DNA of 64,000 bases, taken from Eutreptiella sp. 'Long Island Sound 2002' (lineage: Eukaryota > Euglenozoa > Euglenophyceae > Eutreptiales > Eutreptiaceae). Made by a program: the position numbers and the translations under genes. Positions 1-64,000 of the stretch are shown one piece after another (the first letter of the stretch is position 1; each line of letters begins with the position of its first letter). The stretch is from positions 150,988,352 through 151,052,351 of the forward strand of contig OZ038381.1 of NCBI GenBank assembly GCA_964036045.1, in the 5' to 3' direction. The notes below the pieces were generated by a model. It was not told the origin of the DNA and made no database searches. It saw only the letters and a program-made list of their open reading frames with translations.

Positions 1-2965
1 TTCACCACATGAAATTCACACTAGTCTACACGGGGGGCGGTGAATCGTTGGGGGGTGTAGACCCCTCAAGCATTCACCGCATGAGGTTTATATTAGTGTA
101 CAGAGGGTGCGGTGAATCCTTGGAGGGGTAGACCCCTCAAGTACTCACCGCATGAGGCCTAAACTGGTCTACAAGGGCTGCCGTGAATCCTTGGGGGGTG
201 TAGACCCCTCAATGATGCACCGCATGAGTCTTACACTAGTCTAGAAGGGCTTGCGGTGAATCCTTGGGGGGTGTAGACCCCTCAAGGATTCACCGCATAA
301 GGTTTGCAGCAGTCTGCAAGGGCTGTCGTGAATCCTTGGGGGCTGTAGACCCCTCCGGTATGCACCGCATGAGGTTTACATTACTCTACAAGGGTTGCTG
401 TGCATCCTTGGAGGGTGTAGACCGTGAAGTATTTACCGGATGAGGTAAACTAGTCTAGAGGGACTGCATTGAAGCATTGGGGGGTATACACTCCTCAAGG
501 ATTAAGCGCATGAGGTTTACACTGGTCGACAAGGGCTGCGGGGAATCCTTGGGGGTTGTAGACTCCTCAAGTATTCAGCGCATGATGCTTACACCAGTCT
601 ACAAAGGCGGTAGTGAATCCTTGGATGGTGTAGAAGGGCTGCGGTAAATCCTTGGATGGTGGATAACCCTCAAATATTCACCGCATGAGGCTTACACTAG
701 TCTATAAGGGCTGCGGAGAATCCTTGGATGGTGTAGGCCCCTCAAGTATTCATTGCATGAGGCTTACAGTGGTCTACGAGGGTTGCGGTGAATCCTTGGA
801 GGGTGTAGACCCCTCAACAAGTCACCACATAAGCTACTAGTCTACAAAGGCTGCAATGAATCCTTGGATGGTGTGGACCCCTCAAGTATTCACCGCATGA
901 GGCTTACACTAGTCTACAAAGGCTGCGGTGAATCCTTGGATGGTGTAGACCCCTCAAAGATTCACCGCATGAGGCTTACACTAATCTTCAGAGGCTGCGG
1001 TGAATCTTGGCGTAGCGTAGACCCCTCAAGTGCTCACCGCATGAGGTTTACACGAGTTTACAAGAGCTGCGGTGAATCCTTTGAGGGTGTAGAGCCCTCA
1101 AGTGTTCACCGCATGAGGTTTACACTAGTCTACAAAGGCTGCGGTGAATCCTTGGATGGTGTAGACCCCTCAAGTATTCACCGCATGAGGCTTACACTGG
1201 TCTACGAGGGCTGCGGTGAATCCTTGGATGGTGTAGACCCGTCAACAAGTCACCACATAAGCTACTAGTCAGCAAAGGCTGCGGTGAATCCTTGGATGGT
1301 GTGGACCCCTCAAGTATTCAGCTCATGAGTTTTACAGAGATTCTACACGGGCTGCAGTGAAACCCGGGAGGGTGTAGACCACTCAAAGATTCACCGCATG
1401 AGCTTTGCAGTGGTGTAAAAGGGCTGTGGTGAATCCTTGGAGGGTGTAGACCTCTCAAGTATTCACCGCATCAGCTTTGAACTATTCTACAAGGGCTATG
1501 GTGAATCCATGGGGGGTGTAGACCCCTAAGAGTATTCACCGCATGAGCTTTACATTAGTCTAAAAGGGCTGCGGTGAATCCTTGCGGGGTGTAGAGCGCT
1601 CAAGTATTCAGCCCCTGAGGTTCAAACTCATCTACAAGGGCTACAGTGAATCCTTGGAGGGTCTAGATCCCTCCGGTATTCACCGCATGAGCTTTACACT
1701 AGTGTAAAAGGGCTGCGGTGAATCCTTCGGGGGTGTAGACCCCTCCAGTATTCACGGCATGAGGTTTACATTAGTCTACAAGGGCTGCGGTGAATCCTTG
1801 CGGGGTGTAGACCCCTCAAGCATTCACCGCACGAGGGTTACACTAGTTTACACGGGTTGTGATGAATCGTTGGGGGGTGTAGACCACTGAAGGACGCACT
1901 GCATGAGGTCTGCACTAGGGTACAAGGGCTGCTGTGAATCCTTGGGGGGTGTCCACCTCTAAAGTATTCACCACATGAGGTTTACATTAGTGTACAGGGG
2001 CTGCGGTATATTCTTGGGGGGTGTAGACCCCTCAAGTATTCACCGCATGATATTTACAGTAGTCTAGGGGGGTTGCGGTGAATCCTTGGAGGGTGTAGAC
2101 CCCTCACGTATTCACCGCATGAGGTTTACAGTAGGCTACAAAGGCTGCGGTGCATCCTTGGGGGTGTAGACCCCTCAAGTATTCACCGCATGAGGTTTAT
2201 ACAAAGGCTGCGGGGGGCAAACATTAGTCTACAAGGGCTGCGGTGAATCCTGTTGTCGTGTAGGCCCCTCAAGTATTCACCGCATGAGGCTTACACTAGT
2301 CTACAAGGGCTGCGGTGAATCGTGGCGTAGTGTAGACCCCTCAAGTATTCACCGCATGAGGTTTACACCGGTCTACAAGGGCTGCGGTGGATCCTTGGGG
2401 GGTGTAGACCCCTCACGGATTCACCGCACGAGCTTTACACTAGTGTAAAAAGGCTGCCGTGAATGCTTGGAGGGCGTAGACCCCTTAAGTAGTCACCGCA
2501 TGAGGTTTACATTGGTCTACACGGGCTGCGCTAAATCCTTGGTGGGTGTAGACCTTGCAAGGATTCACCACATGAGGTTTACACTGGTCTACAAGGGCTG
2601 CAATGAATCCTTCGGGGTTGTAGACCCCTCAAGTATTCACCACATGAGGTTTACACTAGTGTATTCCGGCTCTGGCAAATCCTTGGGGGATGTAGACCCC
2701 TCGAGTATTCATCGCATGAAGTTTACACTAGTCTATAGGGCCTGCAGTGAACCCTTGGGGGGTGTAGACCCCGAAATTATTCACTGCAGCCCTTGCACAC
2801 TAGTGTAAACCTCATGCGGTGAATATTGGAGGGGTCTACAACCCCTCAGGATTCACCATGGCCGCTGTGGACTAGTGTAAACCCCACCATCGAACGATTC
2901 ACCGCGGCCCTTGTAGACCATTGTAAACCTAATGCCGTGAATCCTTGTGGCAAGCCACGTTGTAC
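1..2965 (+). repeat. 72-bp tandem satellite, about 40 degenerate copies
   Basis: The array enters from the left window edge. The unit is about 72 bp and contains ATTCACCGCATGAGG, TTTACACTAGTCTACAAGGG, CTGCGGTGAATCC and GGTGTAGACCCCTC. ATTCACCGCA and TGCGGTGAAT are exact inverted repeats, and GGGG..TGTAGA..CCCC is a second dyad, so each unit can form two hairpins. Copies are 10-20% divergent, with single-base indels. From about 2770 to 2960 the units run in reverse orientation. Short open frames (864-1268, 2467-2808) only reflect the unit being a multiple of 3 and are not genes. Confidence 0.93.
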
Positions 2966-3351
2966 GCCACGCCCAAATAGGTTGGAGACTACAAGAAAGC
3001 CTTTCGTAATTAACCGAGGGCAATAATAAGTCACATTGTCTGCATTACGAAAAATTGCGCTATGCCAGAGTGGGAGTGGTCCTAATGGGGCATCATGCAC
3101 GACCCCATCTATGATATAGCGTTGTGCCTGTGAAAAGCCAATTAAAGACTGGGCCACGAAACCCATAGTGGGATAAGGAATTGGACCAAGCTAGAGATAT
3201 GGGGCCGCACGTGGACGATAGACTACTCCATACCTCCCGGCCCGATGTCTAAACACAAGAGTGAGGGGGGGGGGGTCATCTAGTTATTGGAGGTTAAAAA
3301 TGGTTTTTAGCGACCTTTCTTCTTGTTCCGAGGCTCGCTAACCCCTAGGTG
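2966..3351. other. no gene seen; spacer between satellite and LINE-A
   Basis: Unique-looking sequence with a run of about a dozen G near 3267. No motif-bearing ORF or RNA gene was recognised. Confidence 0.5.
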
Positions 3352-4614
3352 TCAAAAAAAGGACATGTAAGACCCAAATTTTTGCAATTGCATACGCTCA
3401 GTCAGAGGCAGTGAAAAGGATGCATTAGGGAGGCCCTTTGTTGAGCTTCCCCCAGAGCTTTGGAGACGGCTTGGGCAACAGTGACATGTCCCTATGAGAA
3501 CCCTCAAGTATCTGACGAACAGTTTCATGGGAACCTCGGAAACATTGATGGCCTGAAGATCAGATTGCTGAAGACTGCCTTTTGTAACAACCGCACTCTT
3601 TCCTAGATTGACCTGTAGTCCCGAGAAACGCCCAAAAACTGTCATGCATCTCATGACTGAGCGGAGCGTCTCACAAAACTTGCTTGCGATAATGATGCAC
3701 AAATCGTCCATGTACATGTAGAGGAAGGCAGACGAGGGGGTTTTGAAATTGAAGAAAACGAAGGAGGCACAAAAGGAAACCAGAACTGGGGTGAAAAGCA
3801 CCTCCATTACCACCCCTTTACCGACACAAAAATGCTTTGGAGCCAAAAGGCTGGCTAATATAAATCGTACCCGAAAGGGTGGTATTTGTATGATTTGAAG
3901 CACCGCTTCAACAAAAGCGCGTGGGAGTGTTGGAAAGGCAGTGCTAAAATCAAAGCTGACTAGCAGGCCGCGCTTCACAGATTCAAAAACTCCGTTTCCA
4001 CAATTTCCATATATGATTAATCATGCGCCTGCCTTTGATGCATCCTACGTGCTTTTCTGCAAGCTAATGAGTCATCGGCTAAATTTGTAAGGAAGTACCT
4101 GTCATGAGCCATTTCTTTTTTGACATCTTGTAACGCCATGGGGCGTAGCTTAGACATAGAGGCCAGCCCAGCTGCCTTGGGAATCATGATGTGTTACCAG
4201 TCTCCCAGCCCACCGGGAGCTTCCCAACTGCAAAGGCGTGCTCACAAATACTATGCATCGAGGGCATGAAAGATGGATGGAAATGTAGAATTCTGCTCCG
4301 ATGCCATCAGGCCCTGGTGAGGCTGTACTGTGTAACCTATCCAGTGCGTCCTGCACTAGGCCCGCAAAGAGTGGTCTGTACAGTGCATAGGCCATGATCT
4401 TAGGCGGCCCAACTGGGGGTGCGTCCAAAAGGGCATTGTCAGAATTCTGACAGTGAAAATGGAGTGGTGGAAACCCATGTTTGTGGGCAGCGCGCCTTTG
4501 AGATGTAACGCAAACCCCCTCACACACATGGTGCTGGGACGCACAGCATAGAAGGTAAAAAATGGCAGGAAAATGCTGAGCATATTGCTCAGGATATTTG
4601 GGGATGCTCAGCAT
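3352..4614 (-). pseudogene. LINE-A: decayed non-LTR retrotransposon reverse transcriptase
   Basis: Minus-strand frames read in order give several reverse-transcriptase blocks. They are STASPGPDGIGAEFY (the PGPDG block, near 4290), a KLRPMALQDV-like stretch (near 4130), FDFSTAFPTL (motif A, near 3950) and LYMYMDDLCIIIA (motif C, YMDD, near 3710), followed by GLQVNLGKSAVV. The frame changes at least twice (near 4200 and 4040) and stops occur between blocks, so the copy is dead. Endonuclease and ORF1 are not visible beside it. At its 5' side it runs into a repeat shared with 12.2-13.0 kb. LINE assignment is firm; the clade is not determined. Confidence 0.85.
4395..4545 (-). repeat. inverted copy of the foldback-associated repeat
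   Basis: Read in reverse complement this segment matches two plus-strand pieces. One is 12165-12260 (AGGGGGTTTGC, then CACAAACATGGGTTTCCACC). The other is 12985-13012 (ACCCCCAGTTGGGCCGCC). It carries one copy of the palindrome TGTCAGAATTCTGACA near 4438, the family marker of the foldbacks at 11.2-12.9 kb. Confidence 0.75.
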
Positions 4615-4668
4615 TCATGCTCAGCAAATGGGACTCATATTGCAGGGTTGATCTCAGAAGTCCCAGCC

Positions 4669-4804
4669 AAAATTTCTTCCGAGCTCCCCCGGCACGGTCG
4701 GCTGGGAAGCCCATGGAACATTCCTACCGATATCGGTTGCGTTTTGGGGGGCCGATCTGGCTGCCAAAACTTCCGAGCATCTTTCCGGGGGATTTCAAAA
4801 ACTT
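4669..4804 (+). repeat. dispersed 135-bp repeat, copy 1
   Basis: Nearly identical to 10902-11037, starting AAAATTTCTTCCGAGCTCCC and ending near TTCCGAGCATCTTTCC. It contains the dyad ACCGATATCGGT. No coding sense; a short dispersed element or an end fragment of a larger one. Confidence 0.85.
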
Positions 4805-4971
4805 CCAGGCGTTTTTCCATCGGTTTTTTGTACAATGAACTACACCGTTCTTGGTTCCCAAATCCCACACCTCAGCAAAGAAACACACAAAAAGGCAAGC
4901 ATGACGGTTCACTTAACACCTCTACTGCTACCGGAATCCACTGAGATTAGACACCCTGCCCCATTGTTAGA

Positions 4972-6095
4972 GGGTGGGGGAGGGTGGGGCAGGGTTGGGA
5001 GAGGGTTGGGAGAGAGTGGGAGAGGGTTGGGAGAGGGTGGGAGAGGGTTGGGAGACAGTTGAGAGAGGGTTGGGAGAGGGTGGGAGACGGTTGGGAGAGG
5101 GTTGGGAGAGGGTGGGAGAGGGTTGGGAGAGGGTGGGAGAGGGTTGGGAGAGGGTGGGAGAGGGTTGGGAGAGGGTGGGAGAGGGTTGGGAGAGGGTGGG
5201 AGAGGGTTGGGAGAGGGTGAGAGAGGGTTGGGAGAGGGTGGGAGAGAGTGGGGGAGGGTTGGGAGAGGGTTGGGAGAGAGTGGGAGAGGGTTGGGAGAGG
5301 GTGGGAGAGGGTTGGGAGACGGTTGAGAGAGGGTTGGAAGAGGGTGGGAGGGGGTTGGGAGAGGGTTGGGAGAGGCTAGGAGAGGGTTGGGAGAGGGTGG
5401 GAGAGGGTTGGGAGAGGGTGGGAGAGGGTTGGGAGAGGGTGGGAGAGGGTTGGGAGAGGGTGGAAGAGGGTTGGGAGAGGGTTGAGAGAGGGTTGGAAGA
5501 GGGTGGGAGGGGGTTGGGAGAGGGTTGGGAGAGGGTGGGAGAGGGTTGGGAGAGGGTGGGAGAGAGTGGGAGAGGGTTGAGAGGGGGTGGGAGAGGGTTG
5601 GGAGACGGTTGAGAGAGGGTTGGAAGAGGGCGGGAGAGGGTTGGGAGAGGGTGGGAGAGAGTGGGAGAGGGTTGAGAGGGGGTGGGAGAGGGTTGGGAGA
5701 GGGTGGGAGAGGGTTGGGAGAGGGTGGGAGAGGGTTGGGTGAGGGTGGGAGAGGGTTGGGAGAGGGTGGGAGAGAGTGGGAGAGGGTGGGAGAGAGTGGG
5801 AGAGGGTTGAGAGGGGGTGGGAGAGGGTTGGGAGACGGTTGAGAGAGGGTTGGAAGAGGGCGGGAGAGGGTTGGGAGAGGGTGGGAGAGAGTGGGAGAGG
5901 GTTGAGAGGGGGTGGGAGAGGGTTGGGAGAGGGTGGGAGAGGGTTGGGAGAGGGTGGGAGAGGGTTGGGTGAGGGTGGGAGAGGGTTGGGAGAGGGTGGG
6001 AGAGAGTGGGAGAGGGTTGGGAGGGGGTGGGAAAGGGTTGGGAGGGGGTGGGAGAGGGTTTGGGAGAGGGTGGGAGAGGGTTGGCAGAGCGTTAG
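4972..6095 (+). repeat. G-rich minisatellite, 21-bp unit
   Basis: About 1.1 kb built from GGGAGAGGGTT and GGGAGAGGGTG alternating (21 bp per pair), with minor GGGAGAGAGTG and GGGAGACGGTT variants. One strand is almost purely purine plus T. Every frame is open because the unit is 7 codons; the apparent 432-codon Pro/Ser/Leu frame on the other strand is a by-product. Runs of three G every few bases could form G-quadruplexes (inference). Confidence 0.95.
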
Positions 6096-8775
6096 GAGAG
6101 AGCCCCTGGTTGTGAAAATCTGAAACAGTGGGCCCCTGTAGGGGGGGGCGGATAGTCGAGCTCACTTTGGAGCCTTCTAATTCTGTGATGGTGTGGTAAA
6201 ATTCCACAAAACAAGGTTCTGATGAAAGCTGGTGGTTGGGGCTTTACATAGGGCCCCTAGTTGTCAAAATCTGAAACAGTGGGCCCCTGTAGGGGGGCGG
6301 ATAGTCGAGCTTACTTTGGAGCCTTCTAAATCTGTGATGGTGTGGTAAAATTCCACAAAACAAGGTTGTGGTGAAAGCTGGTGGTTGGGGCTTTACATAG
6401 AGCCCCTAGTTGTAAAAATCTGACACAGTGGGCCCCTATAGGGGGGCGGATAGTCGAGCTTACTTTGGAGCCTTCTAAATGTGTGATGGTGTGGTAAAAT
6501 TCCACAAAACAAGGTTGTGGTGAAAGCTGGTGGTTGGGGCTTTACATAGAGCCCCTAGTTGTGAAAACCTGAAACAGTGGGCCCCTATAGGGGGGCGGAT
6601 AGTCGAGCTCACTTTGGAGCCTTCTAATTCTGTGATGGTGTGGTAAAGTTCCACAAAACAAAGTTGTGGTGAAAGCTGGTGGGTTGGGGCTTTACATAGA
6701 GCCCCTAGTTGTGAAAATCTGAAACAGTGGGCCCCTGTAGGGGGGCGGATAGTCGAGCTCACTTTGGACCCTTCTAAATCTGTGATGGTGTGGTAAAATT
6801 CCACAAAACAGAGTTGTGGTGAAAGCTGGTGGTTGGGGCTTTACATAGAGCCCCTAGTTGTAAAAATCTGAAACAGTGGGCCCCTATAGGGGGGAGGATA
6901 GTCGAGCTCACTTTGGAGCCTTCTAATTCTGTGATGGTGTGGTAAAATTCCACAAAACAAAGTTGTGGTGAAAGCTGGTGGTTGGGGCTTTACATAGAGC
7001 CCCTAGTTGTGAAAATCTGAAACAGTGGGCCCCTATAGGGGGGGGCGGATAGTCGAGCTCACTTTGGAGCCTTCTAATTAGGTGATGGTGTGGTAAAATT
7101 CCACAAAACAAAGTTGTGGTGAAAGCTGGTGATTGGGGATTTACATAGAGCCCCTAGTTGTAAAAATGTGAAACAGTGGGCCCCTATAGGGGGGAGGATA
7201 GTCGAGCTCACTTTGGAGCCTTCTAATTATGTGATGGTGTGGTAAAATTCCACAAAACAGAGTTGTGGTGAAAGCTGGTGGTTGGGGCTTTACATAGAGC
7301 CCCTAGTTGTAAAAATCTGACACAGTGGGCCCCTATAGGGGGGAGGATAGTCGAGCTCACTTTGGAGCCTTCTAATTATGTGATGGTGTGGTAAAATTCC
7401 ACAAAACAGAGTTGTGGTGAAAGCTGGTGGTTGGGGCTTTACATAGAGCCCCTAGTTGTAAAAATCTGAAACAGTGGGCCCCTGTAAGGGGGCGGATAGT
7501 CGAGCTCACTTTGGAGCCTTCTAATTATGTGATGGTGTCGTAAAATTCCACAAAACAAAGTTGTGGTGAAAGCTGGTGGTTGGGGCTTTACATAGAGCCC
7601 CTAGTTGTAAAAATCTGAAACAGTGGGCCCCTGTAGGGGGGCGGATAGTCGAGCTCACTTTGGAGCCTTCTAATTCTGTGATGGTGGGGTAAAATTCCAC
7701 AAAACAAAGTTGTGGTGAAAGCTGGTGGTTGGGGCTTTATATAGAGCCCCTAGTTGTAAAAATCTGAAACAGTGGGCCCCTATAGGGGGGCGGATAGTCG
7801 AGCTCACTTTGGAGCCTTCTAAATGTGTGAGGGTGTGGTAAAATTCCACAAAACAAAGTTGTGGTGAAAGCTGGTGGTTGGGGCTTTACATAGAGCCCCT
7901 AGTTGTGAAAATCTGAAACAGTGGGCCCCTGTAGGGGGGCGGATAGTCGAGCTCACTTTGGAGCCTTCTAAATCTGTGATGGTGTGGTAAAATTCCACAA
8001 AACAAAGTTGTGGTGAAAGCTGGTGGTTGGGGCTTTACATAGAGCCCCTAGTTGTAAAAATCTGAAACAGTGGGCCCCTGTAGGGGGGCGGATAGTCGAG
8101 CTCACTTTAGAGGCTTCTAAATCTGTGAGGGTGTGGTAAAATTCCACAAAACAAAGTTGTGGTGAAAGCTGCTGATTGGGGCTTTACATAGAGCCCCTAG
8201 TTGTGAAAATCTGAAACAGTGGGCCCCTGTAGGGGGGGGCGGATAGTCGAGCTCACTTTGGAGCCTTCTAATTCTGTGATGGTCTGGTAAAATTCCACAA
8301 AACAAAGTTGTGGTGAAAGCTGGTGGTTGGGGCTTTACATAGAGCCCCTAGTTGTAAAAGCCTGAAACAGTGGGCCCCTGTAGGGGGGGGGGGCGGATAG
8401 TCGAGCTCACTTTGGAGCCTTCTAACTCTGTGAGGGTGTGGTAAAATTCCACAAAACAAAGTTGTGGTGAAAGCTGGTGGTTGGGGCTTTACATAGAGCC
8501 CCTAGTTGTAAAAAAACTGAAACAGTGGGCCCCTATAGGGGGGCGGATAGTCGAGCTCACTTTGGAGCCTTCTAATTCTGTGATGGTGTGGTAAAATTCC
8601 ACAAAACAGAGCTGTGGTGAAAGCTGGTGGTTGGGGCTTTACATAGAGCCCCTAGTTGTGAAAATCTGAAACAGTGGGCCCCTGTAGGGGGGCGGATAGT
8701 CGAGCTCACTTTGGAGCCTTCTAATTCTGTGATGGTGTGGTAAAATTCCACAAAACAAAGTTGCGGTGAAAGCTG
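6096..8775 (+). repeat. 149-bp tandem satellite, about 18 copies
   Basis: The unit runs AGCCCCTAGTTGTGAAAATC, GGGCCCCTATAGGGGGGCGG, ATAGTCGAGCTCACTTTGGAG, GTGTGGTAAAATTCCAC, GGTTGGGGCTTTACATAG. Starts fall near 6250, 6400, 6549, 6700 and so on, at 149-151 bp, close to one nucleosome length. The dyad CCCCTATAGGGG lies in most units, with G-run length varying between copies. Small repeated frames inside are artefacts. Copies are more alike than those of the 72-bp array, so this array is younger or better homogenised. Confidence 0.95.
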
Positions 8776-10617
8776 GTGAAAAGCTGGGGAAAGGGAAAAC
8801 TTTGCCCCTGAGCCTCTGTTGTGAGCAAGCAGCGGCCTAGTCTTAATACTATTAGGAACTGACACTGAGCGAGTGGCAGTTGTTTATTCTTGTAAAGCAA
8901 GCAACAAGGTGTGGTTACCGCACGGTGTGAGCGAACCCGCCTGGGGGACAAGACCCTTGGTTAGGACCCCGGGGTGGTCCAAAACCCAAGGGGTTCTAAC
9001 ACCACCTACGCGCGCACAACCTGACGAGCCACCAATGTGGTGGTGTTTTGTTTACCTTGGTTTGGGCGAGTGGGCCTGTCTTCCCCCCAGGAGAAACCCT
9101 CGGCCCACGGGTTTCCTCCTTTTTACCTCTCAACAACCAAAATCAAATAACGATGGACCCCAGCTGCACAGAACTAGCCCCATTATCTGCTTTGGGGCAC
9201 AGCAACATCAAAATTGAGGTATCCGGGTCTGCGAGAACTAGCCCCTTTATCTGCTTTGGGGCACACCAATATCCAAATTCAAACATGTCCAACGTGCTCA
9301 CACAATACCTGTGTGGTTACCCTGCTTCATAATACATTCTCTGACAGCACAGCAAGGAGCAGAATGGGGTCTGAGAAACGGAAAGTTGGGGGGGGTGGGG
9401 CAACAAGCAGTGGGGCAAACACAGCATCCGTCCCGCAATTGTGCTATTTCTGCAAAGGGGGGCAGGGGCAAAAAAAAAATTGTGATTTTTTTTGCGGAAC
9501 CCATTTTTGGGAAGGGCACAAAGCCAAAAATTAATATTTTTTGCGTCTTTTTTTGCGGCAAAACAACACCTTGGACCGGGAATTAATTATTTCCACAAAT
9601 AATTAGGATTGGCACGGTAATTACACCGGAAACTGCCAACGGGAGGACGGGCCCACGGCCCTGGTAGTAACTACTTACCCAATTTACTTAATTCCACACG
9701 AGGACGGGCCCCTAGCCCTGGTTGCCCCTGGCCCTGGCCCTGCCCTAGAGGGAGCGAAAGGCGGGCGGATGGCCCCACCGCGTGGCCCTTGTTCCCGACA
9801 CATACCTGCAGAGGCGGCTGCTGGGGCAGGGGCAGGGGCATGGGTATGGGCAAGAGCATGGGCAGGAGCAGGGTATGCCTGTTACCCTAAACCTCCCTTC
9901 ACAAGACCGTGGGGGTTCACTATGGGCTGTGGGTGCCCGGTTTCCCTCATGGGTTCCGCCCCCCTAGTCTGATGTAGGGGGCGGAGCACAAGTCTGATAT
10001 TGGGGGGGGGGGGGGGGGCAAAATCCATGCACCTGTCCAAAAGGTTCCCGCCCACCTCCCATCACACCATTATGCCTGGAACTCATCATTTCAGATTGGG
10101 ACAACGACATAGGTCCATTTGCCACCTCAGAGGGCACAACATCACGTCTCAGCGTCCTGAACCTGTTTCTTTCACCCCACGGGATGTGTTTACACTGGAT
10201 TACCTCCCACGGGTAGTTAAGCCAGCACAACGCTGAGACCAGTCTGCTACAACATACCTGGTACAGATGTGAGTGGCTGGAGATCCTGATATAGCGAATG
10301 AATTCACCTTTGACCTATGCCACTCGGATGTGCCTGGGCACATTGGAATCCCAGGGGATGTACTGACACGCATGCGTGTCCTTCCAGTGCACACAGGTGA
10401 TTAGAGGGTTGAGTGACATGAGTTGAGATCCACAAAGTGTGCACTTGTCATTGGCTGACTACCAGACATGTCTATTGCAGGTGACAAAAATGTTCTGGGC
10501 ACAAGAAGGGAATACAATAGTGAGTCTACTCAAAGGGGCCAAGGTGAAAAAGCGACACACACGCAAAAAGAAAACCACAAAAGCAGGCACAAAGCTTCAC
10601 AAGACACAAAGGGCAAA
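8776..10617. other. no gene recognised; low-complexity and short duplications
   Basis: The stretch holds a 60-65 bp direct duplication (AGAACTAGCCCC..TTATCTGCTTTGGGGCACA at about 9170 and 9234). It also has A/T homopolymers near 9470-9560, a GGGGCA-type hexamer run at 9822-9870 and a run of about 16 G at 10003. Small open frames have no recognisable motifs. Confidence 0.5.
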
Positions 10618-10860
10618 CAGTCATAAGCTTGAGTACAGTGTTCTCCATGCAAGTTTGTAGGCAAAGCAGGCACCAAGGATCAAACTGCAATTGCACATGT
10701 CGAAACCAAAAGTGCAAATTCACAAAGGAGCTCAAAGGGGAAGCAGTCATAAGCTTGAGCACAGTGTTCTCCATGCAATTTTGTAGGCAAAGCAAACAAA
10801 GGGTAGACAAACATTAGCTTCAACGTACTGTTCTCCATGGCATCTTGCAGGCAAGGTAGG
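10618..10860 (+). repeat. three direct copies of a 50-bp motif
   Basis: CAGTCATAAGCTTGAGTACA followed by GTGTTCTCCATGCAA and TTGTAGGCAAAGCA occurs at about 10618, 10744 and (more diverged) 10810. Irregular spacing suggests an old local duplication. Confidence 0.75.
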
Positions 10861-10901
10861 CACCAAGCACGCAACCAAAGTTCCACTACGTTCAGGCTAA
10901 A

Positions 10902-11037
10902 AAATTTCTTCCGAGCTCCCCCGGCACGGTCGGCTGGGAAGCCCATGGAACATTCCTACCGATATCGGTTGCGTTTTGGGGGGCCGATCTGGCTGCCAAA
11001 ACTTCCGAGCATCTTTCCAAGGGTTTTCGAAAACTTC
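10902..11037 (+). repeat. dispersed 135-bp repeat, copy 2
   Basis: Same sequence and orientation as 4669-4804, including ACCGATATCGGT. Both copies diverge abruptly after GAGCATCTTTCC. It sits about 120 bp left of foldback 1. Confidence 0.85.
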
Positions 11038-11154
11038 CAAGCGACGGACCGAAGCATATCGCATGCACGTCGGTACAGATTTCCTAAAATTGCCACCGGT
11101 AACCGGACAATATTGGTCTCTCTTTCAATGTTCTGTGCTGGGCACCGGTGGTAC

Positions 11155-12180
11155 ATGTGAGGCTACATTTTGGCATCTTTTGGCCCATTTATTGTCCGGC
11201 AAAAAAAATATGAAAAAACGACTGTTTGGGGCAATGTTGACACCCAAATTGCATGGAACAGCCAGTTGCAGGCACACTGAAAAAGGCGCAGCATTGGCTA
11301 CGTGTGTGTACCAGTGTTTGCAGAGGGGTGGCAACGGCGCAGTCACGTAACTAGGGTCCGAGGGACAGTTTTAATTCTGATGGGGGAGGACTTGAAAAAA
11401 CGCTGTCAAACAGCAAAATTCTGAGAGATGTTTTTCTGCAAACCCTTGTTCCAGGACCTAACCGCCACAGGATAAAAAGGGTGCGGGTAGAGGAGGCACT
11501 TTGGACACTATGCATGAAAGGCACGGGCCGGAGCAACGGATTTGTGGCAATCCTTGTCGTATGCAGATTCACATAGCTAGGACGGCACTGCACATTACTA
11601 CCAACAGCTTGGGTTGAAGCAACACAAGGTGTCACTGTCAGAATTCTGACAGCGAATACAACTGCGGAAGGCACAGCTGGGAACATCCACTCCTTAGCCG
11701 TGCTATTCGCAAGGAACGCTGTCACAATTCTGACAGTGACACATTGTGTTGCTTCTACCCAAACTGTTTGTGGTATTGTGCATTGCTGTCCGCACGTATA
11801 AGAATCTGCATACGCGCACATGCGTTTCTCCGGCCCGTCCCTTTCATGCATAGTGTCCAACATGCATTCTCTACCCGCACCCTGTGGCGGTTAGGTCACG
11901 GGACAAGGGTTCGCAGAAAAACAGCGGTCCGGATGTTGCTGTTTGACAGTATTTTTCCCCATCCTATTTACAATCGTCCTTGGGACCCTGGTTATGTGAC
12001 TGCCCCCTTTGCCACCCTTCTACAAACACTGGTACACAGACCTGCGCTCTTTTAGTGTGCCTGCAACTGGCTGTTCCGTGCCATTTGGGTGTCAAAATCG
12101 CCTCAAACTTCCGTTTTGGCATATTTTTTGCCTGCCAACAAATGGGCCAAAAGCTCCCAAAATGTAGCCCGTGAGGGGGT
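11155..12180. mobile_element. foldback element 1 (about 1.0 kb imperfect palindrome)
   Basis: The left arm 11155-11665 is repeated in reverse complement at about 11700-12180. Matching blocks include GGCTACATTTTGG, TTTTGGCCCATTT, GACACCCAAAT, CAGCCAGTTGCAGGCACACT, GTGTACCAGTGTTTG, CTAACCGCCACAGG and GGACACTATGCATGAAAGG. Arms differ by many substitutions and small indels, so it is old. Near the centre of each arm lies CTGTCAGAATTCTGACAG (11636) or its variant (11722). There is no coding capacity. Best explained as a foldback or MITE-like DNA transposon. Confidence 0.85.
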
Positions 12181-12344
12181 TTGCATTGCATTCCAAATAT
12201 GCGCTGCCCACAAACATGGGTTTCCACCACGCCATGCATGATTGCTGTCAGAATTTTTGTCGTCATGGTTGCTGTCAGGGTTTTCGGGCTACCCCCAGAT
12301 GGTTCTGCAACACACAGTCGGAGACCATAAACAGAATGACGCAT

Positions 12345-12480
12345 TTACACTATGCACACCACACAACACACAACACACAGCATGTAACACACAATATGCA
12401 ATACAACACATGGAACACACCATATGGAACACACAACGTGCCACACATAACATGCCACACATGTCATGGAAAACACCTAG
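12345..12480 (+). repeat. ACACA/CATG-rich low-complexity tract
   Basis: Runs of CACACAACACACAACACACA and related ACATGGAACACAC phrases. A simple-sequence expansion next to foldback 2. Confidence 0.6.
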
Positions 12481-12512
12481 CATGGAAAAAAATGTACAAA
12501 GATGTGTCGCTA

Positions 12513-12922
12513 ATGCAGCCACTGTAATAGGGGTGACTGGCAGACACAATGTACTGCAGGTGGTCGACTTGGGCACTGTCAGAATTCTGACAGTGCCTTT
12601 GCCTTTTACAGGGTACGCTTCATGGAAGGGTAATCGGTCAGATGACTGGGGCTGAATGGTGCAAAACGTGGTGGTTTGCATTGTCCAGTTATGCCTGCCT
12701 GCATTCGCTACAGTGCCCAAGGCAGGCACACATCACTGGACAATGTAAACCACCACAATTTGCATTGTTCAGCCCCAGTACTTTGTAGCCATGTGACCGA
12801 TCACCCTTCCATGAAGCGTACTCTCTGAAAGGCAAAGGCACTGTCAGAATTCTGACAGTGCCCGGCTCAAACACCTCCGGAACACGGTGTTTGCGACCCT
12901 CCCCAATCACAGTGGGTGCAAC
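12513..12922. mobile_element. foldback element 2 (about 410 bp)
   Basis: The left arm 12513-12690 and right arm 12735-12922 are reverse complements. Shared blocks include TACGCTTCATGGAAGGGT, GGTGGTTT.CATTGTCCAGT and GGGGCTGAA. The palindrome CACTGTCAGAATTCTGACAG stands at the same place in both arms (12576 and 12840). The short loop near 12700 is GCCTGCATTCGCTACAGTGCC. Arms are more alike than those of foldback 1. No coding capacity. Confidence 0.88.
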
Positions 12923-13536
12923 ATTGCTACAGAAAAGGGCTTCTGCAAACCCAAAAGAAAGGGGGCCAAAGGGGTGTTTTTTACCACCCCCAGTTGGGCC
13001 GCCTAAGATGATGGAAAAATTGGACTTCAATGGTAAATTGGATAAAAACTTATGACACTCTTCGACCGTGGCAAAGCACTGTTACTGAGGCCCAATGTTC
13101 GTCAAGAGCACAGGCAATAGCAATGGGTTCAAAAAGACCATTGCGTGTCTTAGTTTCCATCCAACTTGGACGCTTTCTGGCTTGCAAACGTGCACGAGTT
13201 TATTGATCTGAGCGGATCTATGTTTCTGAGAGCAATCGGAGGTGGGATCTTCAGCCCGAACTCCTTTTAATTTTTCAAGAAGGAGCATGCCTACCTTATC
13301 AGACTCATGCAATTCGTGCAACGCTACTAATGCTGAGTAAGCCCAAGCCTAAAATGTGGTGTAAGGTCATTTGATCAGTGACTAGCTCTTTGCATATTTA
13401 GCTGCAATATTTGTTTTCCCCCAAATTTTTCAACAAAATGTTTGCAAAAATGGACCCTTTTGATCATTCTTGTGTCCCCTTTTATGATCCTTCCATGGCA
13501 AAATCATGGGAACCATTTTTGTGCATGCCATAGGTG
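12923..13536. other. no intact gene; short repeat shared with 4.4 kb
   Basis: 12985-13012 (ACCCCCAGTTGGGCCGCC) is also found inverted at about 4395-4425. The remainder, including the AT-richer 13340-13536, shows no motif. Confidence 0.4.
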
Positions 13537-14861
13537 CTATTCGTCACCGTATATTCTCCGCAAATATGCTTTGAGTGTGTATTTATGCTTGTTGTTTGCC
13601 ATCACTGTTTTGTTCTCCGAATACTCTGATGGGATGTAAATTTGGTTGTGATGGTTGTGATGTTTGCATATTGCTGTTGATTTTTGCGACACTTGCGCAT
13701 GAGTGTCAGGCATAATGCCTTGGGTAGCCAGGAAATTCCATGCCTGCGGTGGGACATTCGTCGCGTCGGAGGAGAGCAGATGTGGTAGTATTTGTGGGGC
13801 TTCCATAGCCTTGTCCTCTTCCTTGTGTGCTCTGGTTGCCTCTCGGAAAATTGTGTGTACTTGCTCCCAGTTATCCGTAGGTCGGTGCTGCAGCGAAGAC
13901 AACTGTTGGTACCCAGACTCGACTAACCCTTCATCATCGAGGGTGGAGGCCCCACAGTGTGTGTGCGGGCACACAGCATGAAAGACTAGCGGCTCACAGG
14001 CCACCACCACAGCTTTGTGGTCGAATTTGGACAAATAAGTGGCAAACACCTTAGATAAGTGTCTCCTCAGTGATTGTGAAACAGGTATGCGATCCTTTCG
14101 ACGCAACAACCTATCCTGTTCAGGTGCAGAGTCGTGAAAGGCATACGCATAGGCAAAACCTTTCGAGGAGAAATGCTTTTGATTGGGGGGACTGGTGTGT
14201 ACCTCAGTCCAGGCATCTACAAGTTTCATCCGGTCAACCACAGCGACTTCCGTATCACGGGCCGCCAAAATTTGGCTTTTCTTTTCAATGGAAGGGTTGT
14301 TGCAGTCCCTAGCCGGGGCGATGAGTGAGTTGTGAACTGCGATCATGAGTACATGGTCCTTGAGATGGGTTACAAAGGAATTCGGTTTGAGCCAATGCGC
14401 ACGGCGCACGTCATGCTCATGGTGAGATTGAGCCGAAAGGACATGCAGACACTGCCCGTCAATGTTGACTGATGTGTCGATCATGCTGCGGCAATTGAGA
14501 GAGAATGCATCAACACAGTTCCAAGCATACTACCAAATGACGCCGGTAACCCCCCCCTCCCCTGGAGATTGAAATCGAACATGCTATGATAACCCAACCA
14601 GTCAAAATACTTGGATAGCCTGGTCTGATCCAAGTCTCATGCAATATGATGCTCTTGTATACCCGCAATTTGGATGTCGTGGGACTTTAGCAAGCTGCCG
14701 AAGACCTTATATTTGGGCACATTTTTGGACCCTCTCTGGGCACGGGTAAAAGACCCATTCATGATGAACGTGAGAAACTTTAGCGCTACATAAAAGGGGT
14801 GACCTACACTAGGTTGAGGGTTGAATGCCATAGGATGCACCTGGTCACAACTTAAGGTTGT
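13537..14861 (-). pseudogene. LINE-B APE-type endonuclease region
   Basis: The minus strand encodes an apurinic endonuclease-like domain in two open pieces. Piece one (14840-14637) has HDIQIAGIQEHHIA, the Q-E block of LINE endonucleases, then an in-frame TGA. The frame continues with DLDQTRLSKYFDWLGYHSMF. Piece two (14484-13537) has RDTEVAVVDRMKLVDAWTEV, a DR..VS block and YLSKFDHKAVVVACEP, which corresponds to the terminal SDH block. No reverse transcriptase follows on the low-coordinate side, so the LINE is 3'-truncated near 13.5 kb. It belongs with the ORF1 pieces at 15704-16453 and 24837-25220. Confidence 0.75.
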
Positions 14862-14988
14862 TCAGGTTGAGATCCCTTGCCTGTCTGATGGAATTGGCAA
14901 GGAAGGCAACAAAATGATGGCAACCAAAAGCAAAATAATCTGAGGCTGCAAGATAATTTGGCATGTCTTCCCAGCCAATGAAATTGAT

Positions 14989-15898
14989 ATGGTTTTGAAA
15001 GCCTATAAAGGTTCCCCGTATTTCGGGCTTATGCAAACATCAGAGTTTGATGGTTCAGTATTTGAAGAAGGCCCCCTTGTCATGCAGTTACACCCAAAGG
15101 CCTCTCATAAAGACACTATATCCCCATTTCTGTGGCATCGGGGTTTTTATGTCTCTCGGTTAGTCAAACCTCTCCGGCTCAGGACTTGCTCTGCAACCTG
15201 AAATAACATTCAAGCTCAGGTTAGGATTCAAATCTACAGAATCAGCCATGATGTGGTTTGAAAGCCTCACGTTTGACATGGATGCGCCGGGCATCCCCTT
15301 TAAAGATGAACGCATTACCACAAGGATTTCGGACTTGTCAGATGCATAAGACACACAAAGCACTACCTCCTTACGCTCCTCAGGCTTACTTTAGCCTCCA
15401 AATCAAGCTCAGCATGACACAATGGTTATCTATGACGTCCCGGTGTGGATAGAGGAAGACGACCTTCAGGAGGCATTCCGCACAAAAGATAAGCCCCTTA
15501 GTGGGCTTTTCAGGCTGAGTTGGACCCCAGGAGATATCACACTTCCAGCTCCGAAGCTCCTGGGGAAGACGATCCAAGAATTACACAGGGCCATCATCAA
15601 CGACCCAAAATGGAGGCACCTGATGTACATGATCTCTATGGACCATCAAATGAAAGAAAGAGCCACACAGATGCAAAAGTCTCAAGCGGGAATCAAGCTG
15701 AAACTAGGCCTGAAAGGCAACACCCACCCCAATAGATGGAATGTCTCGCATGTGCAGACAAGTGAACAAGCTGGGTATGGCTTTGTCCTCTACAAGCACA
15801 ACATGCAGGCCATCGGGCGAGTCCGGCAATTCAAGTGGCCGCTGCTGAGCACTCATACCTTCAACAAACAATTTCATGGCATAAAAGCGAGGTGCTAG
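14989..15898 (+). pseudogene. plus-strand ORF fragments of unknown family
   Basis: Three plus-strand pieces have ordinary protein composition. One runs from 14989 (MVLKAYKGSPYFGLMQTSEF). The second, around 15184-15347, contains FKLRLGFKSTESAMMWFESL and ends in TAA. The third is 15422-15898, 158 codons, starting MVIYDVPVWIEEDDLQEAFR, with DHQMKERATQMQKSQ near its middle. They lie in different frames and overlap the minus-strand LINE-B ORF1 end at 15704-15898, where only one strand can be coding. Possibly a decayed insertion between LINE-B ORF1 and its endonuclease. Family not recognised. Confidence 0.4.
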
Positions 15899-16453
15899 GC
15901 CCTCTGTGCGAGAGATACTATCAGAAATCGCGACATATGCATGCAGATGGGCATCCTCGGTGGTGATGAGTGGCCTGTTGAGGTTACAGATCTCTCTGCA
16001 CTTCCATGAAACTAGTCCCTCTATCTGCGAACCAGTCATTGGGAATAGGGGCTTATCCGTATCCCTCAGGATAATTGCATCAATTCTGTCTCGAGACAGG
16101 TAACGTGTGACTGAATGAAATTGTGTTGACAGCTAAGACAGTTCATTGAAGTGAAACATGATAAGAAAGTTTGGCTCCAGAGCCTCATCTAGGGGAAATT
16201 GGGCATGTATGGAACCATCATCCATGTCGCCAATGGGAGACCATCGAATGGCTTCATTTGCTCCAAAGGAGAGCGTGGTCTCGTTTTGGAGAATGTAGTC
16301 CATATACTCCCACATGAACTGAAACATGAGTTGTTCTTGCTCACTGTCTTTAAGTGGTGATAGTGTGTGTGGAACTGTGACTGTTGAGCCTTCTTGTCGA
16401 GCATTAACTACATTGTGGACGATGGCTTTTGGGAAGGCACTTCTTGGCTGTCG
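15704..16453 (-). pseudogene. LINE-B ORF1, 3' part
   Basis: Minus-strand frame open from the junction CGA (16453-16451) to TAG at 15706-15704, except for one TAG at 16135-16133 (context NELS-TAG-LSTQFHS). It reads as ordinary protein (MFQFMWEYMDYILQNETTLS, APRFYAMKLFVEGMSAQQ) without a domain I can name. Its 5' part lies 8.4 kb away at 24837-25220. Removing the intervening retroelement while keeping one copy of CGA joins the halves in frame, so they were one ORF of about 377 codons. Confidence 0.7.
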
Positions 16454-16512
16454 TTTGGTGTTTTACCAACAAACCAAAACACAATTCAGGCATATTGTGG
16501 CTCCTCGCTGCT
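16451..16512 (-). repeat. split direct repeat B2 (3' end of retroelement)
   Basis: Second copy of B1. It ends GTAAAACACCAAACGA on the minus strand, where CGA is the triplet shared with the left half of LINE-B. Confidence 0.88.
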
Positions 16513-16609
16513 GTACCATACACCACAATAGCGCTATGAGGCCGTAGATACACATGCTGTTCATTGGGTCGGTGGACGGGCCTCCTGTCATTCCGGGCGG
16601 GTGGGCGGG

Positions 16610-16685
16610 CTTCCCCAGGCAAAATTTCAAAAACAATCTGGAACAAATAAGACAGACGTATAAAACCCCAGGTAGCAAAGCTAAC
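16610..16685 (-). repeat. split direct repeat A2
   Basis: Second copy of A1, starting GTTAGCTTTGCTACCTGGGG on the minus strand and ending CCTGGGGAAG. One substitution weakens the terminal stem. Confidence 0.9.
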
Positions 16686-16742
16686 CGTCGTTTTACAAAC
16701 AAAGCGAAACACAATTCAGGCATATTGTGGCTCCTCGCTGCT
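16686..16742 (-). repeat. split direct repeat B1
   Basis: Minus strand AGCAGCGAGGAGCCACAATA, TGCCTGAATTGTGTTTCG, ending GTAAAACGACG directly against A2. Repeated as B2 at 16451-16512. Confidence 0.88.
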
Positions 16743-16809
16743 TATTTTTGTTCATTCCCTCACAGGCACAATCACAGCACCTCTTATGGCCCTGTCCCCA
16801 AAAAATCAG

Positions 16810-16840
16810 GACAGTGGCACCCTTAAAATAAACACTGGCC
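16810..16840. repeat. hAT left end: target duplication plus TIR
   Basis: GACAGTGG at 16810-16817, then the left terminal inverted repeat 16818-16840 beginning CACCCTTAAAATAAACACTG. Confidence 0.9.
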
Positions 16841-17044
16841 CAAGGCTTTTCGGCCAGCGGCCAGTAGACTGTAAATTGTTGTAAATTTTGTTGTAAATTC
16901 CACCTTTTTTTGAGAGAAATCCAAAAAAAATTGTACCTTTTTACTTGTTTCATGCTTCCTTCTTCCTAACCATTCCCCAAATGCTTCATAAGACACAATT
17001 AGTCATTCATGCATATGACCTAGACACCACTAACACCACTCTGC

Positions 17045-17370
17045 TTGAATGCTGTTTTTTTACAACTCTGGACGTGTGCTGTTTATTCCGCATCGTCACA
17101 TGAACATCACTGCTTATTTTTTTCACAACTCTGGATGGGTGCTGTTTATTCCTTATGGTGATTTGGTCTTCACTTTTTAAATTTTTACAACTCTGGATGG
17201 GTGTTGGTTATTTCCGATTGTTAACTGGTGTTATTTTTTTACAACTCTGCATTGGTGCTGTTTATTCCTGATTCTCATATGTCCACCGCTGTTTATTTTT
17301 TCACAACTTTGCATGGGTGCTGTTTGTTTCTCATTGTCATCTGGACATCCATGTTTGTTTTTTTTATAAC
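17045..17370 (+). repeat. 61-bp tandem repeat inside the hAT 3' end
   Basis: About 5.5 copies of TTTTTTACAACTCTGGATGG, GTGCTGTTTATTCC and a variable TGGTCATCTGGACATC part, starting near 17051, 17112, 17174, 17233, 17294 and 17355. It overlaps the C-terminal codons of the transposase. Confidence 0.8.
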
Positions 17371-19591
17371 TCCCGGCACGCATTTCAGCAAGCAATTTCA
17401 GCTTGATTTGGACAAACTGCTCAACAGCCTGAGGCAAGGGGGGCAGGGCAGGCTGAAAATGGTCACGGATCATAGCGAGACACTCGTTAGCATGAGCTGC
17501 CAATGCTGCAGCGTCGTGCCACGGCCAGCGGAAAAAATCCAGGAAACCGGTTGCCTTTGCCACTGGGTGTGTGTTAGAAAAGCGAGTTTGCAACTCCGTG
17601 CGTGCCTTTGCCAAAAAATCGCTTGCTTCTGACTCAAATTCAGCCCGACCCTCGGAGTTGTGCAGGGGGACACCATAGAACCTGGTGTTAGAACCGGGGT
17701 GAAGGACCAACGCAGTGTTGAATTGCTTCCACTCTCGGCCCTCCCAATTGGCAACTCTGTCCAGCTCAGCAACACAGGCCTCAACACTGTGGTCCGCCAG
17801 CGCAGCACATCGCTGAGTAATTTGGAATGCCTCCGACATCAAAGCCCAGGCATGAACCACATCCAACATAAAGAAAAGAGCACACAAAAAGACCTCATTC
17901 GTCAAAGCATACAACAATGCGTGTCTTGGCTCTTTGTTTACCGCCCGGCTCAGTGGAACTTCCAGCAAACCAATTACAACAATCACATAGGAGCGCTTCA
18001 TGCGCCGCAACGCATCAAGAGCAAATGCACTCCAACGACGCGTGTGCAAAGTCCCCAATTTCAGGCACGCCGTGTCAAGTGCCTCGGCCACCCCATGAAG
18101 CGTTTTCAACCTTGATGGGGAATTATTCCAAAAAAGAGCAGCCGATTGCAACGCTTCCGACAACAAATCAAGGAAATTATGCTCAGGGGAGATTGCGGCC
18201 TTAAAAGCAAGGTCGCACCTGTGGCAAGAGACATGGATCGGCACAATGACATCATACCCCGCGAGGTCTTGCTGGAGGTCACCCAGAATTCTGATGAGAC
18301 CCCCCTTCTCCCCTTGGACCACGCTTGCACCATCCCCACAGTAGAAAAAGAGCTTGGGGATCCACACCTCTAGATCTAGGCCGGCATGAGCCATGCTGCG
18401 CTTCAGTGCGGTGGCAATACCTTGTGCCGTGCCGGAGGGGAGGGGTTGACATAAAAAAAAGTTGGTCACCATCATTGAATCCACCATCGTCCGCACGTAA
18501 AAAAGCTCCTCCTTCTTAGATGCACGGTCGGTACAGGAATCAGAGGCAATTGCAAAAAACTCACAACTTTTAACAGTGTCACCCTGAGCGGCACGGAACG
18601 GCTCCGCAATGAAGCGCAAAATGTCTATACCTGCGGGGCGGGAGTGATAGCTGGGGACGATGGTGCCTCCTGTAAGGGGAATGAGGTCCGCATCCCCTTC
18701 CAGATGTGTTAGGGGAGCATATCGTTGCACGACTCTGTACACGGTACGGAAAAGTGCCATGATCCCATCCTGCAGTTTCACTGGCAAAGCACGAATCACG
18801 GAGGTGACGCGCCCACCAAACTGCCACAAGGCCACGGACACATTGTGAGTGCCCGAGTTCTCGTGTTCCTTAACAGTGTACAATTTGAAGTTGGAAGTTC
18901 CTTGCACGAAAGGCACGGAGCTCCCGAGCTGTGGATGGGCACGGCACGCCTCGCACCACATGAGCACACACACGGGATCGTACCGCAACCATGGGCGGGT
19001 CAACCGCCATGCATGGGAGAACTTACGTGGCTTAGGAATAAGGTCAGGCGACGCGGGCTCCCGCGCATCACACCACGTACAAACACCATCAGTGGTGCAA
19101 GTGGGATGCACACGGAAATGACATGCATGACATTCAACAGTGTGGGATGGCAACTCGTTCCCACATGCACGACAAGTACATGAAAAACATTGTACCAGTC
19201 TTTCCACAAGTTGCATGCATGCCTCATCAACAACCCGATGGCACCTGCTGCATGTGTGCTTGGTGCCGCAAATGTTTGCACCGCAGCAAGCACACCGGAC
19301 GCTCGTGAAACCCAACGTTGACAAATTGGGCGCGGGTGCCGCTGGTGTGCGGTGCGAGCGCGGGGGGGAAGCCACCACGAGGGATGATGGTTCCTCGAAG
19401 GTGAAGGCGTACCCGTCCCGAGTGGCGTTGGCTTTGGCCGCCCGCGCGACTTGGGTGTGCTGGATGCGCAGAGACCCTCCGTCCGCTGAGCGTAGATAGC
19501 GGAGGGCCTCTGCAACGTTGGCGAAATGCATCCAAGCGACACCTTGGGGCGCAACGGGGCCAAGCGGCCGCACCCATATGTCAGAACCCAT
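17231..19591 (-). CDS. hAT-like transposase with N-terminal Cys-rich domain
   Basis: Intact frame of about 786 codons ending in TAA. The start chosen is the ATG giving MGSDIWVRPLG. An in-frame ATG 75 bases upstream would add a hydrophobic leader unlikely in a nuclear protein. Residues about 100-175 form a dense Cys/His zinc-binding region (CACCGANICGTKHTC.., CRACGNEL.., CHACHFRVHPTC..CTWC). Next comes a TTF-type-like finger (CVLMWCEACRAHP, then VKEHENSGTHNVS). The catalytic region has FFAIASDSCTDRASKKEELF and FFYCGDGASVVQGEKGG, then HVSCHRCDLAFK. This layout resembles domesticated hAT relatives such as KIAA1586 and ZNF862 (family knowledge). The last 40 residues run into a 61-bp tandem repeat. 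Confidence 0.82.
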   Translation of the reverse strand: MGSDIWVRPLGPVAPQGVAWMHFANVAEALRYLRSADGGSLRIQHTQVARAAKANATRDGYAFTFEEPSSLVVASPPRSHRTPAAPAPNLSTLGFTSVRCACCGANICGTKHTCSRCHRVVDEACMQLVERLVQCFSCTCRACGNELPSHTVECHACHFRVHPTCTTDGVCTWCDAREPASPDLIPKPRKFSHAWRLTRPWLRYDPVCVLMWCEACRAHPQLGSSVPFVQGTSNFKLYTVKEHENSGTHNVSVALWQFGGRVTSVIRALPVKLQDGIMALFRTVYRVVQRYAPLTHLEGDADLIPLTGGTIVPSYHSRPAGIDILRFIAEPFRAAQGDTVKSCEFFAIASDSCTDRASKKEELFYVRTMVDSMMVTNFFLCQPLPSGTAQGIATALKRSMAHAGLDLEVWIPKLFFYCGDGASVVQGEKGGLIRILGDLQQDLAGYDVIVPIHVSCHRCDLAFKAAISPEHNFLDLLSEALQSAALFWNNSPSRLKTLHGVAEALDTACLKLGTLHTRRWSAFALDALRRMKRSYVIVVIGLLEVPLSRAVNKEPRHALLYALTNEVFLCALFFMLDVVHAWALMSEAFQITQRCAALADHSVEACVAELDRVANWEGREWKQFNTALVLHPGSNTRFYGVPLHNSEGRAEFESEASDFLAKARTELQTRFSNTHPVAKATGFLDFFRWPWHDAAALAAHANECLAMIRDHFQPALPPLPQAVEQFVQIKLKLLAEMRAGSYKKNKHGCPDDNEKQTAPMQSCEKINSGGHMRIRNKQHQCRVVKK

Positions 19592-19659
19592 GTCAAGACT
19601 AATCAAAAGAAAGAGGGGGGGAATGCAATAACAACGCATGGGAAAGAAGCACACTCTTG

Positions 19660-19865
19660 TAAGCAACCTTGTTGTGCCCCCAAGTCTGGGGAGGAGGCCG
19701 CCCCTACCACCGACATTTTTCTACTCTACAATTATTCGTCTCTTCTTTACAAGCATTTTCCATTAGTCTACCCCACCCGTTGATACCAACGTTGTTGTGC
19801 CACCAAGTTTGGGGAGGAGGCCACCCCTGTCACCAACCCTCTTCTACCCCCAAGCTTTGCTCTTA
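19660..19865 (+). repeat. duplicated 123-bp segment in the hAT 5' leader
   Basis: GTTGTGCC.CCAAGT.TGGGGAGGAGGCC.CCCCT occurs at 19671 and 19794. It lies between the transposase start and the right subterminal repeats. Confidence 0.7.
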
Positions 19866-20139
19866 ACCATTCGCCTATGCATAGATTACCCTACCTCACC
19901 ACGCGCGGGAAACTTGCCTCGACAACCATGTATGAATGGCAACAATGTGAACAAAATGACAAAAAACACGCAACTTGCAAGACAAAGAAGGTCAATTCCA
20001 TCATGAAATGGTGCAAAAATAGCAATTTACACCAATTTACACTGAATTTACACCTATATACACTGCGATGGCCCAAAAAGTGGCCGTTTTCGTAAAATTT
20101 ACGCATTTACGCGTAAATTTTCCATTCGGCCAGCGACCC

Positions 20140-20170
20140 GGCCAGCGTTTAATTCAAGGGTGGACAGTGG
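20140..20170. repeat. hAT right end: TIR plus target duplication
   Basis: Right terminal inverted repeat 20140-20162 (reverse complement CACCCTTGAATTAAACGCTG..), then GACAGTGG at 20163-20170. The boundary is fixed because removing TIR-to-TIR plus one duplication restores CTG-TCC-TGA, the natural end of the RT gene. Confidence 0.9.
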
Positions 20171-22050
20171 GTCAGCTGAACCTAGTGCCACTGCATCCAG
20201 GTTACAGGCTGCCCCCCGACGTCCTTTAGGGAAACCCAAAACCCACACTGGGGAGGGAACCCCAGGGAACGACTTTAAAGCCACGTGGCGGTCTGCAGCC
20301 CCTGCACAGGCATCCTGCATCCGCCCCTTCCACTCCGAGTCTATCCTGGAGAGGCTGTCAGCCGGGTTCAGGTCCCCCGAAACAAATTCCAGATACACCG
20401 AGCCCTCCACACGCTGGATCAAATAAAACAACCTGCGCAGGTGCCCGTTTTGACGTCGCAAGCCCGCACTGGCCCTAAGGGAAGCGACCTGCTCTAAAGC
20501 TGAGGTATTATCCCCTATCAGACGCCACACAGGCCAGCCCACCCTGATGCAGAGCCGGACCCCACGAATCAGGGCCTCGAGCTCGGCCTCCTGCTGTGTC
20601 GGAACCCCCGGGGAGCAGGGGAACACCCGGCCACCCAAAGCTGGGCCCCAGACACCGACTTTAAATTTGTCAACATCAAAGGCGGCATCCACATACACGA
20701 ACCCCCCCACACAAATGTCAAGGGGAAGCAAGACCTGTGCTCTCCAAGCCATATAGGAAAGCAGGAGGCAGTGTAGGAGGCTCTGGACCAAGGACAAGGA
20801 GCAGTTCTGAAGCCAATTTGGCCCCCACTGACAGTGGGCCCACCAGCCACTCAAAAAAGGGGCGAACCCCACTGCCGGGCGCAGGCTCCAAATAAAACGG
20901 CCTAGGATGCGACGGGCGTGCTTGCGGGTAAGGGGCAGCACCGCAGCCCGAATCCAGAGGCCAAGCAAAGCACCCCCCCCCCCCCCGTGCCCATTTGGGA
21001 AAACCCCCGCACCGTCCCCCGAAAGCACCAGCCACTTCCCCAACCACTGAATCTCCGGGACCGGTTCTAGGACACTCTTAGTGCTCATGACAGCCCCCGC
21101 CTTGCGCAGAGCATCGCAAAGGCGCTGCGACACCGATCCCACCCTGGCTTTTCCATACCCAAGGACCAAGAAGTCGTCTAAAAAGTGCAGTACTAGGACA
21201 CCACTGGTGTCCACGGATCCTGTCACAAAAGCTAGCACATATTGGCATATGACCGGTGAAAGACGCCAACCAAAAGGCAGGCAGGAAAAAGCGTAAGATT
21301 TTCCGTCGATGCGCACTCTAAAGCTGTTTTTATAAGGCTCTGGCAAAGTCAACGACCAAAAGGCATTGGTAAGGTCGATGTGACAGGCCAAGAGGGGGGC
21401 ACCCGGTTCCGCCGAAAGACGTAATCTCTCAAGTTCACGTAGGAAGGGGTCGTTCAGGTGGTCCACACAATCGGACCCCAGCGAAAGCCTCGAGAGGCCC
21501 ATGCTGTAGGCCTGTATAAAGAAGGCAAGGTCCTCAACCGAGGGCAAACTAAAACGTGGCGGGCGAAACTGGTGGCACCTATTGAGGCGCACCAAATGCA
21601 CAATCATGGACGCCTTCACGGCTTTTTTGGGGATGGGGAACAGGTAGCCATTGGGCCCCTGGTGACCCCCCCCCCCCCCGCAGCACACAACCGGAGGACC
21701 CCGTCCCTGACCAAGGCACGCGCCATAATGAGGCCCTCAGGGGAGATCTCCGGCATCTCCCTCAAATCACGATCCGTCACTTCCTGAAAATAAAGCGGGG
21801 CAAGGAAATCCCATAAAAACTCAGGAATGGGGATATTTCCCACCGGTCCCAACCCCCTATCCAACACAGAAAGGTCGAGGCTAAGGAGGAGAGTGACCGG
21901 GGAGGTGGAATCCCGCAGCACACAGGACCACACATCCCCCCGCAGGGAGTCCAAGGCTGCAATTAGTTGGTCATCTACATCCACCATACCCAGGTCCCTG
22001 GCTACCCTTCCCCCCTGGATGAATAGGAAACGGATGCGCCGGTGCAACAC
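20163..22050 (-). CDS. retroelement reverse transcriptase-RNase H
   Basis: The main open frame (from 21688) carries RT motif A HIDLTNAFWSL (Asp 105), motif B LPFGWRLSP and motif C HFLDDFLVLG (Asp 171-172). RNase H follows with FVYVDAAFD (Asp 334), QQEAELEAL (Glu 369), IGDNTSALEQ (Asp 393) and SGDLNPADSLSR. The N-terminal part (22050 to about 21680) is in another frame. It joins through a C-run on the plus strand near 21669-21679 (RLCAAGGGG to HQGPNGYLFPIPKK), so a homopolymer indel probably breaks the gene. The original stop TGA is now at 16808-16806, across the hAT; in the present arrangement about 20 extra codons run into the hAT end. RT and RNase H resemble DIRS-group enzymes. Confidence 0.85.
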
Positions 22051-22156
22051 GTCTCGTAGGCCCCCACTTAGTCTCAGGCCCGTGGAAATTTCGTCCAGTC
22101 ACCCCTATCCTCGTTCCGACCGGATCAACCTCTCCACAGGCCTCTCCCGGGGGCAT

Positions 22157-23587
22157 TCATCGTTTACCGGCGCCGCCGGCTGCACGTCTGGCCAGCGTTG
22201 CCAGGTGCTTGGCTCCGAGACCCGCTGTGGTTCGGGGCCGTGTCATCCATGTCGTGAAACCCCTTGGCCGTCCCTGGAACCGTCCACCACCTCGAGACTG
22301 TCCGGTTCTTTGTGCTCCTCCACTGGCGTCATGCTGTCGCGTGGGACCCATCTCCACGTCCTGCTCCTCATCGACGTCGATGGGACTCTCCTTGGAAGTA
22401 ACCGGGGCTTCTGGTGTTCCGCTCTCAGCCCTATCCCGCGTCGGCATCGGGTCCACGGACCTCGTGCCTTCGGGAGGCTCGACGTCTGTTGGGGCTCCTG
22501 TCCCTGCGACTCCTTCCGAGACCGTGCGTCGGGATTCGTGGCCTCCTCTCTCCTTGCGTCTTGAGCCGACCGTCCGTACCGCTGCGGCGCTCTCCTTTTC
22601 GGTCCCGCCGTCTCCACATGCGGGTTGTGTTCGCTTGGCCTCCGCTGGGGATGTGCGGACTTTCTCGTCATTTTCGAAGAGCTCCACGAGGCTGGCCGGC
22701 CAGAGGTCCCTGATGTCGGTTCTTCTCCAGCGAATTCCTTCAGTGGCTGGCCAAGGCAGTCGCGTAGTCTGCACACATTCAAATTCGTCAGGGGGAGACG
22801 CGTACAGCTGGGCAATTTTGATGTTGTGCCATCGACCCCACCACAGGAGGTGTCTCCACGGAAGTCCCAACCACCGGAGGTAGGTTGCGCCCGCTCGTCT
22901 CCAGGCATGCCACCTGGCTTCTCCTGTGTCGGTCCCCTGCAAGAGCTTGGCCATACCCATTTCGAGATCCGCTGCTCCTCCCAATGCTGGCGCCTCACCG
23001 GGCGCGATCCTGCGGAGCCACGTAGCCCATGCCTGCGCGTATGCCCCAAGTCGTCTCGTGATCTGGCGATGGTCGCGCTTGATCCCCTGGTACGTGATTC
23101 CCACTTTGGAGATGTTCGATCGGCGAAGCGACGATATTTCTCCAACTCTGCAGAGCGTGGCGAAGGATAGGACCGCCGCGGCATAGACTTTCCACTCCCC
23201 CACCCTGGAGCACGATTCGGCCATGAGCTGGAGTAGGTCGGGCCCTCCGAACTGTCGCTGTCCCGGGGAATCCACTGCCGCCTTAGAAATTCTCCACAGC
23301 CTGTCCCATTGCAGGGGGGGGATCCACCCCAAGGTAGCCACTGCCTTGAGAGCGGATATGCATCCTCTGGCCGCCGCCGCCTTCTGGCCCTGGGCAAACA
23401 TGGAGAGCAGGACCTTTTCAGCCAAGGCCTGCATGTCCCCTGGCTGGACACCGCCCCCGAATTGGGCGAATCCCCGAAGGTGGCTCGTATAGGTTCTTCG
23501 TGTCGATGGCCGCCATGTTGAAACCAGACAGGGCGCCGGGCACTCCGTGGGGTCGGTCTCTCCCAAGATTTGCCATGCATGCACCAC
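22157..23587 (-). CDS. tyrosine recombinase of the retroelement
   Basis: Residue numbers count from the GTG at 23587. The core-binding part has WRPSTRRTYTSHLRGF and a helical stretch to about 130. The catalytic domain shows LCRVGEISSLRRSN (Arg 147), ARWHAWRRAGATY (His 227, Arg 230), WWGRW and IAQLYASP (Tyr 262), the R..HxxR..Y set of tyrosine recombinases. The tail from about 290 is low-complexity, rich in Glu, Arg, Gly and Thr. The frame stays open upstream to 23854 apart from a TAG at 23596-23594, so the true start is unclear. The stop is TGA. It lies between gag and RT, the VIPER order. Confidence 0.88.
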   Translation of the reverse strand: MVHAWQILGETDPTECPAPCLVSTWRPSTRRTYTSHLRGFAQFGGGVQPGDMQALAEKVLLSMFAQGQKAAAARGCISALKAVATLGWIPPLQWDRLWRISKAAVDSPGQRQFGGPDLLQLMAESCSRVGEWKVYAAAVLSFATLCRVGEISSLRRSNISKVGITYQGIKRDHRQITRRLGAYAQAWATWLRRIAPGEAPALGGAADLEMGMAKLLQGTDTGEARWHAWRRAGATYLRWLGLPWRHLLWWGRWHNIKIAQLYASPPDEFECVQTTRLPWPATEGIRWRRTDIRDLWPASLVELFENDEKVRTSPAEAKRTQPACGDGGTEKESAAAVRTVGSRRKERGGHESRRTVSEGVAGTGAPTDVEPPEGTRSVDPMPTRDRAESGTPEAPVTSKESPIDVDEEQDVEMGPTRQHDASGGAQRTGQSRGGGRFQGRPRGFTTWMTRPRTTAGLGAKHLATLARRAAGGAGKR

Positions 23588-23714
23588 CGCCGGCTAGTCG
23601 ATGACGTCCTGGGAAGCCACAAGGGTGGGTGCGAGCACAGGCCTCCCCCTTTTGGAAGCGGTCCAGCCGTTGTAGCATTGATGTCGCGTCCACCGGCTGG
23701 GCCGCCAAGTCCCG

Positions 23715-24757
23715 TCACTCCAGCCTGGGGCAGTTCCATACCCAGTGCCTCTCGATGATGAGCCGGTGACCTTTGCACGTTTTACAGGGCCCCACTGGGG
23801 CGGAGTCCGATCGCACCCACTCTCCTTTGTGGACCTCGAAGTACTCAACCCCATTCACGATTTTGAAACGACGTCGCATGACCTTTTTAAGTCGTGCCCC
23901 TGCTCTACTCAGGCCTGAGGTGAAACCTGGAACCCCGAAGCTTGTTTTGAAGAAGTTGAGTCGGATTCGTATCTTTCCTTGTAACAGTGGACGGAGGACC
24001 ACACCAGCAACCAAAAAGACTCCACCATGAGCACCGCAGAGCTGTTCAAGGACAACACCGGGGGGGGTGTGCCCGAGCTGTCATCCATGGGGGCGTGCCC
24101 TGCCGAATCTCCAGTCCCCACCACCTCAGTCCATACCGTGGTTTCTTTCTTCTGGTCGTCTGAGAGGCTGAAAAGGAGGGGCTACTGCGCCTCGTCATCC
24201 CACTTGGGGGTCATTCTTATGGCATCCAGTGGCAGGGCCTCCTTGAGGACCGCGCATTTGAGGTAGTACAAGACCCAGGTGACCTATTGTGGGTGGTTCC
24301 ATACCAAGGCCAGCTCAGGTAACTCCTTGAGGCACAGAGGTGGCACAGACCTTCCCGACCGCGTGGGGGCTTCCGATAGACTGTTGACCTTCTCTGTGAG
24401 GGACTTGATCAAGGCAGCCTGTCCCTCTAACAAGCGCAGAAGGGCAGGGTCCGAAGCCTTGTTGACAGTGTCTGGCTGTACCCCGATTTTCTCAAAGGCC
24501 CCTGTGGTCATGTTTATTTGGACCTGCTCTGTCAACGTGTAGCCAATCAGATTCTCAATGAGCGCCTCCTCTGTCCCTCCAAATCCTGAGGCACTAGCAA
24601 ATGTCCGGAGCCATTGCGAACGCGAATCCCCTAGATGGCGAAGGGACTTGGTTAACCGCATTTTTGCCTTTGCCAAGGACGCTGCTGGGGTTCCCTCTCG
24701 CACAGAGTCGTGCACTCCGGCCTGGAGGTAGTCCTGAAATTCCATGCATTCTGCCAT
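23715..24757 (-). CDS. gag-like ORF1 of the retroelement (two TAGs, one frameshift)
   Basis: Starts at the ATG directly after A1 (MAECMEFQDYLQAGVHDSVR). The frame runs 283 codons to TGA at 23911-23909 with two internal TAGs (24286-24284, context WNHPQ-TAG-VTWVLYY; 24184-24182, context DDEAQ-TAG-PLLFSLS). An overlapping frame (24014-23715) supplies the C-terminal part: RRRFKIVNGVEYFEVHKGEW, then CKTCKGH..RHWVWNC, a putative zinc-binding motif. The same motif is found in the relative at 40527-40874, so the frame change near 23.93 kb is a break or a programmed shift. ORF1 of such elements is thought to bind the RNA (family knowledge). Confidence 0.65.
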
Positions 24758-24834
24758 CTTCCCCAGGCAAAATTTCAAAAAACAATCTGGAACAAATAAG
24801 ACACACATATAAAACCCCAGTTAGCAAAGCTAAC
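24758..24834 (-). repeat. split direct repeat A1 (5' end of retroelement)
   Basis: On the minus strand it starts GTTAGCTTTGCTAAC, a perfect stem around TTT, then TGGGGTTTTATATGTGTGTC and ends GCCTGGGGAAG. It matches A2 at 16610-16685 with few differences. The gag ATG (24757) follows at once. Confidence 0.9.
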
Positions 24835-24836
24835 AA

Positions 24837-25220
24837 TCGGATAAAATGTTGCTTGTTACGCTGACCGATCTCTTTCCTTTGTTGTTCAATGAGAGTACAT
24901 TGCGAGGCAATAATCCTTTGGATTTCGACCTTTTGCATCCCCAAATCATCAACATTTCTCCTGGCTGCTGTACATTGTGAATCTTCTGGAACTTCTAGAT
25001 GGCTGACCACCATTTTCATTGCCCCTTCAAGTAGCGAGAGTGTTACTGGATGTGGCTGAATTGCATGGGGATCTGCTTTCGAGGCGGTCAAGCGCTCCAT
25101 CTCCTGGGCGATGAGGTGTTGGCAGTCCAGCAGTGAACCAACACCACAAAGGGCTTCATGGACATCAGGCTTGATGGGTGGGGCGGCTGCCTGCCCCTGC
25201 GTATTGGCAGTGGATGACAT
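24837..25220 (-). pseudogene. LINE-B ORF1, 5' part
   Basis: Open from ATG 25220 (MSSTANTQGQAAAPP) to the retroelement junction. Predicted helical, with a likely coiled coil around QKVEIQRIIASQCTLIEQQR, as in many LINE ORF1 proteins. The reading continues in frame at 16453 once the inserted element is removed. Confidence 0.65.
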
Positions 25221-25457
25221 CAGGAGAGAAAAGGGAAACTTGATGCAGGGAGGGCACAGACCCCGGTACTTGGTGGTCAAGAATGCGCCCAAAGATGTGA
25301 GAACAACGAGAAGAGGTGCGGATCCCAATGACAACAGGCTTTGTACACGTTACTAAAAATGGCTTCCATAGCAAGGGGGGTGCAGACCCCAATATCTTCT
25401 GGCTCGAGAAGCACCCGAAGCTGAAGGCTATGCCTCTGACGTATTGTTGTTGTGTGA

Positions 25458-25979
25458 TCACACCAGACTTAGCACACTGATGTGCACCAGTACCAGCTTG
25501 AGTAAGCAAAATAGCTGGTCAAGGTACTTTTCCACTGGGTATTGCTGCGCTCTGCCGAGAAATTGATTCATAAGGAAGAGTGGCTCCCAGCTATCCCACG
25601 TTGAAGATAAGGGTGTTGGGGGATTTTGGAGCTTGATGGACTGTCGACGTGTGCGAGAAGCGTTACAAATTTGGATGTAGCGAGATTGACTCGGCGACGC
25701 TTGGTTTGTGGCGATGTCATTGAGCAACTTGTTGATGTTTGCCAAGGGCCACATTGGAGAGAGATTTGGGCGCAAGGTGGCTTCTGCAGATGCCAACGGA
25801 GATAGCGGTGGGGTTGAGTCAGGAGAGGGCTGCAAATGGGCTAGCTCCTCCTCACTTTCTCTTTGACGTTGCTGAACTTGTTCTGCACGTGGCGAGAACG
25901 CAAGCAGGAGTGCACTTTCGGTGCCGACTGCTCCGACGTAGGCCTCGGTGTCAATCAGCTCTTCGTGTGATTGGCACAT
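25458..25979 (-). CDS. ORF of unknown function
   Basis: About 173 codons from MCQSHEELIDTEAYVGAVGT. It has a Gln/Glu-rich stretch (EQVQQRQRESEEELAHLQ), a Pro/Ser-rich middle and a hydrophobic C-terminus (YLDQLFCLLKLVLVHISVLS). No family recognised. It lies between LINE-B ORF1 and the gypsy integrase remnant, all on the same strand, and may be part of either element. Confidence 0.35.
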   Translation of the reverse strand: MCQSHEELIDTEAYVGAVGTESALLLAFSPRAEQVQQRQRESEEELAHLQPSPDSTPPLSPLASAEATLRPNLSPMWPLANINKLLNDIATNQASPSQSRYIQICNASRTRRQSIKLQNPPTPLSSTWDSWEPLFLMNQFLGRAQQYPVEKYLDQLFCLLKLVLVHISVLSLV

Positions 25980-26279
25980 CTTGTCAAGACCCCCGATTGG
26001 GGCTGTGCATGGCCAAAAAAATAACACCGAAAAAAAAGACACTCAAAAAGGCCGCTTAGGCAGGGGCTGGGGGTCCTTCGCATCCCACTACATCTTATTT
26101 TGATGTGCTTGCATGGCGCACTCATTGAGACACTTTGTCTTGAGGTGGTCGTTAAGCAGCTGCGCCATGGCCTCTTTAGCTCCCAAAAAATTGGCGGTGT
26201 AATGAAGACGGTGAGGGAGGCATAGGGTCTGGGATGGCATCCAACGGCATGGAATCGATGGGAACTCGGATCAGTGCAG

Positions 26280-27185
26280 GTAGGTGGGATCTGTACGTAC
26301 AAGATGGGCTCTTCGGCCAGCTTCATGTATCGGGGATGGTCCCCAGTATTTCATTCTCACAGACGCCCAACAATGCACCCTAGAAGACGATGATCCCCCT
26401 GTACGAGGATATGGTACCTCCCTTTTCCACCAAGAACCATTGCCGCACCATCTACATCCCGCGCACCGACTCATTGATGATGAAGGGTCTCGCTTGAATC
26501 TAGCCTCTGCCGATCTGCCACTACGTGTGTGGCCTTAGCCACAAGTCGCCTTGGGTGGCACACTTCATAGGTAGTGGAGTGGGACCATGGTGCTTGTGCT
26601 TCCATGGCCTCCCTGACTGGGAAGCCGTTGCAGGGTAGGTTCATGGCAATACTCGTCTGAATTTCATGTTGGCGTCGTTGAGAAATTTGAACTTTTGATG
26701 AAGCGCGTTCTCTTCCAACGTGTAGGGCAAGATACAGGATGTTGGGAAGTTTGCCACTGAGGAGGACACCAAAACGGACATGTTGGAATTCCTCGTGGAT
26801 GGTTTCTACATCCAGCTCATGGCTCTCAATTGCCAGCACAGGCTGCCACTATGGCCATGGTCTGCATGCAATCAATCTAATTCCCAATAAAGGAATCAGT
26901 AGACTCAGAATAGGGGGCAAGAAAATGCCACGCTGGAGTAATATGGAACAGCTCATGGGGGCTATATCCAGTTGTGGAACCCCTCTGGTTGTTCATGGTC
27001 AAGGTCACCCAGGGTATTGGCTTCACCCAATCGGCGGACGTGTCTCGCAAGAGCCCCATGAGGGGGGCGGTTCGGCCAATCCAGGGGGAAAGGTTTCGTC
27101 TCTAGTCCATCCATCGCATTTGGAGTTCACCGTGCCTGTCCACTTGTTGACTCTGGCCAAAACGTCCTTGGCTGTGTGTACCCCG
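26280..27185 (-). pseudogene. Ty3/gypsy integrase C-terminal remnant
   Basis: The minus strand has DWVKPIPWVTLTMNNQRGST followed by TGYSPHELFHITPAWHFLAP (27059-26900), which matches the end of retroviral-type integrase cores (A.N...STG.SP.EL..G). Further on, MKYWGPSPIHEAGRRAHLVR resembles the GPF/Y block after gypsy integrases. Stops and frame changes separate the parts. Reverse transcriptase and LTRs are absent. It is cut off at 27185 by transposon TE-2. Confidence 0.65.
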
Positions 27186-27208
27186 GTGACCTAGATTAAA
27201 GTCAATAT
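27186..27208 (+). repeat. TE-2 left terminal inverted repeat
   Basis: GTGACCTAGATTAAAGTCAA.., matched in reverse complement at 32271-32294 with one mismatch over about 23 bases. Confidence 0.8.
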
Positions 27209-27457
27209 TGTAATTTTTAATTTTCAATATATGAAGGCGTTAATACATTAATCTCGCAAATATTAAGAGGTTAAAGTCAAATTTTTGCGATCGGGCTATT
27301 TGTACCCATTTTTCCATGCACATATGCGGACCTATAAGGGGTGTTATGTGGTATATTGTTGCACAGCGGTATAGTAGAGAGGTTCCAATGTTGTGTTGGC
27401 GGGCGTCTTGGAAACCCCCCCTCCGGTTGCCCGCATTCCCCCCCCCTCCACACCACC

Positions 27458-29497
27458 ATGATCCCTTGTATAGCCCTTGTTATGCCTTTCTCTCGGGACA
27501 CCCTTACCGAGCTTAACATGACGCTCGTGCGTTTGAGTGGGGCCAAGAGTTTGCGGGACCCTTTGGTCTCCCAACTCCTTGGTGAGTGGGTGGCCTCATC
27601 CCCTTTGGCCCGGGCCCGATGGTCCGATGCCATGGAGGTTGGGTACCCCTCCCTTATTCGTAATAAGCAAGTGGAGGCGGTGAAACAATATGCCTCCCAC
27701 CTTTTCCCGGCCCCGGACCTCATCGGCCTCCTCATGGACTTGAACGTCCCCAAACTCGGCTTCCGGCACGTGTCGGAGTACATGAGCCGCCAGGGGTCGG
27801 CCTACTCGGCCGCAACGGGCCTCCCGTTCCCCCGCCCCTTCCCCACTCGGGATACTTTCACGGACACGTGGAAGGAGTTGGTCACCCCCCTTGACCTACA
27901 ACCACCCGTGTCCGTCCCCGATCCCCCCGCGAGTGGGCGCTTTTGGCCGCTACCCTCATGGGCCCGGTACGTCCAATCACGCCCATCGCTAGTGGGGACC
28001 ATCGATTGGACAAGGCCCCTCACCTTCATTGTGCGTGGGGATGCGTACCCGTGCGCCGGTGGTAGTTGGACCCAACTCTCCATTGGGCTCCTCAACCATG
28101 GCGCACGGGGCCGCACACCCGCGTACTTGTGGGTGATAGGGATGGCCGTATGCGGGGACAAGGACATGGCGGCACTTGCAACGATATGGGCCGACAACTT
28201 GAAGGTTTGTGGCCCATTCGTTGTTTGTAGATTTTTGCGTTAAATTCTCGAGATTAATATCTTGTTTTCGGTTAATATTAACGCCGACTGAAAAATTAAC
28301 TTAATATTAATCTCGAGAAATTAATGTAAATATTAATCCATGTCCTTTTTGTAGGTATTGCAGTCCATACAAGACTGCGAGAAGTTCCATTGGGTGTTGC
28401 GCTGGGTGCCAAGCAAGTTGGTCGTCGGGGGAGACCAACCGTTCGTGCGGCGCCTTATGGGTGTGTCCGCCTCGCCCTTGGTGGGCTCAATTTACAATAT
28501 GGGGGTGTGGGACAAGGTTGCGGCGGCATGGGTCAACGTGGCGAGCCGGCGCACCTTGGACCGTGAGGAGGCGGCCCGCCGCCGCGACAAGGAGACCGGC
28601 CGTAGCTTGGGGAATGGGGAATGCATAGGGGATCCACACATTGTGGTTGACCGGTGCATGGTTTTCCTATGCATCCTCCATTGTTGCATGGCCATTGGCC
28701 GGCTCCAAGTGGCGTTCATCGAGACACGCCTTGTGGACCTCCCCAAGGAGAACACCGACGCCGTGCAACGGGTCCTCTACCGGGCCCGCACGGGTGTGAA
28801 GTTGGGTGCGACGGGGGCACCCGACGGGGAGGAGGCCCGTGCGTTGTTCCTCGCGTGGGAGGAAGTTGGTCCGTTGTTGGACTACGTCCCGGAGGATGGT
28901 GAATGGCAAGCCGTCGTGGCCATGCGTGACCTCCTCCGGGAGTTGTACACGGACAAGCCGCCCTGCGGGAACCTACGTGCAGCCGAGGTGGCACGCGCCT
29001 ACCATGCACATCGTTGCAAGGAGGCGTGTCAATCAAACTACCTCCTCTAGTTGGAGGAGGATGTCACCGAGGCCGTGGCCAATGCACGCCGCTTGGGGGT
29101 TGGGTTGGGTGCCGTGTGCGCGGATGTCGTTGAGAGCCTCAACGCCATCCTTAAGCGCGCATACAATGACCACTCGGGCCGCGGGGGGGGGGGGGTGCCG
29201 GGGGCAACCCAAGTAGAGCGGGAGGGGGAGGTAGTTTCCCAAGTGTGGGAGTGGTGGTTTTTAAAATTTGACCTCCCGCTACGCAACTATGGGACCCCCC
29301 ATACCGCCCCATGCACCATGGCCAAACTCATGGCCACCCATAGCCCCCCGCCCTCCACCCTTGCTTCCCCACCACTAGCTTTGTTTTCTCCTTGCCATGG
29401 ACGCCTCGGCCATGCAAAAGATGTTGGCCGACATGTTCAAAGCGAACAACGAAGTGTGTGTTTTGCTTGTGCACGCTTGCTTGCGTATACGAATTAA
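27458..29497 (+). CDS. TE-2 gene 1: putative transposase, one intron, one internal TAG
   Basis: Exons 27458-28204 and 28355-29497 join in phase 0 (IWADNLK to VLQSIQDCEKFHWV), giving about 629 codons. Possible catalytic blocks are FIVRGDAYPCAGGSW (Asp near 195), PHIVVDRCMVF..LHCCMAIG (about 345-366) and ADVVESLNAILKRAYNDHSG (about 505-524). Acidic residues in such settings suggest a DDE/RNase H-fold nuclease, but I cannot place it in a named superfamily. A single in-frame TAG at 29048-29050 (QSNYLL-TAG-LEEDVTEAV) splits it; the sequence after it is still protein-like. The last 30 codons overlap the start of gene 2 in another frame and may not be coding. Confidence 0.6.
28205..28354 (+). other. 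intron of TE-2 gene 1
   Basis: 150 bp, GTTTGT...TTTTTGTAG, phase 0. The core is an inverted repeat: TCTCGAGATTAATAT at about 28242 and ATATTAATCTCGAGA at about 28303, so the intron RNA could fold. Base composition is far more AT-rich than the exons. Confidence 0.8.
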
Positions 29498-30716
29498 TAT
29501 TTCCGTCGATCCGTTTAATATTTCGAGATTAATATTAATAGGCGCGGTCATTAATATTTAATATATTAATTAATTTTTCGATAGATAATATTAATTTCAA
29601 GAAATTAAGTCGGGGGCACAAAAATTAATTTTTTTCCTTTTTTTTTCATCCTCTCACTCTCTGAGATGGCACAAGTGGAGCGGCGACTGGCTGCAGCTCC
29701 TCCAGCAGCAGCAGCAGCTCCAGCACCAGCTCCAGCACCAGCACAAGCACCTCCTCCTCCTCCCGCCGCTCAACCGCCAACCGAGGAGTCAAGCGAAGAC
29801 TCCTCGGAGAGGCGGCGGAAGGAGAAGAAGGAGAAGAAGAAAAAGAAGAAGGAGAAGAGGGAGAGGAGAGAGAGGGAGAGGAGCCCGGGGCGGGGGGGGG
29901 GGGGTAGAGGCCAGCCTGGGGGGGGGGGTCAAGGATGAGGGGGAGGGGGAAGTGGTGGTGGACGAGGGGGACGGGGACGGGGAAGTTCAGGTTGTTGACC
30001 CCCCCCAATGACCCCCCCCCTCCCCTAGTGGCTTCTCGAAGCCCTGGGCCCCCAATCTGCCACCGCCCGAAAGGCGGGGCCGACCCCTGGTCAGCCCAGG
30101 TGCTGCAGGAGGGGTGCGCGGGGGATTAACCCGTCCCCCCCCCCCCCATAGCCACATGACAGTCATGCGGAATTTTCGGCGGTTGATCCGGTGTTTGATC
30201 CGCCGGAAGGAGGGGCAACACAGAGGCACCTGGGGTAAGGATGCCGCCAGGGGCGGGGTCTGGGTCTGGAAACCCCTCTCTGGTGCCCCCCTTGCCCCCA
30301 TGCCAGAGGCAATTAGTGTGGGCGCCTTGCCCGCACTGAATTTGCTTTTCGACCCCCGCGGCGTCCGTTTTGGGGCGCCGCATTACCTGGTGCTGCTGCA
30401 GCACTGGGCCTAGCTGGGCTGGGTCAGGCAGTGGCGCCAGGGCAAGGCTGTGGCCTTCGGGGTGGACTGGGCCACTGTGCTGGCCCTGCCCCGCCCCATC
30501 TACGACCCGGGGTGCCAGCCCTCGTACGAGGGCTTGGTCCCCCCGTCCCGTCAAGTCGGCGACCGCAGCTGCGACCGCGGCCAAACCGGGGGCCCAGGCG
30601 GCCCCGATGGCCAGCGCGGGAGCCCCTGTGGCCCCTGTGGAGGCCCCCAGTGCCGCCGAGCTCTTCCGGGAGGCCATGGGGGCAGTGGAGGCAGGCGGAG
30701 TGAACGAGAGTTTTGA
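29397..30716 (+). CDS. TE-2 gene 2, 5' part: coiled-coil and charged low-complexity protein
   Basis: Exon 1 (29397-29453) encodes MDASAMQKMLADMFKANNE. An intron (29454-29665, GTGTGT..CTGAG, AT-rich) precedes MAQVERRLAAAPPAAAAAPA, then a Pro/Ala stretch and a long Lys/Glu/Arg-rich helix (KKEKKKKKKEKRERRERERS). After G-runs at about 29893 and 29920 the frame changes. Later pieces include LLFDPRGVRFGAPHYLVLLQ (TAG at 30411), WVRQWRQGKAVAFGVDW and, in another frame, SAAELFREAMGAVEAGG ending SFE before a GTATGT donor at 30717. A gag- or adaptor-like role is a guess. Homopolymer indels make the exact frame uncertain. Confidence 0.45.
29454..29665 (+). other. intron of TE-2 gene 2
   Basis: 212 bp from GTGTGTGTTTTGC to a long pyrimidine tract and CTCTCTGAG. 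It holds several TTAATATT and ATTAATATTAAT motifs and TTTCGAGATTAATATT, like the other AT-rich blocks of TE-2. Confidence 0.65.
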
Positions 30717-30889
30717 GGTATGTTGCTTGCCTGCCTGCATTAATTTTTAGGACGCCACGTTTAATTTCTCGAGATTAATATTTAATTTTTGCGCCGCCGG
30801 TCGAAATATTAAAAGTTAAGAGTTAATATCAAAGTCGAAAAATTAAAAATGTCGCCGAAAAATTTATTTTTTTTCCTTTTTTTTTTCAC

Positions 30890-31144
30890 GTGATTGACGT
30901 CGTGGTCAACGCGACGAATGCCAGGCCCATCCGGGTGGCCTGGCGAGACGCTGAGGGCTCCCAAGAAGTACCATTGGGGGCCCTCCATCGCATCGTGGCC
31001 CGGGATCCACCCCTGGGCCTTGCTCTCTTGCGCGGTCTCCACGATTGGGAGACTTCGCGCGTGGTGAGCGGCGTATGGGTGGCGCCGCGCCACTTCCGGC
31101 CCGCGGAGTGGCGCAGGAGGTGGGGTACACGGGGGGAGGGATGA
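30890..31144 (+). CDS. TE-2 gene 2, middle exon
   Basis: The frame VVVNATNARPIRVAWRDAEG through LRGLHDWETSRVVSGVWVAP follows the AT-rich block 30745-30885. A splice acceptor is not obvious: the pyrimidine tract ends TTTTCAC, and the first AG is about 45 bp downstream. The part ending in VARD could be a small beta-barrel (inference). The frame ends in TGA just before the next ORF. Confidence 0.4.
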   Translation: MIDVVVNATNARPIRVAWRDAEGSQEVPLGALHRIVARDPPLGLALLRGLHDWETSRVVSGVWVAPRHFRPAEWRRRWGTRGEG

Positions 31145-31148
31145 GGAG

Positions 31149-31871
31149 ATGTGGGGGAGCATGGGTGGGGGCGGGGTGAGCGAGGGGGAGGAGGGGGGGG
31201 GGGGGGGGGGCGTCCACCACCACCGCCCCAAACCCCCCCCCCAAGCGAAGCCTAACCCCACCCAACCCGCCCCCAAGAAACGAAAGTTTTCTTTCGAGTC
31301 GTCCGACGAAAGCGACGACGGGGCGATCCCCCGGCCCAAAAGGCCCAAACCCCCCCCCACCACCACCACCGCACGGCCTACGAAGGCCGTCCCCGCCCCC
31401 AAACCCACCAACCCCCCCAAGACCGCCACCACAACCCCCCCCCCCCCCACCACCAAGACCGACACCCCCAAGGGTGCCCAGAAGAAGGACGACCGTCCCG
31501 AGGATCCGATCGTCGGGACGGTCGTCCACGTACCCTACCCCAAAGGGGTAGAGACGGGCACCGTCCGTGGTATCCACGGGCGGAAGTACGGTGCCGTTTG
31601 GGTGGAATACCCGGGCGGCACCACCCTCTATGAGGTGAACCGCTCCCTCCTCTTCCCCACCCCCGAGGAGGCCGAGCAACACCGGGAAGAGGCCCGGGCG
31701 GAGGGCCAAAAGAAGACCAAACCCCCCACCCCCACAAACGAAACGTCTAACCCCCCGAACGCAAACCCTACCACCGAACCCACTAACCCAACTAACCCCA
31801 CTAACCCCACTAACCCCCCATCCGGACCCGTAAAGATGTGGGACCCCACTACGGGGTCCCACGAGGTATGA
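31149..31871 (+). CDS. TE-2 ORF with Tudor-like segment and nuclear-type low complexity
   Basis: The 240-codon frame has a basic/acidic start (PAPKKRKFSFESSDESDDGA), which includes a probable nuclear localisation signal, then Pro/Thr-rich spacers. A compact segment follows (DPIVGTVVHVPYPKGVETGT, GRKYGAVWVEYPGG, YEVNRSLLFP). VG..V.VP.P.G...G.V....v.VeYpdG resembles Tudor or chromo-barrel folds found in retroelement and chromatin proteins (family knowledge; fold not tested). The tail is (NPT)n-like. The run of about 16 G at 31195-31210 makes the 5' frame doubtful. It may be the last exon of gene 2. Confidence 0.5.
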   Translation: MWGSMGGGGVSEGEEGGGGGGVHHHRPKPPPQAKPNPTQPAPKKRKFSFESSDESDDGAIPRPKRPKPPPTTTTARPTKAVPAPKPTNPPKTATTTPPPPTTKTDTPKGAQKKDDRPEDPIVGTVVHVPYPKGVETGTVRGIHGRKYGAVWVEYPGGTTLYEVNRSLLFPTPEEAEQHREEARAEGQKKTKPPTPTNETSNPPNANPTTEPTNPTNPTNPTNPPSGPVKMWDPTTGSHEV

Positions 31872-32270
31872 GGGCCCGGATAGGGACCCAAGGGGCCACA
31901 ATGGCCATGGACAAGAAACATAAACACACACATGATGCATTCCATGTTGCGTTGTGCCATTGTTAGGAGGGTTAATATTTGGGGAAATGAGTTAATATTT
32001 GTGACATTAATATTAATGCCGGCGACCCTTTAATTTTTAGCTTTTCAAATATTAATGGAAAAATTAAAAACAAAAATTAAAGCCAAGAGCCATTTTAACA
32101 TTTTGAAACAACCACATGGGTAGGACCCCCCCACCACCCCCCGGGGGAAAATGACACCCAAGCCCGTAAGGCAACCCGTGGGTGTCATAATTTTCATGGC
32201 AAACCCCGTAACCCCCCCTAAAAAAATTGAAACTTGAGATTAACGTATTAATTTTTGGCCAAATATTAAA
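31872..32270 (+). other. TE-2 right subterminal AT-rich region
   Basis: Non-coding, with TTAATATTTG, ATTAATATTAATG and AAATATTAA motifs repeated as in the introns, interrupted by a GC-rich piece (32120-32200). Confidence 0.6.
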
Positions 32271-32294
32271 CATATTGAGTTTAATCTAGGTCAC
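32271..32294 (-). repeat. TE-2 right terminal inverted repeat
   Basis: The reverse complement begins GTGACCTAGATTAAACTCAA... AT-rich subterminal DNA with ATTAATTTTTGGCC precedes it. Confidence 0.8.
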
Positions 32295-33990
32295 TAGGGT
32301 AGCGAGGGCATTTCAGCTTGTTCCAAGCGTAAGGTGGCAATAGCTGAGTTGCGGTTTTTGTTGGCCACGTATATCATCAGGGGGCGCTTACGCGCATGCG
32401 CCTTATACCATGGGCAAGGACATCAACCGTTTCGCGGATGGTGTCATCTTCCGTACTACCCCACACCACCAGCGTCGCGTTGGGCCTATTCTGTGCATTG
32501 ATGAGACTCTTTTTTGTCCCTTGCTTGTCTGGCAGGACGAGGAGCCTGGTGTGATTGGTGAGGTGCCCTGCTTGCCCTTTGGGGGCGCATGGCCACCTAT
32601 TACAAAATAATTTTCTAATCTACCTATTGAATCTACTAGCTAGTGCACTACTTGCAGCGCTAGTGTACTAATCCAACCAACACGGTTGCCGCGCAAGAAG
32701 ATGGTGGGGATGAGGTGATGCATGTGGTTGTGCTGTTAAAGGCACACCACCACACTTTGTGGCAAATGTGCTGAAAATTATTGTGCAGAATGTATTGAAC
32801 CAGACACTTGTGGGGACAAATGTGTTTATGAAGCACAGCAAATATGACATTGGTCGAATGGGCAGATTTGGTATTGTGTTGCATGCCTTGTAAGCATGGG
32901 ATTGGGGTTGGGGTTGATTTGGTTGAAAGGGTGGCAATTGTCTAGTGTGCTCCTGGGCTTCTCTAAAGCTTTGGACACTTGCTCAAAGGTAGCGCACTGG
33001 GCACACGTTGGGTATCCCGCCCCCCCCCCCCCGATTTCCAACGGAGAGGCCATTCGGGTGTGGTGCCCTCTGGGCCCCCTCGTCTACGCGGGCTGTAGCG
33101 CCGCAGCCAGTGCAGCCAGCACTGGTGGCACCCAGGGCAGGGAAGCACACTCTGCGCCCTGGTGCCCCTCCACCTGCCCAGGGTACGCCCTCGGCCGTGG
33201 GAGCCGGACCCAGCCCGCGAGGCAGCACCACCTGTGCCTAAGGCAGTCAAGGAGTGCGGGTCTGACCCCAGTCGTGCCACGTACCACCGCCTTCCCGTGC
33301 CAATAGGCAGTCGTGGAGTGGTTAGGTAGCATGTCCTTGTGACGTGGAGGTTGCGAGCCCAGGCCCACATCTCCCCCGGCGGGCTCTGAGTCAGGCTCTC
33401 CAGCCTCCCTGCCGGGGCCTGGAGCACCAGGCACACACTTCCCCGCGCCATGTGCGCCAATGCCGAACAACAATGGAGCAAGCAGGTGTGCCACAGCCCC
33501 CCCCCCCCCCCCTCAGACACACAAGGGCACATACACACAGGCACGGCGGCATCTCCCGCCCGCGAGCGCCACCGCGGGGTCTGGGGGCGGTCAACAGTCC
33601 GGCAGGCCTTGTGACCGGACACCCGGGTACGGCCGCCCAGTCGGGTCCGGCAGGGAAGGCGGCGCGGACCGTGGGTAGGCGACCAGGCGAGGCCTTGACC
33701 CAACCCAACCCAACCCAACCCCCCGATTTCAGTTTGGCATGGAGACAGGACAATGCTAGGTTGGGCAAAAAACTAACCCCACACAAACACACACCACTCA
33801 TACACACACACTATGTAAGATTTTGACACAGGTGCAGACTTGCGACAGGACCACAAAGAGACACAAAACGAGAAGAGTATGGGGGGAAAGGGGTCCCCTC
33901 TTCAGTGCCTGGTTTTGCAGAACAACAACAACAACACTTCCTTAGCAATACCCCACCCGGTGCAAAAGTAAAATTGTGCCACCAAATAAC
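32295..33990. other. no gene recognised
   Basis: Short frames only. It contains C-runs at about 33020 and 33498, and a CCCAA microsatellite at 33697-33722. Confidence 0.4.
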
Positions 33991-36900
33991 CGGTATAAAA
34001 GAAGAAAAAATGACAGCATGTAATGTATGTAACTAGTAGGGAGTTGCATGATCCTTGAAACTTTGAATGAAGTTCTGGGTCAACAAGGGGAAGGTGTTCG
34101 CAAGCTGATCAGCGAGCAATGTTGGTGTGTGTCAAAACCACCCCAGACAGACCAGATAGTGGCAGTCAGGGGGTGGGGTGTGCGTATTTGCAGGTGCAAT
34201 ATTGTGTGGTTAGGGGAGGAACGGATTCTGGGGGGCTTCGGAAAACCTGGGTGCCCAAATGTGGGCAATTCAATGCGGGAGACCAAGTGATAGAAAGAGG
34301 CTGACTTCATAATGCATGCCAAATGGTAACAACAATGGGAGGCACAGGATGTGTGCACAGACACAGGAAAAACCATACACATTCAAATGAACAAGGTTGC
34401 CATAGCCTTCAATGGGCATACTACGCCTGCAGTAGCAGTTAAAACAGGCAGTCAGCCTCGAGTTGCCAGTAGCAGGCCAGCCACCGCACAAACAAGGTGT
34501 AGCTCGAGATCTGATGTCTTTCAGTCCTACAGAGGGTATCCAGCCATGGAACTCCTGTTTGTGGTGCACAACCTGCTGCCATGACGGATATCAAGCCGCT
34601 GTGCAGCCATGGGCACCTCCTTGCAGACAACTCTCCGCCCTGCTGGACCCTTGTCCCCTCCCTCCTACTTGCAGCCTGGGCACTAATCCCTCTTCTGCAG
34701 GCCCAGCAGTCCCCCCCGAGTTCAGCAGATACTGGAACACGCCAGCCACTGGGAGTGCTGGTGTTCTGCCACATGGGCTGCACACATCAGTGCCTCTAGC
34801 GGCATGACATGACAGGAAGAGACACCGTGGCCCAATGTGCGTTGGGCAAAATCCTCTGTTGTCTATTTGCTTGCGAATCTTGTGGTTGACACAGGTCCTT
34901 GGGCTGTGGCCAGGAGTTAAATGCATTCAGTGGCCATCGGAAAATGAGTGTGGGTTTTCATGCAAATGGCGCACTTAGCGCCGAGAAATGACAGAGGACA
35001 TGGGCGGGGGCATGGCATATAGCGAATGTGTGGGGGTAGACAGGGAGAAAGCGAAGAAATGGGAGGATAGAGGTCACGGTGTTAGCCTGCAGCACACCAC
35101 AATGCAGGAACATGCCGGTCATCTTGCTGAACCCACTCCTCACGGCCTCCAGCAACAGCGGCGGCACCCCACATAAGAGGGTTTCTCCATACACAAGCGC
35201 AAGTGGTCTGGAGGCTGTCAACACTCGAGTTGGTCTGGAGACTTGAAACCTCGGTGGTACAGGTGGGTGCTACACTGGCACTGCATGCCTTATTTACAAT
35301 AACAAGCGGTGAGTCAAGCAGCCATGGGATGGAATCTGCCTCTTGCGAGCAGCGCACGCGGGGAGGGGGGGGGGGGGGGGATCTGCAAATTGGCTTCCGC
35401 AATTCTGCACCGCGAACAAATGAAAAAAAAAGTGTCAAAAATGTGTCAAATTCTGCGGTCTAGATGCAATGATGGACCCCCGCAACACACAACAGGTAGC
35501 CCTTTGAAAGGTTGTGATCCAGGAGGACTGTATGTAATGCTGCGCGGGTTCTTCAGGCCCTACACAGACGGTGCTGTTGCATGGCAATGTCTTGTGGGGG
35601 CATTTGAAGCCTCATTCAAGGACTGGGACGAGCTGCAAAACACGTGAACACAACAGAGCAACTGCATGACAAACCAAAAGGCCCAACAACAACAACATCT
35701 GCAAAATTCCGCCTGGAATCCTCCGCAGCAGACCCTTCCCCCTGAAGGTGAAGGTCTTAGGGGGGCCTCACTCTCAAAATCCAACAACACAACATCCGCA
35801 CCACCACTTTTCAGTTCCAGGGCCCCAGACGTTTTAGGTTTTTGCAACCGCGGCTAAAGGGGTCACAGTGTTTGATCGACACAGACGCACACATGGAATT
35901 GGTGTGTCACAGTTGAGCTGACAGCGGTGCGGGGGCAAAGTGCCAGCGGTCGGCTCAGAGATGCTGGGTGCCCACCAGGCCTGAGGGCAGAAGGCACCAC
36001 GGTCCTTAGAATTGCCTGTTCATATCCAAAGAAGCAGACGTGGGGGGCTTGAGAAAAAAGACTGAGCGTTGTACCTCAGCCTTTACATGACCGATTGGGT
36101 GATGCGCTGCATGTGGCACCCAGTGGTCTGATGGTCCTCAAACTGTAACAACCACATGTCCGACGGCCGTGCAGGAGGTGGGATCATTTGTGTCGGCCGG
36201 GCGTGGGGACAGCGTGCAAAATTCGAAACTGAGCGGTGACAAAATCGGCAGAAGAGCAAAACAAAGAGACTGCTCAGGACGACATGCAAAAGCACAACCC
36301 CGAGAGCAGCTGCACTTCAGTTCAGCACGTTGTGACACGGGGGGGGGGGGGGCATTTCTGGAAAGAAGGGACAGCGTAACGCAACTGTGCGACAGCGGAT
36401 CACTACTGCAAGATGGCCCTTGGGGCTGCTCTATCCACATGCACGCTACTGGTACAGATGGGCACTTTGGCAGACGGTCAAGTGGGTTGGGTCTTTTTTA
36501 CATCGGAATGCTGGACATGGTCTGGACTGTGATGCAGTGGTTCCTCTTTGAAACACATGGACACATAAAAGTCCCCAGACAGCATCTGATGGACATTGCC
36601 ATTTGGAACACTTTGTACAGGCGAGGCCATTCCTACGAGGGTTCGTATCCAGTCGGTAGAGGATAGCAGAGGTCGTCAACGGAGGGCTGGTGCTGGGCTG
36701 CTTGGCCACTGATACGAAGGCACAGGCGAGAGTGCCTGTACCCCAGCGGATAATCCACAAAGCCCCGTTGTGTGATATTCTGATATTTGTTGTAATCCAG
36801 CTTCTTGGTGGCTCACCTTAGATCAGGTGCGTTTGGTACAATCAAATTAGATACCATTGTTGTGCAACAGAGGGGGCGTGGCAGCTGGTTCATAGACAGC

Positions 36901-38160
36901 TCTGCTGCAGTTGCGCCCGGTGATAACAATTATGGCAAGTTGGTCCGCTACCGCAGGTCAGCACCATCTGAAGGGAGTGTGTTGGTTGCTACATGCTGAG
37001 ATCCCCTGGGAAAGAGGTCACACTACAAAGAGTGCGGCCAAGTGCAGAGAACCTCGTGCGACAGCAGATGGTTATCAGTGGGTGCACAACGACGGGGCAT
37101 AGGTCCAGATCTGCACAGCGATGATCAGCGGACTCATTTACAGCGATACGCCTGGGGGGGTAGCAGACACACGGCACACACAAGGGTGTGGTGAGGGGGT
37201 AGGATCTTTCTTTTTTTTGGGGGGGGGACAAAACAGACCACCATCCGTCCCTTGTAGCCATTGATTGTCGCATTGCCCAGAGCCCCTCTGACCGTGCGAC
37301 ATGCTTTCTTGTGCCCCCTACCCCCCTCCCCCCTCCGGTACGCAGCCAGGGAGGCCGGTAACAATTGTGTTGAGTTAAAAAAAATGGGGGGGGGGCTTAC
37401 AGAGCCCCTTCCGAGGGAGGGGTCCAGAGGGGCGGGAGCGGTTGTTGGTAAGAGGGCGCTCTGGGTCCCGCTGCCCCACAGGCCTGCCCTCCCCCCCAAC
37501 ACATAATCCTCACCCCAGAAGTCTGGATGTGCGCATCCAGACCGCACATCCAGAGCACATCCAGGGCAGGATTAGTGCAACGAGGGCCACAACAAACCGC
37601 TTCAGGAATGGAGAGAGACATACAACAACAGTTGTGCATCTATTGAGCTGAAAGGGTTATATTATGAGGGGCTGGATCTGGGCGTCTGGCGTCCCCAAAG
37701 CGGGTTAAAAGAATTGGTGTTGGCCATGCACAATGCGGCCAGGCAAAGAGGGCTTTTTGGTTTTTGGAGAGGGGCTGCTTCGCTGCGGCCACACATTGAC
37801 GGGGGACTTCCCAGAAAAGGTCAGGCGGTGGGCATGGACAACAGGGTTTGCTGGGCGGTCATTGGTTGGCTGAACATGCACCATGAGCATTTGAAAGACT
37901 GTTGATGGCGGTTGACTTGTCTCATGGGCCATCCCTCTGGAGAAGAGGGGCAAACTGCTCCTTTACGGTGTTGTCAGATGGGCACTGTCCCGATGAGCCT
38001 TCTGAATGGGACCCAAACATGCAGCCCTGCTGCCTCAGAATGGGGTTTGGGCTTGTCCTTCCCTATGTTTTGCGATGATTACGTCACAAACATTCTCACG
38101 GCTAATGACTTCACTGAGTGAAATAAGAAGAGACAGCACTGACCCTGTGCTTGAAGGGGG
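33991..38160. other. no gene recognised; several long G-runs
   Basis: Six-frame reading gives only pieces under 170 codons, often overlapping on both strands, with no domain I can name. G-runs of 10 or more occur near 35363, 36341, 37216 and 37387. Decayed elements are likely but unproven. Confidence 0.4.
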
Positions 38161-38189
38161 GGAGAAAGGATGTGGAGTAAGACGATAGA

Positions 38190-38282
38190 TGGGAGAGGCT
38201 GGGGAGGATGGGGGGGGGAGTGGGAAGGATGGGGAGGATGGGGAGGATGGGGAGGATGGGGAGGATGGGAAGGATGGGGGGA
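38190..38282 (+). repeat. GGGGAGGAT 9-bp microsatellite
   Basis: About eight units of GGGGAGGAT with GGGAAGGAT variants. Confidence 0.8.
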
Positions 38283-38334
38283 TTTGGATTTGGGTTTGGA
38301 GCTGATGTTTCGGCTCACAAGACGCCCTAGGGGT

Positions 38335-38974
38335 AGAGGGGTACACCACCAGACCCCTGTCCACATACGCGGACCAAGTGCGCGAGTGGGCCTACGCCTT
38401 CGTGGTGGACTCTGGCAAGCAGTCCCATATGCTCGTCTGGCAGGCAGGTGATGCAAGCCTGGCGTCGGGCATGGCCGAGTGCCTAGTGGGCACGGCATAC
38501 ACCAAAGCCAGGTGGCACGCCCTCCGCCGGGGCGGCATGGGGGCGTGCTAGGCCCGCAAGCCCGACCTGGCATATTTCAAATGGTGGGGGCCATGGCAAT
38601 CTATTGCGGTTGCTTTGCAGTATCGCCCCCACCATTCTCTCAGCCTGGGAAATGGACAAGGGCCCCAGCCAGGAGCCCTTGCGTGTTGGCCTCGCCTCAA
38701 TCTGGGGCAGGGCCATGTACCCCGAGATGGCCAAGGTGGTGGACACGCCGACCAAAAGGAAATGCAGCACCCCTCGCCCTACGCGAGGCAAGGAGTCCCA
38801 GCCGGGGGCAGCGGCAGCCAGCAGCATCCCAGGTTCGGGGCTATCACCCGGATCCGAAGGGGAACAGTCCGACGCAACGTCTGACGCGGGGGAACCGGTG
38901 GACCACCCTGTCCCAGCGGGCGAATTGGTTCATGCAGTCCCTGAGGCAGTGGACCCTCCACCGGCGGCAATCTA
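38335..38974 (+). pseudogene. tyrosine recombinase C-terminal fragment (YR-3)
   Basis: The plus-strand frame YADQVREWAYAFVVDSG.. leads to TKARWHALRRGGMGAC, then TAG at 38549-38551, then ARKPDLAYFKWWGPWQ and VALQY. RWHALRR and WWG.W..IAVA.QY align with RWHAWRR and WWGRWHNIKIAQLY of the intact recombinase at 22157-23587, including the nucleophilic Tyr. A one-base shift near 38620 (C-run) leads to a low-complexity tail (MAKVVDTPTKRKCSTPRP.. to DPPPAAI, then TAG). The N-terminal half is missing. Confidence 0.65.
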
Positions 38975-39410
38975 GTGGAAGTGGGGGGTAAGGGTGTGCA
39001 TGAACTCAAGATAGAGCGGGGCCATCTCACGTACCCTGTCCCCCCTATCCCCCGGGGGGGGCGACCCCTCGGTTCCGGACGCCAACTACCCCCCCAACTA
39101 ACTGTTGGCCGGAGGCCCCTGGGGGGGGGGGGGGGGGGGCATTGGAGGGTCGGTTGGGGGGGGTCCAGGTGGGACGATTTGGGGTGTTGGGGGGGGGGGG
39201 GGGCACAGGCTCCCCTTACCTCCCCTTGCCCTCCCTCCAACCATAGCATCACCATAAACCTAACCCTAACCTTTGCAGCCAGTTGGTTTGGCCATGCCAG
39301 CCATGTTGATTGGGCTGAACAAGATCCCTCCAATTTCGTTCATGGCTGCTTTTGCCACATCATTGCTCTCCATTTTGGACCCCAACACTCACTCTGACCC
39401 TAGCCTAGGG

Positions 39411-39450
39411 TGAGAGCCAGGGCTAGGGTTAGGGTTAGGGTTAGGTGTAG
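39411..39450 (+). repeat. short TTAGGG interstitial repeat
   Basis: AGGGCTAGGGTTAGGGTTAG continues to GGTTAGGTGTAGG, about four units of TTAGGG and variants. CCTAACCCTAACC on the opposite slope lies near 39258. Too short to be a telomere. Confidence 0.7.
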
Positions 39451-39559
39451 GGATAGGAGTAGGCTGAGGGTTGGGGGTGGGTGTTAGAGTCAAGGTGTGG
39501 TTTAAGGATAGTGTTGGGGTGCAAATTGGACAAAATTTTCCTTAGGGCACCTTTGGCGT

Positions 39560-41158
39560 TCATGGATCATCGGGCGCCTTAGGCGCCCATGGACGCCTGA
39601 GGGCGACACCTTTGGCAACTAACTGTTGGCCGTAGGCCCCTAGGGGGGGGGGGGGGGGCAGGGGTAGTTGGCGTCCTAGGACCCGCGGAGTCGCCCCCCC
39701 CCGTGCCCTATCCGGGCCGTCAACCCTTGGGTCTGGTCTCTGCCATCCGCCCCCCCCCCCCCCCCCCGGCTCTCCGTGCCTTGGTCGCGAGGCACTCTGC
39801 AGCAGCCAAGAAGGTATTCTCCATCGGGCTTCGTGCCGTCTGCGGCCCCCAAGTGTGGCTGCCTGCGGTGCAACGCCTTTTGGCAAGTGGGAGCCCTTCT
39901 GGTGCGGCCAGTCGACTGCGGCAAGCCGGACCCAGTGAGGCGGGGGTGGGTCGCACGGGCGGCGCACCACCCATTTCCACTGAAGAGCCAAGCGGGCCCT
40001 TGTATACGCGGAAGACCACTCCGCCTCTGCGATCCCAACCTGCGGTGCCGCAGACCGGCCAGCAGGCTGACGCTGACTTCCACCCAGGTTGTTCCCGCCC
40101 CATGCCGTCCGGCCGAGGCCGCTCCCGTGACGATCCTTTTGTGGAGAGCGGTGACGGCCGGCGGGATCCATTGCACATCCTCAACGGCACGGACGGCTGA
40201 CGTGAAGCTGCGGATTGAGGACGTGGTCGTCCCCATGCGAGCCCGCTCCGTGAGGACACCTACCAGTGCCTCTACGACGGAAGGCGGGTTCGTTCGCGCC
40301 GCATAGGATGTCAGCGCATGAAGTCGGGGACCGTATTGAGCCCTAGTACTGGGACGCCACGACAGGAGGGTGCTTTCATCCGGCGTATTGGGTTCATCGA
40401 CGTTGGAAGCTCGAGCCGAGCACTTGGCGAGGTCGGCGAGCAGGGGGGCTTCGTCGCTTGCGCCCACCCCGTGAGGCCTCAGGCCCCGGGGGGGGGGGGG
40501 TCCTGTGGTCAGGACCAGTGGGGGCACTAGAAATGCCAGTGGCGCCCGCCTGGGGAGCCACGCTGGGTGCAGCGCTGGCAGCCTCCACTCGACGGGGAAT
40601 CGACGGGGATCCACTCCCCTTGGCGCGTCTGCCATTGCATGACTCCCCCCACCACCCTGAACTTGATGCTTCGCCACACGAAGCTCTCCCTAGGGGCCTC
40701 TCGGGCTTCCTCCGGCGTAGCATGCTGCTGGTCCGATTGCCTTGTACTGCCAATTGATCCTGCATACCTTCTGGCGTATGCCGACTGGGACTGGTTGACA
40801 TAGTCCCATGTGCGCCATGCCAGTTGCTCGCCCGGGTCCATCATGTCGTTGGCGACTTGGCCCTTCCACTCCACTGGCCGCGGGACTTTGCCGACTTTGC
40901 CTGCCCTCAGACATAGGCTTTCAAATTAGACAGAATAAGCCTCATCCAATGTGTCGGCTGGGGTCGTTCGAGGGCCTTGTTCAGCTCCGGTACTGACAGG
41001 GGAGGACGGGTCAGACCTTCCTTGACTGACGCCCTGGCCAGGTGCTCTCGCCGCTATTGAATTTCTCTAGCTTACTCTGCAAGCCTCTCCTCTGCTGAGG
41101 CGTGAGGTTGATGGGGGTCAGAAGGTGGCTGCATGTCATGCCCGTCCATGGCACTCAT
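39560..41158 (-). pseudogene. second VIPER-like element, decayed (YR-2)
   Basis: The minus strand shows the same order as the intact element. A gag start lies at 41158 (MSAMDGHDMQPPSDPH, later SVKEGLTRPPLSVPEL). The gag C-terminal block SIKFRVVGGVMQWQTRQGEW with GGCQRC follows at 40674-40527, matching RRRFKIVNGVEYFEVHKGEW of the first copy. The recombinase core-binding part LLSWRPSTRAQYGPRLHALT is at about 40370. In-frame TAA and TAG, frameshifts and C/G runs (39640, 39745, 40487) show decay. RT is not found; the element ends in the low-complexity region at 39.6 kb. Confidence 0.7.
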
Positions 41159-41959
41159 GATCAAAAACAAATGGACAAAAAAACTGCCTAAATGGGGAAG
41201 TGCAAACAAAAGTTGAGGCGAGGCTCAATTACTGATAGGCATCCGCCAGCCCAGCCCAGCTATTGACGGGCGAGGCGATTGGCCCTCACACCGGCACCAA
41301 CCCCGGCCAAGTCAGCCCCACCTCGTATGCCCTGGACTAGGCGTGCACGGGAACTGTCTCGCCGCTAGATGGTACACACAAGCGCCCACAATGTCCGTCC
41401 ACTACGCAGTGCACTGCTCACGTGAAGGGCGCGTGCCACCGCGCGGAACCCCATGAATGCCGCTCCCACAATGACCACACTGTCGCGCACCATGTGGTCC
41501 CCCCAACCGAAGCAAGGAGCGGAGCACTACACGTAGCGGGATCAGTGCACATGCGACACGTGCGTGGTGGGCACGATACGGACCCATGCTGCGAACCGCA
41601 TGCCCTCGGCGGTGATCGCGCTGGTGCTGACATGTGGGCCGACACGCGCGGGGTCAACGCATCACCTAGAGGGCGCTGAAGGAACGCTGATCGCGGCGCC
41701 GTCTGGCTCGCTTACACGTTGTCTAGAGCCGCCGTGACCACCGTGACCAGGCGGTCACAGAAGAATAGTTGGGCGGAGCCGTTGAGAATCCCCGGGAACC
41801 GGTAGGTCTCCCCGTGGGCCCGTTGCACGGGCCAGGTTGCTAGGGCGTGGGCCACCGCTTATGGACCGGAGAGGAACCCATCCGGGCCGGTGCCGTGCTG
41901 GGCCGGGATGCTGGGTGGTGGCCCGAAGCTTCGGCAAGCGATAGCCAGACGGGGTCAAC

Positions 41960-43391
41960 CTAGGGGCGGTCTAAGCAGCACCTTGGCCGAGGCCCAGCGT
42001 AGCCGAGGTGCAGTCGGTGGCGGCGTACCGGATCTTGCACGGCGGGAGCATAAGGGAGGCCACCAACTCCCACACGTGTAGCTTGCCAGCCCACTCCGCC
42101 ACCCACGGGCTGGACCATGGGGTAAACACGTTGGTGTGGGCCATCGCCAGGACCCTGGGGCCGTCCGCAACTAAGCCGCCCAAGCCTAGGTCGTGTCAGT
42201 CCAGGGTGGCCACCATGGTCCCGTCGGCCACAAGGAGGACTCATCCTCCGTTCTACGCTCGGGGGACCTCAAGCTCTCTCTCCACCGGGCTAGCCGTGTG
42301 GCCGGCAAAACTAGCACGCCCATGCCTACCTCCCGCACGGTGTGGTCTAGGAGCTCCTAGTCCGACTAGTCCATGCCTAGCCACGCCCGGCTCAAAGTGC
42401 GCGCATGTTCTCGCAAACGATGATGCTCTGGGAGTGCATGGTGCGGAGGAAGCCCTAGACATGCCACAAACACATGCAGGTGTCGAGATGGGGGTGCCCA
42501 AAACCCGCCACGGTCTAGCAGAGAAGTGCACGAGGGACATTGTGGGGTACCCGCACGGCGTGAATGAGGACTCGGTCAAGCGCCCTTTGGACCTTGCATA
42601 GCCGCTACGAGTGGGGGGCCATCGCCTCATAGATACTGTCCCGTGTGGACACTACAAAGGCGAGCACCACCCGCAGGAATGGCGGGTAGGCCGGCCAGAA
42701 GGCCCCGGGAGCCTTCTCGACTTTCCCCCAGTTGGCCTCGCCCTTGGCGTGCTGCTCTTGCGGCTAGTTCCCCATGACCATCAGCACCCCGGTCAGCCCT
42801 CGGTCTATTGATCAAGGGGCCCCAAGGAGGTGGACATCGTGCCCCGCACATACCGCATGCGGCCGCCGTTGAGGAGCAAGTACTACACTTTGAGCTTGTG
42901 CACCCATGGCGAGCCGCAGGCTGCAACACACGCCACGGCACACACACCCATGAGCGGCGTGGGGCCCCATTTGCTCATGGCGAAGTGGCAGCGGTCTTCA
43001 TTGACCTTGCCTCCGGCAGCACCCTATGAGGCCAGGTGAGCTGCTGCATGACAAAGGTGATGGGTGGTGGATTGCCTGGGCATGTCCCCTGGGCGTAGGG
43101 AGTGGCGGACCACATAACGAAGGTCGTTGGTCCACTTCTTGGAGACCTTGGGTGAGCATCTGCGCCGCGCGCTACTTTTCCAACATGTTTGCCCGTAAGG
43201 GGTTGGCTTTGACACACCTCCCAAAATGCCCCGTAAGGAGAGACAACCCTTCGGTACCACATGCCGGGGCTGAGCTTTGAGGGCGGGATCATCAAAGAGC
43301 AACAAATGGCATTTGGGTGGGGCACCCAGGGCGACAATGTGGGCGTGGGGTACAAGGGGGGCGCACTTGACGTGGTGCACGCGCGGCGCAA
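41960..43391 (-). pseudogene. LINE-C: RT C-terminal region and RNase H
   Basis: Read on the minus strand, with TAG ignored, a continuous frame (about 42720-42400) gives KVEKAPGAFWPAYPPFLRVV.., SIYEAMAPHS-TAG-RLCKVQRALDRVLIHAVR, LLC-TAG-TVAGFGHPHL and LWHV-TAG-GFLRTMHSQS. This is the typical post-RT region of LINEs. Downstream (42270-41971) come VADGTMVATLD (first acidic residue), then TGA, then LGLGGLVADGPRVLAMAHTN, WVAEWAGKLHVWEL and RYAATDCTSATLGL, the D-E-D set of a LINE RNase H. Upstream (to 43391) is a less certain segment. Most stops are TAG, two are TGA. Confidence 0.7.
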
Positions 43392-46359
43392 AATTTTAGC
43401 GGTCCGCCCAAACCAAGTATCCGCGGCCCCTTGTCCTTGGGGCCCCTTGTCTAGGGGTTTTGAGCCTAGCCCGTGATACTCTTCAGTTGAATTAATACAC
43501 CAAGTTGTTTCATCAAGCTATCCATGCTTTCAGGGCCAGATCATGCAAGTTGAGGCGCTAGACAAACCATGCGCCAAGGGGCGGGGCTCCACTAGGCCGT
43601 ACGTTGAGGCGACCCAGGCATGCACGGCGTCGTAGAACTGCTACAGCCAAGGACGGCGGTTTCTTCAAGGCCTTATGGTCACAAGCGTCGCCCCCACACC
43701 TCGCCGTACCGCAGAAGCTAGCCAACATGCAGCCAAGGGCACTCTGGCGCAAGGATTTGGCCCGGCAGATGGCGGTAGTACGCGAACACCTCGGGCCGTC
43801 TGGCTCCGTAGCGACTCATCCGCCGATCTTGGACCACGATGGCCTCTGCGTAGCGGAGTTACGGCTCTAGCTTGACCGGCCGGCTGCTAAGCAGTAGCCA
43901 TGCCGGCTGCTTTTTGGCCAGGCAGGGATGGAGGATCGCCGTGAGGAGTCTACTAGGCACGCCGTGGGACATCGCGTGATGCACCACAGCAAGGACCAGC
44001 ATGGCGAACCCCAAGAGTGTGCCCACCAATGACGGCGGCTGCTCTTCTAGAGACAGCACTAGGGAGCCCTTGCCTATGCCACTTCATGGATCAACGCCGA
44101 GGCGCTCACCACCGGCGGCTCCGGCAACCGTGGCATCGCCCCCCACATGAGGGAGACGGAGGCAGGGTCATCCGTCAAGTCGCCAGGGTCGCCGGGCACG
44201 ACTAGCCGCAAGGAATCCATGGGATGACCGGCGGGGCCGCAGTGCAGCAACTAGGCTTGCCGCACGACGTTGCTTAGAAGCCCTCTGGCGTGCCACGGAA
44301 TCGGATGCTACCGGGCAATGACATTCGTCAAAAGGCAGAGCTTGGCGGGCTTCACACGGAGGACGAACCCCGTTTGGGCCGTGAGGAAAGCCCTTATAAC
44401 TTGGACTCATCGACACAAAGCAGGGGCGTGTATGCATTGTTGTACTACGCCTTCCAACACGCCTCAACGGCGGCTAGCCCTACCACACCGTTCAACTGAT
44501 CTACGGTGCGGCTCGCGACCAAGGCATCCCGGGCAAGATGCCACTAGGAATCACGGTGGTGCGGCACCAAGCCTTCTAGAGCGGACCAAACGCCAAGGAG
44601 CGGGACATCCAAGGATAGGCGGGGGTGCGCCGACCACCACGGGGCCAACGCTACGGCCTTCGCCGCTGCCGGAGCTTGTAAATCTAGTCTGACCAAACCA
44701 GCCAAGATGGGATTCCCGAACTGGAAGTCACAATCGAGCATAGGGTCCGTGCTAAGTCCCGAGGAGGAGCCGGCACTCGGCCCCCATGGAGAGGGCGTTA
44801 GGGCTGAAGAGCACCCAATCGAGCACATTCTCCGACGGGTGGCCTACCTGCCCCACCACATTGGCGGGATGGCCGGGGAGAGCCAGCCGTCGCCCTACAA
44901 GCCGTTGGAATTATTGAGGGCACCCGCTAGCAGCCACGGGACAAAACATGTTGTTGGCAAAAACATTGGCGCCTTGCTCACAACACCGTGGCGCCAGCTG
45001 GCGGGCAGCGCGGGTTATAGGTGAAGGCCGATATTGGGTACGGTCATGCCTCGCGCAGCCTGCACCTTTGGGCACATGAAGTGCTCTTATATGGAGGCTG
45101 CTATAGGTGGCCTTTAACCAAAGCCCCGGAGACTATTTGCTCGGGAACAAAACCACCAAATTGCAACTCGCGAACAGCCGTCCCACGTTCACTGCGCACG
45201 GCAAGCCGCGGATCCACGGCCGCGTGAACCTGGGGCCAGGTCGTACATGTGGACGATGGCTGGCGTAGGTGATAAGTTCAGGGAATTTGCCCAAATCGGA
45301 GCTAAAGCCCCCGCAATTGGCAGTGGTGACACATAGGCGCTCCATGTTGGGCAACCGCAACAGCTAGTAGTGGTCACGGAACAGGGGCTGGCAGATCGCA
45401 CCACAAGCCCTACACGCAGGCCAGCAGCAAAACCCCGAGCTCCTGGCAATCGGCTATTTGCACTGTGCATTAGCTCGCCATGTCCACGATTACCAGGCAA
45501 TTGTAGAGTAAAGCAGGCTATGGGTCACGCGGTGGGGGGCGCCGCAACCTACACCCTGCGAGTCGCCGCGGTCATAGTGGTCATAGGACCAATCCCCGGC
45601 GGTCTCTAGAAGGGGGGCGGAGTCTGTTCTCCGTCATGCGTAGAGCACCACGTGGTCCGCGACTAAGGGGAGGGAGGGAGCCCTGGCCCGTTGGCGGGCG
45701 GAGGAGTGGTGGAGCACTCGCTGAGTGCCGAGCGCACGAGGGTATCCCAAAAAGGGGGCCAGTAGGGGAAAGACGGAGAGGTCCTTCGCCGGATCCACGA
45801 TTGCCACGCCCACCATTGTTCACTCTACCCTTGCATCAACATCAAGTCGGTGCCGCCACATGCCACGTATTGGGGCCACACAGACGGCGGCGGTTCTTAA
45901 CACCCTCACACCTCCCCCCCATGGTCCGAAGCCCGCTGCCACTGCAGGCCCTGGTGCGGGTCTTTCCACAGCACGCCGCAGGGATCTATATCCTACTCGC
46001 CAACATCCTGCGGCATGCCAAACCCCCCCCCCCCCCCGCCCCATGACCGGAGCTCGCGCGGCCATGCCCGGCGCATGTGGGGGCAAGGTTTGACCCCGGC
46101 CTGTGGTGCCGTGCGCTCCTTGGACGTGAAAGGCATCAGCCGGGCCGGGCCTGGGACCCGTTGGGGATGGCAGTGTCGTGGGCGGCGGGGCAGGCTTCGT
46201 AGGGCCGCTGCTCGCGCCCGCGGTGGGGAGTGCTCGCGTCCCAGGGCCAACTAGGGGAGCTGGGCAGCGGGGGGAACACCACAGGTGCTTCTCGGGTCTG
46301 AGCAATCCCCGTTGCAATGGGGACTACTGGTCAAGTCTGCCAAGGGGTTGAAAGCAGCT
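43392..46359 (-). pseudogene. probable LINE-C 5' remains
   Basis: GC-rich DNA of the same texture as the RT region, rich in CTAG. Minus-strand frames are broken and no endonuclease or ORF1 block could be named. It also abuts 41.4-41.96 kb, which has no recognisable content. Confidence 0.35.
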
Positions 46360-46399
46360 ATGGCTTCGCTTTCTTCTTCGGGGGGCTTGCCTTTCCCAA

Positions 46400-46423
46400 C
46401 TTAGGCCACGCAAACTGCCCACC
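46400..46423 (+). repeat. left inverted repeat of the two-gene element
   Basis: CTTAGGCCACGCAAACTGCC plus ACCC-type end, identical over 24 bases to the reverse complement of 53353-53376. Confidence 0.85.
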
Positions 46424-46464
46424 TTCACGGAAGCATAGGTGGCAGACCAGCATCTTCGTCTGGT

Positions 46465-46981
46465 GCTGGTGCCAGCACCAGATGGGGGGGTCTGTGGGCT
46501 CATTTTGATGGTGTCTTATTGTAGGCACAAAAACAAGGCCTTTTTGGGGGGTCTCAAACACGTTTCTTTCATTTTCATCTATTGAACCCACTTCCCATTT
46601 CCTGGATTGAAGGTGTGATATCGGAGGAAAAGCACATGTAGGGCTTATTGCACCATGTAAACAGGAAGCTGTAAAATCACGCTGTTCTGGACCCCCCCTG
46701 AACTGTGGACACGAACAAGCACGCTGACACAGTGTCTCTATTTCCACATTGGGAACTTCGAATCGTATACTTTGTAATACACTAGTAGTATCATATGCAC
46801 ATACACAACCATACATAGGAGTCACCGCTGCGAAGTATATGCAAAATTCACCTGCAAATTGTTGTACCTGAAAGACAGGGCTGTTTACATGAAAATCCAG
46901 CTGAGCAGCTGGGGCCAGCACCAACACCTGGAAAAATGGCAATGAAGACAAGCAATTGGGCAAAGAGTAGCTGGTGCCAGC
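46465..46981. repeat. left palindrome cluster (three GCTGGNNCCAGC)
   Basis: Cores at 46465-46476, 46908-46919 and 46970-46981. The last two are 62 bp apart, the same step as in the right cluster. They lie 3' of gene A. Likely subterminal binding sites (inference). Confidence 0.75.
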
Positions 46982-47147
46982 ACTTCCTGAGGAAAACAAT
47001 GAAATAGTAGGTGCAAACCAAGCAGAGGTATTGTGAGTGTTGTGTAACAACAAAACCAACGGACAAGTGCATGACTGTGCAAGACGAACACTGACAGCGC
47101 TGTAGTGCAAAGCACTGGACCAGTCTTTATGGGATCAAGAAACATGA

Positions 47148-50001
47148 TTACTTCTTTGCTGCAGCAGCCCTGTTGATCCGGGCAGTCCAATTGGTAAATC
47201 CAAGTCGTTTGGGTTTCACAGTGTCAGCAGGATCACCAGCGGCGCCTTCACTGTTGGACTTCTCCCCGCCAGTCGCAGACTGCTGTGCCCCATTGCTCGT
47301 AGCCTTCCCTGGAGTTGCACGTTTCGAACTACTGCTCTCCTCATCCTGCTTCCGCTTGGCACCGGTTTTTTTGGGCTTCGGCTTTTGGGCCAACGGCTCT
47401 GCTTCATGCTCGGCCACTTCCTCTCCATCCTCATCCTCGTCCCCCTGTTCTACGTCCTCAAGCTTGCGGAATTTTCCCGTGCAATCAATGGGTACCTCAT
47501 GGAGCATCTGATTTGTCACCCCAGTCCAGTCAATATTCGGCAGGCCATCAGCTTCCTTGCATCCAGCAACAGCATGTGTGACAAAGTCCTGAATTGCCGT
47601 ATCCCCAAGGATACCAACCACCACATTGACAGGAATATGAAATCGAACTGTGAGGGCCCCGGGCAATGCGTGGGAGGAGGACAATAGCAGCAGCCATATT
47701 TCTTGGTACACCACCATTTCACCAGCCAGTGTCAGCAAGTAACCAACAATCTCCACGGGCAGGTACCCCCCACTTGGGAAATCCGTCACAGTAATGTATC
47801 GAGGCACCTTAAAGGGGGGAAAAAAGCAATTCTTCAATGAAAGGAGCTGGCCCCAGCTGCAACGAGGTGAAACCACCATTTTGTTGTGATTTTTGAGCGC
47901 GTGTCCGAACAACCAGGGTCGCAGTGTGGTCTAGATACCTTTTGTGGCAGCGGATGTTTCGAGAGAAGATTCACTTCAGTACACCCCATAGTACATTGTG
48001 GTGACTTCTTGTTGAGGTGGTACACTGACAGCTTAATAGCACAGAACCCCGTATCTTGGTGCTGTTCACGAAGACTGTCCACAATGCCACGACAATCACC
48101 AGGCTCACCGGCAACAACAACAAGAACGCCACGCTGCAGCACTGTACTGACCAATGCATGGATGCCCAGGGTAAAGCCACGGGGGGGCTCAATGTACACC
48201 ATTGTAAAAGAGATACCAGCCACTGCTGCTGGGATGGCCGAGCCAATTGCAGCTGGCAGCACCACAAGTTTTTCGTCCGAGTCCCCTTCCAACTGCAACA
48301 CATTCATGTTCCAAGTGAAGTTCCGAGTGAAGGCCAAGCAGTGACGTCAGTGAATCGCTTTGCAACCGGGGTAGCACACAGACCTGTGAATTCTTCTCAG
48401 TGGCACCCATGTGCAGGTCGACGGTGAAGAAATTGTCCCGATTCGCCTGGACGGTTGGTAACACCAGTGGTTTCGACAAAGATTCTCGCAGACCAACATA
48501 GCTGACATCCTTCCAAATCGGCGCACTGACAACGTATTTCCACAGTGGAAAAGGGTCCTCTTCTGTCCAACGCCACGTGTATGTCTTGAAATACAAAGCA
48601 CTTCGGCTTGCCAGGAGGGATTCACACTTTTCTCGTTCACCCAGTCCACCTTAGCAATCATAGTACAAACTTTGAGACCCCAGTGGTTGCAGGCACCAAA
48701 ACGGCATTTCCGAACGATGGGTGCTGGCCCCAGCACCTCTCACAACAAATTGCAATCGAACAGCCACCGCAGAGGCATCCTTATGGGAGGGCAAACATAC
48801 GGCGAGATTCATGGATGAGATTGTTCTCAGGATGACACAGATCCCAACTCCATAACCGATCCAGTTTCAATCGCTTTCCCATCTTCTTGAGCTGTGCTCC
48901 ACCATTGGCCGTGTCAGCCATAAACTTGCAGATTGTCCGGATATCGGGGGGCACCTGTCCTTCGAAGCAGCGCATTTGATTCACAGTCATGCTATGACCG
49001 CGGGCCTCCAGCATCTGCACTGCAAACGCTGCTTCACGTCCACAAGTACTCACCAACAGAGCCACAGGAGACCACTGCTTTATCATATTGGCCTACAAGG
49101 GGTACCACAGGATTCACACCGGGCAACAGATGGCGGAGTACGTTGAAAGGGCGATGAAACCACAAACAAACGGACGTGCTGACGGGCAGGCACACACCAG
49201 TGTGCCATCATGAGCGCCGAATCCACCTTTCACCCACAAATTCGTCAGGTGCTCTCTGGCAGTCAAGTTCCTCTCGGTATCCCTTTCGTATTCCACCACC
49301 AGTCGCTGAACTCTCTCACACAAAGTTGGTGCTCGTGCTGTCTGGTTGGCTTGACTGATTCCTGCCAGGGACTCACGAATGGTCAACAGGCTCTCAGGCC
49401 GCACAACGGTCGCCAGGAAATGGGAACACCATCGGGGAGGGGGCAAGTTTCGCTTCTCCGGCTCCAGTTTCACGCGCCGAGCAGCCTCCACTATGTGCTG
49501 GCCAGACAGTATCCAATAGATCCCACCTGATATTGCACCCGGTCACAAATGATCAAAGTCAACGGCAGTTTTGGACAAGCGATGCTGGCACCAGCACCGA
49601 CGAACGTTATTGGTAACGAAACAGCAAACTGTGCGCACACAAGGCAGCATACTTCCATCACCCCGTATTACAATCCGGATAAGGGTAGTCGGCGGGCGCT
49701 CCTTCAGGTCCTTGACCTTGTTCAGTACCTCATCCTCAGACCACTTTCGTATCTGCCCAAACTGCATCTTCTCGTCCCATCGCAGTTTCTCCAAGGGTAT
49801 TTCCACCTCCCGTTTTTCACAGTGGTCCGCGAGCTTGATCTTCAGTGCACTGTCTGGCTTGCCTCCTTTACCACCTGGCGCTGAAACTGGCTGTGATGCC
49901 GTCACATCCTGAGACTGGCTTAGGAATCCCCCGTTCGTTGACGGTGTCATTGGTAGAGGTGACATTGCACCAGCACCCTCAGCAGGGGTTGCATCTGACA
50001 T
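47148..50001 (-). CDS. gene A: six-exon protein with ParB-like motif and basic tail
   Basis: Exons 50001-49653, 49526-49198, 49092-48801, 48649-48384, 48292-47939 and 47807-47148 total 2250 nt, exactly 750 codons with TAA and no internal stop. All five introns are GT-AG (126, 105, 151, 91 and 131 bp), and every join restores sensible protein. ATG 50001 (MSDATPAEGAG) follows a TAA/TGA-rich leader. Residues 70-130 contain EIPLEKLRWDEKMQFGQIRK and GDGSGIYWILSGQHIVEAAR. The [D/S]GQH..EAA block resembles the ParB/sulfiredoxin nucleotide-binding motif (family knowledge; moderate). The C-terminus has an acidic stretch (651-663) and a nuclear localisation-like KPKPKKTGAKRK (672-683). Likely the DNA-binding or regulatory partner of gene B. 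Confidence 0.8.
47808..47938 (-). other. gene A intron 5, with palindrome
   Basis: 131 bp, GTATCT...CCTTTAAG, phase 0; joins PLPQK to VPRYITV. Core GCTGGCCCCAGC at 47846-47857, about 40 bp from the 3' splice site. Introns 2 (49197-49093) and 4 (48383-48293) have no palindrome. Confidence 0.85.
48650..48800 (-). other. gene A intron 3, with central palindrome
   Basis: 151 bp, GTATGT...GATTGCTAAG, phase 1; joins IHESR to RGLGEREKCES. Core GCTGGCCCCAGC (48723-48734) is at the midpoint. Confidence 0.85.
49527..49652 (-). other. gene A intron 1, with central palindrome
   Basis: 126 bp, GTATGC...CAATATCAG, phase 1; joins GDG to SGIYW. The core GCTGGCACCAGC (49584-49595) is almost exactly mid-intron. 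Confidence 0.85.
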
Positions 50002-50399
50002 TATGATGAAGAGTCTCATTTGAAGGGAAATGGTGTGGCAAATCGACAGAAATCGGTAATGGAACAGCAGTTTCAGCAGAAAATGGCGCAAATTGAGCGG
50101 TGTGTCAGTGGCTCTGTCCATACGAAGGGCAGCGCACATCGCAGTCAATTAATCCCCGACAGCGGCATCCGCTTCGCTACTACTGACATGGCACTGGTAA
50201 ATTGCGCACTTGGTCCAAAGCCCTGGAAGGAGACGGCCGTCTCAAATGATCATGTTTCCGTGACCGGTCAGTACACGTGCCAGACTTTGATTCCATTGCA
50301 TCCAGACCAAACAGACCGAACAGAAAACAGTGCGACAGACAACAGACAACGGTGTGTGTGCAATGTGCACCGAGGAAAGCAGGAACAATAGGAGGGAAT

Positions 50400-50411
50400 G
50401 CTGGCACCAGC
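50400..50411. repeat. intergenic palindrome between genes A and B
   Basis: GCTGGCACCAGC just 3' of gene B and about 400 bp 5' of the gene A start. Confidence 0.7.
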
Positions 50412-50465
50412 TACTCATGCAGACAAGCGTAACCCTACCCTATAGTTAGGCAGGGGGGCGGGGGG

Positions 50466-52739
50466 TTATTCTTGGAACACCGCCCCCTCCTCCTCGTCAC
50501 TGGGAGGAAAACTGAATTCGTCTTCCTCTTGAAGCAAAACCAAGGGGGGGGGGGCATCACTCATGGTATCCACATCAACTACCAGATGCCCCAGGGAGCC
50601 AAGGGAATCAGCACTGGACACGGATATGTGGTCATCCTCTACCCCCACAAACCGATCTGGTGCATCAGCATCATCAGCATCAGGGGCACCCTTACCCTTG
50701 CCCTTCCCCCCCCCTTTCCCGCGCCTGTTGCGTGTGCGGAACCGTTCCATTAGGCTAGTGAGCTGTGCAACCTCTGCAGGGTCTCTCCTAAAATTGCATT
50801 GATCCAAGTACTCAGTAACACCTTCCGGAGGGGACCGGTTGGATAATAATAACAGCACACTCCTGCGAAAAACCTTTCGCAGAGCAGCCTCATTAACAGA
50901 ATCAGGGTTGGGCTTGGGAAACGTGTGTCCTTCAGGTAGAAGGCCAACAAAAGCAGTGGTTTTAGCTGTAGTAAATGGGGCAAACAAAAGCTAGGGACTG
51001 GTACACCAGGCGATAAAGCGACGGAGGCGTGCTCGAAAAAGATCGCACAGACCAGTGCGTAGCTTGCCGCGAAGGGTTTTGGTGCCCATGCGCGGGTGTG
51101 GCATGCTGAGGAACAAGTCCATTAGAGCGGGTTGCGATAATGCAGTTGGATGGAGCTTGACCCGGGCGGAGAGCCGGGACAACAGGGCCTCACCAATCTC
51201 TTCAGCAAAGAGACAACCTAGGGTATTACTCATCCACTCCTGCCACACTGCAAGTATGACACTCAAACTGCGAACATATTCTGTTTTGGCGTCCCAATCG
51301 CCAGTAAGAAACAGATGTAGCAGCAGGCCCCATTGCAAAACTGTGTGGGCTGCCTGACCAGTGCCTGGCTGTCGCCCTGACCAGTTGCATTTGCGTACCT
51401 GTACGCCTAACGCAAAAAGCGCAGGGACATAACTAAACAGCAAGGACTGCAGTCCTTGCAACCAACGGGTAGCTGTATCCACTTGAACTGATGAGAGAGA
51501 TGCTGGTGCCAGCTGCAACCATTCCAATTTGCGTTGAATACGTACACGTACAGAGTTACCTACAAGTAGTAGTGCTGCTACCACTTTCTCAATGTGGAGC
51601 AGCTTACGGTGGTGGTACACCATGGCACCCACTTGCAAATTACAGTTTTCCAAGGCAGCAAAGATAGGAAAGAAGGCCTTGTATACCTCAAGGGCAGTGT
51701 GTTTGTAAGGGTGCCACGCACCGTACATACAAGGCAATATGGACAGATGCTCATGGAAATTGTACTGCACATATGACTCCCCGTACAAAAAACGCAGTAA
51801 ATAAAAAAGTATTTTCATATCAATTATTAGGGGCATGGGGCGCCGGGTGTGCCGCTGTATGTCCTAGATCTCTTGTAGAATGTGTAGCAAATCAAGGATC
51901 GCACCGGTAGTCAAATCGGTCAACAACAGTGGCCGGAATTGTAGTGACCTAACGTTGTCCCGTTTAATATCGAGGGGAACACGAATAAACTCAGGCTCCG
52001 CATCAAGCGAAACCCGTGTAACATCGTTCAAGGAGCGAAGTGTAGTAGCAGTGGAATGCACAGCTGAGTCCAGCTGTCCCAACACGGTTACCAAAGACGG
52101 ATGCCCAGGGCAGGGACATAGGTCTGTAGTGTGCAACATTGCAAACACTGTCAGGTTCATGCTGGGATTGGGATGCTCTGGGTCAATAGTAGACCTCTTC
52201 CACCACCAGTTATCAAACCACATAGCCATTTGGTGGTTTGACATGGACGACCACAGTTGTTGTGCAGCCGAGGTAGCCTTGGCAGTTAGTGGTACAGGGC
52301 GATTGGTAACAACACCACAGTTTGCTAAAACACGGCGAACACCCTGCGTCAAAGGTTGACCTGTAAGTGTGTCTTTCCGTGATACCTTACTAGTTGGACG
52401 TGCAGCCTTGTGCAGGACAGACCATAGCATATATAACTGTTTCGTGAAAACGGACAACCAACGAGGCTTCCTATTTTGCTTACTTGCAACAACAATTTGA
52501 GGTACCGTCTTACGAGTACGACGGTTGCAGCGGACCTGTGCCAATAGGTGCACTAACATCAGAACCCCCGGCTCGCCAGCATGGGCATCACGTAATAAAG
52601 AAGACCCATTTGAATAATGTCCAGTACGTAGTAGATGCCGAACAACGGAGTAGGAAAATTTCATTACAAAAGTCTGGTGATGTAAGTAAAAGACACGATG
52701 CACATGGTGGCAAAACACAGCACACTCCCTATCCTTCAA
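50466..52739 (-). CDS. gene B: putative transposase, two in-frame TAG codons
   Basis: A single minus-strand frame of 758 codons ends in TAA, interrupted only by TAG at 51866-51864 (LLHILQEI-TAG-DIQRHTRR) and 50993-50991 (FIAWCTSP-TAG-LLFAPFTT), with no frameshift. The 5' end is open. It may be spliced to an upstream exon through a GTTAGT..CATAAG intron (about 52804-52755), or start at MKFSYS (52667). Blocks include MAMWFDNWWWKRSTIDPEHP followed by MNLTVFAML, and LPCMYGAWHPYKHTALEVY. The N- and W-rich blocks, and D in FDNW and IIDMK, suggest an RNase H-fold transposase, but I cannot name the family. The C-terminus is Gly/Lys-rich, then Asp/Glu-rich. A palindrome core (51502-51513) lies in coding sequence. 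Confidence 0.65.
51502..51513. repeat. palindrome inside gene B coding sequence
   Basis: GCTGGTGCCAGC, in frame within EWLQLAPASLSS; the only copy in firmly coding DNA. Confidence 0.6.
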
Positions 52740-52822
52740 TGAGATGCACGTACCTTATGAAGATAAAAATCGGTGGAATGGATATGGGAATGGTACTAAC
52801 CAGGTTGCTCACTGGAGTTGGT

Positions 52823-53176
52823 GCTGGTGCCAGCACTCATAGTCCGGAACATCATCTCAGAGACTCGATTGCATTGAAAGGTGCTGGCATCAGCTACTTT
52901 GAGCCAAAGGGGGATTCGAGAAGACCATTTGAGTCTGCAGGTGCTGGCACCCGCACCTTTCTGCCAAAGAGAACCAAGGAAAGGTAAAATTGCTTGCAAA
53001 GGTGCTGGCCCCAGCTGCTTCAATGATAAACTTGATACCAAAGATACAAAGTAACAGGACATGTCCAATACGCGGTGACTATAGTAACCAACATGTGCAC
53101 AATTGAATATCACCAACAAATGTAATTGCGGGACATCCCACAAGTACTTTTCGTCAAGGAAGGTGCTGGCCCCAGC
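52823..53176. repeat. right palindrome cluster at 60-bp steps
   Basis: Cores start at 52823, 52883, 52943, 53004 and 53165 (steps 60, 60, 61, 161). Each is embedded in AGGTGCTGGCNCCAGCNNCTT-like flanks; two carry one mismatch. Between cores the sequence is unique. A 142-codon frame (53224-52796) runs through the cluster, but repeated AGAST residues are what the palindrome itself encodes, so I treat it as subterminal DNA or a leader exon rather than a proven gene. Confidence 0.8.
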
Positions 53177-53352
53177 TGCAATCATGGGAAACATACTTTT
53201 GAGATCAGCATTTTCAATCATCATGAAGTAGTAGTGTAGAAAGGGTGTTTTGAACCCCTAACTTCATCGGCCGCGAAAATACACGTTCAAAAAAGGGGAG
53301 TTTTTTACACTGCTCTTTTTGGGTATAGAACCGGGCAAAAGTGTGCCACGGG

Positions 53353-53376
53353 GGTGGGCAGTTTGCGTGGCCTAAG
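53353..53376 (-). repeat. right inverted repeat of the two-gene element
   Basis: GGTGGGCAGTTTGCGTGGCC plus TAAG, perfect inverse of the left copy 6.95 kb away. Confidence 0.85.
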
Positions 53377-53417
53377 CCCAAGAAGGCCTCTGGGGGGCAA
53401 GAAGAAGAGCGCGCCAT

Positions 53418-54243
53418 CCTGTCTATGGGACCGTACAACGAGGGGCACAACTCGCATTGCCCACATCAACATCACGATGGCCTGCATTTCGCCCTTTGCA
53501 AACGCAATGTGCAGACCGCCGCATAGCACAAGCGGACCTTGGATCCGAAGTGCAAGATGATCTCAGTGACATCTTTCAGGCCCCCTAGTAGCGCCGAGAG
53601 TTGCAGCACCGGGTCGACTATTGAATCAAGCATTAGGTCGCCGGCAAGCCCACCTCAGCATGCATGATCGGCATGGTTGGCAGGGCTGCGCATGGGGCAA
53701 GGGGTTGAGGAGCCTAGGTGGTCGAAGGCGCTGGGGCTGTGGCCTTTGTCCACGGGCCACCGCATGTCCCGCACAATACGGGGGCAGATGCTGCTACGGG
53801 GGGGGCTGCTAGGTCAACGCCAGGGTGGACGCCCCAAGGCCGTGTCACGATGCCGTCAATGCCCAAGCCGGCAGGGAAGAGATGCCGGTTGCGTCCTTGA
53901 CGGCTAACTTAACCGCTTGCAACACCTCAGCCTAGGCACCTATGACCATTCCCGCGAAGACCGCCGCCTAGAATGTGGTGCGGTCCATGACTTGTAGCAA
54001 AGCCAGCTGGACGGCGGTGGGCATGTCCGCGGCGCACGCAATGGAGATGGCCATTAGCACAGATGGAGGGGAATACGGTTAGGGCCATCCTCACCGACGG
54101 AGTGGGTTGAAAGTACAGCTCCGTACGGTCGCCAACCCAGGCGGCTTGGTCGGCGCCAAGTCGAGGTGGTGCTAGGGAGAGGGACCCCAGGTGGGGGAGG
54201 GGGGGCTCCGTTGGGGGGAGGGGGGCTCCCCTTAGGGGGCACG
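53418..54243 (-). pseudogene. LINE-like remnant, right flank of the two-gene element
   Basis: Minus-strand pieces such as MAISIACAADMPTAVQLALL, then ..TF-TAG-AAVFAGMVIGA-TAG-AEVLQAVKLAVKDATG look like ordinary protein interrupted by TAG, then TGA. Composition and CTAG richness match LINE-C at 41-46 kb. Domain not identified. Confidence 0.35.
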
Positions 54244-54299
54244 GGTGCTGCGCCCCCATGCCCACTCACTCCCGCACCGGCACTCCCTTGACAGCAAAT

Positions 54300-56170
54300 T
54301 ATCGGCTGATAGCTCACACTGGCACCTGAGGTGCTGTGTGGCATGTGTGCTTCCGTTCGGTTGCCACCTCAAGCTTTGTGCCATGTGCTTGTTTGCACTT
54401 CCCCGGAAGGTTAGGCACTTTGCTATATGTGTGGTTGCACTACAATAGCACGTTAGACACTACGCTATGTGTCACGCTCCAGCCCAAATGCGCAACAAAA
54501 CCCGTCGTGTAATCTTGCACTCCATTGGCGCCTCAACCAATGCAGTGTGTGTTGGGGTGCACTCAAGTGGCACCTCGGGGACTGTGCTGTGTGTTTGTCT
54601 GCAAACCACTTGCACGGCGACCGTGTTGTATGCTCATTTCCACCTAGTGGCACCTCAAGCGATGTGTCGTAGTTTGTTTTGCGCTCGACTGGCACCTCAA
54701 CCACTATGTTGTATGCTTGTTTGCACTTCATTGGCACCACAAACATTTTGCTGTGTTTTTGCTTGCAGTCCATTGGCTCCTCAAGCAATGTATTGGGTGT
54801 TGGTTTGCACTCCACTTGCAATTGTTGCCTTTGTTGTGTGTCTCTCTGCACTCCACCGGCACGTTGGGCATTGTGTTGTATGTTGTTGTCCAACCAATGG
54901 CATGTCAAGCGATGTGTGGTATACTTGTTTTGCATTCGAATCGCACCTCAAGCACTGTGTTGTGTGCTTCTTGGCGCTTCACTGGCACCCCAAGCACTTT
55001 GCTGCATGTTAGTTTACACTTCACACACTCATCAAGCACTGTACCGTGTGTTGATCTCCACTACACTTGAGCTAGACACAGTAGTGACGGGCACGGGGGA
55101 CTATGTATGACTAGGGAGAGGGGGTGTAGGAGGGAGGGGGAGGAGGAGCCACTCCCATTTAACGGGGTCATCAACCAGAGCGTGGAAACCCAATGTGACG
55201 GGTTATCAACGCAATTTCAGGGGCCACTGGAAAGAAAGTTGGACCTAGAGGGTTGCCACGGGCCCTGTGGCACCCACACACCACGGATTAGGTGCTGTTG
55301 ACGATGGCTCCTGAGGTGCCGACGTAAGGGTGAAAAATAGCATGCAAACGTGCTAGTGGGGTGCGAAGAAACGCATACCACAATGCCTAAGGAATCATTA
55401 GAGTACAAAGAGACATGCAGCACGGTGCCGGGGGTGGCAATGGAATGACAATCCAACACGGAGCACACAGTTTGGGATGCCACCCAAGTGCAAGCAGGCA
55501 GCCGGCACAGTGCCGGAGATACAATTGGGGACTCTCTGACGCACATGTGGGTGTACCTGTGTAGGCCATGCCTGTTCTCCAACGGGTACCCTGCTATCTT
55601 GCTGGGGAGCCCTAGACCCTGCCCTCAACAAGGTATGGCCGAGCTCATCGGCCCTGCACGGCGCTCTCAAGGGCGTGCAACTGGAGGGCAACCAACTCCG
55701 GAGCAACATGAAATGGTGCCATTGGAGTGCAAACAAACACATACCACAATGCTTCACGTGCCACCAAGTGAAAACACGCATACCGCATAGTCACAAAGGT
55801 GCCAATGGCGTAAGAACCAAAATGTGGCACATCGCCAGACGTGCCGGTGTAGCGCAACATGCTAGGGAGCATTGCGGTGCCGGTGCAGTGCGAACAAAAC
55901 ACAACGCAGTGCCACAATAGCCGATGGGTGCAAACACACACAGAGCACAGAGTCTGGGGTGCCACTAGATTGCTGGCAAACATACAATATAGTATCTGGG
56001 GTGCCAATGGAGTATCACCCACACATAGAGCAGTGTACTTGAGGTGCAAGAGAAGTGCAAACAACCACACATTGAAATACCCCAGGTGCGAGTGGAACAC
56101 AAAACAACCACATAGCACATTGCCCGAGGAGCTTGTGGGGTGCAACATACACCACAATGGCCGTGTGATA
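54300..56170. repeat. 42-bp tandem arrays in inverted pair
   Basis: From 54300 to 55080 the unit is about 42 bp: TTTGCACTCCATTGGCACCT, CAAGCACTGTGTTGTGTGC. Starts are 40-44 bp apart (54529, 54571, 54648, 54691, 54731, 54775 and so on). From about 55320 to 56170 the same unit runs in reverse orientation (GGTGCCAATGGAGTGCAAAC). The 240-bp centre is unrelated. Copies are strongly diverged. Open frames here are repeat artefacts. Confidence 0.8.
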
Positions 56171-56199
56171 TCTTGGGTGGCCTGCGGATTTGGGATGGG

Positions 56200-59089
56200 G
56201 GTCCCTTCGGTTGCCGGCGGCCCTAGCGCACGTGGGTAGCCGCTCGGCCCTGTCCCTTGATGGGCCCTGCTCTGCGCCTACCCTCATGCGTGCAGTGTGA
56301 TAGGGCATGCGTCGGTGGTGCATGTGTGCTTGATCAGGCTTCTATTGCCTCCGCTTCCGTTTCTTAGGGCGCGCGTGGTGGCTTGTGCAAATGGACACGG
56401 TTCTTCAGCGCACATGCAAATCCACCACTCTGCACGGTGTCAAAATCACCATCAAGCACCACAAAGCCCGGGTACCGGTGGAGTGCGTGCACAACACCAA
56501 GCCACAAAAACAAAAAGCCGCAACAATAAGAAGGAGAGAAAACAACACAGAGACGAGGAAAAAAACACAACGCGCCACTGACACGCAGCCTGATGCCGGG
56601 GTGGGTGCAGGAGCAAGGAACACAGCCCGGTACGCGACACCGACCATCTACAGTAACGTGCGGCTGAATGTGCGGAGAATGCTTGGTTAGGTGTAGTGGG
56701 GTCGGCAAGTGCGTGGTCACTACCCATATGGCTGCAATTGGGGGGTCAATGCACTGCTACTGCGCACATGGGCGCTGTGCTGTCACCAATAGCACTATTG
56801 CTACCTGCGGCATGCCTTGTGGATGGTCAGGGATGGGAAGCAGCTAGAGCCTCTCAGCTTGCCTCCTCGGTATGCGACCCCACGAATGCTTGCCATCCAT
56901 CCATCCGTTCATCCATCCGCTACGCGGGGGGCTCACAGGGGGGGGGGGGGGGTGCAGCATCATGCCCTTTGCTGCCGTGTCGGCGTGTAGTGGCTAGCCA
57001 CCGGCTGGCCACCTAGAACACAGGTCTGTTGGCCTGCGGGTCACTAACCAGTCTTGCATATGGTCCCCCATGAGGGCTCGCACCAGTGTGGCCCATGGGA
57101 GCTGCGCCACGTGACGGCCGCACCTAGGTCACCATTATGCTCTGCAGGTGGAGGGCGGCGATGTAGAACCATGTGGTCACTTGGGGCGGGGGTGCCCACA
57201 ACCTCCTTCGCCATGCTGCTCTATCCCACGACATGGGCTTGGACCGTGACCGGAGCATGTCTTGCACTCGGCCCATGGTGGTCTAGGATACACACGTGGC
57301 CCACGCCCCGGGCGGCATAACCCTGAAACGCGAGGATGGAGAGCACCGCCACCTGCAACCAACCACCCTCGGCGGTCAGGGGTGGGCATGCGGTCGTCGA
57401 GGTGAAAGACGCGGATCATGTGGTCTAGGTATGGGGTCACGTTGCACCCCTAGTGACCCATTGTTAGCCATGTCGGCGAGAACCCCCACTATATTCCACA
57501 CGCCCCCGGCGCACCGCTTGTGCACCGAGTCTGTGAGCGCACGGTAGCCCCCCATCTCCAACAAGGTCGCCCATTAGTCGAGCGCTACCGCTACCATGCA
57601 TGCGACTACTCTCGACCAAGCCGCGCTCCTAATAAGGATGTCAGCAACTTGGACCCCCAGCTGAGTGTCCCTGAGGGCCGCTCTGTTGCCATACCGAGTG
57701 GGAAGGCTACAAGGCGTGGTAGCAGGTCGTGCAATGCCTCGTTGGGCTTCCGCGGTGTGTTGGGTGCTTTAATGGACCATTGTGTGCCGCTCATGGGGCA
57801 AGCGGGAATGTGCCGGGGGGGGGGGGGGGTAGGTACATCAACTGGGGGTCGTGGTGGTGTGCCGGCTGTTGGTAGTGCATGGGGCCCCGGGGTAGTGCAT
57901 CTTGGGCGGCAAGTGGGGTGCTTGGGCGGCGGTCTGCGACCATTAGCTTTGCGGTTGTGAGTCCTGGTGTTGCCACCCTGGGGCATGCAGCAACATAGGG
58001 TAGTGCGCGAGAGAGTGGGGCTCGTGGGTTTGGCGCAGCAGGCAGGGTGTCTGAGCCGCGGCCGGTTGCCAATGGCTCTGTGGTTGCAAAGCCCCTTGAT
58101 GTGGCATGGGGGTTCGGGCCCTACCGGCGCCCCCGGTGCGGGGCCACCTGTCGCCGCCCACGGCCCAGCGGGGCGCACATGTACCACCGCGTCACGACCT
58201 TTGCGCGTCTGGGCGATCACAGGTCCCCAGAGCATGGGTTCCGCCAAGCACGGCGGCCGCCAGTCATGCAGGGCCGCGGGCGCCGCGCCCCCGCTGGGCT
58301 CCGTGGCTTGTGAAGCTGGGTGTTGCGTTTGCAGCTCCGCTGTCCCTCCCCATGGGACGCCATACCTGGGAGTTTTTGGGGCAACCGGGCACAGCATTTG
58401 GGGCGGATTCCTCACTTGGGGTGTCCGTAGCTCCCTTCCCTGTGCACGAACTACCCCTGCGAGGTCCATCGCGTGCACAAGCGGGGCTGGGCCATGCAAC
58501 AACTAGGGCTAGGTTTGTACCACGTGGATGACAAAAGACACAACGCCCGTGAGGTGTGACGGCACAACGGGGCTCTAGCGGGGTAGCAGCTGGTGTCGGG
58601 CTCACCAGCCCAGGCAGGCCCCTAACGCGGTGCCCACACCACTAGCGGGGCAACCCGGAACTAGAGCCGGGAGGGTCACGTGCGGGCTTGCAAGTGCAAG
58701 GGGCACACGTAGGAGGGGTCTCGGGTCACGCAGCTGCATCAAAGATGATCAGCGACGGTCTAGCAGATGTGGCCAAGCATTTTTCGACGGGAGGCCAGGT
58801 GGATGCCCCAACCACATGGGACAATCTCCTAGCGGTAGGCGTCTGTGATGTCCAAGAGGGACATTGAAAGCAACGGTGGCCATGTTGCGAGTTGCAACAC
58901 GCAGAAAACCCAAATTACGCTGCCAACCGGGACGGATACTTGGAACCCCAAAGTACGCACTAGCGACTTGCTGAGCCAAATGGCCCCAACCTGTGTTGTA
59001 GTGGGCTACTGTTGGACAGCGGCGAGGAGCACCCCCTCCAACAGGGCCGCTCGCTCGATACATCCCACCATCTATGGGCACACTGCGAG
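56200..59089 (-). pseudogene. LINE-like remnant, ORF1-type low complexity
   Basis: A 298-codon minus-strand frame (58502-57606) is Pro/Arg/Gly-rich. Adjacent frames (57564-57376: LEMGGYRALTDSVHKRCAGG, WNIVGVLADMANNG) read as protein but with TAA, TAG and frame changes. No conserved LINE block could be named, so the call rests on texture and strand shared with LINE-C. A G-run of 18 lies at about 56935-56952. Confidence 0.3.
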
Positions 59090-61279
59090 AAAGTTACCCT
59101 TTTTTAGGTAACTTACTAAACGGTGGTTTGGGAGCACCAACAACACCCCCTTTTTTGTAATAAAATCTCAAGCTTGTGCACAAACCCTAAATTGGATTTT
59201 ATGCTTCACAACATCCCTTCTAAAAATGCATCCCCCTGTGTACTCGTTTTACTGATGGTAGTAAAACACGTCTATAGACAGTGGAAAACATGAGTGTGGA
59301 ACGAAATGGTAAGCTAAAGAGGCGTTGTTCGAAGGCAGAGGCACACAACCGAGCACGTTGACGTATACGCAAGCAGTGGAACACACGCAAGCAAAAACCG
59401 TGTATCCGACCAAAAATAGAACAATGCGGCAAGGTTTATACTAATGTGTTACCATACTGCAATGATTTTTACCGTCGGTAATATGACTTTCGGAAGAGAA
59501 AGCTGTGACTGTAGCAGTAGGATATGACCGGGTTGAAGAAATGAATGTATCAAACACGAAACTTACTGAAACATACAACATATTCACAACCGTGTGCGAG
59601 ATCGCTCTATAATGAGAGCGATGCAATCCTCATAAGTGCACCCCATATGCTGAAGCAAACAAGAAGAAGAATACTACTGCCAACAGTAGAAGTGACCAAC
59701 ACAACAAGTGCACACTGTCACGAATAAGCCTAGCAGGTGTGGATTATGATAGACAGTGTGTGTGCAGGGATGCTGCAAACAGGGTGACACATATCGTATG
59801 GACACACACACGCTCTTTTATTGCCAGCCGTAGAACTTAGGTGTGAATGTGAATCTGAATACAAAACTCATCATGAACGGGAGTATAACAGTAGTTCGCC
59901 CCACACCCAGGGCACAACCCCATATAGTCACAGGTAGCAACCGGTATCCTGTGGGGGGGGGGGGGGGTTACCGCCAGCAGTAGAACACCGTCGCCGGAAG
60001 GGTCAACCACAGGATCCGGCAACGGACCGGTCGGACAAGGGGCACCCTCTGCTGGGGGCTACTTTTGCCTGACACCCACTATCATACGTACCCCCACGGG
60101 CACTGCCATCATCAAGAATCATTTTTTCGCAATGAATGGTATCGAGAATGGTTGTGCAAGAAATCACAAAAACGGACCCAAATGGCCCGCGTTATGGGCA
60201 ATTTTGGCACCGTACAAATTGTGTTTCTTCATGCATCATGCATCCACCTTGCATCTGCCGTGTTGGGGTGGGCCTTGCAGGTTTAGGTTTGATTCGAACG
60301 GGTGCAAAGGAACATTGTAGCCAGGGAGGTCCATTGCAGCTAATGAAACGTTAGGGTGCATACACTTTGTTTCTCAAACCACGACTGATGTATTTGGCTG
60401 GTACGTAATTGACAATGCGGTTTACACAAACCCGAAATCTACACGACCAGCACATAGTACAGCTCTATGGTCGGGGACTTCCGTGTTCTATTTTCTGCGA
60501 ACAATAGAACCTAGGCCAATGCCATTCTCGGTGCAGCGGTTGCACTTCCACTGTGATGCCAAAGTGGGTGGTGTGAGGATGTTACATGGCACACCGCAAC
60601 GCACGCCATTGTTAATCACCGCAACCACAAGTTCCTTCTACTATTGGCATTAAAACGGCAATAAAACCCAAAAGACATAGGGGCACTACAGGGTGCACTA
60701 GGGGTAGGCCCACACTTTACGGCCCTAGCTCATGTATTCACTACGATGCGTTGTAGTGGAATACTTCTAAGGCCAGTGGTAAAAAGGCACAGCAAAACGG
60801 GAAAAAGGCCCGCCGTGCCACAAAGTGGAAAATGGGCACCACCATTTTGCCCCCGATGGTAACAAACAAACCAGTGTACATTGCACCAAAAGCTGGAGGG
60901 ATGAAAAGACAAAGGTACTCCATACAGGCACCGGCTTTCTCTCCCCCCCCCCCCAGAGCGCAAGGTTCCCTTGTGTAATGGGCTTGAAACTGGTGTGGAA
61001 CACCGTTTTGTAGTACGCGTACCCATGTGCCTGTACGTAACCATGTGGAGAATACCCGCTCCTTAAACCCCCTTGTGAACAAACCTTTGACACAGCCAGA
61101 GAAGGTGGTTGATTGACCCCATGTTCCATTGCCAGCAGTAGAAAAAGGTGGTATGGGTGCCAGGGAACCCATTTTGTCAAGTGTACTTCATAGTTGTTTC
61201 CGTGCACACTCATGAGAGATTATTTCGCAAAAAAGGCATTTTGGGTGCGTGGATAAGTTGCCATTTCCGTGGTAACTTT
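59090..61279. mobile_element. 2.2-kb non-autonomous element with dispersed TTTTACTG..CAGTAAAA dyads
   Basis: Imperfect inverted repeats lie at 59090-59117 (AAAGTTACC..AGGTAACTTAC) and 61252-61279 (reverse complement AAAGTTACC..TGGCAACTTAT). Inside, about nine copies of a dyad like TACTGCCAGCAGTA occur near 59242, 59463, 59690, 59820, 59968, 60637, 60765, 61126 and 61562 (the last just outside). Base composition is lower in GC than the flanking LINE-like DNA. No ORF over 150 codons. Best read as a non-autonomous DNA transposon. Confidence 0.55.
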
Positions 61280-62900
61280 GCACCCCCAAGCCAAGGGAGA
61301 AGTTGCGGAAATGGGCCATCATGCTGGCATGCACGGTGCGCGCAACGGGCGTCCCAAACTCATCCCCGCATTGCTCTCACCGAGACTGCGGCCATCCTCG
61401 CCGATGGAGGGGGATACATTCCGGGCCTTGCTCGCGCATGGAGGGGAACACGGCTAGGGCCTTCATTGCAGTTGTAGGGGAGTATGGTCAACAGTAATTT
61501 ACAACAACACCGTGTATGCATACCGTGAAATACCATGGGTGTTGATGACCAGAGCCATGGACTTTTACTACTGGCAATGAAACCATGGGGCCTAGTCAAT
61601 TACCATCACACTGCGAACATCATATGAGCTATCACTAATCACAACAGCAGACGTTATGCTGCACACACCGGATTCATACGGCACCAGGCAGCAACTGTCA
61701 ATGGCGGCCAGTGCCCCGCACCCAGACTGATGCTTAGTTGGCGAGGGGCTACCTCCAGAAGAGGGCCCCTAGCACCGTCTCAATGTGCAAGCCCACACAC
61801 AACTGGCCGTGGCCCATTGTGTGCAATGCCCACCAAAGGGCCCGTCTCTCGTCGAAACCCGCAAAGGAGGCAGTCAGCCAACGACACGACACCCGGGACC
61901 GCCAAGTAGAAGGCCCGTCCACGCCATATCGCCAGCCGCGCTGGGTCGCCTGCTTGCACTACAACCAGCCCGGGGGGAGGAGGGCGACGGGGTGGCCCGT
62001 TGCTGCCGCACCGCCACAGCACTGCGCTCCTCTTATATCTTTGACCCCCGGTTCCCGTGGGCACTGGTTCCCTGCGGCCAAGTTCAAAATGGGGGGGGGG
62101 GCATGCCGGCAGCATGCATGCTGCCTGCACCTAAAGGGCTTGGGGGAGGGGGCCCGCAATGATGCCGTGCACTCACCGTGCCACTGTGCCGCAAGCTGGG
62201 TGCGGGGTGTGGTTGTGCTCCAGGTCCTATTAGTAAGGATCTGACGCGCATATCTCACAAACCCAAGATGTTGGTTCCTCACATTTGGGGGGGGGGGGGC
62301 AGCCCGTCACTCACATTTTCACTAAGGGGAGTCAAGGCAACCACCTCAATGTATGCAGCTCACCTTCCACTCTGTAGGTGGGCTCTAGGCAGTGGCCGAC
62401 GGTTGGGAACGGGAAGAGAGGGGGTTGAGCCTCTCCCTACAAAGACAAATAAGGCATGGCGTGGGGGAGTGGTGCCCACGCACGCATCCGCCGACCGCTA
62501 CCCTGCACCAAAACCACAAGGGTCGGCAGCCAGGGCCCTTTCAAAGGACCACGAAGCCCATCGTGGCTCATAATGAAGCCGCCCACGGAACCCTGGACGG
62601 GCTCCTCAGGTGGCTCTGCGGCCGAGCAGGCCCCGAGGCCCCCCCTAATGTCTCCATGTCTGCGGGCCTCGGCGTGGCCCGTCTAGGCAGCAGCGCCTGA
62701 CGGAGGGGTGGGGGGGCAGGAGGCCACATTGCAACCCCGCGGCCGCCCATCGTACCGATCTACGTTGTCCGACTAGCTAGTCGGTCGATGACCGGGCGCA
62801 CTGGTGCGTGGCTGGCTTGCCCTGGTGGCTGATGCGCACGTACGGGGTGGATTCCCACCCCTGCCGACACCATTGTGGCCGTGTACCACCACTAGTGCCA
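61280..62900. other. no gene recognised; LINE-like GC-rich DNA
   Basis: Overlapping frames on both strands of up to 168 codons without motifs, and G-runs at about 62091 and 62287. Texture as at 56.2-59.1 kb. Confidence 0.35.
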
Positions 62901-62927
62901 CCTTACCAACGCGCCTAGACCACCACG

Positions 62928-63230
62928 TTGCGCGAGCTACTAGAAGACCTCTTCTCGGACTGTAGTACCTTAGTAGAGTTCCTCGCTAAGATCGAAGAAA
63001 CCTTCCCGGTATTTGAGACGGACATGCACATTCGACAGGAGCTATTAGATCTCTCTAGGTCCAAGGAGTACCCTAAATTTGATGAGATCAATCAAATGGA
63101 GCCCTCCAATCTTCCTCATCACCCTAGTGCGGGTGCTGTCATAGGCCTTGAGGGGTGTGCACCCGCCATTGGCAAACAATGGGTCCCCTCCAAACGACTA
63201 GGATTATGGTGGAATTATGGGGGATTATGG
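62928..63230 (+). pseudogene. gag-like ORF fragment
   Basis: The frame RELLEDLFSDCSTLVEFLAK, IEETFPVFETDMHIRQELLD then LSRSKEYPKFDEINQM has the L..F...TLVEFL..IE..FP..E...R.EL pattern of LTR-retrotransposon gag capsid regions (weak, from memory of the family). It runs into the minisatellite at 63200. Confidence 0.4.
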
Positions 63231-63500
63231 GGAATTGTGGGGGATTATGGTGGAAATATGGGGAATAATGTTGGAAATATGGGGAACTAAGGGGGAATCA
63301 TGGGGAAATGTAGGAATTATGGGTGAATTATTTTCGGGGAACTATGGGGAATTATGGTGGAATTACGGGGAATAATGGTGGAAATATGGGGAACTACAGG
63401 GGAATTATGGAGAAATTTGGGGAATTATGGGGGAACTATGGGGAAATTATGGGGAATTATGGGAAATTGTGCAGGGTGATGGTGGAAATATGGGGAATTC
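63200..63500 (+). repeat. GGGGAATTATGG minisatellite
   Basis: Repeats of TATGGGGAATTATGGTGGAA and GGGAAATATGGGGAAC, with a 12- to 15-bp step, about 300 bp. Confidence 0.85.
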
Positions 63501-63649
63501 TGGCCGCCTTGGCCTGCCGCGGACCCCGTGTGCTACACGGCGGCGACCCTAGTCCTGTGGTGCTTCTGGGGAAGGACCGCTTTGAGGTCGGCACCTACAA
63601 GAGAGAGGAAGCGTAGTAGTGTGGGGCAAGGGATTGGCGGGCGGCTAGG

Positions 63650-63770
63650 CGGCGGGGGGGGGGGGTGCATTTGTGCAAGGGGGGGGGGGATGCACACAGA
63701 GGCCTTGGATTATGCAATGCACAATTATGCACAATTATGCACATTTATGCAAAATTGTGCACGACTATGC
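63650..63770 (+). repeat. G-runs and GCACAATTAT microsatellite
   Basis: Two G-runs (about 63653 and 63680), then GCACAATTAT repeated with variants (63719-63765). Nothing recognised from there to the window end. Confidence 0.7.
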
Positions 63771-64000
63771 GGGCTGCATTTCAACGAAGACACACAGGGA
63801 TTGCAAGCAAGAGGGAACCTGGGAGTGCGATCCCCCACAAACAGACAACACAGTGAAATCTGCAGTAGCAATTCATGCCTATTTTGGTCAGAAACGTCCC
63901 TCAATATCACCATTGCACATAACATCAGTGTTGTCTGTCGGGTATTGTTTGGGAGTGAACGACGGTATTTGCTATCCATGTACCCTGCGAGATTGAATGA

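Follow-up and report, generated by a model that had tools for sequence, protein, structure and literature searches.

In the genome of Eutreptiella sp. 'Long Island Sound 2002', two genes on the minus strand lie between a pair of inverted repeats, which raises the question of whether they form a mobile element and, if so, what the gene beside a putative transposase would do in it. The window analysed here comprises 64,000 nt (GCA_964036045.1, OZ038381.1:150,988,352-151,052,351), and all coordinates are window positions.

A recently mobile two-gene DNA transposon

The element and its boundaries are as follows.

46400..53376, no strand assigned: transposon, 6,977 bp, defined by inverted repeat, target duplication and copy boundaries
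46395..46399, plus strand: left target-site duplication CCCAA, identical to 53377-53381 and abutting the inverted repeat
46400..46423, plus strand: left terminal inverted repeat CTTAGGCCACGCAAACTGCCCACC, 24 bp
53353..53376, minus strand: right terminal inverted repeat, 24 bp
53377..53381, plus strand: right target-site duplication CCCAA

The perfect 24-bp inverted repeat of the original prediction is confirmed at 46400-46423 and 53353-53376, with 6,929 bp separating its arms, and none was found in shuffled sequence. The outer limits first proposed (46360 and 53417) prove too wide: because the CCCAA direct repeat abuts both inverted repeats and genome matches start at window positions 46393-46400, the element is confined to 46400-53376. 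Its termini are CTTAG, and the 24-bp end was absent from the viral contigs searched. The flanks past the element ends show a weak inverted similarity of their own (shuffle P 0.019; 4 of 280 control pairs equally good).

Across the genome, the left end gave 40 scored matches of 164 candidates and the right end 40 of 173, in both cases at 98-100% identity and with the window's own end counted. Twenty copies, chosen by their left end, were fetched, and 15 of these contain both ends. A perfect 5-bp target duplication, differing in sequence from copy to copy, surrounds 14 of the 15 two-ended copies, the duplication in the remaining one (L094) being 6 bp, so that the expected further copies, bounded by the 24-bp repeat and carrying a target duplication, do exist. 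Four of the 15 are internally deleted copies, 2.5-4.7 kb long, which still retain both ends and the target duplications. Four further copies (L109-L112) are identical over the 4,300 bp compared and lie in four different flanks, a sign of recent movement. Genes A and B, predicted to travel together, do so in the 12 full-length copies examined. Inverted ends, target duplication, dispersed copies and deletion derivatives, which are features of class II terminal-inverted-repeat transposons, are present, and the proposal of a mobile DNA transposon family is borne out by the copies, their inverted ends and their target duplications. The element is best read as a two-gene, cut-and-paste-type DNA transposon, with many near-identical copies and very recent movement.

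Coding capacity of genes A and B

Gene A was annotated with six exons.

49653..50001, minus strand: exon 1, start ATG at 50001, first half of the ParB-like stretch
49234..49526, minus strand: exon 2, second half of the ParB-like stretch, with GQHIVEAAR
48801..49092, minus strand: exon 3
48384..48649, minus strand: exon 4
47939..48292, minus strand: exon 5
47148..47807, minus strand: exon 6, TAA stop, 150 scored genome matches

The six-exon, minus-strand structure holds and is open in the window, its product being 737 aa from the ATG rather than the 749 first claimed. All introns are GT..AG by our choice of splice sites; with the window counted, these intron ends are complete in 10 of 12 full-length copies, and gene A is open in four of the 12. 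Since exon 6 has 150 scored genome matches (87-100%), the status of a single-copy host gene, which the original prediction had named as a refuting case, is excluded. No relatives of gene A were found in viral contigs, and its C-terminal piece gave chance-level matches only against phages.

The description of gene A as ParB-like finds weak support from hhalign and PHROG but none from HMMER, Pfam or NCBIfam. Using a broad ParB profile built from 22 phage domains and one of E. coli (23 in all, with a 24th, from L079, left out), hhalign aligned A over 45 columns through GQHIVEAAR with a score of 21.9 and a pairwise P of 0.003. This score was equalled by one of 200 shuffles, gene A ranked first among 190 window frames in the ParB profile comparison, and its best PHROG is a 'ParB-like partition protein' (E 0.096). 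The hhalign probability of the match is 10% (3% with full-length A), and left-out true members score 79-162. A narrower profile of 12 sequences gave 16.8, a value exceeded by three of 100 shuffles and not significant. With HMMER and the same ParB sequences, A reaches -1.2 bits while another window frame gets 11.7, and full-length A has no match in Pfam or NCBIfam. Taken alone, the ParB-like piece gave sub-threshold matches to two unrelated Pfam models (PBP_like_2, E 0.033; NirDL HTH, E 0.077), its best match among PDB entries was a designed protein (E 0.11) with no ParB found there, and against phages and plasmids only chance-level matches were obtained. In A, the arginine of the ParB GxHR / GHxR motif is replaced by isoleucine (GQHI).

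The second gene is a single frame.

50466..52754, minus strand: gene B frame (putative transposase), broken by two in-frame TAGs in the window copy

The predicted second frame is present with its FDNWWWKR and GAWHPYK blocks, but it is not open in the window, where TAGs interrupt it at 51864-51866 and 50991-50993. Elsewhere in the genome, gene B is free of stops in 26 of 59 scored matches, so that a reassignment of TAG to glutamine is unneeded. The sequence would allow a 39-nt intron that spans the second TAG, but this is likewise unneeded. In the window, each of the three pieces of the B frame scores best in that frame under the codon usage of A. Among B frames, pN/pS is ~0.8-1.9, and purifying selection is therefore not visible on B at this depth. 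Searches of Pfam gave no match above cut-off (best Endothelin, E 0.045), a result compatible with remote KDZ homology; NCBIfam gave no match, PHROG a family of unknown function at E 0.47, and PDB sequences E 1.1 or worse. Relatives of B were found neither in viral contigs nor in phages, and its 290-residue middle piece had none in prokaryote genomes. A single-sequence AlphaFold model reached pLDDT 39, the fold being unusable. We infer that gene B is a putative transposase.

A palindrome array confined to the element

Thirteen copies of an 18-bp palindrome, GCTGGCMCCAGC, the candidate binding site of the gene A protein, all lie within the element.

46462..46479, minus strand: site 1
46905..46922, minus strand: site 2
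46967..46984, minus strand: site 3
47843..47860, plus strand: site 4, gene A intron 5
48720..48737, plus strand: site 5, gene A intron 3
49581..49598, plus strand: site 6, gene A intron 1
50397..50414, plus strand: site 7, between genes A and B
51499..51516, minus strand: site 8, inside the gene B frame
52820..52837, minus strand: site 9, between gene B and the right end
52880..52897, plus strand: site 10, core intact in 9 of 12 copies, the window carrying an imperfect one
52940..52957, plus strand: site 11, none of 12 copies with a perfect core
53001..53018, plus strand: site 12
53162..53179, plus strand: site 13

With a matrix built from these 13 sites, they score 20.6-27.4 bits and the next best sequence in the 64 kb scores 9.4; at three or fewer mismatches, 12 palindromes are found against 0.92 expected. 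Elsewhere in the window, over 57 kb, the core is absent. In 30 other copies at distinct places, element-matching DNA (156 kb) contains it 251 times and the 40.4 kb beside it not once, and an earlier control on 40 partly overlapping loci gave 301 cores inside and none in 54.3 kb outside. Twelve of the 13 sites, including three in introns, are in non-coding DNA (binomial P 1.6e-5), and the interior sites are nearly evenly spaced (intervals of 876, 877, 861 and 816; P ~3e-4), both tests having been chosen post hoc. Judged by the orientation of the central dinucleotide, sites 1-3 face left and sites 10-13 right, with site 9 (52820) also facing left. Mutation in the palindromes is no slower among copies than in the remaining non-coding DNA (0.0077 vs 0.0083). 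The right-end palindromes stand at 60-bp steps and could be old tandem duplicates.

Possible roles of gene A and relation to known systems

We lean towards a mechanism in which B transposes the element while A attaches to the palindromes so as to pair, coat or silence it. The gene B transposase would cut at the 24-bp ends, and gene A would encode a dimeric DNA-binding protein whose ParB-like N-terminal part reads the palindrome. Bound to the end sites (three on the left, five on the right beyond gene B), A might help end pairing and might also repress the gene B promoter, whereas on the interior sites (~1 per 0.8-0.9 kb across gene A) it could coat the element over its whole length, loop it or mark it.

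The palindromes might instead be read by gene B or a host factor, gene A being an unrelated passenger or regulator, and the outward-pointing end sites (three leftmost, four rightmost) do resemble what transposase sites might do; this reading we regard as possible but doubtful, in that the palindromes run on through the gene A introns, far from the ends, and A and B stay together in the full-length copies. Somewhat less likely still is that A represents a degenerate algal ParB plus DNA-methyltransferase accessory protein, which marks its own element epigenetically or did so before the methyltransferase half decayed. By eye, A has VYIEPPRG at the place of DPPY and LPVEIVGYLLTLAGEMVVYQEI at the motif X/I region. 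However, when A was compared with a methyltransferase profile made from 26 viral-contig methyltransferase frames and YhdJ, its best match was in the wrong register and two of 60 shuffles scored higher (19.2 vs 22.2 and 19.8); moreover, A fell outside HMMER's 12 best window frames, had no methyltransferase match in PHROG, and contains no [DNS]PP[YFW] motif of the DPPY catalytic type.

That the palindromes work at the RNA level, as hairpins with a part in splicing, silencing or stability of the transcript, rather than as DNA sites, we consider improbable: three of them are intronic and the dyad could fold, but the two-base spacer gives little loop room, and the five sites beyond gene B towards the right terminus may fall at the margin of the transcript or not be covered by it at all. 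As for gene A being a captured host gene, or the pair a chance association of two genes between unrelated repeats, six exons are in our judgement unusual for a 7-kb transposon, but this explanation is refuted by the 150 matches to exon 6 and by the ends, both genes and target duplications common to the copies. In an extension of the preferred mechanism that we put forward only tentatively, the element would represent a new superfamily, combining an unclassified transposase and a 5-bp duplication with a ParB-like protein on evenly spaced palindromes, introns included, as a nucleoprotein unit like a parS/ParB plasmid.

The nearest mechanical analogue of the preferred mechanism may be En/Spm (CACTA), in which a catalytic protein is paired with a site-binding protein that recognises repeated subterminal sites, the termini being CACTA/CACTG and the target duplication 2-3 bp. 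Two products and repeated short sites near the ends are common to both, but the present element has CTTAG ends, a 5-bp duplication, two separate genes, and sites spread through its whole length. Transib likewise has a 5-bp target duplication, but its CAC-type termini differ from CTTAG. The resemblance to bacterial and phage ParB-parS lies in the weak profile similarity over 45 columns and in palindromic sites within the same element, whereas the motif arginine is missing, no ParA-like partner was noticed among the two genes, and the present system is a transposon in an intron-bearing genome. KDZ elements (Kyakuja/Dileera/Zisupton) are large DNA transposons that in some cases carry accessory genes, and the target duplication of Zisupton is 8 bp. 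The present element is similarly a large DNA transposon with an accessory gene, but B lacks a Pfam match above cut-off and the duplication is 5 bp. KDZ transposons occur in algae (PMC12477816).

Accessory genes combining ParB-like and DNA-methyltransferase parts are already published for algal transposons, as in Ectocarpus Sola1-1_Ec32, and the account given there proposes that such proteins bind and modify their own element, the passages concerned not naming binding sites (PMC12477816). As far as that account goes, Sola1-1_Ec32 and the present element are both DNA transposons in which a second gene, proposed to encode a ParB-like DNA-binding part, stands beside that of the transposase (here putative). 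They differ, on the same account, in size (7 kb here vs 21.5 kb) and in gene strands (both on one here vs opposite), and in that here the ParB likeness is weak, a methyltransferase was not detected, and candidate binding sites are identified.

To our knowledge, few eukaryotic DNA transposons combine a candidate DNA-binding accessory protein with candidate sites that form a clear set private to the element. Gene B, if a transposase, would add an unassigned transposase family, and since many near-identical copies come here with both a candidate protein and its candidate sites, what ParB-like accessory proteins do in algal transposons becomes directly testable.

Ends, copies and mobility of the element

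The inverted repeat that bracketed the original prediction (46360..53417) is present and perfect over 24 bp (46400-46423 and 53353-53376), but the true element is somewhat shorter than that interval, because a 5-bp direct repeat, CCCAA, abuts both terminal inverted repeats (TIRs) at 46395-46399 and 53377-53381 (chance ~0.0014 at local composition). Its features are as follows.

46400-53376: transposon of 6,977 bp, with TIRs and a touching 5-bp direct repeat
50466-52754, minus strand: gene B frame, inside the element
Six exons between 50001 and 47148, minus strand: gene A, 737 residues, introns GT..AG (splice sites picked by us from the sequence)

Outside the element, the flanks 46340-46399 and 53377-53436 resemble each other weakly in inverted orientation (equalled by 4 of 280 control pairs; shuffle P 0.019), as though the insertion target might have been a palindrome.

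Across 2.28 Gb of a genome that its spliced genes mark as eukaryotic, the 40 scored of 164 candidates for the first kilobase, the window's own counted, match at 98-100% and start at window positions 46393-46400; for the right end, the 40 scored of 173 candidates also match at 98-100%. Of the 39 left-end places besides the window, we retrieved the 20 with the highest scores, a set selected by the left end. The left TIR (≤1 mismatch) occurs in all 20, and the right TIR lies within the fetched stretch in 15; the remaining five, partial matches or rearranged within that stretch, were left out of the duplication count. A perfect 5-bp target duplication, its sequence differing in each case, flanks 14 of the 15 two-ended copies, and that of locus L094 is 6 bp. 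Eleven of these copies measure 6,967-6,986 bp, ten of them with 97.9-98.6% identity to the window and one (L103) with 94.6%, and the other four are internal-deletion derivatives (2,494, 3,623, 4,456 and 4,727 bp) that retain both ends and the target duplication. Another four copies, L109-L112, share the same 4,300 bp of element sequence within four different flanks and represent a young sub-family; a one-base variant of the right TIR is common to these and L113. Movement of the element is recent, and the mobility originally proposed is borne out by genome copies carrying both ends and target duplications: this family of two-gene DNA transposons is real and has been active recently.

Elsewhere in the window, a minus-strand reverse transcriptase frame (20099-23593; Pfam RVT_1, E 2.6e-12) adjoins a frame with a weak, below-cut-off phage-integrase match (E 0.05), a region that can be read as a DIRS-like element. 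An 829-residue minus-strand frame at 17231-19720 carries a C17orf113-type zinc finger (Pfam E 3.2e-10) and presumably resembles a hAT-related transposase, and a 222-residue reverse transcriptase fragment lies at 3352-4020, minus strand (RVT_1, E 3.7e-8). The window also contains a satellite at 6099-8778 (149-bp unit, ~18 copies, 95% matches), a 72-bp-unit array within 1-2788, and two long plus-strand frames, 27338-28243 and 28355-29050, that match no family meaningfully and may belong to a further unknown element.

Identity of genes A and B

Gene A is open in four of the 12 full-length copies, window included (window, L090, L091, L102), and its intron borders are all intact in ten. The alternative that it is a single-copy host gene, named in advance as the refuting case, is excluded because exon 6 has 150 scored genome matches (the best of 5,065 candidates, 87-100%). 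The ParB-like assignment fared less clearly. The full-length protein had no match in Pfam or NCBIfam; the ParB-like piece alone gave two unrelated Pfam models below cut-off, and its comparison with the PDB found no ParB. We built profiles from E. coli YbdM and named phage proteins, most of them annotated as ParB-like or as a ParB-containing methyltransferase and some as hypothetical. The best match of the 12-sequence profile fell on the right motif at 16.8, exceeded by 3 of 100 shuffles, and the 23-domain profile scored 21.9 over 45 columns of A that run from SEDEVLNKVKDL to GQHIVEAAR (pairwise P 0.003, hhalign probability 10%), with 1 of 200 shuffles equally high, known members left out singly reaching 79-162, and gene A ranking first of 190 window frames. 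The top PHROG for the piece is 'ParB-like partition protein' (E 0.096). Against this, HMMER with the same 23-domain alignment scored A at -1.2 bits, below a different window frame at 11.7, and the arginine of the GxHR motif is replaced. The published algal protein (PMC12477816) would lead one to expect a methyltransferase half, which was looked for in gene A and not detected. On balance, a ParB-like gene A is a little more probable than not.

The gene B frame with its FDNWWWKR and GAWHPYK blocks was upheld in other copies, but its window version is interrupted by two TAGs and therefore cannot alone be a working source of B. Open copies exist elsewhere: 26 of 59 scored matches (the best of 7,759 candidates, 91-100% identity) lack an internal stop, some terminating early, near residue 737-742, and of the 12 B loci retained, nine (L109-L117) show both blocks in frames of 762-768 codons. 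Since only the best candidates were scored for B and for exon 6 of A, distant relatives may be numerous. Among the nine frames pN/pS is ~0.8-1.9 where changes suffice to judge, which fits copies that were moved in trans and decay neutrally, and is no proof of selection. No Pfam or NCBIfam model matched gene B above cut-off, and PHROGs and PDB sequences yielded no meaningful match; its FDN...WHxxK pattern is, as a lead, reminiscent of DUF6589/KDZ-like proteins. By elimination B is probably the transposase, the natural reading for the gene that accompanies A in a mobile family with class II ends.

A palindrome array within the element and a proposed mechanism

The element also contains 13 copies, 11 with a perfect core (GCTGGNNCCAGC), of an 18-bp palindrome, GGTGCTGGNNCCAGCACC, which the original prediction did not include. 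With a matrix built from the same 13 they score 20.6-27.4 bits, and nothing else in the 64 kb exceeds 9.4; 12 have ≤3 mismatches versus 0.92 expected. Every one of the 13 falls within the element, and the remaining 57 kb of the window holds none of the 11 perfect cores; at 30 other genome places, 156 kb of element-matching DNA contains 251 cores and the adjoining 40 kb contains none. Twelve lie outside coding sequence, three of them in gene A introns 1, 3 and 5, where a random position would overlap coding sequence roughly two times in three (P 1.6e-5). Starting from 46967, successive sites are 876, 877, 861 and 816 bp apart (P ~3e-4, given non-coding placement), followed by gaps of 1,102 and 1,321 bp; those at the right end are 60, 60, 61 and 161 bp apart. 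These placement and spacing tests were picked after the sites had been seen. The central dinucleotide is only TG, CA, CC or GG, so each site is directional (GCTGGCMCCAGC): leftward for the three leftmost and for site 52820, rightward for the four rightmost. The core is intact in 9-12 of 12 copies at 12 of the 13 sites and imperfect in all 12 at site 52940. Across these copies the sites show no slower mutation than the remaining non-coding DNA (0.0077 vs 0.0083), so conservation is not seen; the copies are young.

Beside the observed ends, duplications, copies and sites, we infer the following binding and catalytic steps. B would cut at the 24-bp ends and insert at staggered 5-bp targets, and A would bind the palindrome as a dimer. 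At end sites A would aid synapsis, and it could also repress B, because the right-end sites sit between the terminus and B, the expected promoter place; the interior sites, in 0.8-0.9-kb steps, suggest that A might coat, loop or mark the whole element. A ParB-like protein as an accessory of transposons has already been proposed in print (PMC12477816); we found no account of such an array or of gene B in the literature searched, a collection lacking most subscription papers and repeat libraries. The family pairs an unassigned putative transposase with candidate binding sites in an unusual array, and it possibly represents a new superfamily.
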